A stretch of DNA of 64,000 nt from Anaerolineae bacterium (GTDB lineage Bacteria > Chloroflexota > Anaerolineae > Aggregatilineales > Aggregatilineaceae), in contig JAFGHR010000038.1 of assembly GCA_016930015.1 (NCBI GenBank), forward strand, positions 16,405 to 80,404, written 5' to 3'. The notes beneath the pieces were generated by a model that saw nothing but the letters and a program-made list of their open reading frames with translations, ran no database searches and was not told where the DNA came from. The translations under genes were made by a program, and so were the position numbers. The number at the start of each line of letters is the position of its first letter. Positions within the stretch are counted from its first letter, which is position 1. Shown here piece by piece: positions 1 to 64,000 of the stretch.

Positions 1-1221
1 GCCGATTACGAGGTCTGCGCCGTCAGAGTAAACCCAGTGGCAGTCACCGACCAGTGATTCGGATGTCGGTGTTGTCGTTTCGCTGTAACCGCCGCTGTAT
101 ACCGCGCTGCTCATGCCCGGCGCAAGCTCGGCGGCGGTCGCCGGGTCGAACGTTTCGCCTTCGGTGATCGCACGTGTCAGACCGGGCACGGCGCCCAGGT
201 CATCAGCCGGAGCCGGGTCAGCCGGTGGAGCGGCGGCTTCCAGCCCGTCAAGTGGCACCGTAGTTTGCATACCGGGCCGCACCGTTACCGTTTTGTCGAA
301 CGCGGTAACAGCGATCTCGCCGTTTAACCCGCTGACCGACAGGTCGCCGTTTAACGCGGCTTGCAGGAACCCGGCGCTGGCGAATTCCAGTTCGACGCCG
401 TTGACCATCACGTGCGCGCGCTGTCCCGCCGGTGATTTTACAAGCAGGCCGTCCGGCGTATCATCACACTGGCCGGTATTGCCGCTTTCGAGCAAAAATG
501 CCTGCATCGGACGGGTATATGTCGCCCCGGCTTCGCCCGGCTCAACTTCCGACAGCGTGGTGATATCACAATTGACCGTGATCAGCGGCACATACACCCA
601 ACCCGGCGCACCGTCCAGATCGACTCTCAGCCAGTCACCCGCCGTGTTGCGTCCATTGGCGACCGCCGTGCTGCCGGCTTCGAGCACATCGACGACCCGG
701 TAATTGGTCCCCGGCCCGCTGCGCACGTTGATGTTATTGCCCTGGATGCTGATCTGGCACGTCGGCATAGCCGCCAGCGCCGGATCGACCGTGTTAGTGA
801 CTTCGGTGTCTCCAAACAACACAAACGTCATGGCTTGATCCCCGGCGTCGGGCAAATCCGCCTGGACCTTCATCATCGCCACGCCCCAGATGCCGGGTAA
901 CGGGTCGGCGGGTTTGGTGACCAGCGCTTGCAGGTCAACCAATGGGGCGATATCACCGTTTGTTTCGAACTGAATCCCGCTCACCCCCGGCTGGAACGTC
1001 GCGGTCACCAGCGTATGGCCGTAACACGCCTCGTTGAGCCCCATATCCGCGCAAAACGTCCCGATCGCGCTCAGCGCTTCATGAACCAACTGGTCACACG
1101 CATCCGACTGCGAGTGTACCGGCTGGGGCGGGGTACTCCCGGCGGCAGCAGCCAGCAGCACGACTCCGCACACCAGCCACACACGCAGCCAACGATATCG
1201 TGAAATGTGTCGTAACATCAT
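1..1221 (-). CDS. Secreted SH3b-domain protein, C-terminus cut off by window edge (partial)
   Basis: Absent from ORF track because no stop lies inside the window. Reverse-strand reading from ATG at 1221 gives MMLRHISRYRWLRVWLVCGVVLLAAAAG...DACDQLVHEALSAIGTFCADMGLNEACYGHTLV...NVRSGPGTNYRVVDVLEAGSTAVANGRNTAGDWLRVDLDGAPGWVYV; signal peptide plus SH3b motif; close paralog of the next gene. Confidence 0.85.
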   Translation of the reverse strand, partial: MMLRHISRYRWLRVWLVCGVVLLAAAAGSTPPQPVHSQSDACDQLVHEALSAIGTFCADMGLNEACYGHTLVTATFQPGVSGIQFETNGDIAPLVDLQALVTKPADPLPGIWGVAMMKVQADLPDAGDQAMTFVLFGDTEVTNTVDPALAAMPTCQISIQGNNINVRSGPGTNYRVVDVLEAGSTAVANGRNTAGDWLRVDLDGAPGWVYVPLITVNCDITTLSEVEPGEAGATYTRPMQAFLLESGNTGQCDDTPDGLLVKSPAGQRAHVMVNGVELEFASAGFLQAALNGDLSVSGLNGEIAVTAFDKTVTVRPGMQTTVPLDGLEAAAPPADPAPADDLGAVPGLTRAITEGETFDPATAAELAPGMSSAVYSGGYSETTTPTSESLVGDCHWVYSDGADLVIG

Positions 1222-1247
1222 GGTTCCCCCTGATACTCACTCAAATT

Positions 1248-2729
1248 CTACTTGGCGACACCTGTGCACACCGACGTCATTGTAATACCAGCACATTCTC
1301 CCGATGTCACCGTTGATGTTGATGTCCAATCGTATGTCGTGGGTGACGTGAAGGTCAGCGTTGGCTCCCAAACCGCTGTATCGTGCGAAATGGCTGCACT
1401 GTACGTCATACTACCCTGGTACTCGAAAGTATAGGATTCGCCTTCAACCCCATAGACAATACTCGATCCATCCTCGCTAAACGTGATGGTGACATCATAA
1501 ACCCCGACGTCACCCATCTGAACCGGATTACCCTGATGATCATTCCAATAACAATCATTGGTGACGACCAGATCAGTTATCGTACAGGTTTCGGTATAGT
1601 CACCGCTGGTGAAGCGGCTGACCGATGGCATGATGATCTCACCCGCCGTGCTGAAATCCAGCGGCTCACCGTACGCAACCGCACGCTGTAAGCCCGGCAC
1701 CGTCAGGAACTCGTCGATCACCTGCGGGTCTTCCGGTGGGCCGGACGCTTCCAACCCTTCCAGCGGGATGTCGGTCTTGAAACCTGGCTCCACGGTGACC
1801 GTTTTCCCGAATGCCGTTACCGCGATGCTGCCCTCGATCCCGCTGACCGTCAGCGCGTCGTCCGGCACCGCCGTCAGGAATCCCGCGCTGGCGAATTCCA
1901 TCTCGACCCCGTTGACCGATACGTGCGCCCGCTGCCCGCCCGGTGACTGGATCAACAGCCCGTCGGGCGCTTCGGCGCACGTGTCGTTTTCGCCGCTGCG
2001 CAGGGTGAATACCTGCATCGGGCGCACGACCGGCGCCGGTTCGGCCCCTTCTTCGATCACGGCCAGCGTATTGATATCACCGTCAACCGTCACCAGCGGC
2101 ACATACACCCAGCCCGGCCCGTCTTCCAGGTCAACCCGCAGCCAGTCGCCCGCCGCGTTACGTCCATTCGCTACCGCCGTACCACCTGATTCCAGCACGT
2201 TCACGATCCCGTAACTCGTGCCCGGTCCGCTGCGCACGTTGATTCCGCCGCCTGCATTCGTGATCGTGCACGTCGGCAGGCTGGCCTGTTCGGGATCGAC
2301 CCCGTTGGTAACTTCGGTATCACCGAACAGCACAAACGTCAAAGCCTGGTCCCCGGTGTCGGGCAGATCGGCCTGGACCTTTAGCATCGCCACGCCCCAC
2401 GTCCCCGCTTCCGGATCGGCGGGCCTGGTGACCAGCGCTTGCAGGTCCAGCAAGGGGGCAATATCGCCGCTTTTCTCAAAACTGACCCCCGCCGCGCCGT
2501 CCTGAAATGTGGCGGCAACCAGCGTATGCCCGTAACACGCCTCGTTGCGTCCCATCATGGCGCACGACGTGCCGATAACGTCCACTGCCTGCGTTACCAG
2601 CGTTGTGCACGCATCCGATTGTGATCGTGCCGTATCCAGCCCACCAACACCGGCCATCCCGCCTAACACGAGTACTGCCATCAAAACCACCGTGCCCACT
2701 CGCAAAACCATACGTGATCGTTTTTTCAT
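1248..2729 (-). CDS. Secreted SH3b-domain protein (tandem paralog)
   Basis: ORF 1248..2918; the likely start is the internal ATG at 2729 (MKKRSRMVLRVGTVVLMAVLVLGG signal peptide). NVRSGPGTSYGIVNVLESGGTAVANGRNAAGDWLRV SH3b motif. Confidence 0.85.
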   Translation of the reverse strand: MKKRSRMVLRVGTVVLMAVLVLGGMAGVGGLDTARSQSDACTTLVTQAVDVIGTSCAMMGRNEACYGHTLVAATFQDGAAGVSFEKSGDIAPLLDLQALVTRPADPEAGTWGVAMLKVQADLPDTGDQALTFVLFGDTEVTNGVDPEQASLPTCTITNAGGGINVRSGPGTSYGIVNVLESGGTAVANGRNAAGDWLRVDLEDGPGWVYVPLVTVDGDINTLAVIEEGAEPAPVVRPMQVFTLRSGENDTCAEAPDGLLIQSPGGQRAHVSVNGVEMEFASAGFLTAVPDDALTVSGIEGSIAVTAFGKTVTVEPGFKTDIPLEGLEASGPPEDPQVIDEFLTVPGLQRAVAYGEPLDFSTAGEIIMPSVSRFTSGDYTETCTITDLVVTNDCYWNDHQGNPVQMGDVGVYDVTITFSEDGSSIVYGVEGESYTFEYQGSMTYSAAISHDTAVWEPTLTFTSPTTYDWTSTSTVTSGECAGITMTSVCTGVAK

Positions 2730-3072
2730 CTCGATTATGCTCCTAATTTTTGACGGTTTGTTATCTTTGACATGACCCGTTTGGGAACCAATCGCACAGC
2801 CAACGCAGTCGCACCGTGTACGCGGTGGGTGATAACGATGGTGCACATGCACAAAAGGTAGTTTTGCTCCGCGTCGCCAGTATCCGCTCAGGACTGCACG
2901 ACATTGCCCACCTTTCATTATAGGCGATTAACCGGCATCTCTCATCAAATTATGACACTTTTCACAAATTACCAGGCCGATTCGCCGTACTTTTCCCTGA
3001 TTCGAGGTATGGTTATAATCAGCGTATAGGTTAGTCCAACCCACCGGCCACTACTATCCAGCGAGAAACCAT

Positions 3073-6000
3073 ATGCTCTCAGCGGACCCACTCCTGAACC
3101 AGACATTAGGCGGGTGTGCCATCCTTGAACAGATCGGCGAGGGGGGCATGGCGACCGTGTACCGTGCCCAACGCGAATCCGACGAAGGGATCGTAGCCGT
3201 CAAAATCATCGCGCCCAAGCTGGCCAATGCCGCCGATTTTGCTGCCCGTTTCCGCCGTGAAGCGCGGTTGATGGCCTCGTTGGACCACCCGCACATCCTG
3301 CCGGTTTATGACTATGGCACGCAAGATAACCTGATCTATCTGGTCATGCGCCTGTTAGAAGGCGGGGCGCTGAACAAACACATCGCGGAACGGGCGTTTC
3401 CGCTCGAAGATGCCGTTCGTATTGTTGACCAGATCGCGGCGGCGCTGGATTACGCCCACGCACGCGGTATTATTCACCGTGACCTCAAGCCCGCTAACGT
3501 GCTCATGGACGCGGACGGCAACACCTATCTGACCGACTTTGGTATTGCCAAGTGGACCGAAGAAACAACCGGCCTGACGATGACCGGCATGTTGATGGGC
3601 ACGCCCGGTTACATGGCCCCGGAACAGTGGCGCACCGAACCGGTTGATCCACGCACGGACGTGTACGCGCTCGGCGTTATGGTCTTTGAAATGCTCAGCG
3701 GCAAAATGCCGTTTGACGCCGAAACCCCGTTCAGCCTGATGTACCGGCACCTGGACGAGCCGCCACCTGCTGTAACAAAAGTAAATGCCCGCCTGCCCAA
3801 AGGAGTCGATCGTGTGATCCGCCGGGCGATGGCCAAAATCCCGGACCGGCGCTACCCGTCGGCGGGAGCATTGGCGCTGTCGTTCCGTGAAACACTCGAC
3901 GAACCGGTATCGTTTACCTCGGCGTGGCCCACGCTTGACGACCAAACGGCCCCGCACATGGCAGCCGACACACGCCGCGCCATCAGCCGCGATGATACGC
4001 AGTTAGACGATACGTTTATCCAGCCCGGCACCGAAGAGCGTGAGGATACGTTTGTTCTGGAACGTGCCCCGGACGATGGCGGCACGATCCCGCCTGCTCG
4101 CGATGAGGACACGTATTACACCGAGGTTGGATTGGAGCGCGAAACGTACAACGCGATCGACGTGGGCGCCCGCACGCTGTTATCACGCGCCAGGGAAATC
4201 ATGCGCGAATCCGAGGGCGAAACCGCCGTGCTGGCCGGTGCGGTAGCGCACTATGTCGAAGACCTCCGCGAGCAGGCCAAAACCCGCCCCGCCGCCGAAC
4301 AGAGTCCGTACAAAGCGCTTGAATCCTACGATATCAGCGATAACCGCCTGTTCTACGGGCGCGAACAAGCTGTTGACGCGCTGCTGGCGCGTTCGCCTTT
4401 CCACCGGTTTACCGTGCTGCACGCCGAAAGCGGCGCCGGTAAGACCTCGTTGATCCGCGCCGGGGTGATGCCCCGCTTGCTGGCAGGCGGATTTTTGCCG
4501 CTGTATATCGCGGTGCGGCGCCGTCCTCCGCACGAGGCGATCAAGCGCATGCTGCTGCCCGATCCAACCACTGCGCCAGCGTTAACCGGCGCATCGCTGC
4601 ACGCGTACCTGAAACACATATCAGAAGCGACCGGCCCCAACCGTGAAATTTTCATTTTTATCGATCAATTTGAAACGTTCCTGACTGACGTGTTCACCGA
4701 TGAGCAGCGGTCCGAGTTCATCAGCGAGATCGCGGAATGCCTGGATGATCAACTGCTGCCGGTGCGGATCACGCTCGCCATGCGCACGGAATACTTCGGC
4801 CTGCTCGCCAGTTTCCAGCCGCACATCCCGCAGCCGTTCGCCCATGAATTTCTGCTGCGCTCGCTGTCGTTCGACGAAGCCCGGCGGGCCATGATCCTGC
4901 CCGTGCGTAACCAGGGCTACAATTACGACCCCGACGTGTCGGATATCATCCTTCAGGACCTGACCAACGACCGGGGCGAGATCGCGCCGCCGCAGCTTCA
5001 GCTTGTCGGCAGTGCGATGATCGACGCGCTGCCACCGGACCGGACCACCGTCACCCAGCAGGATTATATCGAGGCGGGCGGCGCGGCGGGCGTGTTACGC
5101 AGTTACCTGGAACGCCTGCTGGCCAATCTACCCGCCGCTACGCGCCGCCTGGCACAGGTCGTGATCGAGAGCCTGGTACGCGAAGACCAGACGCGCGACG
5201 TGCGCACGGCGGACAGTCTCCGCGCTGAGCTTGAAGTGCTCAACATTCCACCGGATCGCCTGGACGATGTTTTACACGCCCTGCGCGAAAACCACGTGTT
5301 ACGCGCCGTCGAAACGGACGAGGGCCTCGCGTATGAACTGGTACACGATTACCTGGCGATGCAAATTCAGCTTGATCCCCAGACGGCGGCCCGCAAAGCC
5401 GCCCAGGAACTGCTCGACCGGCGCGTGCGTGACTACGAACGTTACCAATCGCTGCTCACACGCCAGGAGATCGACGTGATCACCGCGCAGCGTGATCAAC
5501 TGCGCCTGAACGACACCGCCCACACCTTGATCACACGCAGCCAGGCCGTACAGCGCCGCCAGCGCCGGATCGCAATCGCGCTCAGCACGGCGGCAGTGCT
5601 GGGTTTGATCGGCGCCCTGGTGATCGGGTTGTTCGCTGCCGCACGCGAAAGCCAGAACCGGCAGGACCGGCTCAACAACGCCCAGACCGCCGAAGCACGC
5701 GTCAAGACGGAACGTGATACGGCGATGACTACCGAATCGCGCATGCTGGCCGATTTGGCGACTCAACAGCTTGGCATTGACCCGGTCGCCAGCCTGAATC
5801 TGGGCGTTCAGGCGCTGACTCCGCGTGACCGGCCCTACGTGCCGGAAGCCGAACTGGCCCTGAGTCAGGCGGTGCAGGCGTCCACCGAACGCGTGTATAT
5901 GCCCAGCGGCGGGCGCGTCTATGGGGCGGCGTGGAATACCACTAGCACGCGCGTGCTTTCGTGGAGCGCCGATCACACCGCGCGGGTATGGGATGCGGAA

Positions 6001-8220
6001 ACCGGCGATGAACTGCTGCGCCTGGACGATCACACCAGCGCCGTGATCACAGCCGCGTGGTCACCCGGTGAAACGCGCATTTTGACCGGTGACTACGACG
6101 GCGCCGCGCGGGTGTATGACGCCCAAACCGGCGCGCTGGTCGCCACCCTGGACGGGCACACCGATCATTTGGTGGGGGCGAGTTGGGATTCAGCCGGGAA
6201 GCGCGTGCTCACGTGGAGCGATGACGGTACGGCGCGCATTTGGAATGTATCCGGGGAAACACCGCCCACGGAATCCGTGATTGTGCTGGAAGGACACACC
6301 GCCGGGATCACGTTTGCGGCGTGGAGTCCCGACGACACACGTATACTGACGGCGGGCGCCGATTTTGACGTGCGCGCGTGGGATAGCAAAACCGGCGCAG
6401 AAATCGCGCTGCTGCGCGGCCATGTGAACCGGCTGCAAGGCGCGGCCTGGAACGCTGACGGCACGCAGATCGTCACGTATGGTGACGATATGTCGGCGCG
6501 GGTGTGGGATGCGGCTGCTGGCGATGTCCTGCTCACGCTGGAAGGCCATACCGACCGTGTGACGGCGGCGGTGTGGAGTCCCGACGAATCGCTGATCGCG
6601 ACGACCGGCTTTGATGGGATCGCTATCGTCTGGGACGCGGAAACCGGCGAGGAACGCGCCCGGCTGGCGGCTAACACTGTGCTCGATGGGGTAACCTGGG
6701 ACACGGCAGGCGCGCGCCTGCTGACTTTCGGTGAGCCGGACGGAGTCGGGATATGGAATGCTGATACCGGCGCGTTGATTTCCCTGCTGGGCGGTCACAC
6801 GGACACCGTGCTCGGCGCAGCGTGGAACACGGATGAAACGCTGATCCTGACGTGGAGCGAAGACGGTACCGCCCGCGTATGGGATACGACCGGTCCGGCA
6901 GCGCAGGAAATCGCGCAGTTCGTCGGCCACAACGACCGGCTCACCGGCGCGGCCTGGGATCGTGACGAAAACCGCATCTTGACCAGCGGCGCGGATGGAT
7001 CGGCGCGCATCTGGGCCGTGTTTGACGGCGGAATCCCGGCGGGGAACGGTGAAGAACAGCGTTTTGTTGTTAATCCCGCCGATCCGGCTGCGGGCGGGCA
7101 CGTATTTGACGCCGTGTGGTCAGCCGGTGAATCACAGGTCGTTACCGCCCACCAGGACGGTACGATCCGCGTGTGGGATGCCGCCACGGGCGAACAGCTC
7201 CGGCAGTTGGATGGGCACACCGACCAGGTTGAGCGCTTAGCGTGGTCACCGGACGGCACCCGCCTGTTATCCGCGAGCGTTGACGGCACGGCGCGCCTCT
7301 GGGATATGCAGACCGGCGGCGCGCTGGCGATCCTGGATCACGCGGCCCCGGTGATCTGGATCGCGTGGAACACCGGCGGCACACGTATCCTGACCGGCAG
7401 CGAAGATACAACGGCGGCGCTGTGGGATGCCGCTACCGGCGCGATGTTGCAGCGCTTCGAGGGGCACAGCGGCACGATTGCCAGCGCGGCCTGGAATGCT
7501 GACGAAACGCGCATTCTCACGGCCAGCAACGATGGTACACTCCGGCTGTGGGACGCCGCATCGGGTGACACGCTGAACACGATCACGGTATCCGACCTGC
7601 CGCTGTTGGGCGGCGTGTGGAGCGCTGACGAAACGCGGGCGCTGGTGTGGGGCTTCGACGGCATGGCGCACGTGATCGATCTCACGACCGGCGACACACT
7701 GGTGAGTCTGCAAGGACACACGGATTGGGTGGTCCGGGCGCTGTGGAACGCTGATGAGAGCCGGGTGCTGACCGTCAGCAGCGATACCACCGCGCGCCTG
7801 TGGGACAGCGCGACCGGGACGGAAATCCAGCGGTTCGAAGGGCACACCGACAGCGTGATCGGCGCGGCGTGGGACGCGGCTGAGACTCGCATCCTGACGT
7901 GGAGCGTAGACGGGTCGGCGCGCGTGTGGGATGTGGACTCCGGTCAGGATGTGCTGCGGCTGCAAGGGCACGCCGGGCGAATCTGGTCGGCGGCCTGGGA
8001 CACCGGTCACACGCGGATTCTGACGGCCAGCGATGACGGCACGGCGCGTATCTGGACCGCCTGGCCCGATCTCGACAGCCTGCTCCATGCCGCCAGTGAG
8101 TTGATCACCCGCCCGCTGAGTGATGATCAACGTGAGCAGTTTTTCCTGCCTCAAACGGAAACACCCCCAACCCCGACCAGTCCTCCACCTACGGCGTCCC
8201 CGGCATCAGTATTATCCTGA
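3073..8220 (+). CDS. Ser/Thr protein kinase - nSTAND NTPase - TM - WD40 repeat protein
   Basis: HRDLKPANVLMD and DFG kinase motifs; Walker A AESGAGKTS and Walker B-like IFIFIDQFE; TM segment IAIALSTAAVLGLIGALVIGLFAA; about 17 WD40-like units by eye (GHTxxVxxAxWxxxxTRILTxSxDGTARVWD). Confidence 0.95.
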   Translation: MLSADPLLNQTLGGCAILEQIGEGGMATVYRAQRESDEGIVAVKIIAPKLANAADFAARFRREARLMASLDHPHILPVYDYGTQDNLIYLVMRLLEGGALNKHIAERAFPLEDAVRIVDQIAAALDYAHARGIIHRDLKPANVLMDADGNTYLTDFGIAKWTEETTGLTMTGMLMGTPGYMAPEQWRTEPVDPRTDVYALGVMVFEMLSGKMPFDAETPFSLMYRHLDEPPPAVTKVNARLPKGVDRVIRRAMAKIPDRRYPSAGALALSFRETLDEPVSFTSAWPTLDDQTAPHMAADTRRAISRDDTQLDDTFIQPGTEEREDTFVLERAPDDGGTIPPARDEDTYYTEVGLERETYNAIDVGARTLLSRAREIMRESEGETAVLAGAVAHYVEDLREQAKTRPAAEQSPYKALESYDISDNRLFYGREQAVDALLARSPFHRFTVLHAESGAGKTSLIRAGVMPRLLAGGFLPLYIAVRRRPPHEAIKRMLLPDPTTAPALTGASLHAYLKHISEATGPNREIFIFIDQFETFLTDVFTDEQRSEFISEIAECLDDQLLPVRITLAMRTEYFGLLASFQPHIPQPFAHEFLLRSLSFDEARRAMILPVRNQGYNYDPDVSDIILQDLTNDRGEIAPPQLQLVGSAMIDALPPDRTTVTQQDYIEAGGAAGVLRSYLERLLANLPAATRRLAQVVIESLVREDQTRDVRTADSLRAELEVLNIPPDRLDDVLHALRENHVLRAVETDEGLAYELVHDYLAMQIQLDPQTAARKAAQELLDRRVRDYERYQSLLTRQEIDVITAQRDQLRLNDTAHTLITRSQAVQRRQRRIAIALSTAAVLGLIGALVIGLFAAARESQNRQDRLNNAQTAEARVKTERDTAMTTESRMLADLATQQLGIDPVASLNLGVQALTPRDRPYVPEAELALSQAVQASTERVYMPSGGRVYGAAWNTTSTRVLSWSADHTARVWDAETGDELLRLDDHTSAVITAAWSPGETRILTGDYDGAARVYDAQTGALVATLDGHTDHLVGASWDSAGKRVLTWSDDGTARIWNVSGETPPTESVIVLEGHTAGITFAAWSPDDTRILTAGADFDVRAWDSKTGAEIALLRGHVNRLQGAAWNADGTQIVTYGDDMSARVWDAAAGDVLLTLEGHTDRVTAAVWSPDESLIATTGFDGIAIVWDAETGEERARLAANTVLDGVTWDTAGARLLTFGEPDGVGIWNADTGALISLLGGHTDTVLGAAWNTDETLILTWSEDGTARVWDTTGPAAQEIAQFVGHNDRLTGAAWDRDENRILTSGADGSARIWAVFDGGIPAGNGEEQRFVVNPADPAAGGHVFDAVWSAGESQVVTAHQDGTIRVWDAATGEQLRQLDGHTDQVERLAWSPDGTRLLSASVDGTARLWDMQTGGALAILDHAAPVIWIAWNTGGTRILTGSEDTTAALWDAATGAMLQRFEGHSGTIASAAWNADETRILTASNDGTLRLWDAASGDTLNTITVSDLPLLGGVWSADETRALVWGFDGMAHVIDLTTGDTLVSLQGHTDWVVRALWNADESRVLTVSSDTTARLWDSATGTEIQRFEGHTDSVIGAAWDAAETRILTWSVDGSARVWDVDSGQDVLRLQGHAGRIWSAAWDTGHTRILTASDDGTARIWTAWPDLDSLLHAASELITRPLSDDQREQFFLPQTETPPTPTSPPPTASPASVLS

Positions 8221-8292
8221 TGTTGTGAAAAACCGCTGCGAGTTTTGGGCAAAATCTGCACGAGGGTATAAGCTTGCCGGATTGTATCTTGC

Positions 8293-9531
8293 GTGCATCA
8301 CCGGGATAATTACATGGCTGCTTCAGCAACACGGCGAACGCGCCCCGACGGGCTGTTGTTCATCGCTTTTTACGCGTTTATTGTTATTGGTATGCCTGGC
8401 GGGCTGCTCAATATCGCGTGGACCTACATTCAAGAGTCATTTGATATGCCGCTTGATGCACTGGGCATCCTGCTGACAGCGAGCATGACCGGCAATCTGA
8501 CCGTGGCCTTTGCCAGCGGACGCCTCATCAGCCGGTTTGGGGCGGGTACGTTTCTGCTGGCCGGAAGCCTGTGCGGTGGCGTGGGGGCAGCCGGGTTTGC
8601 GCTGTCACCGGCCTGGATTACGCTGCTGCTCGCTGCGTTTTTAAGCGGCATGGGTTCCGGGAGCATTGATACGGGGATCAATACGTTTGTTTCGTCACGG
8701 TACAGCACCAGCCATCTCAACTGGGTGCATGCGTGCTTCGGTGTCGGGCTGACGATTGGGCCGCCCATCGTCACGTTTACGGTGATCAACCTGGAGCAAA
8801 GCTGGCGCTGGAGTTACGCGGTGATTGTCGCGGCGCAACTGGCGCTGGGAACGCTGCTTTTTTTGACGCGCGCCCGCTGGAATGCCGTGGATTTTGCTGA
8901 CGATGACACCGTATCGTCGCGCTTCGGTGCGCGGGCGCGCGAAACACTCGCTATTCCGGTCGTGTTATTAGGCGTTTTGCTGTTTGCGATCTACGGCGGT
9001 GTGGAAATGGGTGTCGGCCAGTTATCCAACACCCTGCTGGTTGACAGCCGGGGCGTGAGCCAGCAAAATGCCGGTTTCTGGATCAGCGTGTATTGGGGGA
9101 GTTTCACAGTCGGGCGCTTTGTCATCGGTGCCATTGCCGACCGCATCAACAGCCGCGTGCTGCTGCGTACCAGTATACTGGGGGTAGTGCTGGGTACGAT
9201 TTTGCTGGCATTGAACATCACAAACAGTATGAGTGTGCTCGCGCTGGCCTTGATCGGTGTGGCCCAGGCGCCGATGTTCGCCACGTTGATCGCTGAAACG
9301 CCCGACCGGGTCGGCAGGCGTCACACGGCTAACACGGTTGGTTTTCAGGTCGGCGCGGCAGGGCTGGGCGGAGCACTTCTGCCGGGGCTGGCCGGTATCC
9401 TGGGGGCAAACATCGATCTGGAAGCCATCGCCATTTTCTTTGTTTTCAATGCGATCGCTATACTGGCGATTTACGAAATCATGCTCCACCGCGAGGATCA
9501 AGCCGCAGCCGTACCTGCCGCTGCCGACTAG
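8293..9531 (+). CDS. MFS transporter
   Basis: 412 aa, about 12 hydrophobic segments, MFS-like GRFVIGAIADRINSR loop. Confidence 0.85.
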   Translation: MHHRDNYMAASATRRTRPDGLLFIAFYAFIVIGMPGGLLNIAWTYIQESFDMPLDALGILLTASMTGNLTVAFASGRLISRFGAGTFLLAGSLCGGVGAAGFALSPAWITLLLAAFLSGMGSGSIDTGINTFVSSRYSTSHLNWVHACFGVGLTIGPPIVTFTVINLEQSWRWSYAVIVAAQLALGTLLFLTRARWNAVDFADDDTVSSRFGARARETLAIPVVLLGVLLFAIYGGVEMGVGQLSNTLLVDSRGVSQQNAGFWISVYWGSFTVGRFVIGAIADRINSRVLLRTSILGVVLGTILLALNITNSMSVLALALIGVAQAPMFATLIAETPDRVGRRHTANTVGFQVGAAGLGGALLPGLAGILGANIDLEAIAIFFVFNAIAILAIYEIMLHREDQAAAVPAAAD

Positions 9532-9640
9532 CCAAATAGTTGCAACAAACCGCCGGGCTGAGTGATCATATTCAACCCGGCGTGCCCCATCGTACATCAG
9601 AGTCACCTAACCGTGGGGTCCCTGTTGGTGTTATTCGTTT

Positions 9641-10051
9641 TCAGACAGAGCCGTTCTTATCCACAAATTCAAACGCGATGCCTTCGAACGCCTTGATCGT
9701 TTCGTGGACCGGGCAGTGCAGGGCCGCACGCTTCACGGCTGTACCACGCTTGCCAACCTCACCGTTGGGGAGTTCGACATGCGCTTTGATGTTCACCAGG
9801 CGAGTGGGGTCGCTCACCTTTTCAAACGAAACCGAGACGGTCATACCCTCGGTATTGATGCCATGTTCATTACAATACGAAGCCGCGAACGCCCCAATAC
9901 ACGAACTGAGTGACGCGATAAACACCTGGGGTGGGGTAACGCCGCGATTACTGCCGCCCATGCTCTCCGGAACATCAATTGTCAAAGTATGACCATTTAT
10001 TGTGGTCTCGAACAACATATCACCTTTGTAAACAGTCTTGATCTCTGCCAT
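9641..10051 (-). CDS. OsmC family protein
   Basis: MAEIKTVYKGDMLFETTINGHTLTIDVPESMGGSNRGVTPPQVFIASLSSCIGAFAASYC...; OsmC-like Cys (SSCIG) and second Cys (ALHCPVHETIK). Start ATG chosen at 10051. Confidence 0.85.
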   Translation of the reverse strand: MAEIKTVYKGDMLFETTINGHTLTIDVPESMGGSNRGVTPPQVFIASLSSCIGAFAASYCNEHGINTEGMTVSVSFEKVSDPTRLVNIKAHVELPNGEVGKRGTAVKRAALHCPVHETIKAFEGIAFEFVDKNGSV

Positions 10052-10334
10052 CAGGCAATCTCCTGGTTGTTGGTATGTATGGTATTCCACTGCATGACAC
10101 AAGCCTAATGTGCATGGCGTACTATAAAAAGTGACATCCGTACTTTCCTTTGTGGTATTTTCACACGATATAACATTCGGCTTATGGATAGAAGTGGGAG
10201 CATTTTATGCCTGAAATTAAGGCACGGTTAAGCACGCATACACGATCTGATCGGCTGCACCATCAGCAAACCCGATCCAGATTGTGCTGCATCGTCGATT
10301 AGCGGTATAGGGAAACGTTCGGCTGTAAGAGGAT

Positions 10335-10366
10335 ACTCCGGAGTCTACCATGGTAGACTCCGGAGT
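10335..10366. repeat. Perfect 32-bp palindrome ACTCCGGAGTCTACCATGGTAGACTCCGGAGT
   Basis: Sequence equals its own reverse complement over all 32 bases; lies ~50 bp past the stop of the minus-strand gene ending at 10417; no T tract on either side. Confidence 0.95.
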
Positions 10367-10416
10367 GTGTTGAGCGGGCTATTCTCGAAAATAATGTTCG
10401 GGCTTATCCAGGCCGT

Positions 10417-11676
10417 TTAGAACAGGTACCGGCAAATCTGTTCAGGAATATCACCCGAGTCACAATACTTGCGTGCCAGTTCAACAGCCTCAGAATCGCT
10501 GAACAAAAACTGGACCAGCACATTACCCAGTCCTGACGCTTGCAAGAGTGACGGAAGCGAGAAAATGTAATTCAGAATGCTGTCTGGCAGCTCTGAAAGC
10601 AGCGCGAGCAGTTCCAGGTCATTGGCCGACAAGGGCCGCAGCGCCGACCAGGGGCAAGACGGCGTCAGGTCATTTTCTTGCCGGTCCAATCCCAGGTTCA
10701 GCGGCGGGCCGAGGCATACAATCGACGTGAAACCAGGCGGGATGATCAGGGCATCGGCGGTATCCGGGTTGATAATCGCCACCCCCCACAACACCGTAAT
10801 CTTCATAGCGTCACCGGGTGGCAGCACCTGGAGAAGTATGGTTGAGCCAACGCGGATATCAACGTCATTGATCATGATATCGACCGGTGTATCTTTTGGC
10901 CCCTGAACCAGCAGCATCGAAGGCAGCGCCCGGGTGCAAGTTGGCGTGTCAAAGCTGTTCCTCAAATACGATTTCTGCATGGGGGTATAGGTGTTTTCGT
11001 CGATAACTGGCAGGCCGCTGGCATCGACTCCCGCGGCAAGCGTGTCCACGCCCACCCAGGCAGCATAGTTCTGCTGATCCGCATCCTTATAATGAACGCG
11101 CAGCCAGACACCATCAGGGCTGACACCATCGGCCTCAAGTGCTGTACCAGCAGCAACAGTGCCCAACATATCAGAATTCATATCAGCCTTACGATAGACA
11201 TTGGCCTGGCTTGCTGTTGTGACGGCCACTGTCTCGACAGGCAGCAGCGCTTCGGTGGGTTCAACCGCGTTCTCGATTTCAACGTCACCAATTCCGATAA
11301 ACATGACGTCGTCATCCTGGGCATTGTGGATGTTGGCCTTGACCTTCGTCACACTAACGCCCCACGTTGATTCCACCGGATCAACCGGTGAACCGGCCAC
11401 AACCGCCAACTCCAGCAGGTCGGTGCGATAGCCTGCTTCCTCAAAGAAACCTTCCGGCTCCTCAATACCCTCAACAAGCATGCCTGTTACGTCGTCAAAC
11501 CCCGCACATGCCGTGTTGCTTTCCATGTTGGCACAGTTCGTACCCAGATCAGATAACACACTAAGAATAAGTTGTGTGCAGGCATCAGTGCCGTCTTGTG
11601 CTTTTGCCGCTTGCGGCAGTGGCAGCACGGCAACCGCCACAAGCGCCACAATCAATACAAGGTGTCGGACACGCAT
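10417..11676 (-). CDS. Secreted SH3-like domain protein, divergent paralog of the genes at 1-2729
   Basis: ORF 10417..11796; likely start 11676 (MRVRHLVLIVALVAVAVLPLPQAAKAQDGTDACTQLILSVLSDLGTNCANMESNTAC). N-terminal domain matches the two upstream paralogs. Confidence 0.8.
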   Translation of the reverse strand: MRVRHLVLIVALVAVAVLPLPQAAKAQDGTDACTQLILSVLSDLGTNCANMESNTACAGFDDVTGMLVEGIEEPEGFFEEAGYRTDLLELAVVAGSPVDPVESTWGVSVTKVKANIHNAQDDDVMFIGIGDVEIENAVEPTEALLPVETVAVTTASQANVYRKADMNSDMLGTVAAGTALEADGVSPDGVWLRVHYKDADQQNYAAWVGVDTLAAGVDASGLPVIDENTYTPMQKSYLRNSFDTPTCTRALPSMLLVQGPKDTPVDIMINDVDIRVGSTILLQVLPPGDAMKITVLWGVAIINPDTADALIIPPGFTSIVCLGPPLNLGLDRQENDLTPSCPWSALRPLSANDLELLALLSELPDSILNYIFSLPSLLQASGLGNVLVQFLFSDSEAVELARKYCDSGDIPEQICRYLF

Positions 11677-12105
11677 TCGATAACTCCTTCCCCCATCTTC
11701 GCGCCAGAGAGTCAGCCCAATTACCCGGCATGAAGATTCATCTTGAAATGAATTTTCGAGACATGCTATTAAGCAGCTTAGATAATCATACACCATTATG
11801 GCACTATCATACCACCAAACACCAGCTTGGGGAATTCGGCATTAACAGCATAAACCAGACGATGACAAGTTGCAACGGATGCTGACGCCCGATACAATAA
11901 TTGCCGACATGTACCTCTGGCTATTTTAACATTTGTGGTGAGTGCACGCGTATCAAAACTTAATTTACTACGGTCCAAAAAACGATCAAACAGATTATTT
12001 AACAGTGGTACTGATTGTTAAAACTCAAACCGTGTTAAAGTATACGTTTTTTCCGGGTGTCTTTTTGATGAATTTTTTGTGAAATCGTCTAAAAAACTTG
12101 TTCAA

Positions 12106-12185
12106 CTCTAGGGGAACCTAATAGAGTGCAGCCTGGTGTAATGCAGGGTGCAACCCACATGTCGTATTAAGATGGGAACAAACCT
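12106..12185 (+). promoter_or_regulatory. Possible structured 5' leader of the BY-kinase gene
   Basis: TAATA (12119-12123) can pair with TATTA (12065+100 = 12165-12169); nested hairpin GGGT-GCA-ACCC (12146-12156) extended by ATG/CAT. Located immediately upstream of the start codon. Confidence 0.35.
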
Positions 12186-13823
12186 ATGGAGCTTGTGGCA
12201 TATATCCGCCTGGTCAGAAAATGGTTCTGGCTAATCTTCCTGGGCGCATTTCTGGCGGGTGGGACTGCGTTTTTATACCGCAGCGGGCAGGATGATATTT
12301 ATCGTGCCAGGGTGACGATTGCGGTGGGCAGTTTCATCGAAGACCGTAACCCTAACACAAGCGAAATCAGAACAGGTGTTGAACTGGCCCAAACCTACGC
12401 TGTGCTGGCCAAGACCTCGAATGTAATCGAGTCCGCGGTGGAAGCTGGCAATTTCCCGGTGTGGCCGCCTGTGAGCACCAACGTCATTGCGGATACATCG
12501 CTGTTGGTCATCACGGTGACGTACACCGACCCGGTCCTGGCCGCCGACATGGCGAACGAGGTTGCTCGCCAACTCATTCTCAACAGCCCCAGCAACCTGA
12601 CCGCAGAACAACAAAACCAGATCGATCTGGCAAACACTGAGATCGAGCGACTGAACCAGCAGCTTCAGCAATCCCGGTTACAGCTCCAAGACATCGATGC
12701 TCAGCTAGAAGTAGCGACCGATATCAATGAAATGGAACGCCTGACAGAGCAGCGCAACATCATTGTGGGGCAGATCAACCAGGCGTCGGCCAACATTGCC
12801 GAATTCACAGCGACCATAGCCGATCTTCAAAAACGTACAAACTCGCTTGATATTGTAGAAGAAGCGCGTATTCCGTCCCGGCCAACAGGCAGCAGTGTTT
12901 TTTCAACTACGGTGCTCGGTATTGCCGTTGGGATTTCGTTAGCGGTTGGCGTTGTGCTGCTGTTGGAATATCTGGACGATACGATCCGCACTACGGAAGA
13001 AGCAACGCAGACCCTTGCACTGCCCACGCTGGCCGCGATTACCCGTTTTGGCAAAACGCGTGACAACTACCCGCAGCGCCTGATCACGTATCACGATCCG
13101 GGATCGCCCATTTCAGAAGAATACCGCACATTACGAACCAACTTGTTATTCTCCTCCAATGGCAGCACCTCCAGCGAATTCACCAAGGGTGTATACGTTA
13201 TCACCAGTCCCGGACCATCCGAGGGCAAGAGCGTCACCACGGCTAACCTGGCGGTTACCATGGCGATGGCCGGGTGGCGTGTGCTGTTGGTCGATACCGA
13301 CCTGCGACGACCGCGTGTCCACGAAGTCTTTAACCTGGATAACAGCATTGGCCTGTCAACGCTGCTTTCTGCCGAACCCAGCGAAACACCGGCAGATAAT
13401 TACGATTTGCCCCGTAACCTCAAAGAATGCCTTCAAGAAACGCAGATACCCGGCCTGCGCGTCATCACGAGCGGCTATATCCCACTGAATCCCACCGAGG
13501 TGTTGGGGTCGGTGTCGATGCAGCGCTGGTTCCAAGAATTCCGCGCGTCAAAAAACGTTGATATCATTCTTTTTGATACGCCGCCCTGCCTGGTGGTAGC
13601 CGATAGCTCGGTACTGGCGTCAGCGATCAAAGCCCCGGTGCTGCTGGTGATCGAAGCCGGGACCACCCGGCGCGGCGCGGCGCTACGAGCCAAAGAACAG
13701 TTCAACCAACTGGGTATCGAAATGGTTGGCGTTGTGCTAAACTCGGTGAATCCTAAAGAGCGGGGAGGATACGGGTATGGCTACAGCTACTACTATTACA
13801 GCGATTCGAATCCAAAGTCCTGA
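12186..13823 (+). CDS. Wzz-domain / BY-kinase fusion (polysaccharide co-polymerase with CpsD/CapB-type tyrosine kinase)
   Basis: N- and C-flanking TM segments of Wzz domain; Walker A SPGPSEGKSVTTANLA, Walker A' LLVDTDLRRPRV, Walker B DIILFDTPP; Tyr-rich tail GYGYGYSYYYYSDSN. Confidence 0.93.
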   Translation: MELVAYIRLVRKWFWLIFLGAFLAGGTAFLYRSGQDDIYRARVTIAVGSFIEDRNPNTSEIRTGVELAQTYAVLAKTSNVIESAVEAGNFPVWPPVSTNVIADTSLLVITVTYTDPVLAADMANEVARQLILNSPSNLTAEQQNQIDLANTEIERLNQQLQQSRLQLQDIDAQLEVATDINEMERLTEQRNIIVGQINQASANIAEFTATIADLQKRTNSLDIVEEARIPSRPTGSSVFSTTVLGIAVGISLAVGVVLLLEYLDDTIRTTEEATQTLALPTLAAITRFGKTRDNYPQRLITYHDPGSPISEEYRTLRTNLLFSSNGSTSSEFTKGVYVITSPGPSEGKSVTTANLAVTMAMAGWRVLLVDTDLRRPRVHEVFNLDNSIGLSTLLSAEPSETPADNYDLPRNLKECLQETQIPGLRVITSGYIPLNPTEVLGSVSMQRWFQEFRASKNVDIILFDTPPCLVVADSSVLASAIKAPVLLVIEAGTTRRGAALRAKEQFNQLGIEMVGVVLNSVNPKERGGYGYGYSYYYYSDSNPKS

Positions 13824-13934
13824 CCAACCAACACGTGTCGCACGAATCACGTGATGCGACACCACAACCGCTCATCGCGCCAGACCTGACTTTGGGAACG
13901 CAACGCACCGCCTGCGTGACATTCCTCGATTTTT

Positions 13935-15989
13935 ATGTACAAAGATGCCAATATGACCAATGTCGAAACCGAAACCAGTTTTTTACCCGAAGCTATACAC
14001 GCAAACGGGCCACATCGCCGCCGCCACCGACGGTCCCGGCGTTTTCGATGGTTCAGACGCCTGAAAAGACGTATCACCAAGCTCAACTGGCGCGTGATGT
14101 TTATCATTCTGTTCACTGTCACCGCTATCGTAGTGATGAGCGGGTTGGTGCTGTCGATCAACGCCCGTAATGAAGTTAATGATTCGTGGGTCAGCCTCAG
14201 CCGGGTGCTGGATACAGTGAACAACAAACCCGGCACGGAGCTTACCCTGGCCGATTTCGAGCGGCTCCAGGCCAGTGTCAACGACCTGAATCGTAGTTTA
14301 GGCAAAGCTCGCGGCCAGACCTCGTTTTTGCGACCTCTGACTTTTTTGAGTGCCGATCTTGAGACACTGCTCCAAGCCCTGGATGCCACCCAGGAATTGA
14401 CTTTCGCGGCCAATGACACGCTCAGCGGTATCCAACCCGCCGTGTTTTTACTGACCGGAGGTGAGGAATCAGAAACGGTAGCGCCGCAGTTGTCAGCCGG
14501 AGAACGCATTGTCGAAAAACTGACGTTGGGCAGAGGCCGGTTCCTGACCGCAAACATACATCTGGCCAAAGCCAAAAACCTGATCGACAATTTTGACCTG
14601 GCTAATATTTCACCTGATCTGCTGGGCACGATTGATGGCTTGTCCCAATATCATTCACGCCTGCAAGACATCAATGAAATGCTGTTGAACTCGCCGGACC
14701 TGCTCACATCAGCGCTGGGCTTGTCACAAACTCAAACCTATCTCATCCTGTCGCAAAACAGCGATGAACTCCGCCCCTCCGGCGGTTATGTCAGCACCTA
14801 TGGATGGATGACCGTTCGTAATGGCCGCATCGTTGACTACGATTACAGCCCGACCACGATAACCAGTCCCAATCCACCACCGGAATCGATGGCGGCTGAC
14901 GTCGCAGTCCCCGAATGGTGGATTCAGTACGACCAACCCTTGTACGCGGCCTGGGATGGCAGTTGGTACGCCGATTTTCCGTCAACGGCACAAATGGCCG
15001 CCTGGTATTACGATGCAGGCGGTAATCCCCAATCGCCGGTTGATGGTGTGTTTTCCATTGACACGGTTGGCTTTGAGTACATCATGGAGGGGTTAGGCGG
15101 TGTTACCGTTCCGGAATATAACGAAACGATAACCTCCGACACGTTCCGGCAAGCCGTCTATCGTATTCGTGCCGAGGGTGAGGGCGAACTCCCACACAAG
15201 CAGTTTATCGCCGCCCTGTACCGCCAGATTCTTGAGGATTGGCAGTCACTCGACCAGGATCGCAGCACCAATCTGCGCGGCGCCGTGCTGAAGGCGCTGC
15301 AAGAAAAACACATCATGGTCTATTTCACCGATGCCGAACTCAACCGTGCATTTGAAATCCTGGGATGGTTGGGCCAGCAAAAACCGGGCCTGGATCAAGA
15401 TTACTTGATGGTGGCTGACGCCAATCTGGGCAACAAATCCAACCGGTCTGTACTGCGCCAGTTAACGTATGACGTGGAGATTATGCCCGACGGTTCACTG
15501 CATAGTCGTACTTCGGTTGCCTTTGACTACTCTGCACGCGTGGCCGAGCAGGACCCGGCTGTCCACCCGGCACATTACAACGACATCAACTACAACAACC
15601 GGATACAGGTATTCACACCCGCAGGCAGTATTCTAACCGGCTCAAAAAACCTGCGCTCGGACCCGGAAACCGTAAACAACGCCACGCATACCATTTTTAC
15701 AGCGCTAACACATGTGAACTATAACGAAAGTGAACGGTTCCAGTTTTCGTACAATTCGCCAGTCCTGGTTGAACCCTTTGGACCTTACCGCCGGTACAAG
15801 CTGATGATCCAGAAGCAGCCCGGCACGCTTAATGAGCCGATCAATGTCCAGGTCACACTCCCGGTTGGCACGTCAATTGTGAGTGTGAACCCTGAGCCTG
15901 CAACACGGTATCAGCTTGAGCAGCCCATTCTCGAATTTCGCCTCGATCTGTTAACTGACCAGGAAATCGAGATCATTTTTTCCAATTAA
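13935..15989 (+). CDS. DUF4012 domain-containing membrane protein
   Basis: 684 aa, N-terminal TM, pattern QTYLILSQNSDELRPSGGYVSTYGWMTVRNGRI and DGVFSIDTVGFEYIMEGLGGVTVPEYNETIT typical of DUF4012. Confidence 0.85.
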   Translation: MYKDANMTNVETETSFLPEAIHANGPHRRRHRRSRRFRWFRRLKRRITKLNWRVMFIILFTVTAIVVMSGLVLSINARNEVNDSWVSLSRVLDTVNNKPGTELTLADFERLQASVNDLNRSLGKARGQTSFLRPLTFLSADLETLLQALDATQELTFAANDTLSGIQPAVFLLTGGEESETVAPQLSAGERIVEKLTLGRGRFLTANIHLAKAKNLIDNFDLANISPDLLGTIDGLSQYHSRLQDINEMLLNSPDLLTSALGLSQTQTYLILSQNSDELRPSGGYVSTYGWMTVRNGRIVDYDYSPTTITSPNPPPESMAADVAVPEWWIQYDQPLYAAWDGSWYADFPSTAQMAAWYYDAGGNPQSPVDGVFSIDTVGFEYIMEGLGGVTVPEYNETITSDTFRQAVYRIRAEGEGELPHKQFIAALYRQILEDWQSLDQDRSTNLRGAVLKALQEKHIMVYFTDAELNRAFEILGWLGQQKPGLDQDYLMVADANLGNKSNRSVLRQLTYDVEIMPDGSLHSRTSVAFDYSARVAEQDPAVHPAHYNDINYNNRIQVFTPAGSILTGSKNLRSDPETVNNATHTIFTALTHVNYNESERFQFSYNSPVLVEPFGPYRRYKLMIQKQPGTLNEPINVQVTLPVGTSIVSVNPEPATRYQLEQPILEFRLDLLTDQEIEIIFSN

Positions 15990-16068
15990 CCGTGTTCGCC
16001 AAACTTCGATTAAGGCATATCAGCGGATGCTCCGTTGGCATGCTTTTTTAGCTTCATAACCTGGCAGG

Positions 16069-16250
16069 CTAACAGTTAAGATTAGCCAAGCTGCCCCATT
16101 CGGGCATATACTGTTAATCACAAATAAGGCGACAAGCTGCCCTTTTTACAGGGAAGTGTCGTTTTGCTGCTCACCGCCAAAACCGGCAGCATCCTGTCAA
16201 CCAACCTGGACAGATTGGTTTGGGACATGAGCAGACAGGCAGCTTGCGTG
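16069..16250. repeat. Short intergenic repeats/inverted repeats (CAAGCTGCCC x2, inverted GGCAGCTTG)
   Basis: CAAGCTGCCC at 16087-16096 and 16133-16142; GGCAGCTTG at 16238-16246; GCCC/GGGC hairpin around 16093-16105. Confidence 0.5.
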
Positions 16251-16324
16251 TCACATCGTGTATTCTCCCCATGCCACCGGCAGATATTCCGGTGTAATCA
16301 GGGGTTTCCAACGCGAGGACTTCC

Positions 16325-17653
16325 ATGAATCGGTTACTCGGACTTCGGCCAGGTGAAACCCGGTTGGTGCTCATTTTAGGCTTTGTGCTGATGGGCAATT
16401 CGCTGGCGCTGTCGATGGCCAACGTGGTTTCGGTCAGCGGGTTTCTAAGCGAAGTAGGTGTCAATGAAATCCTGATCGTGTGGATTGTCGATCTTGCGCT
16501 GGTTGTGCTGGCTACGGGCCTGCAATCACTGATCGTGGACCGCTTTGACCGCGTGGCGCTGCTGCGCTGGATGGCCATTGGGTTTGCGCTGGTTTATGTC
16601 GGCCTGCGCACCATGTTTGTGCTGGATATTCCAAACTGGATCAACTATTCGGTCCTGTTCCTGCTGACCGAACAGCAGTACCTGTTTTTCCCGCTCATCT
16701 TCTGGATTCTGGCCAATGACGTTTTTGATATGGCCCAGTCAAAACGCCTGTTTCCACTGTTAACCACTGGAAACTTTGTCGGGCAAATCCTGGGGTTGGG
16801 ACTGGCTGCTTTTGCGCCGCGCTTTCTGGCACACTATGATCTGGCCTCTACCGAAATGCTGGCGTTTATTGCTGTCGTTTACCTGCTCGCCTTCATCATC
16901 ATTGATGAAGGACTGCGATCACTTGATGTCCGGCAAACCAAACATAAACCCGAAACCGTGCGCGAAGCCCTGACAGAGGGGTGGGGGTTTGTTCGCGAAG
17001 TGCCGTCGTTCCGCTACTTGATGATCGCCATCATGCTGCTGACGATCGCGTTTACCATCGTGGAGTTCCACTTTTTGTTTGTATCTGAGGATACCATCGA
17101 CAACGCGGACGACTTCCAGACCTTTTACAGCCTGTACAACATGGGCGCGACCCTGGCCGCCATCGTCATACAAACCCTGCTCACGCGCCGGATCATTAAC
17201 CGGATCACACTAAAAAACGCGTTTTTTATTTTCCCCGTTACCCTGGTGTGCGGCCTGAGTTGGCTTCTCGCCTGGCCGATGGGTATCATCAGCGCTCTGT
17301 TTGGTGTCGGCTTACCCCGCCTGGTGCGCGGTACCATCGGCGAAACAGCGCGTAAATCAATACAAGCCCTCGTGCCGCCGGAACGCCGGGGCCGGGTCAG
17401 CATGTTTATGGACAGTTACCTGTTTGCTGTAGGAGGTTTGATCGGTTCGGTGCTGGCCGGAGTCATCATTTTCTTAACCAAAGCGAACAACACCATTCCC
17501 TATTATGCGTATCTCACCGTCGCACTGGTTAGCACCATAGTGGCGATCTGGTTTACATTCAGGATGCGTTCAGTCTATGACGCCAGTTTGCTCAATTGGC
17601 GGCTGAAGCGGCGCCAACGCCGGGCGAATGTGCTGGACAAACTCAATTTCTAA
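16325..17653 (+). CDS. MFS-like transporter resembling ATP/ADP translocase (Npt1/TlcC-like) family
   Basis: 442 aa polytopic; RPGETRLVLILGFVLMGNSLALSMANVVSVSGF and FFPLIFWILANDVFDMAQSKRLFPLLTTGNFVGQILG resemble Npt1-like proteins. Confidence 0.6.
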   Translation: MNRLLGLRPGETRLVLILGFVLMGNSLALSMANVVSVSGFLSEVGVNEILIVWIVDLALVVLATGLQSLIVDRFDRVALLRWMAIGFALVYVGLRTMFVLDIPNWINYSVLFLLTEQQYLFFPLIFWILANDVFDMAQSKRLFPLLTTGNFVGQILGLGLAAFAPRFLAHYDLASTEMLAFIAVVYLLAFIIIDEGLRSLDVRQTKHKPETVREALTEGWGFVREVPSFRYLMIAIMLLTIAFTIVEFHFLFVSEDTIDNADDFQTFYSLYNMGATLAAIVIQTLLTRRIINRITLKNAFFIFPVTLVCGLSWLLAWPMGIISALFGVGLPRLVRGTIGETARKSIQALVPPERRGRVSMFMDSYLFAVGGLIGSVLAGVIIFLTKANNTIPYYAYLTVALVSTIVAIWFTFRMRSVYDASLLNWRLKRRQRRANVLDKLNF

Positions 17654-17696
17654 CGTTATGTGGTATTGAATTCTGGATTCGGATGAGAAGGGGTAG

Positions 17697-18350
17697 ATGT
17701 TGGCTCAATCGTTAATGGTACAACCGGTACGGCAGAAAGAAGCACATTGTGGTCCCGCTGCAATCGAGATGTTGTTTTCACACCATAACCTGGCTATTTC
17801 CCAGGAAACGATCGCACGTGCAGCGGGGATGGCTGACAGTATTGTTGATGCGGAGGGCATGCGCCTTGATGAACTTCGAGACGGTGTCCGGGCGCTGTTT
17901 CCCGATGGCGCTATGGTCCTGTTAGCCAAGTACCATTCCACTCTGGATGATATTGTGTGTCTGCTTGAGGAGTTCCGGCTCCCTGTTGGAATCGAATGGC
18001 AGGGCCGGTTTCGCTATCCTGACAACAGCATAGGCGAGCGGGGGCATTACAGTGTCCTGACCGGCGTAGACCTGGCGCGTGGTGTACTGACCATCGCCGA
18101 TCCTGAACCGAACAGCCTGTTAACCACTTCCGGCGAACTGGCGATCGATACATTTATACCGCGCTGGTGGGAAGTTGACAGCGTCCCCCAACCCGACCTC
18201 AGCGGGAATGCCTATGTCATACAAATGGAGCGTCTTACGTTTGTCGTAACACCAGCCGAAACGGTACAATCACTGCAACAGGTGGGCTTTGCACCTGCTT
18301 CATTATCGCTGGCGTGGAAATATTGTACGCCGCTAGAAGCCATCCCATGA
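17697..18350 (+). CDS. C39-like (papain-like) peptidase family protein
   Basis: QKEAHCGPAAIEMLFSHHN (Cys-containing motif) and GHYSVLTGVDLARGVLTIADPEP (His/Asp region) typical of C39-like family. Confidence 0.75.
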   Translation: MLAQSLMVQPVRQKEAHCGPAAIEMLFSHHNLAISQETIARAAGMADSIVDAEGMRLDELRDGVRALFPDGAMVLLAKYHSTLDDIVCLLEEFRLPVGIEWQGRFRYPDNSIGERGHYSVLTGVDLARGVLTIADPEPNSLLTTSGELAIDTFIPRWWEVDSVPQPDLSGNAYVIQMERLTFVVTPAETVQSLQQVGFAPASLSLAWKYCTPLEAIP

Positions 18351-19141
18351 CGATCAAGATAAGAAGCTGTGATAGACTGGTAAGTACACGTGATAACCCC
18401 CTGAGGGAGGGGATGGTTATGATCCCGGTTGACAAGCCCGGTCCTGATTTAACCATTTCGGAAGTTTTGGGAGGCAATCAAGACGACCTGGACGATTTGT
18501 TATCGATCCATCAGGAATTATTCCCGCAATATCTGTACTACCAGCCGTTTATGCGTGAGCGCGCCACAAAACCACCCGGCGCCGATCCCAGATTTGTCGA
18601 ACACTGGTGGCTGTTACGCGTCGATGGGCAAGCCGCCGCTATCCGGTTTTTTAAGTACATTCCCGCTCGCGACTGTGGTTTTGCGCTGGCGATTGGTGTT
18701 CTTCCAGCGTTTCGCGCGCTGACCTTTGGACGCTACCTTCGTTTTTCTCATGCCATTCTGATCGGCAGCATGAACCAGCTAAAGGCCGATGCCCAGGCCG
18801 CCGGGCGCCCGATGCCGGTTGGCATGGGCACCGAGATCGAGCATTATTTGCTGTGGCGTTATTATACTGAGTATGGTTATGTCAAGCTGCCGGTGGATTA
18901 CCGGGAACCTTCGTTTTCGCAGGAAGCGGAAGTGTATATCGAACAAAACGACAAAAAAGAACTCCAGTTTCGCCAAATCGAGTTGGGCATCTTGCCGTGT
19001 AACCATGCCCATTTTAATCCAAACGACAGCGAGATGCTCAAAAATGTGATCTTCGCCCTGCTGGTTGATCACTACGAATTACCGGAAGATCATTGGGTCA
19101 TACGTCACGCGCTGAAATCACGATCGGCAGCGTTGACATAA
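18347..19141 (+). CDS. Putative GNAT-like N-acetyltransferase
   Basis: ATGA overlap with preceding stop (18347-18350); an alternative start at 18420 follows a GGGAGGGG stretch. WLLRVDGQAAAIRFFKYIPARDCGFALAIGVLPAFRALTFGRYL suggests an acyltransferase-like core. Confidence 0.5.
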   Translation: MTIKIRSCDRLVSTRDNPLREGMVMIPVDKPGPDLTISEVLGGNQDDLDDLLSIHQELFPQYLYYQPFMRERATKPPGADPRFVEHWWLLRVDGQAAAIRFFKYIPARDCGFALAIGVLPAFRALTFGRYLRFSHAILIGSMNQLKADAQAAGRPMPVGMGTEIEHYLLWRYYTEYGYVKLPVDYREPSFSQEAEVYIEQNDKKELQFRQIELGILPCNHAHFNPNDSEMLKNVIFALLVDHYELPEDHWVIRHALKSRSAALT

Positions 19142-19158
19142 CTGAGGGAAGAGGAAAA

Positions 19159-20325
19159 ATGCAAGGGACAACAATTACTCCAAACCCTCCAGTCCAACCG
19201 CGCAAGCAGCATATGTTTATCAGCCTGCGTCTTAAGTTGCTGGTCGGGTTTCTCCTGCTGTTTGGCGTCGTACTCGGCGCTTCATACTACTGGTTCCACA
19301 CATTTTCGGATGATCTGGTGCGGCACCGCTTTTATGACTTCACAACGGATGCCGCCATGGACCGCCTAGCGGATGACCTGTCAACGGTGTTGGAAGGCAT
19401 CGCGGGGCAAATTGATGGGGACGAATTCCAGGCCCTTATCGAAGAAGGCGTCGTGCGTGAGGATGGTTACACCGACGATGAACGGTATTGGACACAAGCC
19501 GCCCTGTTATACCAGCAGCGCACGATCGATCCTCGCTCGCGTCTGTACACGTTTGTGGCCGGTGATGGTCCTAACACAGTCAAGTTCATCGGGAGTTCAG
19601 GAGCCCTGTTAGACCCGCCTGGCGGTGTCACGTTTGGCCAGGAAATAGCGTTCAGCCCGGCAGACGCAGCCGTGATCCTGGACGGGCTGAAAAAAACCAC
19701 CCTGTATCTCATACCGTATGAGGACGAATTCGGGCGCTGGATATCGGGTTATACGCCAATCACCAATGCAGCCGGTGACAAGGTCGGCGCGCTGGGCATC
19801 GACATCCGCGCTGAATACGTGGCCCAGGTGCAGGAAAGCCTGGAAAAACGCATCGTTGAGGATGTAAAGGAAAAAGTCGAACAGGGTATTATCGTGGCGA
19901 GCGGCATTACGGCTATCCTGGTGATCATCTCGGTCTATGCGATATCCGGCTTGCTCACCCGGCCTGTCATCGCGCTGACTCGCACGGCAGCCCGCATCGG
20001 TGAAGGGGATTACGAACAAGACCTGTCGTACCTGACAGGTGTGCGTTTCCCCGATGAGATCGGCGCGTTGGCCCAGGTCTTTGAAATCATGGTGGGCAAG
20101 GTGCACCAACGTGAGCAAAAACTCAAGCAGCAAGTGAGTGAGCTGCAAATCATCATCGACGAAAGCAAACGCCAGAGCCAGGTCGAAGAAATCGTCGAGT
20201 CGGACTTCTTCCGCGAGCTTCAGCAAAAAGCAAAAATGATGCGGGACGGTTTTACCAGCCGCCAGGCACCAGAAGAACTACCCTCCCCGGCAGACGATGC
20301 GCCGGGTGAAAATCCCGAAGCGTAA
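19159..20325 (+). CDS. Membrane sensor: Cache-like periplasmic domain + HAMP, no catalytic output
   Basis: N-term TM, extracytoplasmic region, second TM (GIIVASGITAILVIISVYAISGLLT), HAMP (RPVIALTRTAARIGEGDYEQDL...DEIGALAQVFEIMVGKV), coiled-coil tail. ORF 19093..20325; start refined to 19159. Confidence 0.75.
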   Translation: MQGTTITPNPPVQPRKQHMFISLRLKLLVGFLLLFGVVLGASYYWFHTFSDDLVRHRFYDFTTDAAMDRLADDLSTVLEGIAGQIDGDEFQALIEEGVVREDGYTDDERYWTQAALLYQQRTIDPRSRLYTFVAGDGPNTVKFIGSSGALLDPPGGVTFGQEIAFSPADAAVILDGLKKTTLYLIPYEDEFGRWISGYTPITNAAGDKVGALGIDIRAEYVAQVQESLEKRIVEDVKEKVEQGIIVASGITAILVIISVYAISGLLTRPVIALTRTAARIGEGDYEQDLSYLTGVRFPDEIGALAQVFEIMVGKVHQREQKLKQQVSELQIIIDESKRQSQVEEIVESDFFRELQQKAKMMRDGFTSRQAPEELPSPADDAPGENPEA

Positions 20326-20359
20326 CACACCACTGCCCGCCGTTTTTGCCAGCATCATT

Positions 20360-20397
20360 AACCGGGGCAGCCTGATGATCGGGCGGCCCCGGTTTTT
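20360..20397 (+). terminator. Rho-independent terminator
   Basis: AACCGGGGC (20360-20368) / GCCCCGGTT (20386-20394) followed by TTTTT. Confidence 0.88.
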
Positions 20398-20564
20398 CCT
20401 GGTCGGCGACAAAACAACAGCAGGAACAACCAAATACACGCTGGTTTTCTTATACATTTTTTATGCCATGTTGAGGGGAATCTAACACCGGTCTGTTATT
20501 TCAATATCGAGGAAAAAGCGTCAAAATCGTACTATCTTACACAATCCATTGAGGAATACCGATT

Positions 20565-22439
20565 ATGGCTGATACCAGTTCAGAAACCTATTCGTTTCAA
20601 GCTGAAATCCAACAACTGTTAAATATCCTGGTCCATTCGTTGTATACCAACCGCGAGATATTCCTCCGCGAGTTAATCTCGAACGCATCAGATGCCCTGC
20701 ACCGCTTGCAGTTCGAAATGCTGACCCGCTCGGACGTGCTCGATGCCGATGTCGAATTAGGTGTTCACATCCACGCCGACAAAGACACGGGCACGCTGAC
20801 TATTACCGATACTGGAATCGGGATGAACCGGGATGAGTTGATCCAGAATCTAGGCACCATTGCGCAGTCGGGAGCCGCGAGTTTTTTACAGCGCCTGCAA
20901 GAAACACAGGATGTGCCTGCATTAGACGTGATCGGCCAGTTTGGGGTCGGGTTCTATTCGGTGTTTATGGTGGCCGACAAAGTGACCGTTACGTCCCGCT
21001 CATTTCGTCCGGATGACGAGGGCTGGGCCTGGATGTCGGACGGCAGCAGCACGTATCACATTCAACCGGACGACAAAACAACACGCGGAACAACCATTAC
21101 GATCAGCCTCAAAGAAGACGCTCACGAATTCCTGGAACCGTACCGTCTGCGCCAGATCGTCAAGAAACATTCCGACTTTATCGCGTTCCCGATCACCATC
21201 GGCGATGAAGTCGCCAACCAGCAAACGGCTATCTGGCGGCGGCCCGCACGTGATGTGCCGGACGATGATTACAACGCCTTCTACAAACAGCTTACGCTCG
21301 ATTTCCACGATCCCCTGCTGCACCTGCACATTGCCTCAGATGCGCCGGTTCAATTTTATAGTGTGTTGTTTATCCCTGAAAAAGCCGACCGCGGCATATT
21401 GAGCCTGCGGACCGACCACGGCCTGAAGCTCTACGCGCGAAAAGTGCTCATTCAGGACTATAACAAGGATTTTTTGCCGAACTATCTACGCTTTATGGAT
21501 GGCGTGGTGGATTCGGAAGACCTGCCGCTGAACGTAGCCCGCGAGTCGATCCAGACCACACGCACGATTAAACGCATCGGCATGTCGATCAAGGGCAAAA
21601 TCCTGGGGGAACTGGAACGTCTCGCCAATGACGAACCGGACCGGTATCTGGCATTCTGGCAGGAATTCGGCGTGTTTGTTAAGGAAGGGATCGCCACCGA
21701 AGCAGGCGACGCCGAGCGGCTTTCGCACCTGCTGCGCTTCCACTCGTCGCTGAGCGATGGCGAGACACCGACCGTAGCGCTCAACGATTACGTATCGCGC
21801 ATGAAGGACGACCAGGAGCATATTTATTATGTGCTGGCCGACAATGTGCGGTCGGCGGCTCACAGCCCGCACCTGGACACGTTCCACGCACGGGACTACG
21901 AAGTGTTATATCTGACGGATACGGTTGACAGCTTTTTGCTGATGAACCTGTCCGAATACGATAACAAACCGCTGCGCAACGTGGATGATGCCGGGCTGGA
22001 ACTGCCAGACATCGAGCCGGGCGACGAGTCTGCCGCGCCGAGGTTGGAGGAGGAACCGTTTGAAGCCGTGCGCCGACGGTTCGCGGACGTATTGGGTGAG
22101 CGCGTAACCGGGGTGCGCGAATCGCATATGCTCACCGAAAACCCGGTCCGGCTGGTGACGCCCGAAGGTCAGCTTGATCGTAATGTGCAGCGCGTCTACC
22201 GCATGCTGGATCAGGATTTTGAAGTGCCGAAAAAAAACCTCGAACTCAACCGCCGCCACCCGTTGATTCACAATTTGTCGGTTTTGTTACAAACCGATGC
22301 GGAAGCCGAGATCATCGACCAGACCATTGAGCAGTTATATGAAAACGCGCTGCTGGTGGACGGCATCCATCCCAACCCCGCCGCGATGGTCGCCCGCATC
22401 CACAAACTGATGGAACTGGCTACCCGGCGCTCGGAATGA
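20565..22439 (+). CDS. htpG: Molecular chaperone HtpG (Hsp90)
   Basis: QAEIQQLLNILVHSLYTNREIFLRELISNASDALHRLQFE, TDTGIGMNRDELIQNLGTIAQSG, QFGVGFYSVFMVADKV; full length 624 aa. Confidence 0.98.
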   Translation: MADTSSETYSFQAEIQQLLNILVHSLYTNREIFLRELISNASDALHRLQFEMLTRSDVLDADVELGVHIHADKDTGTLTITDTGIGMNRDELIQNLGTIAQSGAASFLQRLQETQDVPALDVIGQFGVGFYSVFMVADKVTVTSRSFRPDDEGWAWMSDGSSTYHIQPDDKTTRGTTITISLKEDAHEFLEPYRLRQIVKKHSDFIAFPITIGDEVANQQTAIWRRPARDVPDDDYNAFYKQLTLDFHDPLLHLHIASDAPVQFYSVLFIPEKADRGILSLRTDHGLKLYARKVLIQDYNKDFLPNYLRFMDGVVDSEDLPLNVARESIQTTRTIKRIGMSIKGKILGELERLANDEPDRYLAFWQEFGVFVKEGIATEAGDAERLSHLLRFHSSLSDGETPTVALNDYVSRMKDDQEHIYYVLADNVRSAAHSPHLDTFHARDYEVLYLTDTVDSFLLMNLSEYDNKPLRNVDDAGLELPDIEPGDESAAPRLEEEPFEAVRRRFADVLGERVTGVRESHMLTENPVRLVTPEGQLDRNVQRVYRMLDQDFEVPKKNLELNRRHPLIHNLSVLLQTDAEAEIIDQTIEQLYENALLVDGIHPNPAAMVARIHKLMELATRRSE

Positions 22440-22823
22440 GTGTAAGGCTTCGCCAAGATAATAATTACCCCAATCCCCGCGCGAGCAAGTTCGCGTTACC
22501 CCTTCCCTTAGGGTTTTCAGGGGCGGACGGGTGGCTGGGAAATTGAAGAGCACCTTAACAATCGTAAAGTCATGACATGGTGTTATTCTCAAAGGGTGCT
22601 TAAGCCCAAAGGAGAAAAACACCATGTCGATCTCATTGTACACGCGGATCGCGGCTGAGTTGAATCGCTACCTGGCCCCTCGCATAGACGCAAGCAGTCG
22701 GGAGCGTTTTCGATCCGCCGCACCCGGCTGTTGTTTCAGGCGCCCCATAGATTCATACCAAAAATACATTGGATATTCCGTTAAAAAACATAAGAGGACG
22801 CATAGAAATACTGCGCCAGCCAG

Positions 22824-23063
22824 ACGCTAAGACGGGGTAATCGCTTCAAAATCGAAAAACTCCCCTCCTCGCTGCGCTCGTGCCCCCTCCCCGGCCAAGC
22901 CATGGAGGGGACAAAACACCGACTCGCGCGCTGGAAAAGTCCCCCGTCCGCTTGTTTGGACGGGGCGCCGTCCAGCTTGGCCGGACGGGGGATTAGGGGG
23001 AAGGCGTTGCACAAGACACCCAACCGCCCATTTGAAGCGATAGCCCTGAACGCTAAGACGGGG
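22824..23063. repeat. MITE-like intergenic repeat: 11-bp terminal inverted repeats, 14-bp flanking direct repeats, nested hairpins
   Basis: IR ATCGCTTCAAA (22840-22850) / TTTGAAGCGAT (23031-23041), perfect. Direct repeat ACGCTAAGACGGGG at 22824-22837 and 23050-23063. Internal stems TCCCCCGTCCG/CGGACGGGGGA (22940-22950/22982-22992), TGGACGG/CCGTCCA (22957-22963/22968-22974) and CCCCTCC/GGAGGGG (22862-22868/22914-22920). Confidence 0.8.
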
Positions 23064-23159
23064 CGGTTATTGCACCGGGTTCCACTTAGGGTATAATCTT
23101 ATAACTTACTGAACGGCAGGAAGTGTGGTACAGAGAGTGAGTACAGGACAGTTTTTCCT

Positions 23160-23798
23160 ATGGATATAATCTGGTACGGTCATAGCTGTTTTCGCGTATC
23201 CGAACGGGGCCGCGCGTCGGTCGTAACCGATCCGTTCGGTGAAAACCTCGGCTACGAAGTTCCTCGCCTCAAAGCGGACATTGTTACCATCAGTCATGAT
23301 GCCCCCGGACACAATTATGTCGCCGGGGTAAAGGGTTATGAGCGCGTAATCGAAGATCCAGGAGAATACGAGATCGGGGGCGTGTTCATTATCGGGGTGG
23401 CGACCTACGACCGCACGCAAGAAAATCCACGTCGTAATGTCGTGTATGTGCTGGATTATGAGGGGTTGACGGTCACGCACCTGGGGGATTTGGACCATGT
23501 GCCAAATCAATCTATGATCGATGCATTAGGCTCGATTGACATCGCACTGGTACCCGTTGGTGACGGGGGAGCGCTCGGTTCCAGTCAGGCAGCCGAAGTT
23601 GTCAGCTTGCTTGAACCACGGATAGTTATCCCGATGCATTATCGCACTCCGGCTTTGCGCGGCCTGGAACTGGACCCGGTTGATCGGTTTCTCAAAGAAA
23701 TGGGCGTCAGCACAATCGAAGAAGAAGACATACTGCGGGTTTCATCAACCAGCATGCCTGAACAAACACAGGTCGTGGTGTTAAACTACGAGCACTGA
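23160..23798 (+). CDS. MBL-fold metallo-hydrolase
   Basis: MDIIWYGHSCFRVSERGRASVVTDPFG...DIVTISHDAPGHNYV; YVLDYEGLTVTHLGDLDHVPNQ; IVIPMHYRTP. Confidence 0.85.
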   Translation: MDIIWYGHSCFRVSERGRASVVTDPFGENLGYEVPRLKADIVTISHDAPGHNYVAGVKGYERVIEDPGEYEIGGVFIIGVATYDRTQENPRRNVVYVLDYEGLTVTHLGDLDHVPNQSMIDALGSIDIALVPVGDGGALGSSQAAEVVSLLEPRIVIPMHYRTPALRGLELDPVDRFLKEMGVSTIEEEDILRVSSTSMPEQTQVVVLNYEH

Positions 23799-23868
23799 GT
23801 CAGGCGCATGGATTAAATGAGCGGTTGTTTTTTATGGCGGGTGGTGGGCGAGAGGAACAAACACAAGG

Positions 23869-24168
23869 ATGATCAAGCTGTTGCTGAGTTGGGATATCAA
23901 ACCCGGTCGTGATCAGGAATATTTCGAATTCATGGTTCGCGAATTCGCTCCAGGCATCACACGCATGGGGTTAACCCCAACCGAAGCGTGGTTCGCGCTG
24001 TACGGCGACTGCCCGCAGATTCTCATGGAAGGGATCGCCGACGATCTCGATACCGTGCGCGGCCTGTTAAACAGCGAGGAATGGTCCACACTGCACGGCA
24101 AACTGTTGGGTTATGTTGATAATTACAGCCAGAAGATTGTCCGTGCTAACGCTGGCTTCCAGATATAA
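23869..24168 (+). CDS. Conserved hypothetical protein (99 aa)
   Basis: Complete ORF with coding-like composition followed by a terminator; MIKLLLSWDIKPGRDQEYFEFMVREFAPGITRMGL. Confidence 0.7.
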   Translation: MIKLLLSWDIKPGRDQEYFEFMVREFAPGITRMGLTPTEAWFALYGDCPQILMEGIADDLDTVRGLLNSEEWSTLHGKLLGYVDNYSQKIVRANAGFQI

Positions 24169-24190
24169 CAGCAGCGAGCACCACCAACCC

Positions 24191-24224
24191 AAAAGGCAAC
24201 CTGATCATGCGGTTGCCTTTTTTA
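24191..24224 (+). terminator. Rho-independent terminator, probably bidirectional between convergent genes
   Basis: AAAAGGCAACC (24191-24201) / GGTTGCCTTTT (24211-24221) followed by T run. Confidence 0.92.
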
Positions 24225-24255
24225 ATTGGGTAATTGATCCGAAGTCACCGGGCGA

Positions 24256-24570
24256 TCACTCTTTTTTCGCCGGGCTGGAGTCAGATGAGGAAGCAGCTTT
24301 AGGCGATGTATCGGGTTTTGCGGCCTTATCGCCCTTGTCGGGTTTGTCGTCCGATTCAGCTTCTTTCTTGGGAGAAACTGCCAGGTTATTTTTACCCCTG
24401 CTATCCTTCACATACCAACCCGATCCTTTGAATACGATTCCTACAGGCTGTGGCACCCGGTGAGTATACCCTCCGCACTCCGGACATTCAGCGATGGGAT
24501 CATCGGCGAACTTCTGGCGGGCATCAAAACGTACACCACATTCTTCACATTCGTAGGTATAGATTGGCAT
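24256..24570 (-). CDS. FmdB-family zinc ribbon protein
   Basis: MPIYTYECEECGVRFDARQKFADDPIAECPECGGYTHRVPQPVGIVFKGSGWYVKDSRGKN. Confidence 0.92.
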   Translation of the reverse strand: MPIYTYECEECGVRFDARQKFADDPIAECPECGGYTHRVPQPVGIVFKGSGWYVKDSRGKNNLAVSPKKEAESDDKPDKGDKAAKPDTSPKAASSSDSSPAKKE

Positions 24571-24677
24571 AACACGTCACCTCGACATTTCCTTCCAACG
24601 TTATAGTATAAAGGAATTCATGCCCGGCGTAAAGGAATTTTGAGTAAAAAATACACAAGAAATTACAGCTTTTTATA

Positions 24678-25688
24678 CTATTCAAGTCCCAACAAATCGG
24701 CCATCAACACCGCGCCTTCGTTTTCCTGTGGCAGTTTGCTCAAGTACCGCTCCGTGATAGCCACATTCGAGTGGCGCAGCAGGCGGCTGATCACGTCAAT
24801 GGATACCCCTGTGTGCTGAAGCGCGCCAGCGATACTGCGCCGGAGATCGTGAGGGGCCACATTGCCCAAACCGGCATGTTCGGCTGCCCCGCTCACAATC
24901 CGCCACAGCGCATCCGCTGTCAGGCCGCTGTCCGCAATACGCCCGCCCTTCCAAATACGCCGGATCAGGGCGCTGTCGAGAGCCGGATCGAACAGATCGG
25001 ACCAATCTTGCAGCGACTGCACTACGTTTGACGGAATATCGACATACACCGCCTTGCTGCCTTTACCATGAACGAACATAACGGGACGGCCATTTTGTGT
25101 TCCGAGATCGCTCCACCGGGCACCGGCCAATTCTTCACGGCGGAGCGCCATCGTGCACAACATGCCCATAATAACCCGGTTGCGGACGCGCTGGGTGGGT
25201 GTAGTGGCAATCGCTTCACCGGAGATCATTAATATTTTGAGCTGCTCTGGTGCCAACCACCGCCCCGGACGCTGCCCATCTTCGGCACGGGGGATACGGA
25301 CATTACCCATCGCCGCGCTCGTGTAATCGTCCAATAACCCGGCTTCGGCCAGCAGACTGGATAGGGTCACAATCGCCGCGCGCGCCTGGTTTAACGCCTG
25401 TTTCCCCTGGCCTTCATTGGCCAGATGCCCCAGCCATGCACGCAAATGGGGGGCCGTCATGATCGGCAGCAGGAGGGGCAGCGGCAGGGCATGCATACGC
25501 TGCGTGCGCGCTTTGCCAAACGTTAGTAATAACCCGGCACCGTCAGCCAAAAACCGATCGACCCACCGGGTATAAGCACGCCGGGTATGCTGGCTGCTGG
25601 CGCGGCCCATTAACACCTTTGCGTAGTCAAACGTAGCTTCGGTCGGGATTTCAAGACGGGTGTTCAATGGCTGAAGCTGGTTGTTCAT
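24678..25688 (-). CDS. Tyrosine recombinase / site-specific integrase (XerC/D-like)
   Basis: Catalytic pattern visible: ALRREELAGARW (Arg), HDLRRSIAG (HxxR), LLRHSN (His), ITERYLSK (Tyr). Confidence 0.92.
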   Translation of the reverse strand: MNNQLQPLNTRLEIPTEATFDYAKVLMGRASSQHTRRAYTRWVDRFLADGAGLLLTFGKARTQRMHALPLPLLLPIMTAPHLRAWLGHLANEGQGKQALNQARAAIVTLSSLLAEAGLLDDYTSAAMGNVRIPRAEDGQRPGRWLAPEQLKILMISGEAIATTPTQRVRNRVIMGMLCTMALRREELAGARWSDLGTQNGRPVMFVHGKGSKAVYVDIPSNVVQSLQDWSDLFDPALDSALIRRIWKGGRIADSGLTADALWRIVSGAAEHAGLGNVAPHDLRRSIAGALQHTGVSIDVISRLLRHSNVAITERYLSKLPQENEGAVLMADLLGLE

Positions 25689-25829
25689 ACACTATCTCCG
25701 GTACCGGGTTGCAGATGGTCGGGTAACTGCTGCATTTATCTATCATAACACATACCCCAACGGTATCGCGCCGCACACTTTTAGACTATAGTTTGACCAG
25801 ACAATACGTATGTTTGCACGAGAAACACG

Positions 25830-27332
25830 ATGAGATTAATCAGGCAGCGCACCGAGGCGGTATTGGGTATTGACGTTGGCACCCAGAGCACCAAATGCGT
25901 TGTGCTGAGCGATAATGGCGACCTGCTCGGTATCGGGCAGCATGGGTACGGCGTTCAAAAACCGCGCCCGAATTGGGCCGAACAATCTCCGGATGAATGG
26001 TGGAACGCTGCCATTAGCGCCGTACGTGATGCCATGCGCCAGGCCAATATACCCCCGACGCGCATATGCGGCATCGGGCTGGCGGGCCAGATGCACGGTT
26101 TGGTAGTGGTCGATCACAACCTGCTGCCACTCCGCCCGGCGATCATCTGGCTCGACCGCCGCAGCGCGAATCTCTGCGATACCGTGTTGGAACGGGTCGG
26201 ACACGATACAGCAGTTCAGATCGCCGGAAACCGCCTATCACCGGGGTTCGCAGCGGCCAGTCTCGCCTGGCTGAACGAAGTCGAACCCGACACGCTCGCC
26301 CAGGCGCGCGCGGTTCTACAGCCCAAAGACTATCTCGTGCTGAGGCTCACAGGGGAGCTTTGCAGCGAGCCAAGTGATGCGTCGGCAACCTGGCTGTTTG
26401 ATATCCACCAGCGCGTTTGGTCTCCCGTGCTGGCCGAGGCGTGCGGCGTCCCTCTGGACATCCTGCCGCCTGTAACCGAATCCGCGGACGTGGTGGGACA
26501 CCTGCGCACCGAGGCCGCCGACGCCCTCGGTTTGCGCGAAGGACTCCCGGTCGTGGCCGGAGCCGCCGACCAGGCGGCGCTGCTGCTGGGTGCCGGTGTT
26601 ATCGACTCCGGGCGCGGATCGCTCACACTGGGAACCGGCGGCCAGATCACGATCGTGTCAAACCGGCCCCGTATTGATCCTGAACTCCGGCTGAACACAT
26701 TTTTCCACGCCGTACCGGGACTGTGGTACACGATGGGCGCGATCTTGAACGGCGGCATCGCGCTGCGCTGGTGGCGGCAGGCAGCCAGCCCGGACGATAA
26801 TCATTCGTATCCTGAGTTATTGGCGACGGCGGAACACGTCCCCGCCGGGTCAGATGGCCTGATCTTTTTGCCCTACCTGGAAGGCGAACGCACCCCGCAC
26901 ATGGACCCACAGGCATCAGGGGCATTTGTCGGCCTGACGCTGCATCACACCCAGGCGCACCTGACACGCGCCGTGCTCGAAGGGGTCGCGTTTGCGTTTC
27001 GAGACTGCCTGCTCACGCTCCAGGAAACCGGACCGGTCCCGGATCATTTCCTGATCGGTGGGGGCGGCTCACAAAGTGGGCTGTGGCGGCGAATCCTGGC
27101 AAGTGTGCTCGGCGTCAGCCTGCAAACAGTCGAAGGTTCCGAACACACAGCTATGGGCGCGGCGCTGCTGGCCGGTTTGGGAGCGAACCTGTTTTACGAC
27201 CTGCCGCAAGCCGTCGCGCACGCGGTGCACTACGGGCCTACGGTTACACCAGACCCCGCCGAACAAGCTATCTATGGCGAACGGCATGCCCAGTTTCAGG
27301 CATTGTACCCGGCCTTGCGTAACATCCGGTGA
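25830..27332 (+). CDS. xylB: Xylulokinase (FGGY family)
   Basis: VLGIDVGTQSTKCVVLSDNGDLLG, GIGLAGQMHGLVVVD, LRPAIIWLDRRS, FLPYLEGERTPHMDPQASGAFVGLTLHH, IGGGGSQSGLWRRILASVLG. Confidence 0.93.
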   Translation: MRLIRQRTEAVLGIDVGTQSTKCVVLSDNGDLLGIGQHGYGVQKPRPNWAEQSPDEWWNAAISAVRDAMRQANIPPTRICGIGLAGQMHGLVVVDHNLLPLRPAIIWLDRRSANLCDTVLERVGHDTAVQIAGNRLSPGFAAASLAWLNEVEPDTLAQARAVLQPKDYLVLRLTGELCSEPSDASATWLFDIHQRVWSPVLAEACGVPLDILPPVTESADVVGHLRTEAADALGLREGLPVVAGAADQAALLLGAGVIDSGRGSLTLGTGGQITIVSNRPRIDPELRLNTFFHAVPGLWYTMGAILNGGIALRWWRQAASPDDNHSYPELLATAEHVPAGSDGLIFLPYLEGERTPHMDPQASGAFVGLTLHHTQAHLTRAVLEGVAFAFRDCLLTLQETGPVPDHFLIGGGGSQSGLWRRILASVLGVSLQTVEGSEHTAMGAALLAGLGANLFYDLPQAVAHAVHYGPTVTPDPAEQAIYGERHAQFQALYPALRNIR

Positions 27333-27428
27333 TGCAGCTAAGGCTGAACCAGGAAAATATACCGCCCGTTTGTTCACCCTTGCCGGGGATCGGGTAATTA
27401 TTTTTATGGCGTAGCAGCCTACAACAGA

Positions 27429-28646
27429 TCACGACCACCCACGACGACTGCTGATCTGCCATCCGGCCCACACAATCACGGCCATGATCAACACCGCGAT
27501 CACGCGCACCATGATCAACGCCGGGCGTGTATCAGCGATCAGCACTGCCGTGATGACCAGCCCTAACCCGGCCACCAGGTACACCAGCAGCCGCTCACGC
27601 TCCCCCTGAAGCAGCAGCACGCGCGTTTGAACCGATCGCATCAGGATTTCCATACGCCGCTGCATGGTTGCGATGTGGTGCAGATCGGTTTCGATCTGGG
27701 TCTGCATCATCTCCAGGTCCGCCACACGCGCCGCCCATACATTCGGCCCGGCATCCCACAAACCGGACTGCATCAGCGCCAACCGGTAGCCGGTAGCCAA
27801 TATGCGTAATTCCTGGGCAGCGGCTTCAGTGGTCGATAGGTCGCCCAATACGTCATTGTACGCCGACTCCAATGTCTCTAGCTGGGTACGAAGCGGCGTC
27901 ACCGCATCTCGATGATGGTCGTGGGTTCCGGGTGTGGCCCAATCTTGCATGGTTTGTGCCACCTGGTCCAGCGCGTGCCGTTGAGTCCGGACCGAGCTAG
28001 ACGCGTGGGTTTCGTATGTGTTCAGGCGATGGTGGGCCTGGGTAGCATACCAATCCAGGCGGGGGGCCTGCGTGCTCAAAAAGTGGTTGGCGCGCATCTG
28101 GGTACGCGCATCGGGATACACCAGCACGTGGGATGCATCATCCCGGCTGAGACATAACACACCAAACGAAGTTTTGAGCGGTTGTGAGCGGTTCTGTTCC
28201 AGGTCTTCCGGTGGGCGCGGCGCGATCCCGCACCAGTAATGGATTGCCTGGAGCCACGACGGCGTTGTGGGCGGCGGATTCAAGGATTCATCCAACATCG
28301 TCCAGACAGCCTGCTCGTGTTCCCCTGCGCGCGCGACCACCACCCGCAGCAGCAGCATGTTGCGCAGCACATACGCAAATAACCACGCCGACGCGTTGAT
28401 CTGCCCTTGCAGCTCGCCTGTTTGCATCAGCAAGTGAACGGTCGAAGGTGACTGGCTTTCCCACGGCGAGAACGGCGGCAGCGTTGGGGTATGCATCGAC
28501 AACCAGCCCGCGACCGATTGAAGAATACGCTGCGTGTCCATCACAAAAGCGTTGTGACGTTCCTGGCGGCGAGTCGGGCTGTCGCCGGGGGCCTCACGCA
28601 GGTAATAGTAAGTGACATTCACCATCGGCTCTCGGATAATCATCAT
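27429..28646 (-). CDS. Hypothetical protein with coiled-coil and C-terminal TM segments (CorA-like topology only by shape)
   Basis: 405 aa ORF; two C-terminal hydrophobic segments (LLVYLVAGLGLVITAVLIA, LIMVRVIAVLIMAVIVWAGW); family not recognised. Confidence 0.65.
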   Translation of the reverse strand: MMIIREPMVNVTYYYLREAPGDSPTRRQERHNAFVMDTQRILQSVAGWLSMHTPTLPPFSPWESQSPSTVHLLMQTGELQGQINASAWLFAYVLRNMLLLRVVVARAGEHEQAVWTMLDESLNPPPTTPSWLQAIHYWCGIAPRPPEDLEQNRSQPLKTSFGVLCLSRDDASHVLVYPDARTQMRANHFLSTQAPRLDWYATQAHHRLNTYETHASSSVRTQRHALDQVAQTMQDWATPGTHDHHRDAVTPLRTQLETLESAYNDVLGDLSTTEAAAQELRILATGYRLALMQSGLWDAGPNVWAARVADLEMMQTQIETDLHHIATMQRRMEILMRSVQTRVLLLQGERERLLVYLVAGLGLVITAVLIADTRPALIMVRVIAVLIMAVIVWAGWQISSRRGWS

Positions 28647-28739
28647 GCATCCCCTTTACGATTGACTGGCGGTTACTGCTGGCCAGACATCTGCCACAAC
28701 CGGCGCTGACCGATCAATACTGCACGTTCGGGTAAAAAT

Positions 28740-28766
28740 CTTCCTGGGCAACCACCGGCCAGGAAG
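28740..28766. other. Hairpin in divergent intergenic region
   Basis: CTTCCTGG (28740-28747) / CCAGGAAG (28759-28766), with TTTCTTTTTCT shortly downstream on + strand. Confidence 0.5.
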
Positions 28767-29029
28767 GAATGCCGTTTCTTTTTCTCCCACTACGTGTAAA
28801 ACCGCGCTGCACGGGTGAAAGTTACACAACTATGAACAAACCCAACATGTGCGCACTGTTATCTTAATGATAAACAAAAACAGCGTCCGGGCCAGTATCA
28901 TAGACAAAATCGAGACATCTTATGTGGATGCCAATACACACCGGTTAACCGGCCTGTCGAATACTTGCTGCTCCTGGTCTGTCACGGTATAAACAAGCGG
29001 CTTAGTTCAAAAAACGGTCAACGATACGT

Positions 29030-30367
29030 GTGATAGCAGACCATTCAATTTCCCAACGGCGAAAAATTTGGGCGGCTCCGGCAGCCGTTTTTTTTGTTGC
29101 CCTGGCGCTGCGACTGCTGTTTGTGCTCGCGCTGGATACGTCCCCCGCGCTCGAAGGCGGTGACGCCAACTGGTACATGGAATACGGCCACGACCTGGTG
29201 ACGACCGGAACGACAGCCGGGCCGGTGCAAACCGCGCCGCTGTATCTGATCGTTGTGGGCAGTGTGCAGACGCTGACACCCGGCGGGTCTTCCGGTGATG
29301 CGGTCTACACGTATACCGAGATGCAGGTGATCCGTATCCTGCAGGCGATACTCGGCGCGGGCCTGTGCCTGTTTGCGGCGGAGCTTGCACGCCGCACATT
29401 CTCCCAGGGCGTAGGGTGGATCACCGGTTTTGTGCTGGCTATCAGCCCGACACTCATCATCGAAGCTGGTCACCTGACAACTGAGGGGTTGTTCCTGTTT
29501 TTGCTGGTCGGGGGACTGGCTCTGTATGCACGCGGGCAGCCTCAACCCACCGTCCGCCTGGTGGCCGCCGTTGGCGTCGTCCTGGGATTGGCCACACTGA
29601 CACGCGCCATCCTGTTACTATTCCCGGCGGCATTTGTACTACACCTGTTTCTGAACCATCGTGAGCGCTGGATTCGTCTATCCCTGGCCCTGTTACTCAG
29701 TTTTGGGCTAATCACATCAACCTGGACCGTATATAACGCGCTGCACTGGCACCGGTTCATCATTGGCGGTGAGGGGCTGTTGAGCTTTCTGTACCTGGGC
29801 GCTGAAGGCCCCGCCGCACCGGCAGACCTCGACAGTGAACTGGGCATTACAGTCGAAGATGACGCCGACGACCGGCACGACGCCCTCCGCGAAGGCGTTG
29901 TCGACAGCATCACGAGTGATCCGGCTGGCTGGGCGGGCCATCGTGTGAAAGAACTGGTCCGGTCCTATCTCCAACCGCATAACACGGTTTATTTTGGTGG
30001 TCAGAGTGTGAAAGATGCAGCCGCGGATTGGCTGCGCGGTGACCGGTCCCTGGCAGGACTACGCGATATCATAAGTATGCCGGACTTCGGGTATAAACTG
30101 CTGCTGTATGCGTTCCACTACGGCGGGCTGATTCTCGGTGCGGCGGGCATGGTGCTCGCCTGGCGCCGCTGGTTTGACCTGCTGCCGCTGTACGCCGTCC
30201 CGCTCTACTTCACAGCGATTCACCTGGTGCTGCTGGCCCTGCCGCGTTACCTGTTCCCACTCTATCCGGTCCTGTGGGTGTTCGGATCGGCGGTCATCGT
30301 TCAATCGTGGGACAGATTCCGCCGCCAACCCGAACACGGACAACGCCACGCCTTATTCAGACGGTGA
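29030..30367 (+). CDS. Glycosyltransferase family 39-like polytopic membrane protein
   Basis: GTG start; FFVALALRLLFVLALD...GGDANWYMEYGHDLVTTG; multiple TM; arrangement typical of GT-C/ArnT-like mannosyltransferases. Confidence 0.7.
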   Translation: MIADHSISQRRKIWAAPAAVFFVALALRLLFVLALDTSPALEGGDANWYMEYGHDLVTTGTTAGPVQTAPLYLIVVGSVQTLTPGGSSGDAVYTYTEMQVIRILQAILGAGLCLFAAELARRTFSQGVGWITGFVLAISPTLIIEAGHLTTEGLFLFLLVGGLALYARGQPQPTVRLVAAVGVVLGLATLTRAILLLFPAAFVLHLFLNHRERWIRLSLALLLSFGLITSTWTVYNALHWHRFIIGGEGLLSFLYLGAEGPAAPADLDSELGITVEDDADDRHDALREGVVDSITSDPAGWAGHRVKELVRSYLQPHNTVYFGGQSVKDAAADWLRGDRSLAGLRDIISMPDFGYKLLLYAFHYGGLILGAAGMVLAWRRWFDLLPLYAVPLYFTAIHLVLLALPRYLFPLYPVLWVFGSAVIVQSWDRFRRQPEHGQRHALFRR

Positions 30368-31039
30368 TTCCGCCGTTGCCACAATACTGTCGCTCTCATA
30401 CGCTTGCAGCCGGGCGGTGAGATCGATCATGGTGCTGCCGGGCAAATCCACACCGTGATTGGCCAGATCAAGCTCCGACGTGGCAACCGCCCACATATCA
30501 CCACTGACTAACTGCGCCTCAACCGCCATGCTGTACGCGTCCGTCTCATTACGCACGTCCAGCTCGCCGTCCAGGTCAAAATAGATCACGTCTTCAGTTA
30601 CGGGGACCAACTCGCGAGACGTCGCCACGTAAAACGCCACGGGATAATCACCCGTCAACATGGCCGCGCGCATCACCCGGTCAATGGCGGCGTTACCCGT
30701 GTCAAGCGCGTCAACATGGATTTCCAGGCGAACCAATACCCGCAGTTCATCACCAACCGGTTCCAGGGTAATCGTCCCCGCCCGCACCGGGAAAACACCA
30801 TCCAGGTCAAAACCACCAATATTGGCCGTAAAATCGACCTGTGATTCTTGCGGCGATACCTCAAACACGCGTGCTGTCTGGGCCGCCAGGGTCGGCGTCA
30901 CAAGATCGGTTGACGTGTCGCCTTTATCGCCGGGATCAAGCAGCGTCACCATGATAATCGCGGCAGCAATAACAACGATAACCAATGCAAACACAATTCC
31001 GAGCACAATGGTCAGCAAGCGCCTCGAACGAGCCGTCAT
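30353..31039 (-). CDS. YceI-like domain protein, membrane anchored
   Basis: N-term TM; RVFEVSPQESQVDFTANIGGFDLDGVFPVRAGTITLEP...YPVAFYVATSRELVP resembles YceI. 3' ends overlap with the convergent gene by ~15 bp. Confidence 0.6.
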   Translation of the reverse strand: MTARSRRLLTIVLGIVFALVIVVIAAAIIMVTLLDPGDKGDTSTDLVTPTLAAQTARVFEVSPQESQVDFTANIGGFDLDGVFPVRAGTITLEPVGDELRVLVRLEIHVDALDTGNAAIDRVMRAAMLTGDYPVAFYVATSRELVPVTEDVIYFDLDGELDVRNETDAYSMAVEAQLVSGDMWAVATSELDLANHGVDLPGSTMIDLTARLQAYESDSIVATAESPSE

Positions 31040-31093
31040 TATAGAAACACTCCTCCTATGGGACTCCTGTGGAATATGGAACGCAAACAGCGT

Positions 31094-32881
31094 TTAGCGT
31101 GGTTTCATGCGATCATGCGCCAGCATAAAGATCAGCCGCCCGGCAAAGTAGGTGCTAAACCCGCCCGATGCCAGCAGCAGCGCTACCAGCGCCGTGAACG
31201 CCCGTCCTTTGTCTTCAATGTTGCCAAACAGGCGAATGCCGGATTTCGGCTGCACCAGGGGCGCCAGCGTGATGACGACCGGCTCGGATGTCAGCGTTTC
31301 GCCGCCGGATTCGGACACCACGGCGACCAGTGTCACATCACCGTCGCCAAACAGCGTGATAACGGCTTCCCAGGTGCCATCGTCTGCGACGGAAACCGTC
31401 GTTAGCAATTGGCCTGTCGCCTGGTTGATCACATCCAACGCGGCCCCTGGTGTGGCCACCCCGCGCACGCTGATCGTTCCCGGCGAATAGACTTCACCGG
31501 ATGCAGGCGCATCAATACGCGGGCGCGGCGCTACCAGTTCTAGAGATGCCGTCACCGGAGCACTGATCCCACCGCCGCCGTTTGATGTTACCGCGCTAAT
31601 CGTGACCGGGCCAACAATATTCGGCTGCCATGTAGCCTCCCAGGTGCCGTTCGAGTCTACGATCGCCTGGGCAACCGGCGTACCATCCACGGTGATATCA
31701 ACCGACGTTCCCGGCTCACCTGACCCGCTGATCACAACCGGCTCGAACACGGATACGGACGGGTCAAGCCCGTCGATCTGGGGTGGGACAGGTGGTGTAG
31801 CCGTAGCGGTGGCGGTGAATGAAGCCGTCGGCGTGACACTCGCCGTCACTGTGAACGTGGCGGTACGTGATGGGACCGGCGTACCGGTTGCGACCTGGGC
31901 TGCTACGACGCCGGTACGGGACGGCGAAGGGATCGGGCTGTTTGTGCGTGTAGCGCTGGGTCGCGGCGTGGCTGTATCCGACGGAACCAGGGCCACAGCC
32001 GTAGGTGTATCGGTGGGTGACATTGTGCGCGTAGGCCGCAGCGGTGTTTTGGTCGGTGGGACCGGGCTCGCTGTGCGGGTCGCCGTGTTAGTCGGCGTGT
32101 TGCTTGGTGTGAGCGTCGCCGTAGCGGTGGGGGTAGCGGTCGCGGTCGCCGTGGCGGTTGCCGTGGCGGTAGACGTATCAGTCGGCGTCAGCGTGGCGGT
32201 CGCGGTCGCTGTAACCGTCGCGGTAGCGGTAACCGTAGCGGTCGCCGTCGGTGTATTCGTCGGCACTTCACCAACCTGGAAACCAACCGGAACACTGGCG
32301 CTGGCGGCACCCTCGCCGCCAACCGCAACCACTGACAGGTTATGCGACCCTTCGATCAACCCTTCCGGCAGATCAACCGCCCACATGCCGGAATCATCAA
32401 CAACGGCAGCAGCGATGAGCACATCCTGATCGTAGACCTGGATCGTATCGCCGGGCTGCGCATTTCCGGTAAGCGTAAGAGCTTGCCCGGCATAAGTATC
32501 TGCGAGCGCCAGCGGTGCGACCAGCGGCGTGGGCCAGGGTGTTACCGTAGGCGTGCTGGTCGGTGTGTTGGTCGCGGTCGGCGTTGGTGTGGACGTATTG
32601 GTAACCGTCGCGGTAGCGGTCGCCGTCGCCGTAGCGGTGGGCGTCGCGGTCCATGTGGCGGTGGGTGTGGGCGTGCTGGTAGCCGTCTCGGTGGGCGTAT
32701 ACGTAAGTGTCGGCGTGGCGGTAACCGTCGCGCTGGCGACTTGGGCCGCTGCCGTATCGTCGTCCACATCGTAAAACTCGGTCCAGAACAGAATCGCTGC
32801 CAGGCCGGACGTGATCAGCAAACCAATAAAAAACAGCATGTCAAGACGGCGAACCAGCCGCCGCCTGAAGTCATCGCTCAC
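31094..32881 (-). CDS. Thr/Pro-rich repeat protein with Ig-like/adhesin-type domains and TM segments
   Basis: Long (T-A/P-T)n tracts (TATATATATPTATATLTPSNTPTNTATRTASP), Ig-like repeats (SGSGEPGTSVDITVDGTPVAQAIVDSNGTWEATW), N- and C-terminal TM. Confidence 0.8.
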   Translation of the reverse strand: MSDDFRRRLVRRLDMLFFIGLLITSGLAAILFWTEFYDVDDDTAAAQVASATVTATPTLTYTPTETATSTPTPTATWTATPTATATATATATVTNTSTPTPTATNTPTSTPTVTPWPTPLVAPLALADTYAGQALTLTGNAQPGDTIQVYDQDVLIAAAVVDDSGMWAVDLPEGLIEGSHNLSVVAVGGEGAASASVPVGFQVGEVPTNTPTATATVTATATVTATATATLTPTDTSTATATATATATATPTATATLTPSNTPTNTATRTASPVPPTKTPLRPTRTMSPTDTPTAVALVPSDTATPRPSATRTNSPIPSPSRTGVVAAQVATGTPVPSRTATFTVTASVTPTASFTATATATPPVPPQIDGLDPSVSVFEPVVISGSGEPGTSVDITVDGTPVAQAIVDSNGTWEATWQPNIVGPVTISAVTSNGGGGISAPVTASLELVAPRPRIDAPASGEVYSPGTISVRGVATPGAALDVINQATGQLLTTVSVADDGTWEAVITLFGDGDVTLVAVVSESGGETLTSEPVVITLAPLVQPKSGIRLFGNIEDKGRAFTALVALLLASGGFSTYFAGRLIFMLAHDRMKPR

Positions 32882-33918
32882 GACAGGTTCTCCATTTTTT
32901 CGCGCTGTGCGACCAACGCCTTGGCCTGCTCGATCCAGCTTTCCGCTTTGATGCTGCGCTTGATCACAGCCTGGACCTCTTCCGGCGTCATCGCTGCTAA
33001 CTGTTGAAGGGTCTGGATACCGGCCTTGCGAAGCGCCCCGGCATACACCGGGCCTATACCCTTAACATCCGTCAGGCGGTCACCATATGTGGCAGCCAAA
33101 AACCGGCCTTCTAACATGGGGAACAACCGGCCCAGTTGGCCGGCGATACGGTGAAGCGCTCCCGCCTGCTCCCGTTGCTCGGTTGCGGCTGTGACCAGCA
33201 TGGTAGTATGTTCGCCAACCTTGGTATCCAGGCGCTGGGCAATTTGCAGTTGGACTGCCATCTGGCGATCCAGTTCGGCCAGGGTACGCGCGTGCTCGGC
33301 AACCGTTCCGTCAATTTCATTCCTGGTGGCAGCCCACGCATCCAACCGGGCACCGATATCAACCAGTTTTTCGGCCTGGTGCTGGACCAACACGACAAGC
33401 TGATCACGATCGGCTGGTTGATCCAGGCGCCCGCCAAGCTGTTCCACCCGGATTTTCTGTTCGCTCACCTGGGCCTGAATGCCGGGCAGGTCCACCGTTG
33501 TGATCTGATCCAACCGGTGCGATACCTGGCCGAGCGTGGTTGACTGGCCGGCAAGGCGCTCGCCTATCTGGCTGAGTTGGCCGGACTGGCGGCCTAGCAG
33601 TGTGCGCAGCGACTCAACCGTATCGGTTTGCACATGTAACATGTCCGCCAGGGCTTTGTGACCGGATTCGGTACCCTGGGGGCCAAAAGCGGCTTCGAGT
33701 TGGTGGGTATGATCATCTAACGCTGTGTTCAGCCGCTCGATGATGGTTCGCTGTTCGAGCAGTTCCGCCTGGATCGCATCGTCCAGCATGCCGACTGACT
33801 CCAGGGGTACTGGCTCAAGCAGGCGCGGACGCACACTAAACACGTAAAACAGGGCGGTGACCAACACGGTCACAAATGCGCCAAGAGATAAAATAGCAAA
33901 GGCCTGCACCGGTTCCAT
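32878..33918 (-). CDS. N-terminally anchored coiled-coil protein with C-terminal helix-hairpin-helix domain
   Basis: N-term TM; long coiled coil; YGDRLTDVKGIGPVYAGALRKAGIQTLQQLAAMTPEEVQAVI (HHH_5-like). 4-bp overlap with downstream gene. Confidence 0.75.
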   Translation of the reverse strand: MEPVQAFAILSLGAFVTVLVTALFYVFSVRPRLLEPVPLESVGMLDDAIQAELLEQRTIIERLNTALDDHTHQLEAAFGPQGTESGHKALADMLHVQTDTVESLRTLLGRQSGQLSQIGERLAGQSTTLGQVSHRLDQITTVDLPGIQAQVSEQKIRVEQLGGRLDQPADRDQLVVLVQHQAEKLVDIGARLDAWAATRNEIDGTVAEHARTLAELDRQMAVQLQIAQRLDTKVGEHTTMLVTAATEQREQAGALHRIAGQLGRLFPMLEGRFLAATYGDRLTDVKGIGPVYAGALRKAGIQTLQQLAAMTPEEVQAVIKRSIKAESWIEQAKALVAQREKMENLS

Positions 33919-34029
33919 ATTGCCACTCCCCGACTGGCCGTGATCAACGAACAGACGTATACAGCCCTGCCCATCATTATAGTCTAGACTGGCCCTCGTG
34001 AGAAACCCGCGCTTAATCGTACAACGAAC

Positions 34030-34052
34030 AAGCGCCCGATAAAGGGGCGCTT
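34030..34052 (-). terminator. Candidate terminator hairpin downstream of the pilin gene
   Basis: AAGCGCCC (34030-34037) / GGGCGCTT (34045-34052); T-poor tail on either strand. Confidence 0.5.
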
Positions 34053-34100
34053 GCGGTTCTGTTTGCTACTCAACAGCCACCAGGGGCTGCGATGAGAGCA

Positions 34101-34247
34101 CTAGAGGTTGGTAACGATATTCGAGAAAATGTTACCAATGGCCGGGCCCAACAGGGCCAGAATGATGATAACCACGACAGCTACCAAGACCAGGATAAGG
34201 GCGTACTCTACGAGGCCCTGACCCTCTTCGCGCGGAAGGTACAACAT
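34101..34247 (-). CDS. Flp-family type IVb pilin
   Basis: MLYLPREEGQGLVEYALILVLVAVVVIIILALLGPAIGNIFSNIVTNL; E-G-Q-G-LVEYALIL motif. Start refined from 34283 to 34247. Confidence 0.92.
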   Translation of the reverse strand: MLYLPREEGQGLVEYALILVLVAVVVIIILALLGPAIGNIFSNIVTNL

Positions 34248-34392
34248 GATAATTCCTCCACTGATCATTAAGATATGATACACTCAGCATTGAGCTAAAC
34301 TCAGGTTAGCACGGTTTCGAGCCAAGCGTCATTAGTACCATAGTCCCAACAATTGGGCGGGCCAGCCGAAGAATAAGGTTAACGCGCCTGTC

Positions 34393-35697
34393 TCACGGTT
34401 CGTCATCTATACGCTCATCCAACGCTGACTCGTCCGGTCCACTTTCACCATTTTCAGGGGGCGATTCGGCTGTTGGCTCAACCATTGGTAGTTCTTTCGT
34501 GTCGTCATCGGCGACCGGCTGCGCCTGGTGCAGCCCGATTGTGGTTTCAGCCAGAATCGTAGGACTGGGTGGTTCTTCGGGTTTTACATCCTTCGCCCGT
34601 TCCATTAAGACCACGACTGCACTGATGTTATCTTCGCCACCGCGCTCGTTCGCCAGATCGATCAGGGCATGGGCGATCGCGTCCGGGGCATCGCTCGTTA
34701 TCGCGATCGCGGCAATTTCGGCTGATGATACGTGGCGCGTCAAACCATCCGAGCACAGAATCAACCGGTCACCTTCGGTCAAACTGCGGCTGTAAAGGTC
34801 GGCATCGGTATCGTCTACCTGGCCCAGTGCCCGGTATAACACGTTGCGCATGGGATGGACGGCGGCTTGTTCGGGCGTGATGTGGCCGGATGACAGCAGT
34901 GCCTCGACAAAACTGTGATCATCTGTAATCTGGTTGATCCAGCCTTCATGCCCGTCAACAAGGTAGGCACGGCTGTCACCTACATGGGCAATGATCACGC
35001 GGTTATCACGAACAAACGCCAGTGTCATAGTGGTGCCCATCCCGTGTAATTCCGGGTGATCGTCGGCGCGCTCCATCACGGCGCGATTGGCCCGGCGCAC
35101 CGCCAGCCGGAGTTTTTCGGACACTTCGTCTTCTGTCAGGTCAAACAGAGTCTCGCTGCCGCGCGCTTCACCCAGAAAATCAGCCTGGACCGCTTCAACA
35201 ACCAGGCGGCTGGCTTCCTCACCCGCCACAGCACCGCCCATACCGTCAGCTACCAGCGCCAGCACCACACCGTGACGCGCCCATTGGCCAACACGATCCT
35301 CGTTGTTTTCGCGCACACGCCCCACGCTGGTTCGCGCGCTGGTACGCGGCACCAGATTAAGCCGGTCTACGTCGTCTGGAACAGACAGCGTTGACCCACA
35401 CCCGACACAATAACTGCCTCGTGGGTGGTTCAAGGTGCCGCACCGCAAACAGGTAACCGGCGTTTCATCAATGGACGGGGGAAGCTTGGCCTTCGCAGCA
35501 CGCAAACGCTGTACGAGATCGGGCTCAAGACTATCTTCGCGTTCCTGGGCGTACCGGATCGCTTCTTCTACATGGCGGCGGCGGTGATGTATGCCACGCA
35601 CGACAGGCGGTTGATCCAGGGTAAACCCACACTGGAAACAGAAAACCGCGCGTCCCAAATTCTCGTGTCCACAGTTCGAACACGTTTTTGTCTCCAT
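34393..35697 (-). CDS. PP2C-family Ser/Thr phosphatase with N-terminal zinc ribbons
   Basis: CSNCGHENLGRAVFCFQCG and CLRCGTLNHPRGSYCVGCG; VRENNEDRVG...ALVADGMGGAVAGEEASR; VGDSRAYL; LCSDGLTRHV; GGEDNISAVVV. Confidence 0.93.
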   Translation of the reverse strand: METKTCSNCGHENLGRAVFCFQCGFTLDQPPVVRGIHHRRRHVEEAIRYAQEREDSLEPDLVQRLRAAKAKLPPSIDETPVTCLRCGTLNHPRGSYCVGCGSTLSVPDDVDRLNLVPRTSARTSVGRVRENNEDRVGQWARHGVVLALVADGMGGAVAGEEASRLVVEAVQADFLGEARGSETLFDLTEDEVSEKLRLAVRRANRAVMERADDHPELHGMGTTMTLAFVRDNRVIIAHVGDSRAYLVDGHEGWINQITDDHSFVEALLSSGHITPEQAAVHPMRNVLYRALGQVDDTDADLYSRSLTEGDRLILCSDGLTRHVSSAEIAAIAITSDAPDAIAHALIDLANERGGEDNISAVVVLMERAKDVKPEEPPSPTILAETTIGLHQAQPVADDDTKELPMVEPTAESPPENGESGPDESALDERIDDEP

Positions 35698-35905
35698 AGC
35701 CGTTTCTCCATCCATTCCGCGCCAGGTTTTTATACGATTTTACAGGCACCCCATGAAGGTGCAAGTTAATCTGTTCATGTACCGTTGACAGCGAGCGGAG
35801 AAAGCATCACGGAATCAACACACCTGGCACAGTTTCAGTTTGTCTCGTCTTGTGTCATAATGCGATCAGTATCGAATCGGTGTTTGGACAAATCAACCTG
35901 TTATC

Positions 35906-36838
35906 ATGACTGCGCCAAGTTCATCTCCCAACATCTGGCAATTGCAGGCCAGGCAGGATATCCCCAGTTTGATCGCCGCATTGCAGTATCCTGATCCGGA
36001 AGTACGCAGACGTGCAGCCGTCGCACTGCGCATCATCAACGCTACCGAAGCTGTTCCGGCCCTGAAGATCGCGTTTGAAAATGAAACCAATCCTTCAACA
36101 CGCATGGATATTTTTTCTGCGCTGCACGGCCTGAATCGAAAAATCGATATCAACAGTATGCTCAAAGACCGCGATATTGACGGCCTGGTAAAAGCGTTAC
36201 AGAGCACCCACACAGATACGGCTATTGCAGCAGCACATGCGCTGGCCAAAATTAACGATCGCTCAGCTGTCGAACCGCTGGTGATGCTTTTTCAGAACAC
36301 AACAACCCTATCCCCGGTGCGGTTAGCGGCTGCCGAAGCCTTGCTGACCCTGCAATGCGCGCCAACTCACGTTACCCTGCTTGGCGCATTAGACCACGAG
36401 GACTGGCACATCCGGCGTAACGCGGCTGCGATCCTGGGTCAACTCCAGGCTAGCTGGGCCATTGAGCCGCTCGCCACGGCGTTAAGCGACAGCCACCCAA
36501 CTGTACAACGCACCGCCGCTGCTGCCCTGCGTCGTATCGGCACGCCTGAAGCGATGACAGCCTTACGCACCCGCTCGCCTGAACCAACCAAACCGCCCAC
36601 AACAAAAGGCAAACCGGCCCCAGCGCCCACCCCTGTTTTGCCCCCAGCCAAGAAAAAACAAGCGCCGTCATCCACAACCGCGCCAACCCGGCCCGCCTTC
36701 CCTATTCTCCCTGACACCGTCCCTCAGATCGCGCCAAATCAACAGCAGCGACGTAAACTCGATATGCCCCCTACATTAACGAAGCCGGTGAGAAAACTGA
36801 TCGATTTTCTGCGCCCTGGGGCCGATGACCAGGACTGA
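35906..36838 (+). CDS. HEAT-repeat protein
   Basis: DIPSLIAALQYPDPEVRRRAAVALRIINATEAVPALKIA..., GALDHEDWHIRRNAAAILGQLQASWAIEPLATALSDSHPTVQRTAAAALRRIGTPEA. Confidence 0.88.
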   Translation: MTAPSSSPNIWQLQARQDIPSLIAALQYPDPEVRRRAAVALRIINATEAVPALKIAFENETNPSTRMDIFSALHGLNRKIDINSMLKDRDIDGLVKALQSTHTDTAIAAAHALAKINDRSAVEPLVMLFQNTTTLSPVRLAAAEALLTLQCAPTHVTLLGALDHEDWHIRRNAAAILGQLQASWAIEPLATALSDSHPTVQRTAAAALRRIGTPEAMTALRTRSPEPTKPPTTKGKPAPAPTPVLPPAKKKQAPSSTTAPTRPAFPILPDTVPQIAPNQQQRRKLDMPPTLTKPVRKLIDFLRPGADDQD

Positions 36839-36973
36839 ATACCGTTGATCACGTTCCCCATAACACGTCAATTGGCGGCCAAAACACCAGCATGTCCTGA
36901 ACTTCAATAGTCCGCAGCCTGAGCAAACGAATCAATTGCGAATCTGCCGGTGATCGTGATGTACTGAACGTTG

Positions 36974-38080
36974 TCAATCTGCCATGTCGGGAAAACTATC
37001 AACAGCAGGCGGTTTGTCATCGCCTGACTGTGGATAGTTGAGCGGTGGCTCGGACGGCAGCGGCCCTTCGACGCCCATCATGCGCCGGATGGCGTCTAAC
37101 TCGTCTTGAGAAAGGCCGCTGTCACCAAATGCATGTGTAAACGCGATCTGTTGAAACGCGATACCTGCCATATTGGGCATCGGGATCGCACCGCGCGGCG
37201 CACGGGAGCTGAAACGAGCATTCCCCTGGACAAGCAAGCTCACTCCAAACGCCCCCACACCAACCCATTGAATGAACGTCAGCCGCTCGTCCAGCAGCAG
37301 GTACGACAGGGTGACCGCTACCGCGATTTCAGTGATGGCCAGCAATGTCGTTTGCAGGCTCCCAAAGTGTTTCACACCAGCAAACAACGTCAAGCGCGAC
37401 AATGCCGTCGAAATCGCTAACGCCAGGATCGCCCACATGGTATCATGCGACTGCGGCACCCAATGCAAGTCATAGGCGCCGCGTGCCATAACCACCACCA
37501 CAGCCATCACGGTGATCACGTATAATGTCACCGTTTGCGGCGGCATTTCATACAACACGCGCTGGCTTAGAATCAACGTTCCGGCAAACAACAACGCATT
37601 ACCCAGCATAAACCCAACACCAAGCCATTCCACCTGGCCATGCCCACCGCCGCTGATGAGCATCAGACCAAACAGCGCCAGCAGCACGCGCACACCCGTT
37701 CGCCAACTGAGTGATTGGCCACCCAACCGCGCCAGCAGGACCGCAAACAACAAATATGAACCGTTCAGGAGCTGGCTCATCGACGCATCAAGCCGCGACA
37801 GGCCGTTGTAATACATCAGCGACCCGATCCCGTTGACAGTCCCAACAACCGCGCAGCCCAGAAACCCCGCCAGATATATGTAGATGTACTTCCGCAGAAA
37901 AACCAGGTAGAGAATCCACAACAATGCAGCCGCCAGCGCCGTGCGAGTGGCAGCTACAGTAAATGGATCGGACCCACCGCGCAGTGCCAGTTTCCCAAAC
38001 ACAGGGGCCAGCCCCAGAAAAATGGGTGACATCAACGCCGCAGTCAGATTGGAATGGCGATCAGAGTCAAGATCAAACAT
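36974..38080 (-). CDS. EamA/DMT-family transporter
   Basis: Ten hydrophobic segments, two EamA-like halves (PIFLGLAPVFGKLALRGGSDPFTVAATRTALAAALLW; SYLLLDERLTFIQWVGVGAFGVSLLVQ). Confidence 0.85.
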   Translation of the reverse strand: MFDLDSDRHSNLTAALMSPIFLGLAPVFGKLALRGGSDPFTVAATRTALAAALLWILYLVFLRKYIYIYLAGFLGCAVVGTVNGIGSLMYYNGLSRLDASMSQLLNGSYLLFAVLLARLGGQSLSWRTGVRVLLALFGLMLISGGGHGQVEWLGVGFMLGNALLFAGTLILSQRVLYEMPPQTVTLYVITVMAVVVVMARGAYDLHWVPQSHDTMWAILALAISTALSRLTLFAGVKHFGSLQTTLLAITEIAVAVTLSYLLLDERLTFIQWVGVGAFGVSLLVQGNARFSSRAPRGAIPMPNMAGIAFQQIAFTHAFGDSGLSQDELDAIRRMMGVEGPLPSEPPLNYPQSGDDKPPAVDSFPDMAD

Positions 38081-38109
38081 ATGCCGGTTGGGTGCTGCTA
38101 CTCAGCCGA

Positions 38110-39378
38110 TTAGCTGTCGTGTTGAATTGGAGAGATTATTCTGGGTCGCTCGAGCGGCAGATTGATATAAAAAGTGCTGCCGGGCAACCGGTCTTCATCA
38201 CAGCCGTCACTTTCCACCCACATTTTACCGTGATGCGCATTAATAATACCCCGGCAAATTGCCAAACCCAACCCCAACCCGCCGCCACGAAACGCCGTTT
38301 TGCTGGTAGAGTGAAGCTGCGTATCACCCGCCGTATAAAACCGGTCAAAAATACGCCGCTGGTCATCCGGGTTGATGCCGATGCCCGTATCATGAACGCT
38401 GATTTGAACCCGTGTTTCTTGAATCTCAGCCTGCAACGTGATCGTGCCGCCGTCCGGCGTATATTTGATCGCGTTGCCAAACACATTACTAAACGCAAGG
38501 TCTAGCAGCAGTTCATCACCGAAAATTTCGGTAGGCCATGTCTCCGGATCAACCTTCACCGTCAACTGGCGCTGCTCGCTCGCCTGCTGGTAACCCTCAA
38601 TCACCCGCTCGATAACCTTTTTCAGATTTGCGGTCCCAGGCTTGAGATCAACACGACCGGACGCGATCCGGGACACGATGACGATCTCGTTGATGACCAC
38701 GCTTAGGCGTTCAATCGAATCGACCAGCCCAACCAGGCAGGCACGCGCCTCCGGGTTTTGAGCCATCACCTGTTGGATAACATCCAACGACTGTACAAGT
38801 CGGCTGTAACCATAAACGGTGGTGAGTGGGGTACGCAGCTCGTGCGCCGTAAGTTGAATAAAATCGTCCTTGATACGATCCAGGCGCCGTAGTTCCTGGT
38901 TGCTCGCTTCGAGTTCGCGGACGTTATCCTCAAGCCGGGCCACAAGCTCTTCGCGGTACGCCTGCTGCGCCGATTTGAGTGCGGACACATCTACCCGGTC
39001 TTTTTCACCGTGTAAATAACGCTCAATCTTGTCGATGAGTGTTCCCAGGTTAACCGGCTTGGTGATGTAACCGGTCACCCCGGCCACAAATGTTTTTTCG
39101 CGCTCGAGCGAGTGGCTTTGAGCTGTCAGCGCCACAATTGGCACCGATTCAAGTGTTGGGTCCGTCCGCAGCCGCACCGCGATATCACGCCCGCTTAGAT
39201 CGGGCAGGTTGATATCGGTCAGGATCAGATCGGGCCGGTGAGTCTTTGCCAGATCAATACCCTCTAACGCCCGGCTGGCGCTCAACACGTTATACCCTGC
39301 CGTGACTAAAAAACGCTCAATTAACCGGCGGCTGGCATCGTCATCTTCAATGTATAAAATTGTAATCTGATTAACCAT
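38110..39378 (-). CDS. REC - HisKA - HATPase hybrid sensor kinase
   Basis: MVNQITILYIEDDDASRRLIERFLV...LILTDINLPDLSG; FIQLTAHELRTPLTTVYGYSRLV; LLDLAFSNVFGNAIKYTPDGG; DTGIGINPDDQRRIFDRF. Start refined to 39378. Confidence 0.93.
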   Translation of the reverse strand: MVNQITILYIEDDDASRRLIERFLVTAGYNVLSASRALEGIDLAKTHRPDLILTDINLPDLSGRDIAVRLRTDPTLESVPIVALTAQSHSLEREKTFVAGVTGYITKPVNLGTLIDKIERYLHGEKDRVDVSALKSAQQAYREELVARLEDNVRELEASNQELRRLDRIKDDFIQLTAHELRTPLTTVYGYSRLVQSLDVIQQVMAQNPEARACLVGLVDSIERLSVVINEIVIVSRIASGRVDLKPGTANLKKVIERVIEGYQQASEQRQLTVKVDPETWPTEIFGDELLLDLAFSNVFGNAIKYTPDGGTITLQAEIQETRVQISVHDTGIGINPDDQRRIFDRFYTAGDTQLHSTSKTAFRGGGLGLGLAICRGIINAHHGKMWVESDGCDEDRLPGSTFYINLPLERPRIISPIQHDS

Positions 39379-39465
39379 TGATTTCTGTTCACCGTTTACA
39401 AGGAAAATCCCTCGCACCAAGCGATGCCGCACGCGTTAATGCACATCGATACGAGAGCGGATGTG

Positions 39466-41112
39466 CTACAGTGTTTGAATGATACTTTGCAGCAGATCCT
39501 CATCAAGAAAACTACCTTTTTGTAATAATGCAGCGATCTGGTTGCTCAGGCGCCCACGTTCACGCGGAGTTAGCTCTTTGGCCGTCAGCACAATCACCGG
39601 AATCCGGCACAGCGCTTCATCGGACTTAAGGATATTGATGACTTGAAACCCATCCATACCCGGCATCATCAGATCGGTAATCACGACGTCCGGCTGCATC
39701 TTCCGCACCAGTTCAATGCCGCTGGCACCATCCGTTGCGATCTCGACCTTGTACGAACCGCGCGTTTGCAGAATTCGACTGATCAACCGGGCGGCGTCGG
39801 GATTATCTTCGATCACTACCACGCGTCCACCGGTTGTTTCGACCTGTTCCAACGCGGAGAGTATACCTTCCTCTGGCAGCGATTCCACCTGGCTGCTGTG
39901 TGAAACATCCACGTGCCGCGCCCATTGATCGCCCAAAATATGTTTTTCTACCGGCAGGGTATGGCCGGAGCAATTGACAACCACCACATCGTCAGGACGG
40001 ATATCACCATTGCGCACCATTTTGATCAACCCGGCAAACGCAACTGCCGTAGCTGGTTCAACCGACAACCCGTCACCGCGCGCCAGCAAGCGCATGACTT
40101 CAAACGCTTCTTCATCGCTGGCGCTTTCGGCAGCGCCGCCGTATCGCTGCATCAACTGCCACAACCACTCGTATGCCCGGCCCGGACGCCCTGTGCTGAG
40201 GGTCGCGATCACGGTTTGAGGGTTATCAACCGGGACGGCGATACGCTGCCCGGCTTTAAACGCATGGACCATTGGGGCGCATCCCTGCGATTGTACAATA
40301 CCGATAGAGGGCACTTTGTCCGCCAGCCCCAATTCGATCAGCTCTTGAAACCCCTTGGCAACACCAATCGGCCCCATACCCCCGCTGACACCCTGAATAA
40401 ACCAATCCGGCGCGCGCCAGCCCAGGTCTTCGGCGATTTCGTAAGCCATCGTTTTCATGCTTTCAATGGCCGCGATGCTCTTGATGCCGCGATCCAAAAA
40501 GAGGTTGCGGCTCTGGGCGAAACGGGCGGCGACCGCTTTCGTTTCATCATATGTGCCCGTCACTTTGATGACTTCGGCACCATATAATGCCACTTCCCGC
40601 ATTTTTTCGCCGGGCACCTGGCTCGTCAAAAACGCCCATAACTTGATCCCGGCGCGCGCTGCATAGGCAGAATACGCAATCGCGACGTTTCCGGTTGACG
40701 CGACGACCGCTTCTTCAATGCCCAACTCACGCAGCACTGATATCGCAACCGATGCCTGACGATCTTTAAATGAGCCGGTCGGCCCCTGGCGTTCATCTTT
40801 GATATACAGGTTTTTTAGCCCCAGCATGACCGCCAGGTTCGGCACCTGGAGCAGCGGCGTCCCACCTTCACCCATGCTCACAATGTAACGCGGGTCCAAC
40901 AGTGGCAGCAGCTCATAGTAGCGCCATAAACCGGGTTTCCGCCGGGCGAGCTGTTCGGGCCAGCCCGCTGCCAGCAGCGCTTCGAGATCATAACGCGCTT
41001 CCAGGATGTTTTCACCACAAACAGGGCAGGTGGTCTGCCTGCCATCATAGGTCGTCACATGTCCGCAGTTTGTGCAGTGAAGTTGTACTTGTTTGGCAAC
41101 TGGGTCATTCAA
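39466..41112 (-). CDS. Threonine-synthase-like PLP enzyme fused to C-terminal REC (response regulator receiver) domain
   Basis: Zn ribbon CTNCG...CPVCG; PLP Lys motif GPTGSFKDRQASVAISVLRELG; STGNVAIAYSAYAARAG; then VVVIEDNPDAARLISRILQTRG...QPDVVITDLMMPGMDG...PVIVLTAKELTPRERGRL...LLQKGSF. One uninterrupted 548-aa frame; REC is approx 39466-39828. Confidence 0.9.
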   Translation of the reverse strand: MNDPVAKQVQLHCTNCGHVTTYDGRQTTCPVCGENILEARYDLEALLAAGWPEQLARRKPGLWRYYELLPLLDPRYIVSMGEGGTPLLQVPNLAVMLGLKNLYIKDERQGPTGSFKDRQASVAISVLRELGIEEAVVASTGNVAIAYSAYAARAGIKLWAFLTSQVPGEKMREVALYGAEVIKVTGTYDETKAVAARFAQSRNLFLDRGIKSIAAIESMKTMAYEIAEDLGWRAPDWFIQGVSGGMGPIGVAKGFQELIELGLADKVPSIGIVQSQGCAPMVHAFKAGQRIAVPVDNPQTVIATLSTGRPGRAYEWLWQLMQRYGGAAESASDEEAFEVMRLLARGDGLSVEPATAVAFAGLIKMVRNGDIRPDDVVVVNCSGHTLPVEKHILGDQWARHVDVSHSSQVESLPEEGILSALEQVETTGGRVVVIEDNPDAARLISRILQTRGSYKVEIATDGASGIELVRKMQPDVVITDLMMPGMDGFQVINILKSDEALCRIPVIVLTAKELTPRERGRLSNQIAALLQKGSFLDEDLLQSIIQTL

Positions 41113-41113
41113 T

Positions 41114-44100
41114 TTACCGCTTCTCCTGATGGTTCCCCAACTGAATCTCCACCTGGTTTAACAAATGGTGTTCATCCACATCGTCTTTACGATACACATC
41201 TACGTGTTGCAGCGAATCACGTTCTTCGGCGCTGATGTCTTCGGCGGTGAGCACCAGCACCGGAATGCGAGCCGTCCGGTTGTTGGATCGCATTGCCTTT
41301 AATACTTCAAACCCGTCAATCTCTGGCATACGCAGGTCCAGGATCACCAGATCGATCGGTGATGCCGTCTGCTGAATGATGTCCAGCGCCTGCTGTCCCG
41401 TCGTCACCTGCAATACCTCGTAGGTGCCAAACGTTTCGAGCATCTCACGGAACACACGGATCGTTTCCGGCTTGTCGTCCACGAGCAAAATCCGCTGACG
41501 GGTGGCTTCAGCTTCGGCCTGTTGGACTGCCGTGACCAATTGTTCGCGCGTAAACGGCTTGATCAGGTAATTCGACGCCCCCAAACGGTAACCGCGCTCC
41601 ATATCGGCGTCTATGCTGCATACAATGATCGGCGTTCGGAAGGTTGGCTCAGCATCTTTGAGATGCGCTAACAAGTCCCAGCCCTGCTGTTCGTGCATGG
41701 CAACATCCAAGAGTATAACACGAGGTTGGTAGGCAACGGCTAACTCTTCCGCGTCTTCCAACCGGGTGACACCGATCACCTCGTACCCTTCGCGTGCCAG
41801 ATACTTCCGGTACAGGTCGATCGCTTTAACCTGTTCCTCAACAACCAACACAATCCGGCTGGCTGGTGGTGCAGGGGCACTCTCCTCTACCGGTTGGTCA
41901 CTGTATTCTTCATGCACGTCATCGCTGGCCCCGCCTTCGTCGGGTTCGACAGCATCTTCTTCTGGTGGTGGTGATACCGGGATCGAAATGCTGAAGGTTG
42001 ATCCGACGCCGACTTCACTCTCAACCCAGATGCGCCCCCCCTGAAGCTCCGTGAGCGATTTCGCCAGCGGCAGCCCCATACCGGTACCTTCAACGCGGCG
42101 CGTCAAGGAATTATCGACCTGCTGGAACGCCTCGAACAACAGCGGCATATCTTCTTCAGCGATACCAATGCCGGTATCGGATACCGAGACGTGGATAACT
42201 GGCTGGCCTTCCTCCGTTGTCGGGAAGGCCGTCAGCGTGACGCTGCCTTCGTTGGTGAACTTGCTGGCATTTGATACCAGGTTGAGCAGCACCTGTCGTG
42301 TGCGGAACTCGTCACCATACGCGTCGGGCAGATCGTCCGCTATTTCTGTGTACAACCGGAGCGACTTCTCACGCGAGAGGCCAACGGCGCTGGACATCAC
42401 GCCTTTGATCACCTCTTGCAGCTTAAAATAGGCAAAGGACAGCTCCATTTTGCCCGCTTCGATCTTCGCCTGGTCAAGAATATCGTTCACCAGGCCCAAC
42501 AGGTGGCGACCACTATCATAGATCGTCTGCAAATCCTCTTCCTGGGCGTCGGTCAGTGGGCCGTCGATACCCTTCAGGATCACGCGCGAGAAGCCAATGA
42601 TTGAGTTAAGCGGCGTACGCAGCTCGTGACTCATCGCGGCCAGGAAGTTTGTTTTCAGGTGGTCAACCTCAAGCAGCCGCACGTTCGCATCCTGAATTTC
42701 GCGCAGCAGCCGCGAGTTTTCGATGATCGCTGCCAGCGAACTGCTCAGGGTTTGGAGCAAACGTAAGTCATTTTCGTCAAATGCGTTCACTTCGTTGCTT
42801 TCACCCACCAGTACACCCACCAGCACACCCACCGCCTGAAGTGGCACCGCGATGACGGAGCGGGTATTTTTGTTGGATGGCAGACGGCGGGGATCGTTGG
42901 ATAGATCATCAATGATAACGGCCTCGTTGTGACGCGCCACCCAACCAATCAACCCGCGATCAAGCTCAATCGATGACAGATCGGTTTCCGCACCCACAGC
43001 ACCCACGTCGGCGCCTTTGACCATGTACTCACCGCTGGCATCAGGCAAAAAGATACTGGCGCTGGTCAGGTTCATTGTGCCGCGCAGGGTATTCACGACC
43101 TGGTCGAGCGTTTCATCCAGGTCGATAGCGGTCGCGGCTGCCGTTGTCACGCTGAACAAAAACGCCATCTCGTCGGCCCGCTGCTCAGAAACCTCAAATA
43201 ACCGCGCATTGTCAATGGCGGTTGCCACCAGGTCGGCCAGCGAGCGCAGCGCATTTGCATCATCATCGGTAAATGCACCAGGCTGGTTACTCTGGACATC
43301 CAGCGCGCCCACGATCTGGCCGCGTGTGATCAGTGGCAGTGCCATTTCGGAGCGTGTATTCGGAAGATACGGATTAAATTTGTGCACTATCTTTGCATCG
43401 GCGGTGTCAAGCGCGATTTGAGGCTCACCTTTTTGTGTAACCTGCCCGATCACCGAATCTGATCCGACCAGCAGGTGGTGCCGGATGCTCAAAAGCTGCT
43501 GCCCGGCCTCACCGGTTGACGCCACCAGATCGGCCCGTGCGTTTTCGTCGTTGACCAAAAACACCTGCACGTGGTCATATTCAAAGGCGTCGCGGATCAT
43601 GTTGATCACCTGCGACAGCAGTTCATCCAGCCGCAAAATCGTGGTAACCGCGCGGCTGATTTCAGCCGATATGCTCAACTGGCGTGCTCGCCGCTGCGCC
43701 TGCTGGAACAGCAGCATGTTTTCAAGCGATGTGGCCGCCTGGTCAGCCAATGACTCGTACAATCGTTTACTACCCGTGTTTAACGAGAGATGCCGGGGGA
43801 AGCCCAACAAGACCATGCCCAGCGATCGACCCGCTGACTTGAGTGGGATAAAAATCGCCGCCCGGATCGCCAGAGCTTCGAGCGCTTGTTTGGCGTCATC
43901 ATCCAGTGTTGGCGCTGTGGTTATATCGTCGATCCACGTGATATCGGGCGACATCATAACCGACCACAGCGGGAACTGCCGGGTACTATAACGTGTGCCG
44001 CTCAGATCGTCGGCCTGGTGAGCGCTCCAGCTTGCCATCACTTCAACGGCGGCATACGACATATCCGGCACTTCGGCGTGCAGCAGGTACAACAAGCCCT

Positions 44101-47100
44101 GGGAAACATCCAGCAGTTCGGCGTGTTGGATAAATGCCATCAGGACGTCTTGCGCGGCCTGGGCATTGGCTATTGCGCGGCTGATGTAATACAGGGCTGC
44201 CGTATCCTGGAGCGCGTCTTCGGTACGTGCCAGCAGCCGCTGGTTTTCAATCGTAATCGCGGCCTGGTCGGTCAGTGTGGACAACAAACGCCGTTCTTCC
44301 ACAGAAAATACACGCGGCTGCTTGTACCCCACGACCAACCACCCGACAGCCTCACCACGCACGCCCAGCGGAAAACTGCTGATCGCCGCCAATTCGAGCG
44401 CGTTCAGGCACGCTGCTTCCGCATCATCCGGTTGGTTTGCGTCCGGAATTCGCATCTCCTGCGTTAGTAAAGGCTGGAAAACCGATACATTACACGTGTC
44501 TTTCAGTTCAGATGGTTGGCTGGCGGCGATATACATGGTTTCGTGGCCCTCAAAATCATCATTTCTCAAAATGATATAGGCCGCATCAGGGAATAACACG
44601 TCAAGCTGCCAAAGCATCACTTTCAGCAGTTCGGACATATCAGAAACATGCGAGATCGAGCGGCTGGCTTCATACAACAAGGTTGTTTCGCGCAAACTGT
44701 CTTGCAGCGCACGCTCTAGCTCTTGCAGATCACTGATGTCTTGAAAGGCGCCAACGGCGGCGGTAATGTTTCCGTCACGGTCACGGATAGGCGCCACATT
44801 GGCCAGCAGGGAAATCCGGCTGCCGTCCGGATGGATGACTATCAGGTCGTCAACCAGCACCGGTTCCCCGGTGGAAAAAACGCGGGTCAGCGGCCATTCC
44901 TGGCTGGAATAAGCCATCCCTGTATCACTATGAACAATGGGGTATGATGCGGAAACTTGCGCGGCATCTTCCGCCTGCGCCAGCGGCCCCACCAACTCCA
45001 GCAGCCGTTGATTCGACAACATCACGTCGCCGGTGGGGGTAGCTACCATGATGCCGGTCGGCATGGTATCAACGATAATCTGCAATTCCTGGCGCTGGCT
45101 CTCGGCCTGATCAAACAAGCGGCGGTTTTCAGTAGCAACGGCGACCTGGCTGGACAATGTAGCCACAAGCTGAACATCTCGTTCGTCAATATCAGGCGCG
45201 TCAAATGCCCGGCCAATTTGTAAGACACCCACTATGTCGCTGCCAAGACGAACCGGCATTGCCAGATGTTTGCCATAGTATTGAATGGTTTCGTCCAATG
45301 CGCCGGTGGACGGCTGATCGTTTACCTGGTTGACGATGATCATTTTTCCGCGCTGAACCGCTTCAGTCAGCGCCATCGGGGCCTGTACATCGACATGATC
45401 GGGCCAATCGGTGTGAGACGCGACCACGCGCTGAATCCGCACGCCGTCCCCGGTTAGCAGTCCAAACCACCACCGGTCATAGTTGCCCGGCCCGGACACC
45501 GTCTTAAAGAGATGCTGAAGACCGGACTCGAAATCACTACCAATCTGACCGGCCAACTGACCGGCTTCGGCCAACGCCTGCGCACGGCGGGTTTCGGTTT
45601 GTGCTTCCTCGAACAGGCGTGCATTTTCGACGGCCAGCCCTACACGCCCGGCTAGAGTCTCCATCAGTATATAATCGTCATCTGTCAGTTCGCGATATCC
45701 TGGCATATCGACGACCAGCGTCCCGATCGTTTCACCACGAACCTGAATCGGCGTTTCGGTCTGATCGCCGGATAAAACCAGTTGGCCGTTGCCGAGTGGT
45801 TCCACCCGCAGTTGATCGTACACGTAGCCCGTCGGGATCGTGCCGCCGTGTTCTGCGTCATGCGACTGCCACGCCGATCGTGTTAGCTGGCGGTTGAGCG
45901 TGTTAATTTCCTGTACACGTTCCTGAGTCTCGGCCAGCAAGCGCGCATTTTCGATAGCAATCGCAATCTGATCGGACAGTACTTCAAACACCCGCACCAC
46001 GTCTTCATCAAATGCATCGGACTCCGTGCTTTGTAAGTCCAGCGCGCCGAAAACCCGATCTTCAATCTTGAGCGGCAGCCCCATTTCGGACCGGGTGGAA
46101 GGCAAGAACGGGTTGGGCTGCCAGGATACATCGGGTTTGCTTGTATCAGACGCGATGACAACCTGGCCGCGCGCCGTGACACGACCAATCAACGAATTCG
46201 AACCCACGCGTAACTTGTGCCCAAACTCAAGCAGTTGGCGCCCTGCTTCCCCGGTACTTTCGGTTAACACGGCATATTCACCCAGATTATCCAACATAAA
46301 AATCTGGACATGGTACACTGTGTCAAAACGGCGTCGAATCTGCCCAACCATTTCACGTAACAAGACATCGATATCGCGGATACTGGTCGCGATCCGTCCA
46401 ATCTCAGCCGCGATTTCCAGGTCACGCGCATGGTACTGAACACGCGCCTCCATGTTGTGGAACAGCGCGTCAACCATCTCGCGTGACTGCTCAAGTTCGA
46501 CAGCCATCCGGTTAAATGTCTCGGCCAATTCCACCATCTCACGCCCGCCGCTCGGCATGATCCGAAAATCAAGCTGACCTTCTCCTAACGCACGCGTGCC
46601 GTGTTGAAGCTGTCGGACGGGATGAATCACGCTTCGCCGGACTATCATGACAGCCGCCAGCCCAACCAACACGATCGCCCCTAACGCTACCCCCGCCGAA
46701 GACAGGAGTCCTTCCCACAAGGCTTGATCAATCGGGTCAGCCGGGATGCCAACAATAAAGTCCAACTGGAGTTCCGGGGCCTGCGAAATTGGCTGCGCCG
46801 CCGCGCGTGTCAGATACACCGCGCCATAACCTGGCACATCACGCCGTACCGTTTTGTCTAGCGGCACGTCATGCAGGTTGAGCGCTTCGATCGGCTTGCC
46901 TTTGTAAGTCGGATCAGAGTGGGCAATGATGTTTGTGTTGGAAAAAACAAGCGCCTCGAAAGCCACATTGGGGTTGGCTGCCACAAAGCTGGTGAATCCG
47001 TCCTCAAACTGGGCGAACATGATCGACACCAGCGACGCCATATTCAGGCTATCCGATGTCCTCTCAGGAGCAGAAACCTGGGTCATGAAAACGTCAAACG

Positions 47101-47284
47101 CTTTCATCGATTCCTGCAACGAACCGGCAATGGCCAGGCTTTGCTCACGCTTGGCGTCGAGCAGGGTATTGCGCTGGCGGACACCCTGCACAACCTGCAA
47201 CGCAGCGGCCAGCAGCAGCAAGGCCACAACTATGGTTACGATAATCTGGATTTGGATGCCTCGTTTACGTAGCATGGCGTTCAC
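41114..47284 (-). CDS. Giant multi-GAF hybrid histidine kinase (Cache/HAMP, ~7 GAF, PAS, HisKA, HATPase, 2x REC)
   Basis: HAMP-like SVIHPVRQLQHGTRALGEGQLDFRI; several LP(S/N)TRSEMxLPL GAF motifs; PAS followed by VGAFQDISDLQELERALQ; FLAAMSHELRTPLNSIIGFSRVI; LLNLVSNASKFTNEG; DTGIGIAEEDMPLLFEAFQQV; RIVLVVEEQ...; RILLVDDKPETIRVFREML. Confidence 0.93.
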   Translation of the reverse strand: MNAMLRKRGIQIQIIVTIVVALLLLAAALQVVQGVRQRNTLLDAKREQSLAIAGSLQESMKAFDVFMTQVSAPERTSDSLNMASLVSIMFAQFEDGFTSFVAANPNVAFEALVFSNTNIIAHSDPTYKGKPIEALNLHDVPLDKTVRRDVPGYGAVYLTRAAAQPISQAPELQLDFIVGIPADPIDQALWEGLLSSAGVALGAIVLVGLAAVMIVRRSVIHPVRQLQHGTRALGEGQLDFRIMPSGGREMVELAETFNRMAVELEQSREMVDALFHNMEARVQYHARDLEIAAEIGRIATSIRDIDVLLREMVGQIRRRFDTVYHVQIFMLDNLGEYAVLTESTGEAGRQLLEFGHKLRVGSNSLIGRVTARGQVVIASDTSKPDVSWQPNPFLPSTRSEMGLPLKIEDRVFGALDLQSTESDAFDEDVVRVFEVLSDQIAIAIENARLLAETQERVQEINTLNRQLTRSAWQSHDAEHGGTIPTGYVYDQLRVEPLGNGQLVLSGDQTETPIQVRGETIGTLVVDMPGYRELTDDDYILMETLAGRVGLAVENARLFEEAQTETRRAQALAEAGQLAGQIGSDFESGLQHLFKTVSGPGNYDRWWFGLLTGDGVRIQRVVASHTDWPDHVDVQAPMALTEAVQRGKMIIVNQVNDQPSTGALDETIQYYGKHLAMPVRLGSDIVGVLQIGRAFDAPDIDERDVQLVATLSSQVAVATENRRLFDQAESQRQELQIIVDTMPTGIMVATPTGDVMLSNQRLLELVGPLAQAEDAAQVSASYPIVHSDTGMAYSSQEWPLTRVFSTGEPVLVDDLIVIHPDGSRISLLANVAPIRDRDGNITAAVGAFQDISDLQELERALQDSLRETTLLYEASRSISHVSDMSELLKVMLWQLDVLFPDAAYIILRNDDFEGHETMYIAASQPSELKDTCNVSVFQPLLTQEMRIPDANQPDDAEAACLNALELAAISSFPLGVRGEAVGWLVVGYKQPRVFSVEERRLLSTLTDQAAITIENQRLLARTEDALQDTAALYYISRAIANAQAAQDVLMAFIQHAELLDVSQGLLYLLHAEVPDMSYAAVEVMASWSAHQADDLSGTRYSTRQFPLWSVMMSPDITWIDDITTAPTLDDDAKQALEALAIRAAIFIPLKSAGRSLGMVLLGFPRHLSLNTGSKRLYESLADQAATSLENMLLFQQAQRRARQLSISAEISRAVTTILRLDELLSQVINMIRDAFEYDHVQVFLVNDENARADLVASTGEAGQQLLSIRHHLLVGSDSVIGQVTQKGEPQIALDTADAKIVHKFNPYLPNTRSEMALPLITRGQIVGALDVQSNQPGAFTDDDANALRSLADLVATAIDNARLFEVSEQRADEMAFLFSVTTAAATAIDLDETLDQVVNTLRGTMNLTSASIFLPDASGEYMVKGADVGAVGAETDLSSIELDRGLIGWVARHNEAVIIDDLSNDPRRLPSNKNTRSVIAVPLQAVGVLVGVLVGESNEVNAFDENDLRLLQTLSSSLAAIIENSRLLREIQDANVRLLEVDHLKTNFLAAMSHELRTPLNSIIGFSRVILKGIDGPLTDAQEEDLQTIYDSGRHLLGLVNDILDQAKIEAGKMELSFAYFKLQEVIKGVMSSAVGLSREKSLRLYTEIADDLPDAYGDEFRTRQVLLNLVSNASKFTNEGSVTLTAFPTTEEGQPVIHVSVSDTGIGIAEEDMPLLFEAFQQVDNSLTRRVEGTGMGLPLAKSLTELQGGRIWVESEVGVGSTFSISIPVSPPPEEDAVEPDEGGASDDVHEEYSDQPVEESAPAPPASRIVLVVEEQVKAIDLYRKYLAREGYEVIGVTRLEDAEELAVAYQPRVILLDVAMHEQQGWDLLAHLKDAEPTFRTPIIVCSIDADMERGYRLGASNYLIKPFTREQLVTAVQQAEAEATRQRILLVDDKPETIRVFREMLETFGTYEVLQVTTGQQALDIIQQTASPIDLVILDLRMPEIDGFEVLKAMRSNNRTARIPVLVLTAEDISAEERDSLQHVDVYRKDDVDEHHLLNQVEIQLGNHQEKR

Positions 47285-49584
47285 TCGTCTGTTCTGTTGG
47301 CGGGGGGTTCTGGCGTTTTCTCATCAGGGGAAATCAACCGAATGGATGTAGTCGGCACTCGGAGCGCTAAGCCCAGTTCCCGCACGGCGGTTCGTAATAT
47401 ATGATCAACATCGGTCATGGCAAGGAACTTGCTCGAAATCTGGTTCACCAGCACCTCGCGCTGCGCTACACGCTGGCTTTGTTCCAACAAGCGGATATTG
47501 TCGGCTGTGAGCGCCAGGCGCGCGGTGAGTTCCAGCGCCGTTTGACGCACGTTACGGGTATACCGCCCTCTCGGAATCTGCCATTCGATAGCGCCCAACA
47601 CCTCGTCACGCAGCAAAATGGGGACGGCAAACACAACGATATCGCCGTCAAAACGTTCGGTAATCTGCCGGGCGCGCATAGCGTCTACCTGAAGCTCACT
47701 CCACCCATCTTCCTCAGACACAGCCTGACCAACCGCCGCCTGTAATGTTTCGGGGCCTTTAAGGCGCACAATATCTTGCCATGCGGATTGGGTCAGCATA
47801 CGGTTCAGGTTCTCGATATCAGCCATACGCGCGGTTGATTCGGCAAAAAGGGCCGCGTTCTCGATAGCAATCGATATTTGATCGGCCATGCCCTGAAACA
47901 ACTCAACATCACGATCATCAAACGCGTTGGGATCACGGCTTTGCAAATCCAATGCGCCAATAATGCGGTTACCACTGCGCAGGGGCAAGGCCATCTCTGC
48001 ACGTGTATCCGGCAAAAACTCATTACGCCTATGGATCGGATTCTCCGACGTGTCGAGCGCCACTACCGCATGCCCCGAAGCCGTGACGCTGCCGATAACG
48101 CTCTGGCTGCCGATCTCAAGGTAATGCCCACGCCGCAACAACTGCTGCCCGGTCACACCGGTTGAGGCGCGCAGGTTTGCGCGGCCCGTTTGTTCATCGG
48201 TGAGAAAAACCTGGGCATGGTATATCATGTCGAAACGCACACGGATCAGATCGACAACTTCTTCAAGCAGCGTATCCAGGTCGTGAATACGTGTGAGAAT
48301 CCGGCTGACTTCCAGGGTAGTTGCCAGGTTATGTGTACGCTGTTCCACACGATCTTCCAGTTCCGATATCGCGTTCAATAACTGCCCTGACATGGCACCG
48401 AAGGCATTGTTCAACACGCCAATTTCATCCTGGCGCACCATTTGGGGCAGTTCGATATCGAGTTGTCCGGCTGAAATCTGGCGAGCTGACTCCGTCAGGC
48501 GAATCAGTGGTCGGGCAATAACCAGGCGTGCTACAAACGCAGTCGCCAGGGCAAGCACTGCTACACCAAACCCAATCGCCAATACAAGAAACACGCCTTC
48601 TTCCAGGGCTTTGTTGTTGATCTGGTTCATTGGCGTTTCGGCCAGAATGGCGAATTGGGGCCCTTTGGGTACGGCGGCAAAGGTGTAAAACCCCAGTACT
48701 TCACGGTCCAGCAGCGTACTATCATAACGCGATACACCCGTTTGACCGCGCTGAGCCAGGAGGAACCCTTCAGAATCACTCGCGTCGACAAAATAGTCCT
48801 GGTCGTGCGCAGGAGAAGCCAGCAATCCCGCCGCGGTCAGGAGGTAAACATGCATATCCAGATCACTCTGTGGGAAATCTGCCAGCGATGAAAAGAGATC
48901 GGGTAGATACACATCATCTGTGGCCAGGACCAGATCCTGTGTGAACACCAGGTAACCGACACGGTACCCGGTCCCAGTCACATTCCAATCCGCTTCGAGC
49001 GCAAACACAACATCCACAGACGGATCACCAGCCGTATCCTGGTAAATATCCGTGAGTGTGTCCCACGTTTCAAGTACGTCTGCCGCGATGAGATCGTCGG
49101 CTGGTGTTTTTGCCCTATCAGGAGTTTCAGAGCTGAAGCGCACCACGCCACCAACTTTGGACACATCCATAACCGCATCACCACCCCTGGTAAGCAGCCG
49201 TACCCGTGAGAGTGAGTACAGGGTGTCCAGATAATGACGGAACGTGGATTCGGCTATCTGGCGGCGGCCAGCTTTTAGCTCATCTGACAGGCCGGTGGGC
49301 GCCACGTATAGATATTCAAGGATGTTCTGCTGGTCAATCGGGTTAGAGATCAGCCGCTCAACCTCGGAAACGAGCGTACGCATATCCTGTTCGGTCCGCG
49401 TCGTTTCTAAGGGGCCAAGCATTTCCAGGCGAGCTTCGTGCTCGTCACGGATCGCGGCATACCGGCGACTGACCGTCATTGGCACCAAAATGCTGAGTGC
49501 GGGCACCAGGATCGCGACCAGAAAGATCACGGTCAGCTTGGTACTGATGGACCAATGTAAAACGTTTAAGCGGCGCAGCACCAT
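47281..49584 (-). CDS. Membrane receptor: periplasmic sensor + HAMP + two GAF modules, no output domain
   Basis: MVLRRLNVLHWSISTKLTVIFLVAILVPALSILVPM...; HAMP LVIARPLIRLTESARQISAGQLDIELP; LPDTRAEMALPLRSGNRIIGALDLQSRDPNAF. Start likely 49584 rather than 49629 (removes a 41-bp overlap). Confidence 0.85.
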   Translation of the reverse strand: MVLRRLNVLHWSISTKLTVIFLVAILVPALSILVPMTVSRRYAAIRDEHEARLEMLGPLETTRTEQDMRTLVSEVERLISNPIDQQNILEYLYVAPTGLSDELKAGRRQIAESTFRHYLDTLYSLSRVRLLTRGGDAVMDVSKVGGVVRFSSETPDRAKTPADDLIAADVLETWDTLTDIYQDTAGDPSVDVVFALEADWNVTGTGYRVGYLVFTQDLVLATDDVYLPDLFSSLADFPQSDLDMHVYLLTAAGLLASPAHDQDYFVDASDSEGFLLAQRGQTGVSRYDSTLLDREVLGFYTFAAVPKGPQFAILAETPMNQINNKALEEGVFLVLAIGFGVAVLALATAFVARLVIARPLIRLTESARQISAGQLDIELPQMVRQDEIGVLNNAFGAMSGQLLNAISELEDRVEQRTHNLATTLEVSRILTRIHDLDTLLEEVVDLIRVRFDMIYHAQVFLTDEQTGRANLRASTGVTGQQLLRRGHYLEIGSQSVIGSVTASGHAVVALDTSENPIHRRNEFLPDTRAEMALPLRSGNRIIGALDLQSRDPNAFDDRDVELFQGMADQISIAIENAALFAESTARMADIENLNRMLTQSAWQDIVRLKGPETLQAAVGQAVSEEDGWSELQVDAMRARQITERFDGDIVVFAVPILLRDEVLGAIEWQIPRGRYTRNVRQTALELTARLALTADNIRLLEQSQRVAQREVLVNQISSKFLAMTDVDHILRTAVRELGLALRVPTTSIRLISPDEKTPEPPANRTDE

Positions 49585-49588
49585 AACT

Positions 49589-51289
49589 TTACTCCTCCGC
49601 TTCGTCCGCTGTGTTGTCAAGGTGAACACTGCCCAGCCGAATCTGCGTCTGGGTTGCGCCTAACGCCTTTTGGAACTGCGAAGCCGCCGTCGCAAGCAGT
49701 GAATGTAAATCGTTGCTAGTCTGTAGATGCGATGTAACCTGGCTGACCAACTGCTCGCGTTGTGCTGTCATCTGAGCTTGTTCGAACAACCGGACATTTT
49801 CCAGCGAGAGTGCCAGCCGGTCGGCCACCGCCTGGGCCAATTCCAGCGCATAGGGCACCCAACGGCGGTCACCCGTTTTGCTGAACTCGATCGCCCCTAA
49901 CAATTGGCCGCGCAGATGGATCGGGACACACAACACCTGTCTGTCACCGCGCTGCTCAAGCCGGGCCTGGCCATCGGTCACGGTTTCGTTTAACACCGTC
50001 GAAACGGACTCAGGAGATGTAATGCGGCCCTGATGCCAATCAAAGCCGGTCGTCATCCCCATACGTTCTTCAAGGTACACGCCCCAGGTCGCACCAACAA
50101 GCTGCCGGTTCAAGCGTGCCAGATCACGCCGGGTGGCTTCGATCTGGGCTGTCAGGCGATCATGTTCCTGGCGGCCATAATTCAGCTCGTCTACTTGCTG
50201 CCCACTATGCAGCACCATAGCCATATGATTGGCGATGGCCCGCAGCGCATCCAACACGACGGGCGTAAAGGTATCCGGCGTCGCGCTGTGAAGGTCTAAC
50301 ACACCAAACGGCAGCCGGTCACCGACCCGCAGCGGCAAAAGAAGTTCACTCCGGGTAGCGGGCAAAAAGCTGGTACGCTGTGTCTCTGACATATTCTCAT
50401 CGATCAGGATCGGGTCAATCTGGCGAAGCGCATCGTTGACCAGGTTGTACTCATCCGGCAGCAGCAGGCTGTCTTCCTCCAGCAAACGGCGTCCAATAAA
50501 CCCGGTGCTGGCCTTCAAAACGGCGAGTCCGCTGTCAGGATCGGCCAGGTAAACTTGCGCATGATACAGCCCAAACGTATCTCGAAGCTGCTCGACCGCA
50601 AACGTCAGCGCTTCATCGCTGCCATGTATGGCTGTGAGCGTCTGGCTGGTTTGCGCCGTCTTGCCGAGTAATTCCGACAGCATACGCTGCTGTTGGAGGC
50701 TGTATTGAATACCGCTTTTAAACACCCACAATATGGCCGAGTTGATAAACCCAACAGCGAGGAGAATGATAATGGTCGTGCGCACACCCTCAAGCGCTGT
50801 AATACCGGCGGGCGTGGGTTCCATATCCACCAAAACCTGAAATACACCGCCTACGACAACAGCCACCGCCAGCGTCAACGCGACTACCAGCAAGCCCGAC
50901 CGTCGCAGCAGTACACCGGCGGCAGTGAGTGGGGTGAGCAGGACTATGATAAACGGTGTGTCCATGCGATAGTCGGGGAATATGGTCAGCAGCGACACCG
51001 CCATGATATTGGTTACAAACAGGATGCGTGCCTGCTCTTGCCATCCACGCTGGATCAACCGGTGTGTTAATAACGCAAGCGCCAGGGTGACCGGGACAAA
51101 AAGCGTCGCAGCATCAATGTTGTCTGTGCTGAAACTATCAAGAAGCCACCATAACAACAACGGCAAAACAGCAAGGATGGTCCCCAGCCACATCGCGTTT
51201 ATGGTCAGCAAACGCTGTGCCTGCTGCCGTTCATTCGCGTCGTCGTATGCGTCGCTGATGCGGATATAACGTAGTATTCGTTCTCTCAT
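49589..51289 (-). CDS. Integral-membrane multi-GAF protein, no output domain
   Basis: N-terminal hydrophobic segments, then GAF (FLPATRSELLLPLRVGDRLPFGVLDLHSATPDTF) and second GAF-like (VLCVPIHLRGQLLGAIEFSK). Confidence 0.85.
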   Translation of the reverse strand: MRERILRYIRISDAYDDANERQQAQRLLTINAMWLGTILAVLPLLLWWLLDSFSTDNIDAATLFVPVTLALALLTHRLIQRGWQEQARILFVTNIMAVSLLTIFPDYRMDTPFIIVLLTPLTAAGVLLRRSGLLVVALTLAVAVVVGGVFQVLVDMEPTPAGITALEGVRTTIIILLAVGFINSAILWVFKSGIQYSLQQQRMLSELLGKTAQTSQTLTAIHGSDEALTFAVEQLRDTFGLYHAQVYLADPDSGLAVLKASTGFIGRRLLEEDSLLLPDEYNLVNDALRQIDPILIDENMSETQRTSFLPATRSELLLPLRVGDRLPFGVLDLHSATPDTFTPVVLDALRAIANHMAMVLHSGQQVDELNYGRQEHDRLTAQIEATRRDLARLNRQLVGATWGVYLEERMGMTTGFDWHQGRITSPESVSTVLNETVTDGQARLEQRGDRQVLCVPIHLRGQLLGAIEFSKTGDRRWVPYALELAQAVADRLALSLENVRLFEQAQMTAQREQLVSQVTSHLQTSNDLHSLLATAASQFQKALGATQTQIRLGSVHLDNTADEAEE

Positions 51290-53046
51290 GATGGGCGATC
51301 CTGACTTGTATCATCAGTATCGGCGTCCGGGCTGGAACCATTGCCGGGGAATGTGGGCGGCGCACCCGATCCGGGTGGGGCGTTATCCAATGATACAAGA
51401 CGGATTGCCGCCTGATCTGCCCCTAACGCTTCTCCCAGCGTGCTAAGGGCCGTACTGAGCACATCTTCCACAGCGGTCAGCCCCTGAAGCCGGGCTGAGA
51501 TCGTGTTGATTTCCTGTTCACGTTCGGCAGCGGCCCGCGCCTGTTCAAACAAGCGCACATTTTCCAGGCTGAACGCCATGCGTTCAACGACCGACTGCAA
51601 CATAGCGCGCACTTCGCTCTGATTGTGCGTGTCGGAAAGACTCACTTCGATGGCACCAACCGGCTGCCCGCGAATACTGATCGGCACAGCAATCACCTGG
51701 TCATCACCCGCTTCATGGGTAACAATACGGTTTCGGAGGGCAGCTTCGTGCATCGCCGGTGTCCACTCCACCGGCCCCGATTTCATACCCTCGCCGGATA
51801 CGTGAATGCCGGACTGATTAACATCCTGGGTGACCATGTATTCCTGCCAGGATCGGGCCGTAAGCTGGCGGTTGAGCCGTTGAATTTCACGCAGGTTCGT
51901 TTCACTTTCCAGGAACAAGCGCCGGTTCTGGAGCAAACCGCGCTGCTGGGATTCAAACAGGCGCGCATTTTGGATCGCCTGGCTTACCTGGGTGGCGATA
52001 ACACGCACAGCCTCAATGTCTTCCTCGCTGAAGGCATTAGGCCGTACACTGTGAATATTTAACACGCCGAATAAGTTTTCGCCGACTATCAGCGGTACGG
52101 CTAATTCTGAGCGTGTGTCTTCCAGCAATGTCACACGCTGGTAACCCATATCGACCAGGTTCCCAACGCACGTCAACTGGTTAGTGGAAACAGCTTCACC
52201 CACAACCGTTCGTGCCCCAAGCGGCACACGAAAACCCTGGGCCAGCAGCGACTGGCCGATATCGCCGGTGCTGGCAACCAGATTGGCATAGTCACGTTTA
52301 TCGTCAACCAACAATATCTGCACATGGAAGAACGCGAACCGGTCGCGGAGCAGGTCAACGGTGCGGCTTAACAATTCGTTCAGGTTTAGAATACGCGAGA
52401 GGGCCGAGCCGACTTCGGCGGCAGCACGTGTTCGGGTCACAGCCCGATTAGCACGTACCAGGCTGCGCTGCAAATTCCACGAAAAAATCCACAACAGCAG
52501 CGCCAACACGGTTAACAGCAGGGCGCTGACGGTTGTTTCGTAGAGCAGGTCCTCAAATGGTTCTGGTCCGGCTGATAACATATCTTCAGATTGAAGGTAA
52601 GCGGTGAACGGCAGCAACCCCCAGACAAACACTGTAGCGACCAGAATCGCCCAGGTGCCATAGGCCAATCCGATAAACGCCAAAGCGAGGGGAATGGTCA
52701 GCAGCGTCCGCGGAACAATACCATCGGTCAGCAGGCTAAACAGGCTTGTCCCCACCAGAAAAAACGTAACCGACAACTTAGCCCACCGGGCATGACCGCG
52801 CCGCGCCAGCCATAACGTGAGCAATGACCACACCAGCAATACCGGTGCCAACACATCGCTCAGTTTGGAAACGGCGCTTTCAGCCTCTACGTCCATGACG
52901 GCCATCACCCCCAATGAGAGAGCAAACAGCAGCCCCAAAAACGCTGTTCCACTACTCAATGTCAGTAGCAACCGGGTGCGTATGGCCTGATCTGACTCGT
53001 GGTACTTATGCTGAGCAACAAACAGGGTACGAAACAGCTTGATCAT
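51286..53046 (-). CDS. Integral-membrane multi-GAF protein, no output domain
   Basis: N-terminal hydrophobic segments; LLEDTRSELAVPLIVGENLFGVLNIHSVRPNAF; VIAVPISIRGQPVGAIEVSLS. 4-bp overlap with the neighbour. Confidence 0.85.
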   Translation of the reverse strand: MIKLFRTLFVAQHKYHESDQAIRTRLLLTLSSGTAFLGLLFALSLGVMAVMDVEAESAVSKLSDVLAPVLLVWSLLTLWLARRGHARWAKLSVTFFLVGTSLFSLLTDGIVPRTLLTIPLALAFIGLAYGTWAILVATVFVWGLLPFTAYLQSEDMLSAGPEPFEDLLYETTVSALLLTVLALLLWIFSWNLQRSLVRANRAVTRTRAAAEVGSALSRILNLNELLSRTVDLLRDRFAFFHVQILLVDDKRDYANLVASTGDIGQSLLAQGFRVPLGARTVVGEAVSTNQLTCVGNLVDMGYQRVTLLEDTRSELAVPLIVGENLFGVLNIHSVRPNAFSEEDIEAVRVIATQVSQAIQNARLFESQQRGLLQNRRLFLESETNLREIQRLNRQLTARSWQEYMVTQDVNQSGIHVSGEGMKSGPVEWTPAMHEAALRNRIVTHEAGDDQVIAVPISIRGQPVGAIEVSLSDTHNQSEVRAMLQSVVERMAFSLENVRLFEQARAAAEREQEINTISARLQGLTAVEDVLSTALSTLGEALGADQAAIRLVSLDNAPPGSGAPPTFPGNGSSPDADTDDTSQDRPS

Positions 53047-54749
53047 AGGTGCGATTTCTCCTGCGCTGTCTCAGAGGTTTGTTCGGAAAGCACGCCCAAT
53101 CGTATCGTAATTTCATGGGCGTCGAGGGCTTCCTGCAAATGGTGAGCCGCACGCTGCATGATCGCATCCACACCGGTTGCCGCTTGAAGCTCGGTGCCAA
53201 TGTCGTTGATTAATGCTTCGCGCTGGGCAGTACGTTGGGTTTCATCCAGCAGCCGCCGGTTTTCCATGGCCAGACCCAAACGCTGGCCCACGGCTTCGAT
53301 CAAATCCAGCGCCCCATCGGGAATTTCGGCCTGCGAATCGAGTTCGAACTCCATTGCCCCAACTACTTCGTCCCGCACAACAACCGGCAGCGCAACGACG
53401 CGGCGGCCATTGACGACATCGGTAATAACCGCATTCTGGCTGACGGCTTGTTCGAGGGTGGGTGTCCAATCCGCTTCAGCCAACACCTGTTCCGACACAA
53501 AATCGACGGTTAGCGCTGTCGCCGTTTCCTGTGTTCGGATGAAGTCTGACCATGCACGCCCTGTGAACTGGTATTTCAGCCGCTCAATCTCGCGCAGGCT
53601 GGCCTGAGTTTGCTGGTGGAGCGCTTGTTTTTCGCGCTCGCTGCGCCCCACGGCTTGATACAAACGCAGACCATCAACCGCCATGGCGATCTGTTGTGCG
53701 ATCGATGTCAGGACGGCGACATGTATCTCTTCAAAAGCATTGGCATGCACACTCTGTACGTCCAGCGCCCCAACAACCTGGTCAGCAATAACTAACGGTA
53801 TCGCCAACTCCGTTCGGGTTTCGGGCAGCAAATCGTGTGAGTGGTAGACACTATCACGGCGCATATCCGCAATCAGCAGTGGTTCACGATTAATTGCTGT
53901 CCGGCCTACCACGCTCAACCCGCCAATATCCAATGCGTACGCCTGAGTCATCAGTTGTGCGCCGACAACGCCGGTAGCGGCCCGCAGTTCCATAGACTGG
54001 CTGTTCGGCGCCGCAAGGTAGAGCTGGACATGATAGATTGACTCAAACCGCTGCTGGATATGGTTCGCCGTTTCGATCAGGAACTCGTCAATATCCCCCC
54101 GTGAAAACTGGCCATTTGTTATCACATGACCCAGCTCAATCAGGTGACGAGACGTTTCTTCCAGGCTGATTTCATGCGTTGCCAGACGGCTGCCGCGCAT
54201 TACCAGCGTACAAAGTCCACCCAGCATCAGCGTCCACAGCGCCAGGGCGACAAATACCGCCAACCGTTCATCCTGGGCAGCCCCGCCCAGGTCGCCATAA
54301 TCCTTAAAGGCGGCGGCGGTCGCCACCAGCAAAGCATACCCGGTAATCATGGCGTTGATGCGCTCACTGAGCAGCAAACCGCCGAGCACAACCGCCATCC
54401 ATAACACAGCCCAACCGCGCAGCGATCCCCAATCTCCCACAACCAGCAGCAGCGTGCTTTCAACCAGCAGCCCTGTGACCAGCACGCCTGCGCCAGAAGC
54501 CAGATCTCCCCGCCGGGTAAGCGCTATCGCCGCCACACTGAACAATAGCAGCGCAGCGGTAACAAGGCTCAAATACGGCTGTTCCCAGCCCAACAGTTCC
54601 AGAACGGTATCAAAAGCGCCCGGCAGCGCCAGCGCCAGGCGTGATACGACGAACATCACGGCAACGGCATAAATAGATATCGCTCGCCACCGGGGAAACG
54701 ACGCAGGATAGGGTGACAGTGAAAATACTGAAGCGAGAAACTTTCGCAT
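53043..54749 (-). CDS. Integral-membrane multi-GAF protein, no output domain
   Basis: N-terminal hydrophobic segments; LLPETRTELAIPLVIADQVVGALDVQSVHANAF; VVALPVVVRDEVVGAMEFELD. 4-bp overlap with the downstream gene. Confidence 0.85.
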   Translation of the reverse strand: MRKFLASVFSLSPYPASFPRWRAISIYAVAVMFVVSRLALALPGAFDTVLELLGWEQPYLSLVTAALLLFSVAAIALTRRGDLASGAGVLVTGLLVESTLLLVVGDWGSLRGWAVLWMAVVLGGLLLSERINAMITGYALLVATAAAFKDYGDLGGAAQDERLAVFVALALWTLMLGGLCTLVMRGSRLATHEISLEETSRHLIELGHVITNGQFSRGDIDEFLIETANHIQQRFESIYHVQLYLAAPNSQSMELRAATGVVGAQLMTQAYALDIGGLSVVGRTAINREPLLIADMRRDSVYHSHDLLPETRTELAIPLVIADQVVGALDVQSVHANAFEEIHVAVLTSIAQQIAMAVDGLRLYQAVGRSEREKQALHQQTQASLREIERLKYQFTGRAWSDFIRTQETATALTVDFVSEQVLAEADWTPTLEQAVSQNAVITDVVNGRRVVALPVVVRDEVVGAMEFELDSQAEIPDGALDLIEAVGQRLGLAMENRRLLDETQRTAQREALINDIGTELQAATGVDAIMQRAAHHLQEALDAHEITIRLGVLSEQTSETAQEKSHL

Positions 54750-54754
54750 AGAGG

Positions 54755-57472
54755 TTACTCTTTGACCGACTCAGAGGCATGGGCGCCGTTATTGTTTGAT
54801 TTTGATGGTGATTTTAACCGCACACGTGCACGGTTTGCGCCTAACACATGCCCCAGGTCTTGCATTGTGTGTTCCAGCAAGTCATGCAAATCGCTTTGCT
54901 GTTGAAGCTGGGATGTGATCTGACTGAGTGATTCTTCATATTGTGCGCGTTGATGTGCCAGGTCAAACTGCCGTGCGTTTTCCAGGGCGATCGCGATCTG
55001 GTTTCCGATTTGTTGCAGCAGCGTCAGATCGGTGGGGGTATAGATTCGAGCCCGTTTGTGAGCAATACTCAGCGCACCGATAGCCCGTCCCCCGGCGATC
55101 AGGGGTACGACCAGCACGGCATTCAGTCCTTTTTCGACCAACTGCCGGTGATCATTGTATGTGGAACTGCGCAGATCAGGCACGAGAATCGGCATTTGGG
55201 TCTGTACCACTTCTTCCACGCTCGAACCGGCAACCGGTTGGATCGTTTCAGCCGGCTCGCTGATCCCGTTCAACTCATAAACGCGTATCTGGCCCGCGCT
55301 ACCTGCTCCGGTCTGCGGAAAGGTCAAGGCCAGGCACACCTGGTCGGACGGTAACAAATTGGAGATGACATCGGACACACGCCAGATTATCTCCGTCCGG
55401 TCAAATGTGCTGGTCACCAGCCGCCCAAATGTGCCAATCCGCTCCAACTGGTTGGCACGGCGCTGTATCTCAGTGAAAAGAGCCGCGTTTCTCAGCCCGG
55501 TGGCGATCTGAACCGCAATGGCCTGAACCGTGTTTTTGTCCTCAGCATCAAACGCCTGGACCCCATCAGCAGCGCCCAACACAAGCGTCCCGATCAGATC
55601 ATCATGCAGCAGCAGCGGCGCCAGCACCATCGACTTGAGTTGAAGGGCCTGGAAGCGTTCGCGGCTTGGCCCTAACAGCGTTTCGGCGGCGGCGACATCA
55701 TCAATGATGAGTGGTGCGCGATAGGTTTGAAAGTGTTTGTAAACGCCAAATGATTTGAGTGGAATCAGCGCGTTGGCCTGCGAGCGTAACGGCTGCTCGG
55801 CCACCAGGTTGCCATTTGCCGGAACCTGGTCAAAGCGGATAATGGCCGCATAGTCCAGCTTGAGTATGTGAGACAAACGCTGGCACGTAGTTTGCAGCAC
55901 ATCCCCACCGACCAGGTTGGCGCTCACCTGTCGCGCCGTCTCGTATACAGCCTCCAACAGCCCGGCACGCCGCGCCAACTGTTCAGTCTGTTTAGTTGTT
56001 TGTGCCTGCAATGCGCTGTGTTGCAGCCCTAAACTTATGTAATTACTTAACCGGTGCAGCAGGCGTATCTCCATCGCAGAAAAAATATGCGGGTCGGTAT
56101 AGGCCGTCATCAGGACATGTGTGATCTTGCCACCGGCCATAACAGGAAACATCGCCAACGCGCGAATCTGCTGCTGGATGAAGTGCTCGCGTACCGTTTC
56201 ACTCATGATCGAGGCCGTTTTGAGATCGTTCACCAGCACCGGCGCGCCTGTAGCCAAAGTCTGCCAGTGTACGTGAAAGTCTTCAAAAGCCAGCCCCGTA
56301 TTTGGACTGGTGTCACTGGTGCCTTGAGCGGAAACACTCACCTCGGTTGACAAAGATACCGGTTGGTCTGCACTATCAAACTGCACAGCTTCTATAAACA
56401 GGTCATGGGGTGCCGGGTCGATGTGTTCATAAACAGTTTTTAGCCATGTGGGTAAGCTGGTCATATCGGCCAGCGCCTGCCCCATGTTGTGCAGTTGGTG
56501 CACTTCAGCCGACAGTGTCCGGTTCTGGTGCAGCATGGCGATCTGTGTAGCCAGCGCCTGTAAGCCTGCCAATTCGCCGGGCGCTAACCGTTCACCCCCC
56601 ACCATCAGCGTGCCGATCAGGTCGCCGCCGGTCTGTATCGGGAGCAGGGCCAGCCAATCAGGAAACCGCCGGTCGTACTTCTCCAGTTTTTCGGGTGTAA
56701 CCAGCGATGACAATCGCGGGGCATGTATGTGGACCGGCTGGTTTTGCCGGAGTTGTGGAATCACCGCGTGAAACGGGTAATCGCTGGCAGCGAGCACCCG
56801 TTCGGTGACCTTATCCGGCTCGTGGGCCGTTCGCACAAACGAACGGATACGAGCCAGCCCGTCATTCTTAAAGTCATAATATGCCAGTTCAACACGGCTG
56901 AACCGGTCGCCAAGATATCCGGCAACGAGGTTCACGATCGTTTGCGGCGTGTGATCGGCGGCAAGATGTGGACCAAGCGCCAATGCGCGCGTGAGGGGTG
57001 TGGCCTGCAAATGTTCAACCGCCAGCGCTAATGTGGGTGCCAGGGTAAGCAGCGCCAACCGCAGCGGTTGAAGCTGTGCCGCGTCAGGCGGCAGTTCCAC
57101 CTGCAAAACACCGATAGGTTTATCACCACACAACAGGGGCACAGCCCACTGGTTTGTTTTCGCTTCTGTGACGGGTAATACCGGCTCGTGTTGTTCCAGC
57201 GCCAGGGCAGCCGCTGACGCCGGGAGTGGAGTTATCGCGGTGTCCGGCGGAATGCCGTGCCCGGCCCAACGCTCATACGTCCCATCATCACCTCGCAAGT
57301 ACACATCAACCCGTGTGATGGAAACAAATTGTTTGGTAAGCTGCTCTAACAAACCATCGAGAAACGGCTGAAGGCGCATCTCTCGGTGAGTGGCCTGGCC
57401 AATGGTCTGGCTTAAGCGCCGTATGCCTCCCTCATCAGGTGGTAAATGGTTGTTTTGTTGGCGGATAGACAT
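54755..57472 (-). CDS. Soluble multi-GAF protein, no output domain
   Basis: 905 aa without a clear TM; repeated GAF signatures (LLLHDDLIGTLVLGAADGVQAFDAEDKNTVQAIAVQIATGLRNAALF; VPLIAGGRAIGALSIAHKRARIYTPTDLTLLQQIGNQIAIALENARQF). Confidence 0.85.
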   Translation of the reverse strand: MSIRQQNNHLPPDEGGIRRLSQTIGQATHREMRLQPFLDGLLEQLTKQFVSITRVDVYLRGDDGTYERWAGHGIPPDTAITPLPASAAALALEQHEPVLPVTEAKTNQWAVPLLCGDKPIGVLQVELPPDAAQLQPLRLALLTLAPTLALAVEHLQATPLTRALALGPHLAADHTPQTIVNLVAGYLGDRFSRVELAYYDFKNDGLARIRSFVRTAHEPDKVTERVLAASDYPFHAVIPQLRQNQPVHIHAPRLSSLVTPEKLEKYDRRFPDWLALLPIQTGGDLIGTLMVGGERLAPGELAGLQALATQIAMLHQNRTLSAEVHQLHNMGQALADMTSLPTWLKTVYEHIDPAPHDLFIEAVQFDSADQPVSLSTEVSVSAQGTSDTSPNTGLAFEDFHVHWQTLATGAPVLVNDLKTASIMSETVREHFIQQQIRALAMFPVMAGGKITHVLMTAYTDPHIFSAMEIRLLHRLSNYISLGLQHSALQAQTTKQTEQLARRAGLLEAVYETARQVSANLVGGDVLQTTCQRLSHILKLDYAAIIRFDQVPANGNLVAEQPLRSQANALIPLKSFGVYKHFQTYRAPLIIDDVAAAETLLGPSRERFQALQLKSMVLAPLLLHDDLIGTLVLGAADGVQAFDAEDKNTVQAIAVQIATGLRNAALFTEIQRRANQLERIGTFGRLVTSTFDRTEIIWRVSDVISNLLPSDQVCLALTFPQTGAGSAGQIRVYELNGISEPAETIQPVAGSSVEEVVQTQMPILVPDLRSSTYNDHRQLVEKGLNAVLVVPLIAGGRAIGALSIAHKRARIYTPTDLTLLQQIGNQIAIALENARQFDLAHQRAQYEESLSQITSQLQQQSDLHDLLEHTMQDLGHVLGANRARVRLKSPSKSNNNGAHASESVKE

Positions 57473-57610
57473 GGTTCGAACTTTCTAACTCGTGGCAGTT
57501 GACATCATGTTCTGGTGGCTCCACACCTCCCAGAATCCCCTCTTTCTGCGCTGCACACCCAAAACCGAACAGACCGTGCATATGGCACCAAAACCGGCAG
57601 GTCCGAGAAA

Positions 57611-57988
57611 TTATGATCTGCCATTCCGCAGGAAACTGAATACCTGCTCAGGAAACCGGTCAATATCGATCGGTTTGGTGATGAACCCGTCACACCCCGC
57701 AGCGTTTGTTTCTTCCAGCACGTCGCGCATCACGTTTGCTGTCAGCGCCACAATGGGAACATCGTCAAGGTCGGGTATCTGGCGCAGATGATTTGTGGCT
57801 GTCAAACCATCCATTTCGGGCATGTTGATGTCCATCAAAATGAGATCAGGCCGGTGCTTTTCAGCCATTCGAATACCTTCAACTGCCGAAAAGGCCCCGA
57901 CGACCTCGCAGCCCTCGGACCTTAAGATACGCTGTACCAGGATTAGATTGTCGCGATTGTCTTCAACGTAAAGAATACGAGGAGTCAT
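57611..57988 (-). CDS. Single-domain response regulator (CheY/DivK-like)
   Basis: MTPRILYVEDNRDNLILVQRILRSEGCEVVGAFSAVEGIRMAEKHRPDLILMDINMPEMDGLTATNHLRQIPDLDDVPIVALTANVM...FITKPIDIDRFPEQV. Start refined to 57988. Confidence 0.93.
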   Translation of the reverse strand: MTPRILYVEDNRDNLILVQRILRSEGCEVVGAFSAVEGIRMAEKHRPDLILMDINMPEMDGLTATNHLRQIPDLDDVPIVALTANVMRDVLEETNAAGCDGFITKPIDIDRFPEQVFSFLRNGRS

Positions 57989-58101
57989 CGGCTCTATGTT
58001 CCTTACGGGCATTAACTAAACGGCCCGGAAAAATTGAATATCTTAAACCTTTATTATTTTATCATAGAAACCGTCTTTACCGTACGTTAATTTTTATAAA
58101 C

Positions 58102-58965
58102 TTATGTCAGAGACTCATCATCACCGTCATCCTCAGCCAGCGAACTGGCATCATCCTCCGGCTGGAATTCTTCGGCGTCACTATCATCCTGTAGGATGAC
58201 ATCATCCTGTGTGATAACCGGCGGTGTGCGCGTCCCAAACGGTGTTTGTTTTAATTCTTTCTGGAGATTCAGGTCCGTTTCGGCTTCGGCAATTGACCGT
58301 GCATGGTTGAGCGGCGGGTTGAGGGGGCGCGTCGGCAGGCGGTGCGGCGAGTCGGGATCATGCGGCAGAATCACCTGTTTCATGCGGGGAATATCGGAAA
58401 CTTCCGGCATACTATCCGGTTCTTCATCCGGCGGGGCCTGGATTTCCCATTCTTTGATAAATGTGATAACCCATTCAAGCTCCGCTTCGAGCATAGCCGC
58501 ATGGTGTCCAAGCATGGCATCCACATTAAACGGGGCATTCTTGGTCTTTAGCTGCTGCCAGCGCTCTTGAGTCTGGGCCAGGCGCGACACCAGTTCTTGC
58601 CGGTAAGCGATAAACGCGGTACGGATTTGTGAAGGGCGGAGTACATGCAGGTTTGCCAGCCCCAACTCAAACCCATCAACACTTTCGCGCGGGGTGCTCA
58701 ACAAATCCGCCACCGCTGTTTGCAGCACGCCAAAACCCGCCGCCGTAATTCGGAATTGACGGCGGGCCAGGTCCTCGGCGCCTTGCGGCCCGGTGCTTTC
58801 GATCAATCCCTGGTGAACCAGTTTTTCCAATACATAATACATAGACGACACGCCGATATTCGTCCAGGCACGCAGCCCGCGCTGTTCGATCACGGTTTGA
58901 ATATCGTAGCCATGGATCGGACCTTCGGCTACAATGCTCAGAACGGCCAGCTCTGCATCTGTCAT
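58102..58965 (-). CDS. PadR-family transcriptional regulator with long acidic C-terminal tail
   Basis: MTDAELAVLSIVAEGPIHGYDIQTVIEQRGLRAWTNIGVSSMYYVLEKLVHQGLIEST winged-helix; tail ending EEFQPEDDASSLAEDDGDDESLT. Confidence 0.88.
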   Translation of the reverse strand: MTDAELAVLSIVAEGPIHGYDIQTVIEQRGLRAWTNIGVSSMYYVLEKLVHQGLIESTGPQGAEDLARRQFRITAAGFGVLQTAVADLLSTPRESVDGFELGLANLHVLRPSQIRTAFIAYRQELVSRLAQTQERWQQLKTKNAPFNVDAMLGHHAAMLEAELEWVITFIKEWEIQAPPDEEPDSMPEVSDIPRMKQVILPHDPDSPHRLPTRPLNPPLNHARSIAEAETDLNLQKELKQTPFGTRTPPVITQDDVILQDDSDAEEFQPEDDASSLAEDDGDDESLT

Positions 58966-59136
58966 TTTACGTTTTCCTGCTCAGACATCATTATATTGGG
59001 TCGATTTTGATGTAGTGTATAGTAGTGGTAGGGTACACGAGGGTGTGATTCAAGTCAATTGAGCCGCGCCATAGGTTTGCGCCGGGCCTGCAACATCCCT
59101 GCCTTGAATGGCAGTGTAGTGCAAAGGAGTGTGGCA

Positions 59137-60453
59137 TTGAAACGGTTGGCAACACGAAACTTAGTTTTGATCCTGCTGCCGGTGATCGTGCTGGCGGCCT
59201 GTTCATCTGACGACGACAAAACACCGGTTAAGCCGAGCATGACGGTAACGCCTGCACCAGTGGCCTGGCAGCGTGCTCAAACCGCCATCAGCCAGGACCT
59301 GTTTTCCAGCGTGCGATTGACAGGCATGCTGCGCTTGCACAACACGACGGTTACCGGCGTCGCCTTTTCCCCAACGGGCACACGCCTGGCGAGCGCCGGT
59401 GCCGATCGAACCACCGTGATCTGGAACCTGGCCAACGGCGAGTCCCTGTTTGTCGAAAGTGATACGGATGGCAAACTTGTCTTTTTTGGCCCTACCGATG
59501 ATATTCTGATCACGGTCACGCCCAAAGGATTCACCCGGATATGGTCAGCCGATATCCGGCCCCCGCGCGAACTTGAGGAGATCACCAGCTTTGAAGGTTA
59601 TGGCGACGTGGCCCCGGTAGTCGCCCAGTCACCCGACCGGTCACTGCTGGCGTTTGGCTCGGAATCCGGCGGGATCAAGATATGGCGCATACCCGACGCT
59701 GAGACCGTGCTGACCATTCCTACACCATCTTACGACATTCACTACCTTGCGTTTTCACCCGATGGCCGGATGCTGACCGCCGTCACAGCCGCTCCCAGCG
59801 TGCATGTGTGGTCGATACCGGGCGGCGAACTGGTCTTTGAGAAAGTGCCGCCTGACGAGCCGGAAGATGAAGGCGAGGTTCCAGACGAAGGCGAAAATGA
59901 GCCGCCAGCCGGAAACGAGGAAACGCTGTTTGATCTTTCACCTGTGCGCGCCCGGTTTTCGCCGGATTCCAGCCAGTTGGCAGTCGCCAACATCACCAAT
60001 ATCACGCTGTACGACCTGGCAACCGGCGACCAGGGTATCGTTTTCGCCACAGCCGACAGCGCGGCCTCAAATGAACTGGTGTTTTCGCCGGATGGCCGGC
60101 TGCTCGTAGGATGCGGCCCACACCCGGTCATTGGCGTTTGGGATACAACCAACGGCGACTTGTTGGGCGGGCTGCCACTGCCGGGTCAGACCTGCGCCAA
60201 CACGCTCTTTTCCCCCGATGGCAAGTTGTTATTAACGCTGCCATCACCCGGCCATGACGTGTTTTTGTGGGATATTGCCAACATCACGCAAGATGTCACG
60301 CCGGAAGAAAAAGAACTGCGCCGCCGCAATCGTCAAAATATGGGGCTGTATCCGGGTGCGCGATTTTTTGACACAGTCTGGTCTGAGGATGGACGATTTA
60401 TCGTGCTCGTAGATGAATTAGGACCACTGTACATCATCAGCGCCGGGCAGTGA
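59137..60453 (+). CDS. WD40-repeat lipoprotein
   Basis: Lipobox LPVIVLAAC; WD-like units (GVAFSPTGTRLASAGADRTTVIWNLANGE). ORF opens at 59059, but TTG at 59137, ~7 nt after AAAGGAG, gives a canonical signal peptide (M)KRLATRNLVLILLPVIVLAAC. Confidence 0.8.
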   Translation: MKRLATRNLVLILLPVIVLAACSSDDDKTPVKPSMTVTPAPVAWQRAQTAISQDLFSSVRLTGMLRLHNTTVTGVAFSPTGTRLASAGADRTTVIWNLANGESLFVESDTDGKLVFFGPTDDILITVTPKGFTRIWSADIRPPRELEEITSFEGYGDVAPVVAQSPDRSLLAFGSESGGIKIWRIPDAETVLTIPTPSYDIHYLAFSPDGRMLTAVTAAPSVHVWSIPGGELVFEKVPPDEPEDEGEVPDEGENEPPAGNEETLFDLSPVRARFSPDSSQLAVANITNITLYDLATGDQGIVFATADSAASNELVFSPDGRLLVGCGPHPVIGVWDTTNGDLLGGLPLPGQTCANTLFSPDGKLLLTLPSPGHDVFLWDIANITQDVTPEEKELRRRNRQNMGLYPGARFFDTVWSEDGRFIVLVDELGPLYIISAGQ

Positions 60454-60507
60454 AACAACCCGATATTACATTAGAGCATGTAACCACACAATACACCCCG
60501 GATCACG

Positions 60508-60548
60508 AACACCCCGTGTCAGCACGCTGGCAGGGGGTGTTTTTTTTC
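60508..60548 (+). terminator. Rho-independent terminator
   Basis: ACACCCC ... GGGGGTGT followed by a T run. Confidence 0.88.
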
Positions 60549-60575
60549 GCGTGACGCGGGCGAACGCCTGATCCG

Positions 60576-61436
60576 TTAATCAGGCTCACAGGCCGTGACA
60601 ATGTCAGCATCAGCAGGCGGAGTGATGGTGTCATCAATGCTCCACCGTGTGATCTCAAACCGGAAAACGGTGAGATGGCCGGATTCCACCTCAGCATACG
60701 AGCTGTCGTAACGCAGCAGCGCCCCGGTTTCGTCGTCTAGCGTGATCTCGCCGCTGAGATCAAACTGGTCAACCGCACGAACAGCCGCTTTCAGTTCGTC
60801 GTTATCGGTTTTCGCTAACACATCAAGCGCATCCGGCACCCTGGATACCAGGTCATAATGGGTTGCGTCACGGTCCAGAACCGGGCTGTCGTCATCATTT
60901 TTATCGGCAACAACCAGCAGTTGGATTCCGGTGGCTGTCACCCTACCCGCCTCGAACAGGCCGGTCAAACCGCCGCTTAGCAGGACGTGCTGCGGATCAT
61001 CTGTAGTCAGGCAGTGGAAACCGCCGGTTTCGACCCGGTATACGCGGCGTTCAACGTCCGGCGCGGTGCCAGCCTCAACATAATATTGAGCCGCCTGTTG
61101 TTCACCATCGCTTACGTCCGCCAGCATATCGCCATCACCATCCACCTGAAGTAAAACGGTCACCTGGCGATCCGGCACCCCCTCAAACGCCCCACCGGCA
61201 CCGGCTGCGCCTTCTTCCAGAAGAATCGCGGCCAGAAAACCGGCTTCCTGGTCGCCCAGCGCTTCCAGCCCGTCCGCCAGCGTGGTCCATACCCCGTTTT
61301 TGTCTACATCCTGAAGTAAGTCAACCGCCTCATCAACGGTATCCACCGTGTCACGTGTATCATCCACCAGGCCACACCCGGAACCGAAAAGCGCGATTAT
61401 CAGTGTCACTACTACAACATGCCATAACTTGTGCAT
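60576..61436 (-). CDS. Putative lipoprotein of unknown function
   Basis: MHKLWHVVVVTLIIALFGSGCGLVDD lipobox-like; start refined to 61436. Confidence 0.75.
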   Translation of the reverse strand: MHKLWHVVVVTLIIALFGSGCGLVDDTRDTVDTVDEAVDLLQDVDKNGVWTTLADGLEALGDQEAGFLAAILLEEGAAGAGGAFEGVPDRQVTVLLQVDGDGDMLADVSDGEQQAAQYYVEAGTAPDVERRVYRVETGGFHCLTTDDPQHVLLSGGLTGLFEAGRVTATGIQLLVVADKNDDDSPVLDRDATHYDLVSRVPDALDVLAKTDNDELKAAVRAVDQFDLSGEITLDDETGALLRYDSSYAEVESGHLTVFRFEITRWSIDDTITPPADADIVTACEPD

Positions 61437-61616
61437 GGTTTCTCCTTGTTCGCTGTCGTTTTCATGGCCCACTGTATCCTATTTTGCCCCCGGCCAACAA
61501 ATTATTTCGCCTGTGGTACACTTTGCCAGGGTAATAAGTTGCGTATCAATGTGATCGTTTGTACACTCTCTCGCGACTTATGAAGAATGATTTTTCCATA
61601 CGGGTAGGCAAGCAGC

Positions 61617-63200
61617 ATGCTAGGCTACAAACTGAATAACCGCTACGAGATTCAGGAACTGATTGGTGAGGGAGCAACAGCCACTGTATACCGGGGTGTT
61701 GATATTCGCCTGGAACGTACGGTAGCGATTAAGATTCTGCTGCCCTATGTTGATAACACAACCCGCAAACGCTTCCAGCGTGAGGCACTGTCTGCGGCCA
61801 GTTTGAACCACCCCAACATCATGGCGATCTATGATGTGGGTGAGGAAGGCGACTATCACTACCTTGTCATCGAGTATATCGAAGGCCGCCCTCTGTTTTC
61901 TTTCATTCCATCCCCCCCGGATGTTGTGGCCGAGTTTGGACGCCAGATTTGCCAGGCGCTCGATTATGCCCACCGGCAAAACATTGTCCACCGTGACATA
62001 AAACCGGCCAACATTCACATCACACCTACCGGCCAGATCAAGATTATGGATTTCGGCCTGGCGATTACCGGCGAAACCAAACGGCTGACGTCGCTCGGAC
62101 GTATCATCGGCACGCCCGCTTATTTGTCACCTGAGCAAGCCCAGGGCCTCAAGCTCAATAACCGCACCGACATCTATTCGACCGGCGTGGTTTTGTACGA
62201 ACTGGTCACAGGTGTTCTGCCATTTGATGCCGATGACATCAGCGTGCTGCTGCTTCAACAGGTCAAAAAGCAGCCCAGTCCCCCCAGCAGCCTGATCCCT
62301 GATATCCCGCTTAACCTGGAACGTGCGATTCTTAAAGCACTGGCTAAAAACCCGAACGAGCGATTCGAAACCGCCGGGGTGATGGCCGCCGCACTTGGCG
62401 CCGCGATTGATCGTAAATCCGAAACCATCAGCACGCCTGAGGTCGTCGTTCAACCTGAAATCGAAGCCGCAGCGAGCGAACTGTCCAAAGTCGAGCTTTC
62501 GCCAAACGAATCCAGCGTACCGGCGGCCAAACCAACCTCCAACGCGCCACCGATTCGGGTCGTTCTGGCCGACGATCACCGCATTTTACGGACCAGCCTG
62601 GCCATGTATCTGAACGATAATGCAGCGATTGACGTGGTAGGACAGGCGGATAACGGCGGCCAGGCATTGACGATCGTCGCTCAGGAACAACCCGACGTGC
62701 TGCTGCTTGATCTCAACATGCCTAACCGTAGTGGCCTGGACATCCTGCCGGAGCTTCGCTCATCCTGGCCGGATGTCAGAGTGCTGGTCCTGACCGGACG
62801 AGATGAAGACTCGTATATCATGCGGGCGCTGCGTGCGGGCGCGCATGGTTACATTCTCAAGACTACCAACGAAGAAGACCTTGTCCGCGCCGTGCACGAC
62901 GTGGCCGATGGAAACGTGGTGCTCGGTCATGGCGTAGCAGAACGCGTTGTCCAGGGTTTGATGGATCAAACCGATCAGCGGTCCGGCCAGCTCGGTGAAC
63001 TGGAACGCACCATTCTGATCGGCATTGCTGCCGGGCTGACCAACGAACAGATCGCGGACCGGCTCGAAATCCACCCCCAGCTTGTCGCCGCCCAACTCAT
63101 GATGTTGATTGATCAACTGGGGGCCAAGTCGCGGATCGAAACATCACTGATCGCCCTGCGCGAAGGACTGATCCTGCTCGAAGACCTGCACAGCTTTTAG
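61617..63200 (+). CDS. Ser/Thr protein kinase fused to a NarL/LuxR-type response regulator (kinase-REC-HTH)
   Basis: GEGATATVYRGVDIRLERTVAIKIL, VHRDIKPANIHIT, MDFGLAITG; IRVVLADDHRILRTSLAMYLND, DVLLLDLNMPNRSG, VLTGRDED...LRAGAHGYILKTTNEEDLV; C-terminal HTH-like ERTILIGIAAGLTNEQIADRLEIHPQLVAAQLMMLIDQLGAKSR. Confidence 0.92.
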   Translation: MLGYKLNNRYEIQELIGEGATATVYRGVDIRLERTVAIKILLPYVDNTTRKRFQREALSAASLNHPNIMAIYDVGEEGDYHYLVIEYIEGRPLFSFIPSPPDVVAEFGRQICQALDYAHRQNIVHRDIKPANIHITPTGQIKIMDFGLAITGETKRLTSLGRIIGTPAYLSPEQAQGLKLNNRTDIYSTGVVLYELVTGVLPFDADDISVLLLQQVKKQPSPPSSLIPDIPLNLERAILKALAKNPNERFETAGVMAAALGAAIDRKSETISTPEVVVQPEIEAAASELSKVELSPNESSVPAAKPTSNAPPIRVVLADDHRILRTSLAMYLNDNAAIDVVGQADNGGQALTIVAQEQPDVLLLDLNMPNRSGLDILPELRSSWPDVRVLVLTGRDEDSYIMRALRAGAHGYILKTTNEEDLVRAVHDVADGNVVLGHGVAERVVQGLMDQTDQRSGQLGELERTILIGIAAGLTNEQIADRLEIHPQLVAAQLMMLIDQLGAKSRIETSLIALREGLILLEDLHSF

Positions 63201-63214
63201 ACTGTGATCGTACC

Positions 63215-63856
63215 ATGACCACCATCAACGGTTATCTTGTTGCAGACGAGGCACACTGGCGGATTCCAGCGTATGCCCAGGATATGCTGTGGATGCAGCA
63301 AAACGATCACGCGGCGCGTGTTTCCGGGCCGCGCGGCGCATTCGCGCTTGACGTACCCGGCGAAGGTCACGCGGCGATGGTCGTCGCCTGGGGTACGGCG
63401 GGCGGGCCGCCCCTGACGATCTGGCACCGGCCCGATACCCAGGCGCCGTTTGTCGTAGGTTGGCAGGGCACCGTCGGTGTAGGCGGTTTTGTCGAACGCC
63501 TGCACGTTTTTGAAACGCGCGGGCTGGAACTGGTCATTGCCGAAGTAAACGGCGGCCTGCTGCCACCCGATACCCGCGCTTTACCGACCCTGGCTCAAAT
63601 GCAGACCGCCCCGTTTTCACGCCGTGAACAGTCCGAGCAACCCCTCGCACACGATTTTACGTATACGTTTATCGCCATGGCCGACTCGGCGCACGCCGAA
63701 TACCTGCACCATGCGATGGTCAGCGAACTGGCTGTTGATTGTTGGGCCACACTGGCCCCGCAAGCCGGTGACTGGCATACCCTCGTCGGGTTACCGCTGC
63801 TGCTAAACACGATAACCCTGCTGGCGGGGTATCCTGCGAGATATTCCAGCGCATAA
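63215..63856 (+). CDS. Hypothetical protein, likely co-transcribed with the kinase-REC gene
   Basis: Complete 213-aa ORF 14 bp after the preceding stop; family not recognised. Confidence 0.65.
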   Translation: MTTINGYLVADEAHWRIPAYAQDMLWMQQNDHAARVSGPRGAFALDVPGEGHAAMVVAWGTAGGPPLTIWHRPDTQAPFVVGWQGTVGVGGFVERLHVFETRGLELVIAEVNGGLLPPDTRALPTLAQMQTAPFSRREQSEQPLAHDFTYTFIAMADSAHAEYLHHAMVSELAVDCWATLAPQAGDWHTLVGLPLLLNTITLLAGYPARYSSA

Positions 63857-63871
63857 CGTTACCGGCACGCG

Positions 63872-64000
63872 TCACCCTGTTGCCAACGATGCCACCGATA
63901 GTTCGGCCAGCGGCTCACCGCTCAACGGCTGTGCTTCACCGTACACCATCCGCGTACACTGCCGGACCCGTTTCAGGTTATGATCCGCGGCAAGGACCAA
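63872..64000 (-). CDS. C-terminal fragment of a gene truncated by the window edge
   Basis: Open reverse frame ...LVLAADHNLKRVRQCTRMVYGEAQPLSGEPLAELSVASLATG* ; could be the C-terminus of an ABC ATPase, too short to assign. Confidence 0.45.
   Translation of the reverse strand: MVLAADHNLKRVRQCTRMVYGEAQPLSGEPLAELSVASLATG

Follow-up and report, generated by a model that had tools for sequence, protein, structure and literature searches.

The window, by which we mean the whole stretch of DNA that was analysed (64,000 nucleotides), contains a gene that joins a Zn ribbon, a PLP fold-type II module (PALP) and a receiver domain (REC) in one polypeptide. Kinase genes flank this fusion gene at both ends, as the earlier note had described. 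The features of the locus are as follows.

36974..38080, minus strand: EamA-family (DMT) transporter, 368 aa (Pfam PF00892)
38110..39432, minus strand: REC-HisKA-HATPase kinase, 440 aa, directly downstream of the fusion gene and recurring downstream in many loci
39466..41112, minus strand: PALP-REC fusion gene, 548 aa, with a TTG start and Pfam domains
39517..39822, minus strand: REC, residues 431-532 (Pfam PF00072 Response_reg, E=2.3e-19)
39673-39675, minus strand: phospho-acceptor Asp480 of the fusion REC
39829..39960, minus strand: linker, residues ~385-428, of low model confidence
39967..40881, minus strand: PALP (PLP fold-type II), residues 78-382 (Pfam PF00291, E=6.8e-75)
40765-40767, minus strand: PLP Lys116, in GPTGSFKDR
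41017..41076, minus strand: Zn ribbon, Cys13/16/29/32, cysteines kept in 123/123 fusions
41114..47284, minus strand: giant hybrid kinase, 2056 aa (HAMP, PAS, several GAF, HisKA, HATPase, REC, REC), directly upstream of the fusion gene
47287..53070, minus strand: three successive GAF-containing ORFs (47287-49659, 49595-51310 and 51292-53070), upstream of the kinase

The earlier note had placed an uninterrupted 548-aa frame at 39466-41112. Its coordinates are correct and its strand is the minus strand, which forms a single open frame with no stop or frameshift between the PLP and REC parts; the plus strand of the same interval contains many stops. The Zn ribbon, PLP-lysine and REC motifs named in that note are all present in the protein, where the REC switch residues are Glu435-Asp436, Asp480, Thr510 and Lys532. 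The TTG start lies 1 base past the TAA that ends the upstream kinase gene and a GGAG occurs within the end of that gene, and translational coupling is therefore plausible. An AlphaFold2 model (50 sequences) reached a mean pLDDT of 83 and a pTM of 0.69, with pLDDT below 50 at residues 385-394 and 396-427, and the linker between PALP and REC is predicted to be disordered. Given this pTM and the disordered linker, the model offers no reliable PALP-REC interface through which a signal could pass.

A conserved fusion of single origin

Checked across Chloroflexota, the PALP + REC architecture proved to be present in many genomes. Full-length fused homologues, well beyond what chance would give, turned up when 299 class genomes were searched, with 49-68% identity along almost the entire protein, and a member of the fusion clade was found in 99 of the 299 (about a third, own genome included), as counted by a best match of E<1e-100 and with a few members cut by contig ends or frame-split. 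In a sample of the phylum, the fusion occurs in 41 of 399 genomes, 7 of which lie outside the class. PALP and REC also share one frame at 80/80 GTDB loci, these being the best 80 of 594 relatives; nearly all of them are labelled Chloroflexota, the only phylum that the systematic search covered, and one belongs to the isolate Levilinea saccharolytica KIBI-1. Two records labelled Bacteroidetes and Pleurocapsa minor (L083 and L093) carry the fusion at 62-63% identity, and because this identity is mid-range, they are probably misassigned Chloroflexota sequence. No plasmid record covers 80% of the query.

The window's genome is a draft in 132 contigs, which is the one circumstance that favours an assembly or annotation artefact, in which a missed stop would join two separate genes. 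Such read-through is ruled out by the scores of independent genomes in which the fused frame is open, and the shortened matches that we checked are explained by contig ends (four cases) or by a split inside an otherwise complete gene (L187 and L188), leaving an artefact with a negligible probability. Apparent kinase-PALP-REC fusions in two genomes, G096 (1784 aa) and G037 (1157 aa), were rejected as such; their N-terminal part has no Pfam domain and they are probably upstream frame extensions.

The fusion occurs in two forms, one of ~560 aa with one REC and another of ~715 aa with two RECs, and the window's genome has both: the short form is the window gene, and the long form, L004 (722 aa), sits on a different contig. 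In the latter locus (L004:1258-3423, own genome C61), a GAF-HisKA-HATPase gene comes before the two-REC paralogue and two solo REC genes come after it. A PALP tree built from 97 sequences (FastTree, midpoint-rooted) places all 75 fusions in one group that includes no stand-alone PALP (fusion node support 0.685), and one-REC and two-REC fusions are intermixed. The own-genome paralogue L005 clusters with the solved threonine synthases, and the fusions form a separate clade under the same midpoint rooting. The fusion family is conserved and of single origin, and the features that the earlier note had seen in one sequence, namely a PLP fold-type II enzyme, an intact REC in the same protein and adjacent kinases, hold for a single clade. 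Two outcomes that the earlier note would have counted against the fusion, a frameshift between its parts and its absence from other genomes, were not observed.

The receiver domain and neighbouring genes

All five REC switch residues (the acidic pair, Asp, Thr/Ser and Lys) are intact in 121/121 first RECs of the fusions. Of 81 loci examined, 76 have upstream sequence, and in 61 of these the gene directly before the fusion, in the same orientation, encodes a histidine kinase; some loci have no kinase directly upstream. The upstream kinases are typically multi-GAF proteins with REC-REC at the end, and their frames often overlap or nearly abut the fusion. A REC-HisKA-HATPase gene often follows the fusion in the 81 loci, and the order of histidine kinase then PALP-REC also occurs outside the class (L149-L151).

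The nearest non-fusion REC to the fusion REC is the second C-terminal REC of hybrid kinases in 149/149 comparisons. In the REC tree, the first RECs of the fusions are monophyletic (121 tips, support 0.905), and the enclosing clade of 189 tips contains fusion RECs and those kinase RECs only (support 0.88). These results are most simply explained if the fusion acquired its REC from a kinase of the type encoded next to it, or the kinase its REC from the fusion. Given this kinship with the last REC of the hybrid kinase, the neighbouring kinase is the likely phosphodonor. The same kinship suggests how new regulators may arise, through the reuse of a kinase's receiver domain.

The neighbours of the fusion are mostly signalling proteins and do not make up a metabolic pathway. 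GAF proteins recur upstream across loci, and 50 of 81 loci have a co-directional EamA gene downstream, a link that is not universal. A ParA/AAA_31-like ATPase gene separates the GAF genes from the giant kinase gene in some loci (L052:2988-3776 and L050:15801-16613), and ParA-like frames were detected by profile in 11/81 loci. Substrate-binding-protein genes (NMT1/THI5-like; ABC_sub_bind) lie upstream of the kinase at L042:4021-5052 and L049:2296-3282. In the window, a 440-aa ORF at 34393-35715 resembles, by eye, a PP2C-type phosphatase that has a pair of zinc ribbons at its N-terminus.

It is conceivable that the PALP module is a ligand sensor or scaffold and not a catalyst, binding PLP and an amino acid, with the REC reading out this state or relaying phosphate to neighbouring REC or REC-kinase proteins. 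The predominance of signalling proteins among the neighbours and the presence of solo REC or REC-kinase genes directly after the fusion agree with such a role, and the domains associated with archaeal RECs may likewise serve as input instead of output (PMC5847659). However, a C-terminal REC fits either role, and the active-site residues kept in every fusion (below) are conserved beyond what would be expected of a pseudoenzyme. We regard a sensor or scaffold as unlikely.

Of the 8 genomes that have an ortholog of L049:10922-12223, 6 carry a stand-alone PRK08197-type gene in the same orientation as the fusion and 343-888 bp downstream of it. These cases (L049, L057 and L041, and genomes G517, G179 and G148; families f32 and f42) hint that in some lineages the fusion is connected with ThrC-type chemistry. 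They would also suit a fusion that acts as a regulatory partner of a stand-alone ThrC, in mixed assemblies or by adjacent action, and tunes it by phosphorylation. Most loci, the window included, have no ThrC beside the fusion, however, and the canonical ThrC of the own genome lies on a contig other than that of the window gene, ~10 kb from the second fusion copy. A partnership of this kind is thus quite improbable.

Substrate pocket and relation to threonine synthase

Active-site positions were assigned by alignment, in T. thermophilus numbering, and 123 fusions were compared with four solved enzymes. All 123 fusions keep the PLP lysine (position 61; Lys116 in the window protein) and the equivalents of Asn87 and Ser59, and all have Ser or Thr at position 317. 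Asn154, Ser155 and Arg160, invariant in the four solved enzymes, are replaced in every fusion: the Asn154 position is never Asn, Ser155 has become Gly throughout, and at Arg160 and position 242 small residues are found, with no Arg or Lys in any of the 123. Position 242 is basic in 3/4 solved enzymes and Ala or Ser in the fusions. The corresponding residues of the window protein (154, 155, 160 and 242) are Arg208, Gly209, Ala215 and Ser306. We take Arg160 and the arginine at position 242 to be the residues that hold the substrate phosphate in T. thermophilus threonine synthase; stand-alone PRK08197-type paralogues of the same class keep Arg at both positions. On alignment with ThrC, a check that the earlier note had named, the PLP lysine stands and pocket positions 160 and 242 lack their usual basic residues.

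The protein scores 177.7 bits against TIGR00260 (thrC), above the cutoff of 167.1, and its highest-scoring NCBIfam model is that of the threonine-synthase-like family PRK08197 (NF006050), where it reaches 295.4 bits, below the curated cutoff of 303. The three other fusions that were scanned also fall below 303 (283.6, 290.1 and 235.5 bits). Unlike the fusions, stand-alone PRK08197 members such as L139 (583 bits) keep Arg160 and Arg242. Separate stand-alone ThrC-like genes occur in 20/20 fusion-bearing genomes examined; the best of these has the canonical motif NS..NP.R in 19 of the 20 genomes, and the twentieth (G009) has a PRK08197-type paralogue (L153) with the arginines kept. It is thus improbable that the fusion serves as the housekeeping enzyme.

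Threonine synthase (ThrC; PDB 2zsj, 1uim/1v7c, 2d1f, 6cgq and 1e5x) shares the fold and the PLP-lysine motif with the fusion and provides its top matches by sequence and, for the predicted model, by Foldseek. An N-terminal Zn ribbon is common to the fusion and to the ThrC paralogues L001 and L005 of the same genome. Separately, we note that the ThrC-like PALP gene at L001:1384-3650 has a changed pocket motif, RNTGMNPYTLEGKKT, and that its adjoining gene is carbamate kinase-like by eye. The nearest solved structures and the score above the thrC cutoff are what could recommend the proposal of the earlier note, namely a genuine threonine synthase under phosphorelay control. Against it, the fusion adds a REC and lacks Arg160, a basic residue at 242 and the motif NS..NP.R, its PRK08197 score is under the cutoff, the PALP tree sets it apart from known threonine synthases, and every fusion-bearing genome examined has other ThrC-like genes. 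The name threonine synthase is thus not supported by the substrate pocket, and we consider a genuine threonine synthase very unlikely. To judge by the pocket residues, the substrate of the fusion probably differs from that of threonine synthase. A change of substrate on a ThrC-like fold is known from cysteate synthase (CapA2, PDB 9k3c), which resembles the fusion by a profile match (E=4e-23) and, unlike it, has no REC match. Since the thrC model is passed, automatic naming of such proteins as threonine synthase is likely despite the changed pocket and represents an annotation hazard.

Proposed function and significance

DNA, cyclic dinucleotides and protein partners are the targets of most response regulators. 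The attachment of REC to metabolic enzymes is nevertheless a recurring theme, and the archaeal cases are narrowly distributed (PMC5847659). In those enzymatic-output response regulators, as here, the REC is joined to an enzyme of metabolism, and a gene for a sensor kinase lies alongside (PMC5847659). The present fusion differs from the archaeal REC-enzyme fusions in its PLP fold-type II output and in its occurrence across many families of a phylum. We found no description of a PALP or threonine-synthase fusion with REC in the literature, although an earlier mention in Galperin's 2006/2010 census papers is possible.

On balance, we consider it somewhat probable that the fusion is a response regulator controlled by phosphorylation, whose PLP fold-type II output descends from the threonine-synthase superfamily and has an altered substrate pocket. 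Its recurrence in about a third of the sampled class genomes suggests that a metabolic enzyme is probably a direct two-component output. In such a pathway, the upstream multi-GAF hybrid kinase would sense a signal and autophosphorylate, and the phosphoryl group would pass to Asp480, either directly or via the kinase's own C-terminal RECs. The phosphorylated REC may then alter catalysis or the oligomeric state of the PALP module, which would act on an amino-acid-like substrate, possibly one that is moved by the EamA transporter. The conserved PLP residues are no proof of catalysis, and the PALP module could instead bind a ligand or a partner. More tentatively, and with some doubt, the output may be a PLP enzyme with an undescribed reaction, through which phosphorylation would trigger the production or removal of an amino-acid-derived metabolite moved by EamA.

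If this more tentative reading is true, the fusion would represent signalling by metabolic switching without transcription. A widely conserved PLP enzyme with its own REC would wire environmental sensing directly to amino-acid chemistry in the Chloroflexota, a phylum with little genetics.

Follow-up and report, generated by a model that had tools for sequence, protein, structure and literature searches.

We show that five receptors encoded in one operon of the window (the whole 64,000-nucleotide stretch of DNA analysed here) end in the first elements of a GAF domain (linker helix, helix B and strand 1), a fragment that is kept as a protein end across the class Anaerolineae and that we call the stub. 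As each set of such sensors is encoded beside one shared histidine kinase, the stub is probably the plug by which one kinase is connected to many sensors. On balance we favour the reading that it is a conserved C-terminal module by which kinase-less receptors are coupled among themselves and to a kinase that they share, through a direct contact that we infer. Docking, dimerisation or signalling to the kinase, the roles put forward in an earlier note on this DNA, are in keeping with the operon context.

The receptor operon of the window

The five tails singled out in the earlier note were located in the translations of five consecutive minus-strand open reading frames, as their C-termini, and a 55-residue profile match marks the stub in each. 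W1 (905 aa, 54755..57472; stub 54809..54973) carries several GAF domains before the stub. W2 (568 aa, 53043..54749; stub 53091..53255), W3 (586 aa, 51286..53046; stub 51391..51555) and W4 (566 aa, 49589..51289; stub 49628..49792) share an architecture of multi-pass membrane segment, GAF, degenerate GAF and stub, while W5 (782 aa, 47281..49629; stub 47329..47493, 14-16 aa before the stop) has a membrane anchor of two hydrophobic segments, then HAMP, GAF, degenerate GAF and stub. These assignments come from reading frames and Pfam, with hydropathy for W2 to W5; the membrane segments are a simple hydropathy count that also flags some probable false segments. The description of the receptors as output-less is confirmed by Pfam, which gives GAF in all five, HAMP in the 782-aa protein and zero output domains.

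The receptor genes are tightly packed, with stop and start codons that overlap or lie a few bases apart, and the stop of W5 is overlapped by the start codon of the shared hybrid histidine kinase (2056 aa, 41114..47284, minus strand). Reading frame, Pfam and hydropathy give this kinase membrane segments, HAMP, about seven GAF domains, PAS, HisKA, HATPase and two receivers. On the same strand lie a stand-alone receiver at the upstream end of the operon (57611..58012) and two recurrent operon members, a receiver-HisKA-HATPase protein (38110..39432) and a PLP-enzyme (PALP) fused to a receiver domain (39466..41112). The PALP in this fusion is of threonine-synthase type. Stub-receptor operons of several families regularly include the fusion (for example L142:1002-2669 and L149:5642-7345), and it would be unusual for a PLP enzyme to be controlled by a phosphorelay. 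The receptors and kinases of the operon also share a recurrent short form of GAF that has an LNRxLTxxxW helix and covers just the second half of Pfam's GAF model, as in the second GAF of W4 (49592-50707) and the matching region of the 2056-aa kinase.

A GAF start kept as a protein end

That the tails look like the beginning of a GAF domain, as had been proposed, is borne out by solved structures. The stub profile hits the N-terminal helices of GAF domains of the phytochrome/cyanobacteriochrome type (8w26, E=2.2e-8; 6oap, 2.6e-6; 2lb5, 2.3e-4), to which, as to those of the GAF families PF01590 and PF13185, we regard the stub as homologous, and both these matches and the helices in predicted models give it the N-terminal helices that lead into strand 1. 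In contrast to a complete GAF domain, with its antiparallel sheet, ligand pocket and closing helix, the stub has neither the pocket nor the remaining strands and final helix: the protein end is at most 66 residues away and no remainder lies downstream. Comparison of 23 stubs with Pfam and NCBIfam gave zero GAF model matches, and no curated family in either covers the stub.

The shared piece was earlier put at about 50 residues; it is real, but is refined here to about 54, the preceding RLFEQ helix belonging to it too. The proteins had also been said to end right after the IRL motif. The motif does lie near the stop, but a tail of variable length follows it, with 12-35 residues in the window's proteins and 0-66 in others. 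Most of these tails carry a negative charge, and A, E, G, P, S and D are abundant in them. Within the stub, helix B has small residues at the conserved positions A36, G41 and A43, and position 52 in strand 1 is polar (R/Q/E) as against F/Y in GAF1. Adaptation to the missing fold was considered as an explanation of the polar residue and set aside; it may instead be ancestral, because a full-length relative (L092) also reads IRL.

An AlphaFold model of the cytosolic part of W4 (105 sequences, mean pLDDT 92) predicts one long helix at 285-330, continuous with the last GAF, then helix B at 334-349 and an extended IRLGS segment that has no strand partner and is ordered to residue 360, with disorder beyond. 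For a second receptor lineage (lineage 2, described below), a model from 13 sequences shows the same hairpin and a poorly ordered IEL segment; all predicted models are of monomers. Foldseek with the model returned GAF/phytochrome structures only and nothing specific to the stub.

Judged from sequence, the similarity among the window's five stubs is far above chance: the profile scores these seed copies at E-values between 1e-25 and 1e-27, and it also recovers a sixth, independent copy elsewhere in the same genome (E=3.3e-10). Building a profile from the five tails and looking for proteins that end there had been proposed as a check. Among distinct matches of 25 bits or more in the loci fetched, including reading frames that are not closed inside the locus, 213 of 218 end at most 66 residues before the stop (median 14), against 0/262 within 100 residues of the stop for a control profile built on the normal beginning of GAF1 in these proteins. 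The observation that would have spoken against a stub, namely that the motif always continues into a full GAF, was therefore not made: five of the 218 matches continue into a complete GAF, namely L092, a kinase from the class (58 bits), and L123, L127, L128 and L129 from other classes (27-40 bits). The stub-like full-length GAFs of L092, L123, L127 and L128 are found in kinases, the last three outside the class Anaerolineae. In the family of the window's genome, strong matches end 7-66 residues before the stop, and the matches inside long proteins are all weak.

Between orthologues from seven genomes, identity is 66-76% in the stub and 16-24% directly after it, and within each protein the stub ranks first or nearly so for conservation, equal to or above most other parts. 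Terminal position and conservation together lend strong support to the earlier claim of a conserved stub rather than random truncation.

Distribution and a second receptor lineage

The profile of the five tails matches in 17 of the 18 genomes of the family (E<=0.001). A broader profile from 23 stubs, for which the best candidates per genome were scored, matches in 83/121 genomes of the order and 126/249 of the class, with few matches in the phylum outside the class; these tallies count matches, and most of the genomes are metagenome-derived drafts. Outside the class, a single genome (L148-L149, G364:C528) has a complete stub array, kinase and PALP-receiver fusion included; it is the only such case in the phylum sample and may reflect horizontal transfer or misplacement. 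A scan of 84,980 named species with lineage-2 stubs found 17 loci, each with a strong terminal stub match and all in Chloroflexota (Anaerolineae, Thermoflexia and unclassified Chloroflexi), several of them in the same genomes as in the other searches, and a scan with W3 found zero relatives. No description of the stub or of the receptor arrays was found in the open-access literature.

Lineage 2 consists of HAMP-GAF-stub receptors, some with Cache (L043-L053), and is found in most genomes of family f1 (f1, f2, f7 and f34 are working family labels). Its genes usually adjoin one for a periplasmic binding protein (ABC_sub_bind, NMT1 or Peripla_BP), which suggests binding-protein-dependent sensing, and at several loci a HAMP-multi-GAF histidine kinase lies nearby. 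The context of the stub differs between the two lineages, a degenerate GAF preceding it in the arrays and a complete GAF in lineage 2. A circularly permuted GAF, in which the stub would complete the degenerate GAF of its own chain, was accordingly rejected as a general explanation, because the lineage-2 stub follows a complete GAF.

Operons in other families

In f1, f2 and f7, three families of the order, W1 to W5 stand in identical order before the large kinase. When stubs are compared by their sequence alone, the nearest stub from another family occupies the same operon position in 39/50 cases; by this measure stubs keep a position-specific identity across families. The partner kinases of the window and of other families combine HisKA, HATPase and receiver, as hybrid histidine kinases do.

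A different arrangement is seen in f34, where arrays of about 6-12 stub proteins are followed by a ParA/MinD-type ATPase (L131:4791-5579; L142:5788-6594; further loci L150-L164), a soluble hybrid kinase and the PALP-receiver fusion. By hydropathy count, 17/17 f34 kinases are without a predicted membrane segment and most of their receptors have one. Because the kinases are soluble, most receptors are membrane-bound and the receptors carry no output, a separate contact must pass the signal in this family. The kinases begin with a basic peptide such as MPKKPKIDKRLDKLFQDIKPEE, followed by a Pro-rich linker and half a GAF; in all 17, the GAF after the disordered linker is reduced to its last strands and last helix. 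The peptide pattern, M[PS]KK...RL(D/E)xLF, resembles a ParA-activating peptide. In AAP-type ParA positioning, the ParA/MinD ATPase gene adjoins that of a cargo protein whose N-terminus is a short basic peptide (PMC7993993), an arrangement that we find in f34 only and that is absent from the window's operon.

Proposed coupling to a shared kinase and the alternatives

The stub is the best candidate for assembly and signal transfer, because it is common to all receptors, is conserved like the GAF domains and has no sensing role. In the proposed mechanism, its long helix would extend the preceding GAF's coiled coil, helix B would fold back onto this helix, and the I-x-L segment would pack on the hairpin or on a partner. 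The stub ends of several different receptors would then assemble with one another and with the kinase they share; the sensing part of each receptor would detect a different cue and the stub would relay the state, and the kinase would integrate these states and phosphorylate the operon's receivers. In f34, where the kinase is soluble, the ParA-type ATPase probably positions the kinase-receptor cluster. Coupling is favoured by the terminal position of the stub relative to the control, the conservation drop after it and its two GAF contexts, and also by the W1-W5 order kept in three families, the soluble kinases of f34, the position-specific stubs and the ordered hairpin of the model. Against it, the f1 kinase, with a membrane anchor, HAMP and GAFs of its own, could sense without the receptors; the GAF or HAMP regions could be the route of coupling, the stub being a mere cap; and the IEL segment of the lineage-2 model (13 sequences) is poorly ordered.

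GAF linker helices usually dimerise, and the stub could accordingly pair with its own copy in a homodimeric helical bundle, capping the last GAF's coiled coil and stabilising the receptor dimer, with output passing through another surface or with the receptors acting as buffers or decoys. The small residues of helix B would suit close helix packing, and the model shows a helical hairpin. However, a stub sequence proper to each operon position across families exceeds the needs of a generic cap, and the kinase-less receptors and soluble kinase of f34 need some contact. We therefore hold this reading to be possible but somewhat unlikely.

A more specific form of coupling would have the stub supply the N-terminal part of a partner's incomplete GAF, such that two chains share one GAF-like domain; the partner would be the half GAF of the f34 kinases or, elsewhere, the degenerate GAF of receptors and kinase. 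The complementary halves, a GAF start on the receptors and a GAF end on all 17 f34 kinases, suggest such a split, as does the occurrence of stub-like full-length GAFs in kinases. The half-GAF profile also scores the ends of these full-length GAFs slightly above the GAFs that precede stubs (median 22.9 vs 21.5), the median for GAFs in kinases being 12.6. The half GAF is nevertheless at least as similar to the degenerate GAF that precedes the stub, so that with this profile the stub's own GAF type is inseparable from the degenerate GAF, and a bare half is not seen in the window's kinase. We consider this sharing of a domain unlikely, and give the same low standing to a whole network in which helix A, helix B and strand 1 come from receptors and the rest from kinases or neighbouring receptors. 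If such a network did exist, multi-receptor clusters would be built with the shared domain as their plug, a ParA ATPase would move or space them in one family, and the whole would amount to a sensory array independent of MCP and CheA.

Origin of the stub by truncation is likely, since full-length versions exist and the arrays are paralogous. That it is still a functionless vestige, the start of the next GAF of a truncated ancestral kinase spread by duplication, is very improbable and already contradicted: the stub is conserved at the level of GAF domains or above, with a sharp drop at its end, and is kept as the end of more than 200 distinct proteins. Its place among the best-conserved parts of each protein therefore speaks against a decaying remnant, a frameshift or a mis-called end alike. 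The last two, including programmed frameshifting of proteins that really run on into a GAF as the five exceptional matches do, can be dismissed almost entirely and are likewise already contradicted, because the same ends recur in many genomes, the next gene's frame opens before the stub gene's stop or at most 60 nt from it in 83/89 pairs, and three-frame translation of 193 regions downstream of stub stops shows a GAF remainder in only two, both where the first GAF of the next stub open reading frame starts.

Significance and comparison with known systems

Here we have defined a short module that is absent from Pfam and NCBIfam and that marks kinase-less receptors in Anaerolineae, a large and little-studied class. 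If coupling is true, it shows how one histidine kinase hears five to a dozen separate receptors, a many-receptors-one-kinase wiring known mainly from chemotaxis and stressosomes.

Sensing by GAF and HAMP domains is shared with multi-sensor hybrid histidine kinases, of which the window's kinase is one, but the stub operons place much of the sensing on separate kinase-less chains. Stressosomes are built from paralogous sensors (RsbR paralogues) with variable N-termini and one common conserved C-terminal assembly module. The stub receptors likewise end in a conserved module, but they differ in having a histidine kinase instead of an RsbT-kind kinase, and Pfam scans of the operon proteins of the window and other families gave no match to the STAS domain. 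The Pfam scans of operon proteins gave GAF, HAMP, PAS, HisKA, HATPase, receiver, PALP and ParA only, and thus no MCP signalling domain, CheA or CheW. With chemoreceptor arrays positioned by ParA-type ATPases (TlpT-PpfA; ParC/ParP), the stub operons have in common that several receptors are without kinase activity and the kinase is separate, and f34 additionally shares the ParA-type ATPase and an activator-like basic N-terminal peptide on the cargo (PMC7993993). In contrast to these arrays, the stub operons use a HisKA-type hybrid kinase rather than CheA, and their receptors end in a GAF stub.
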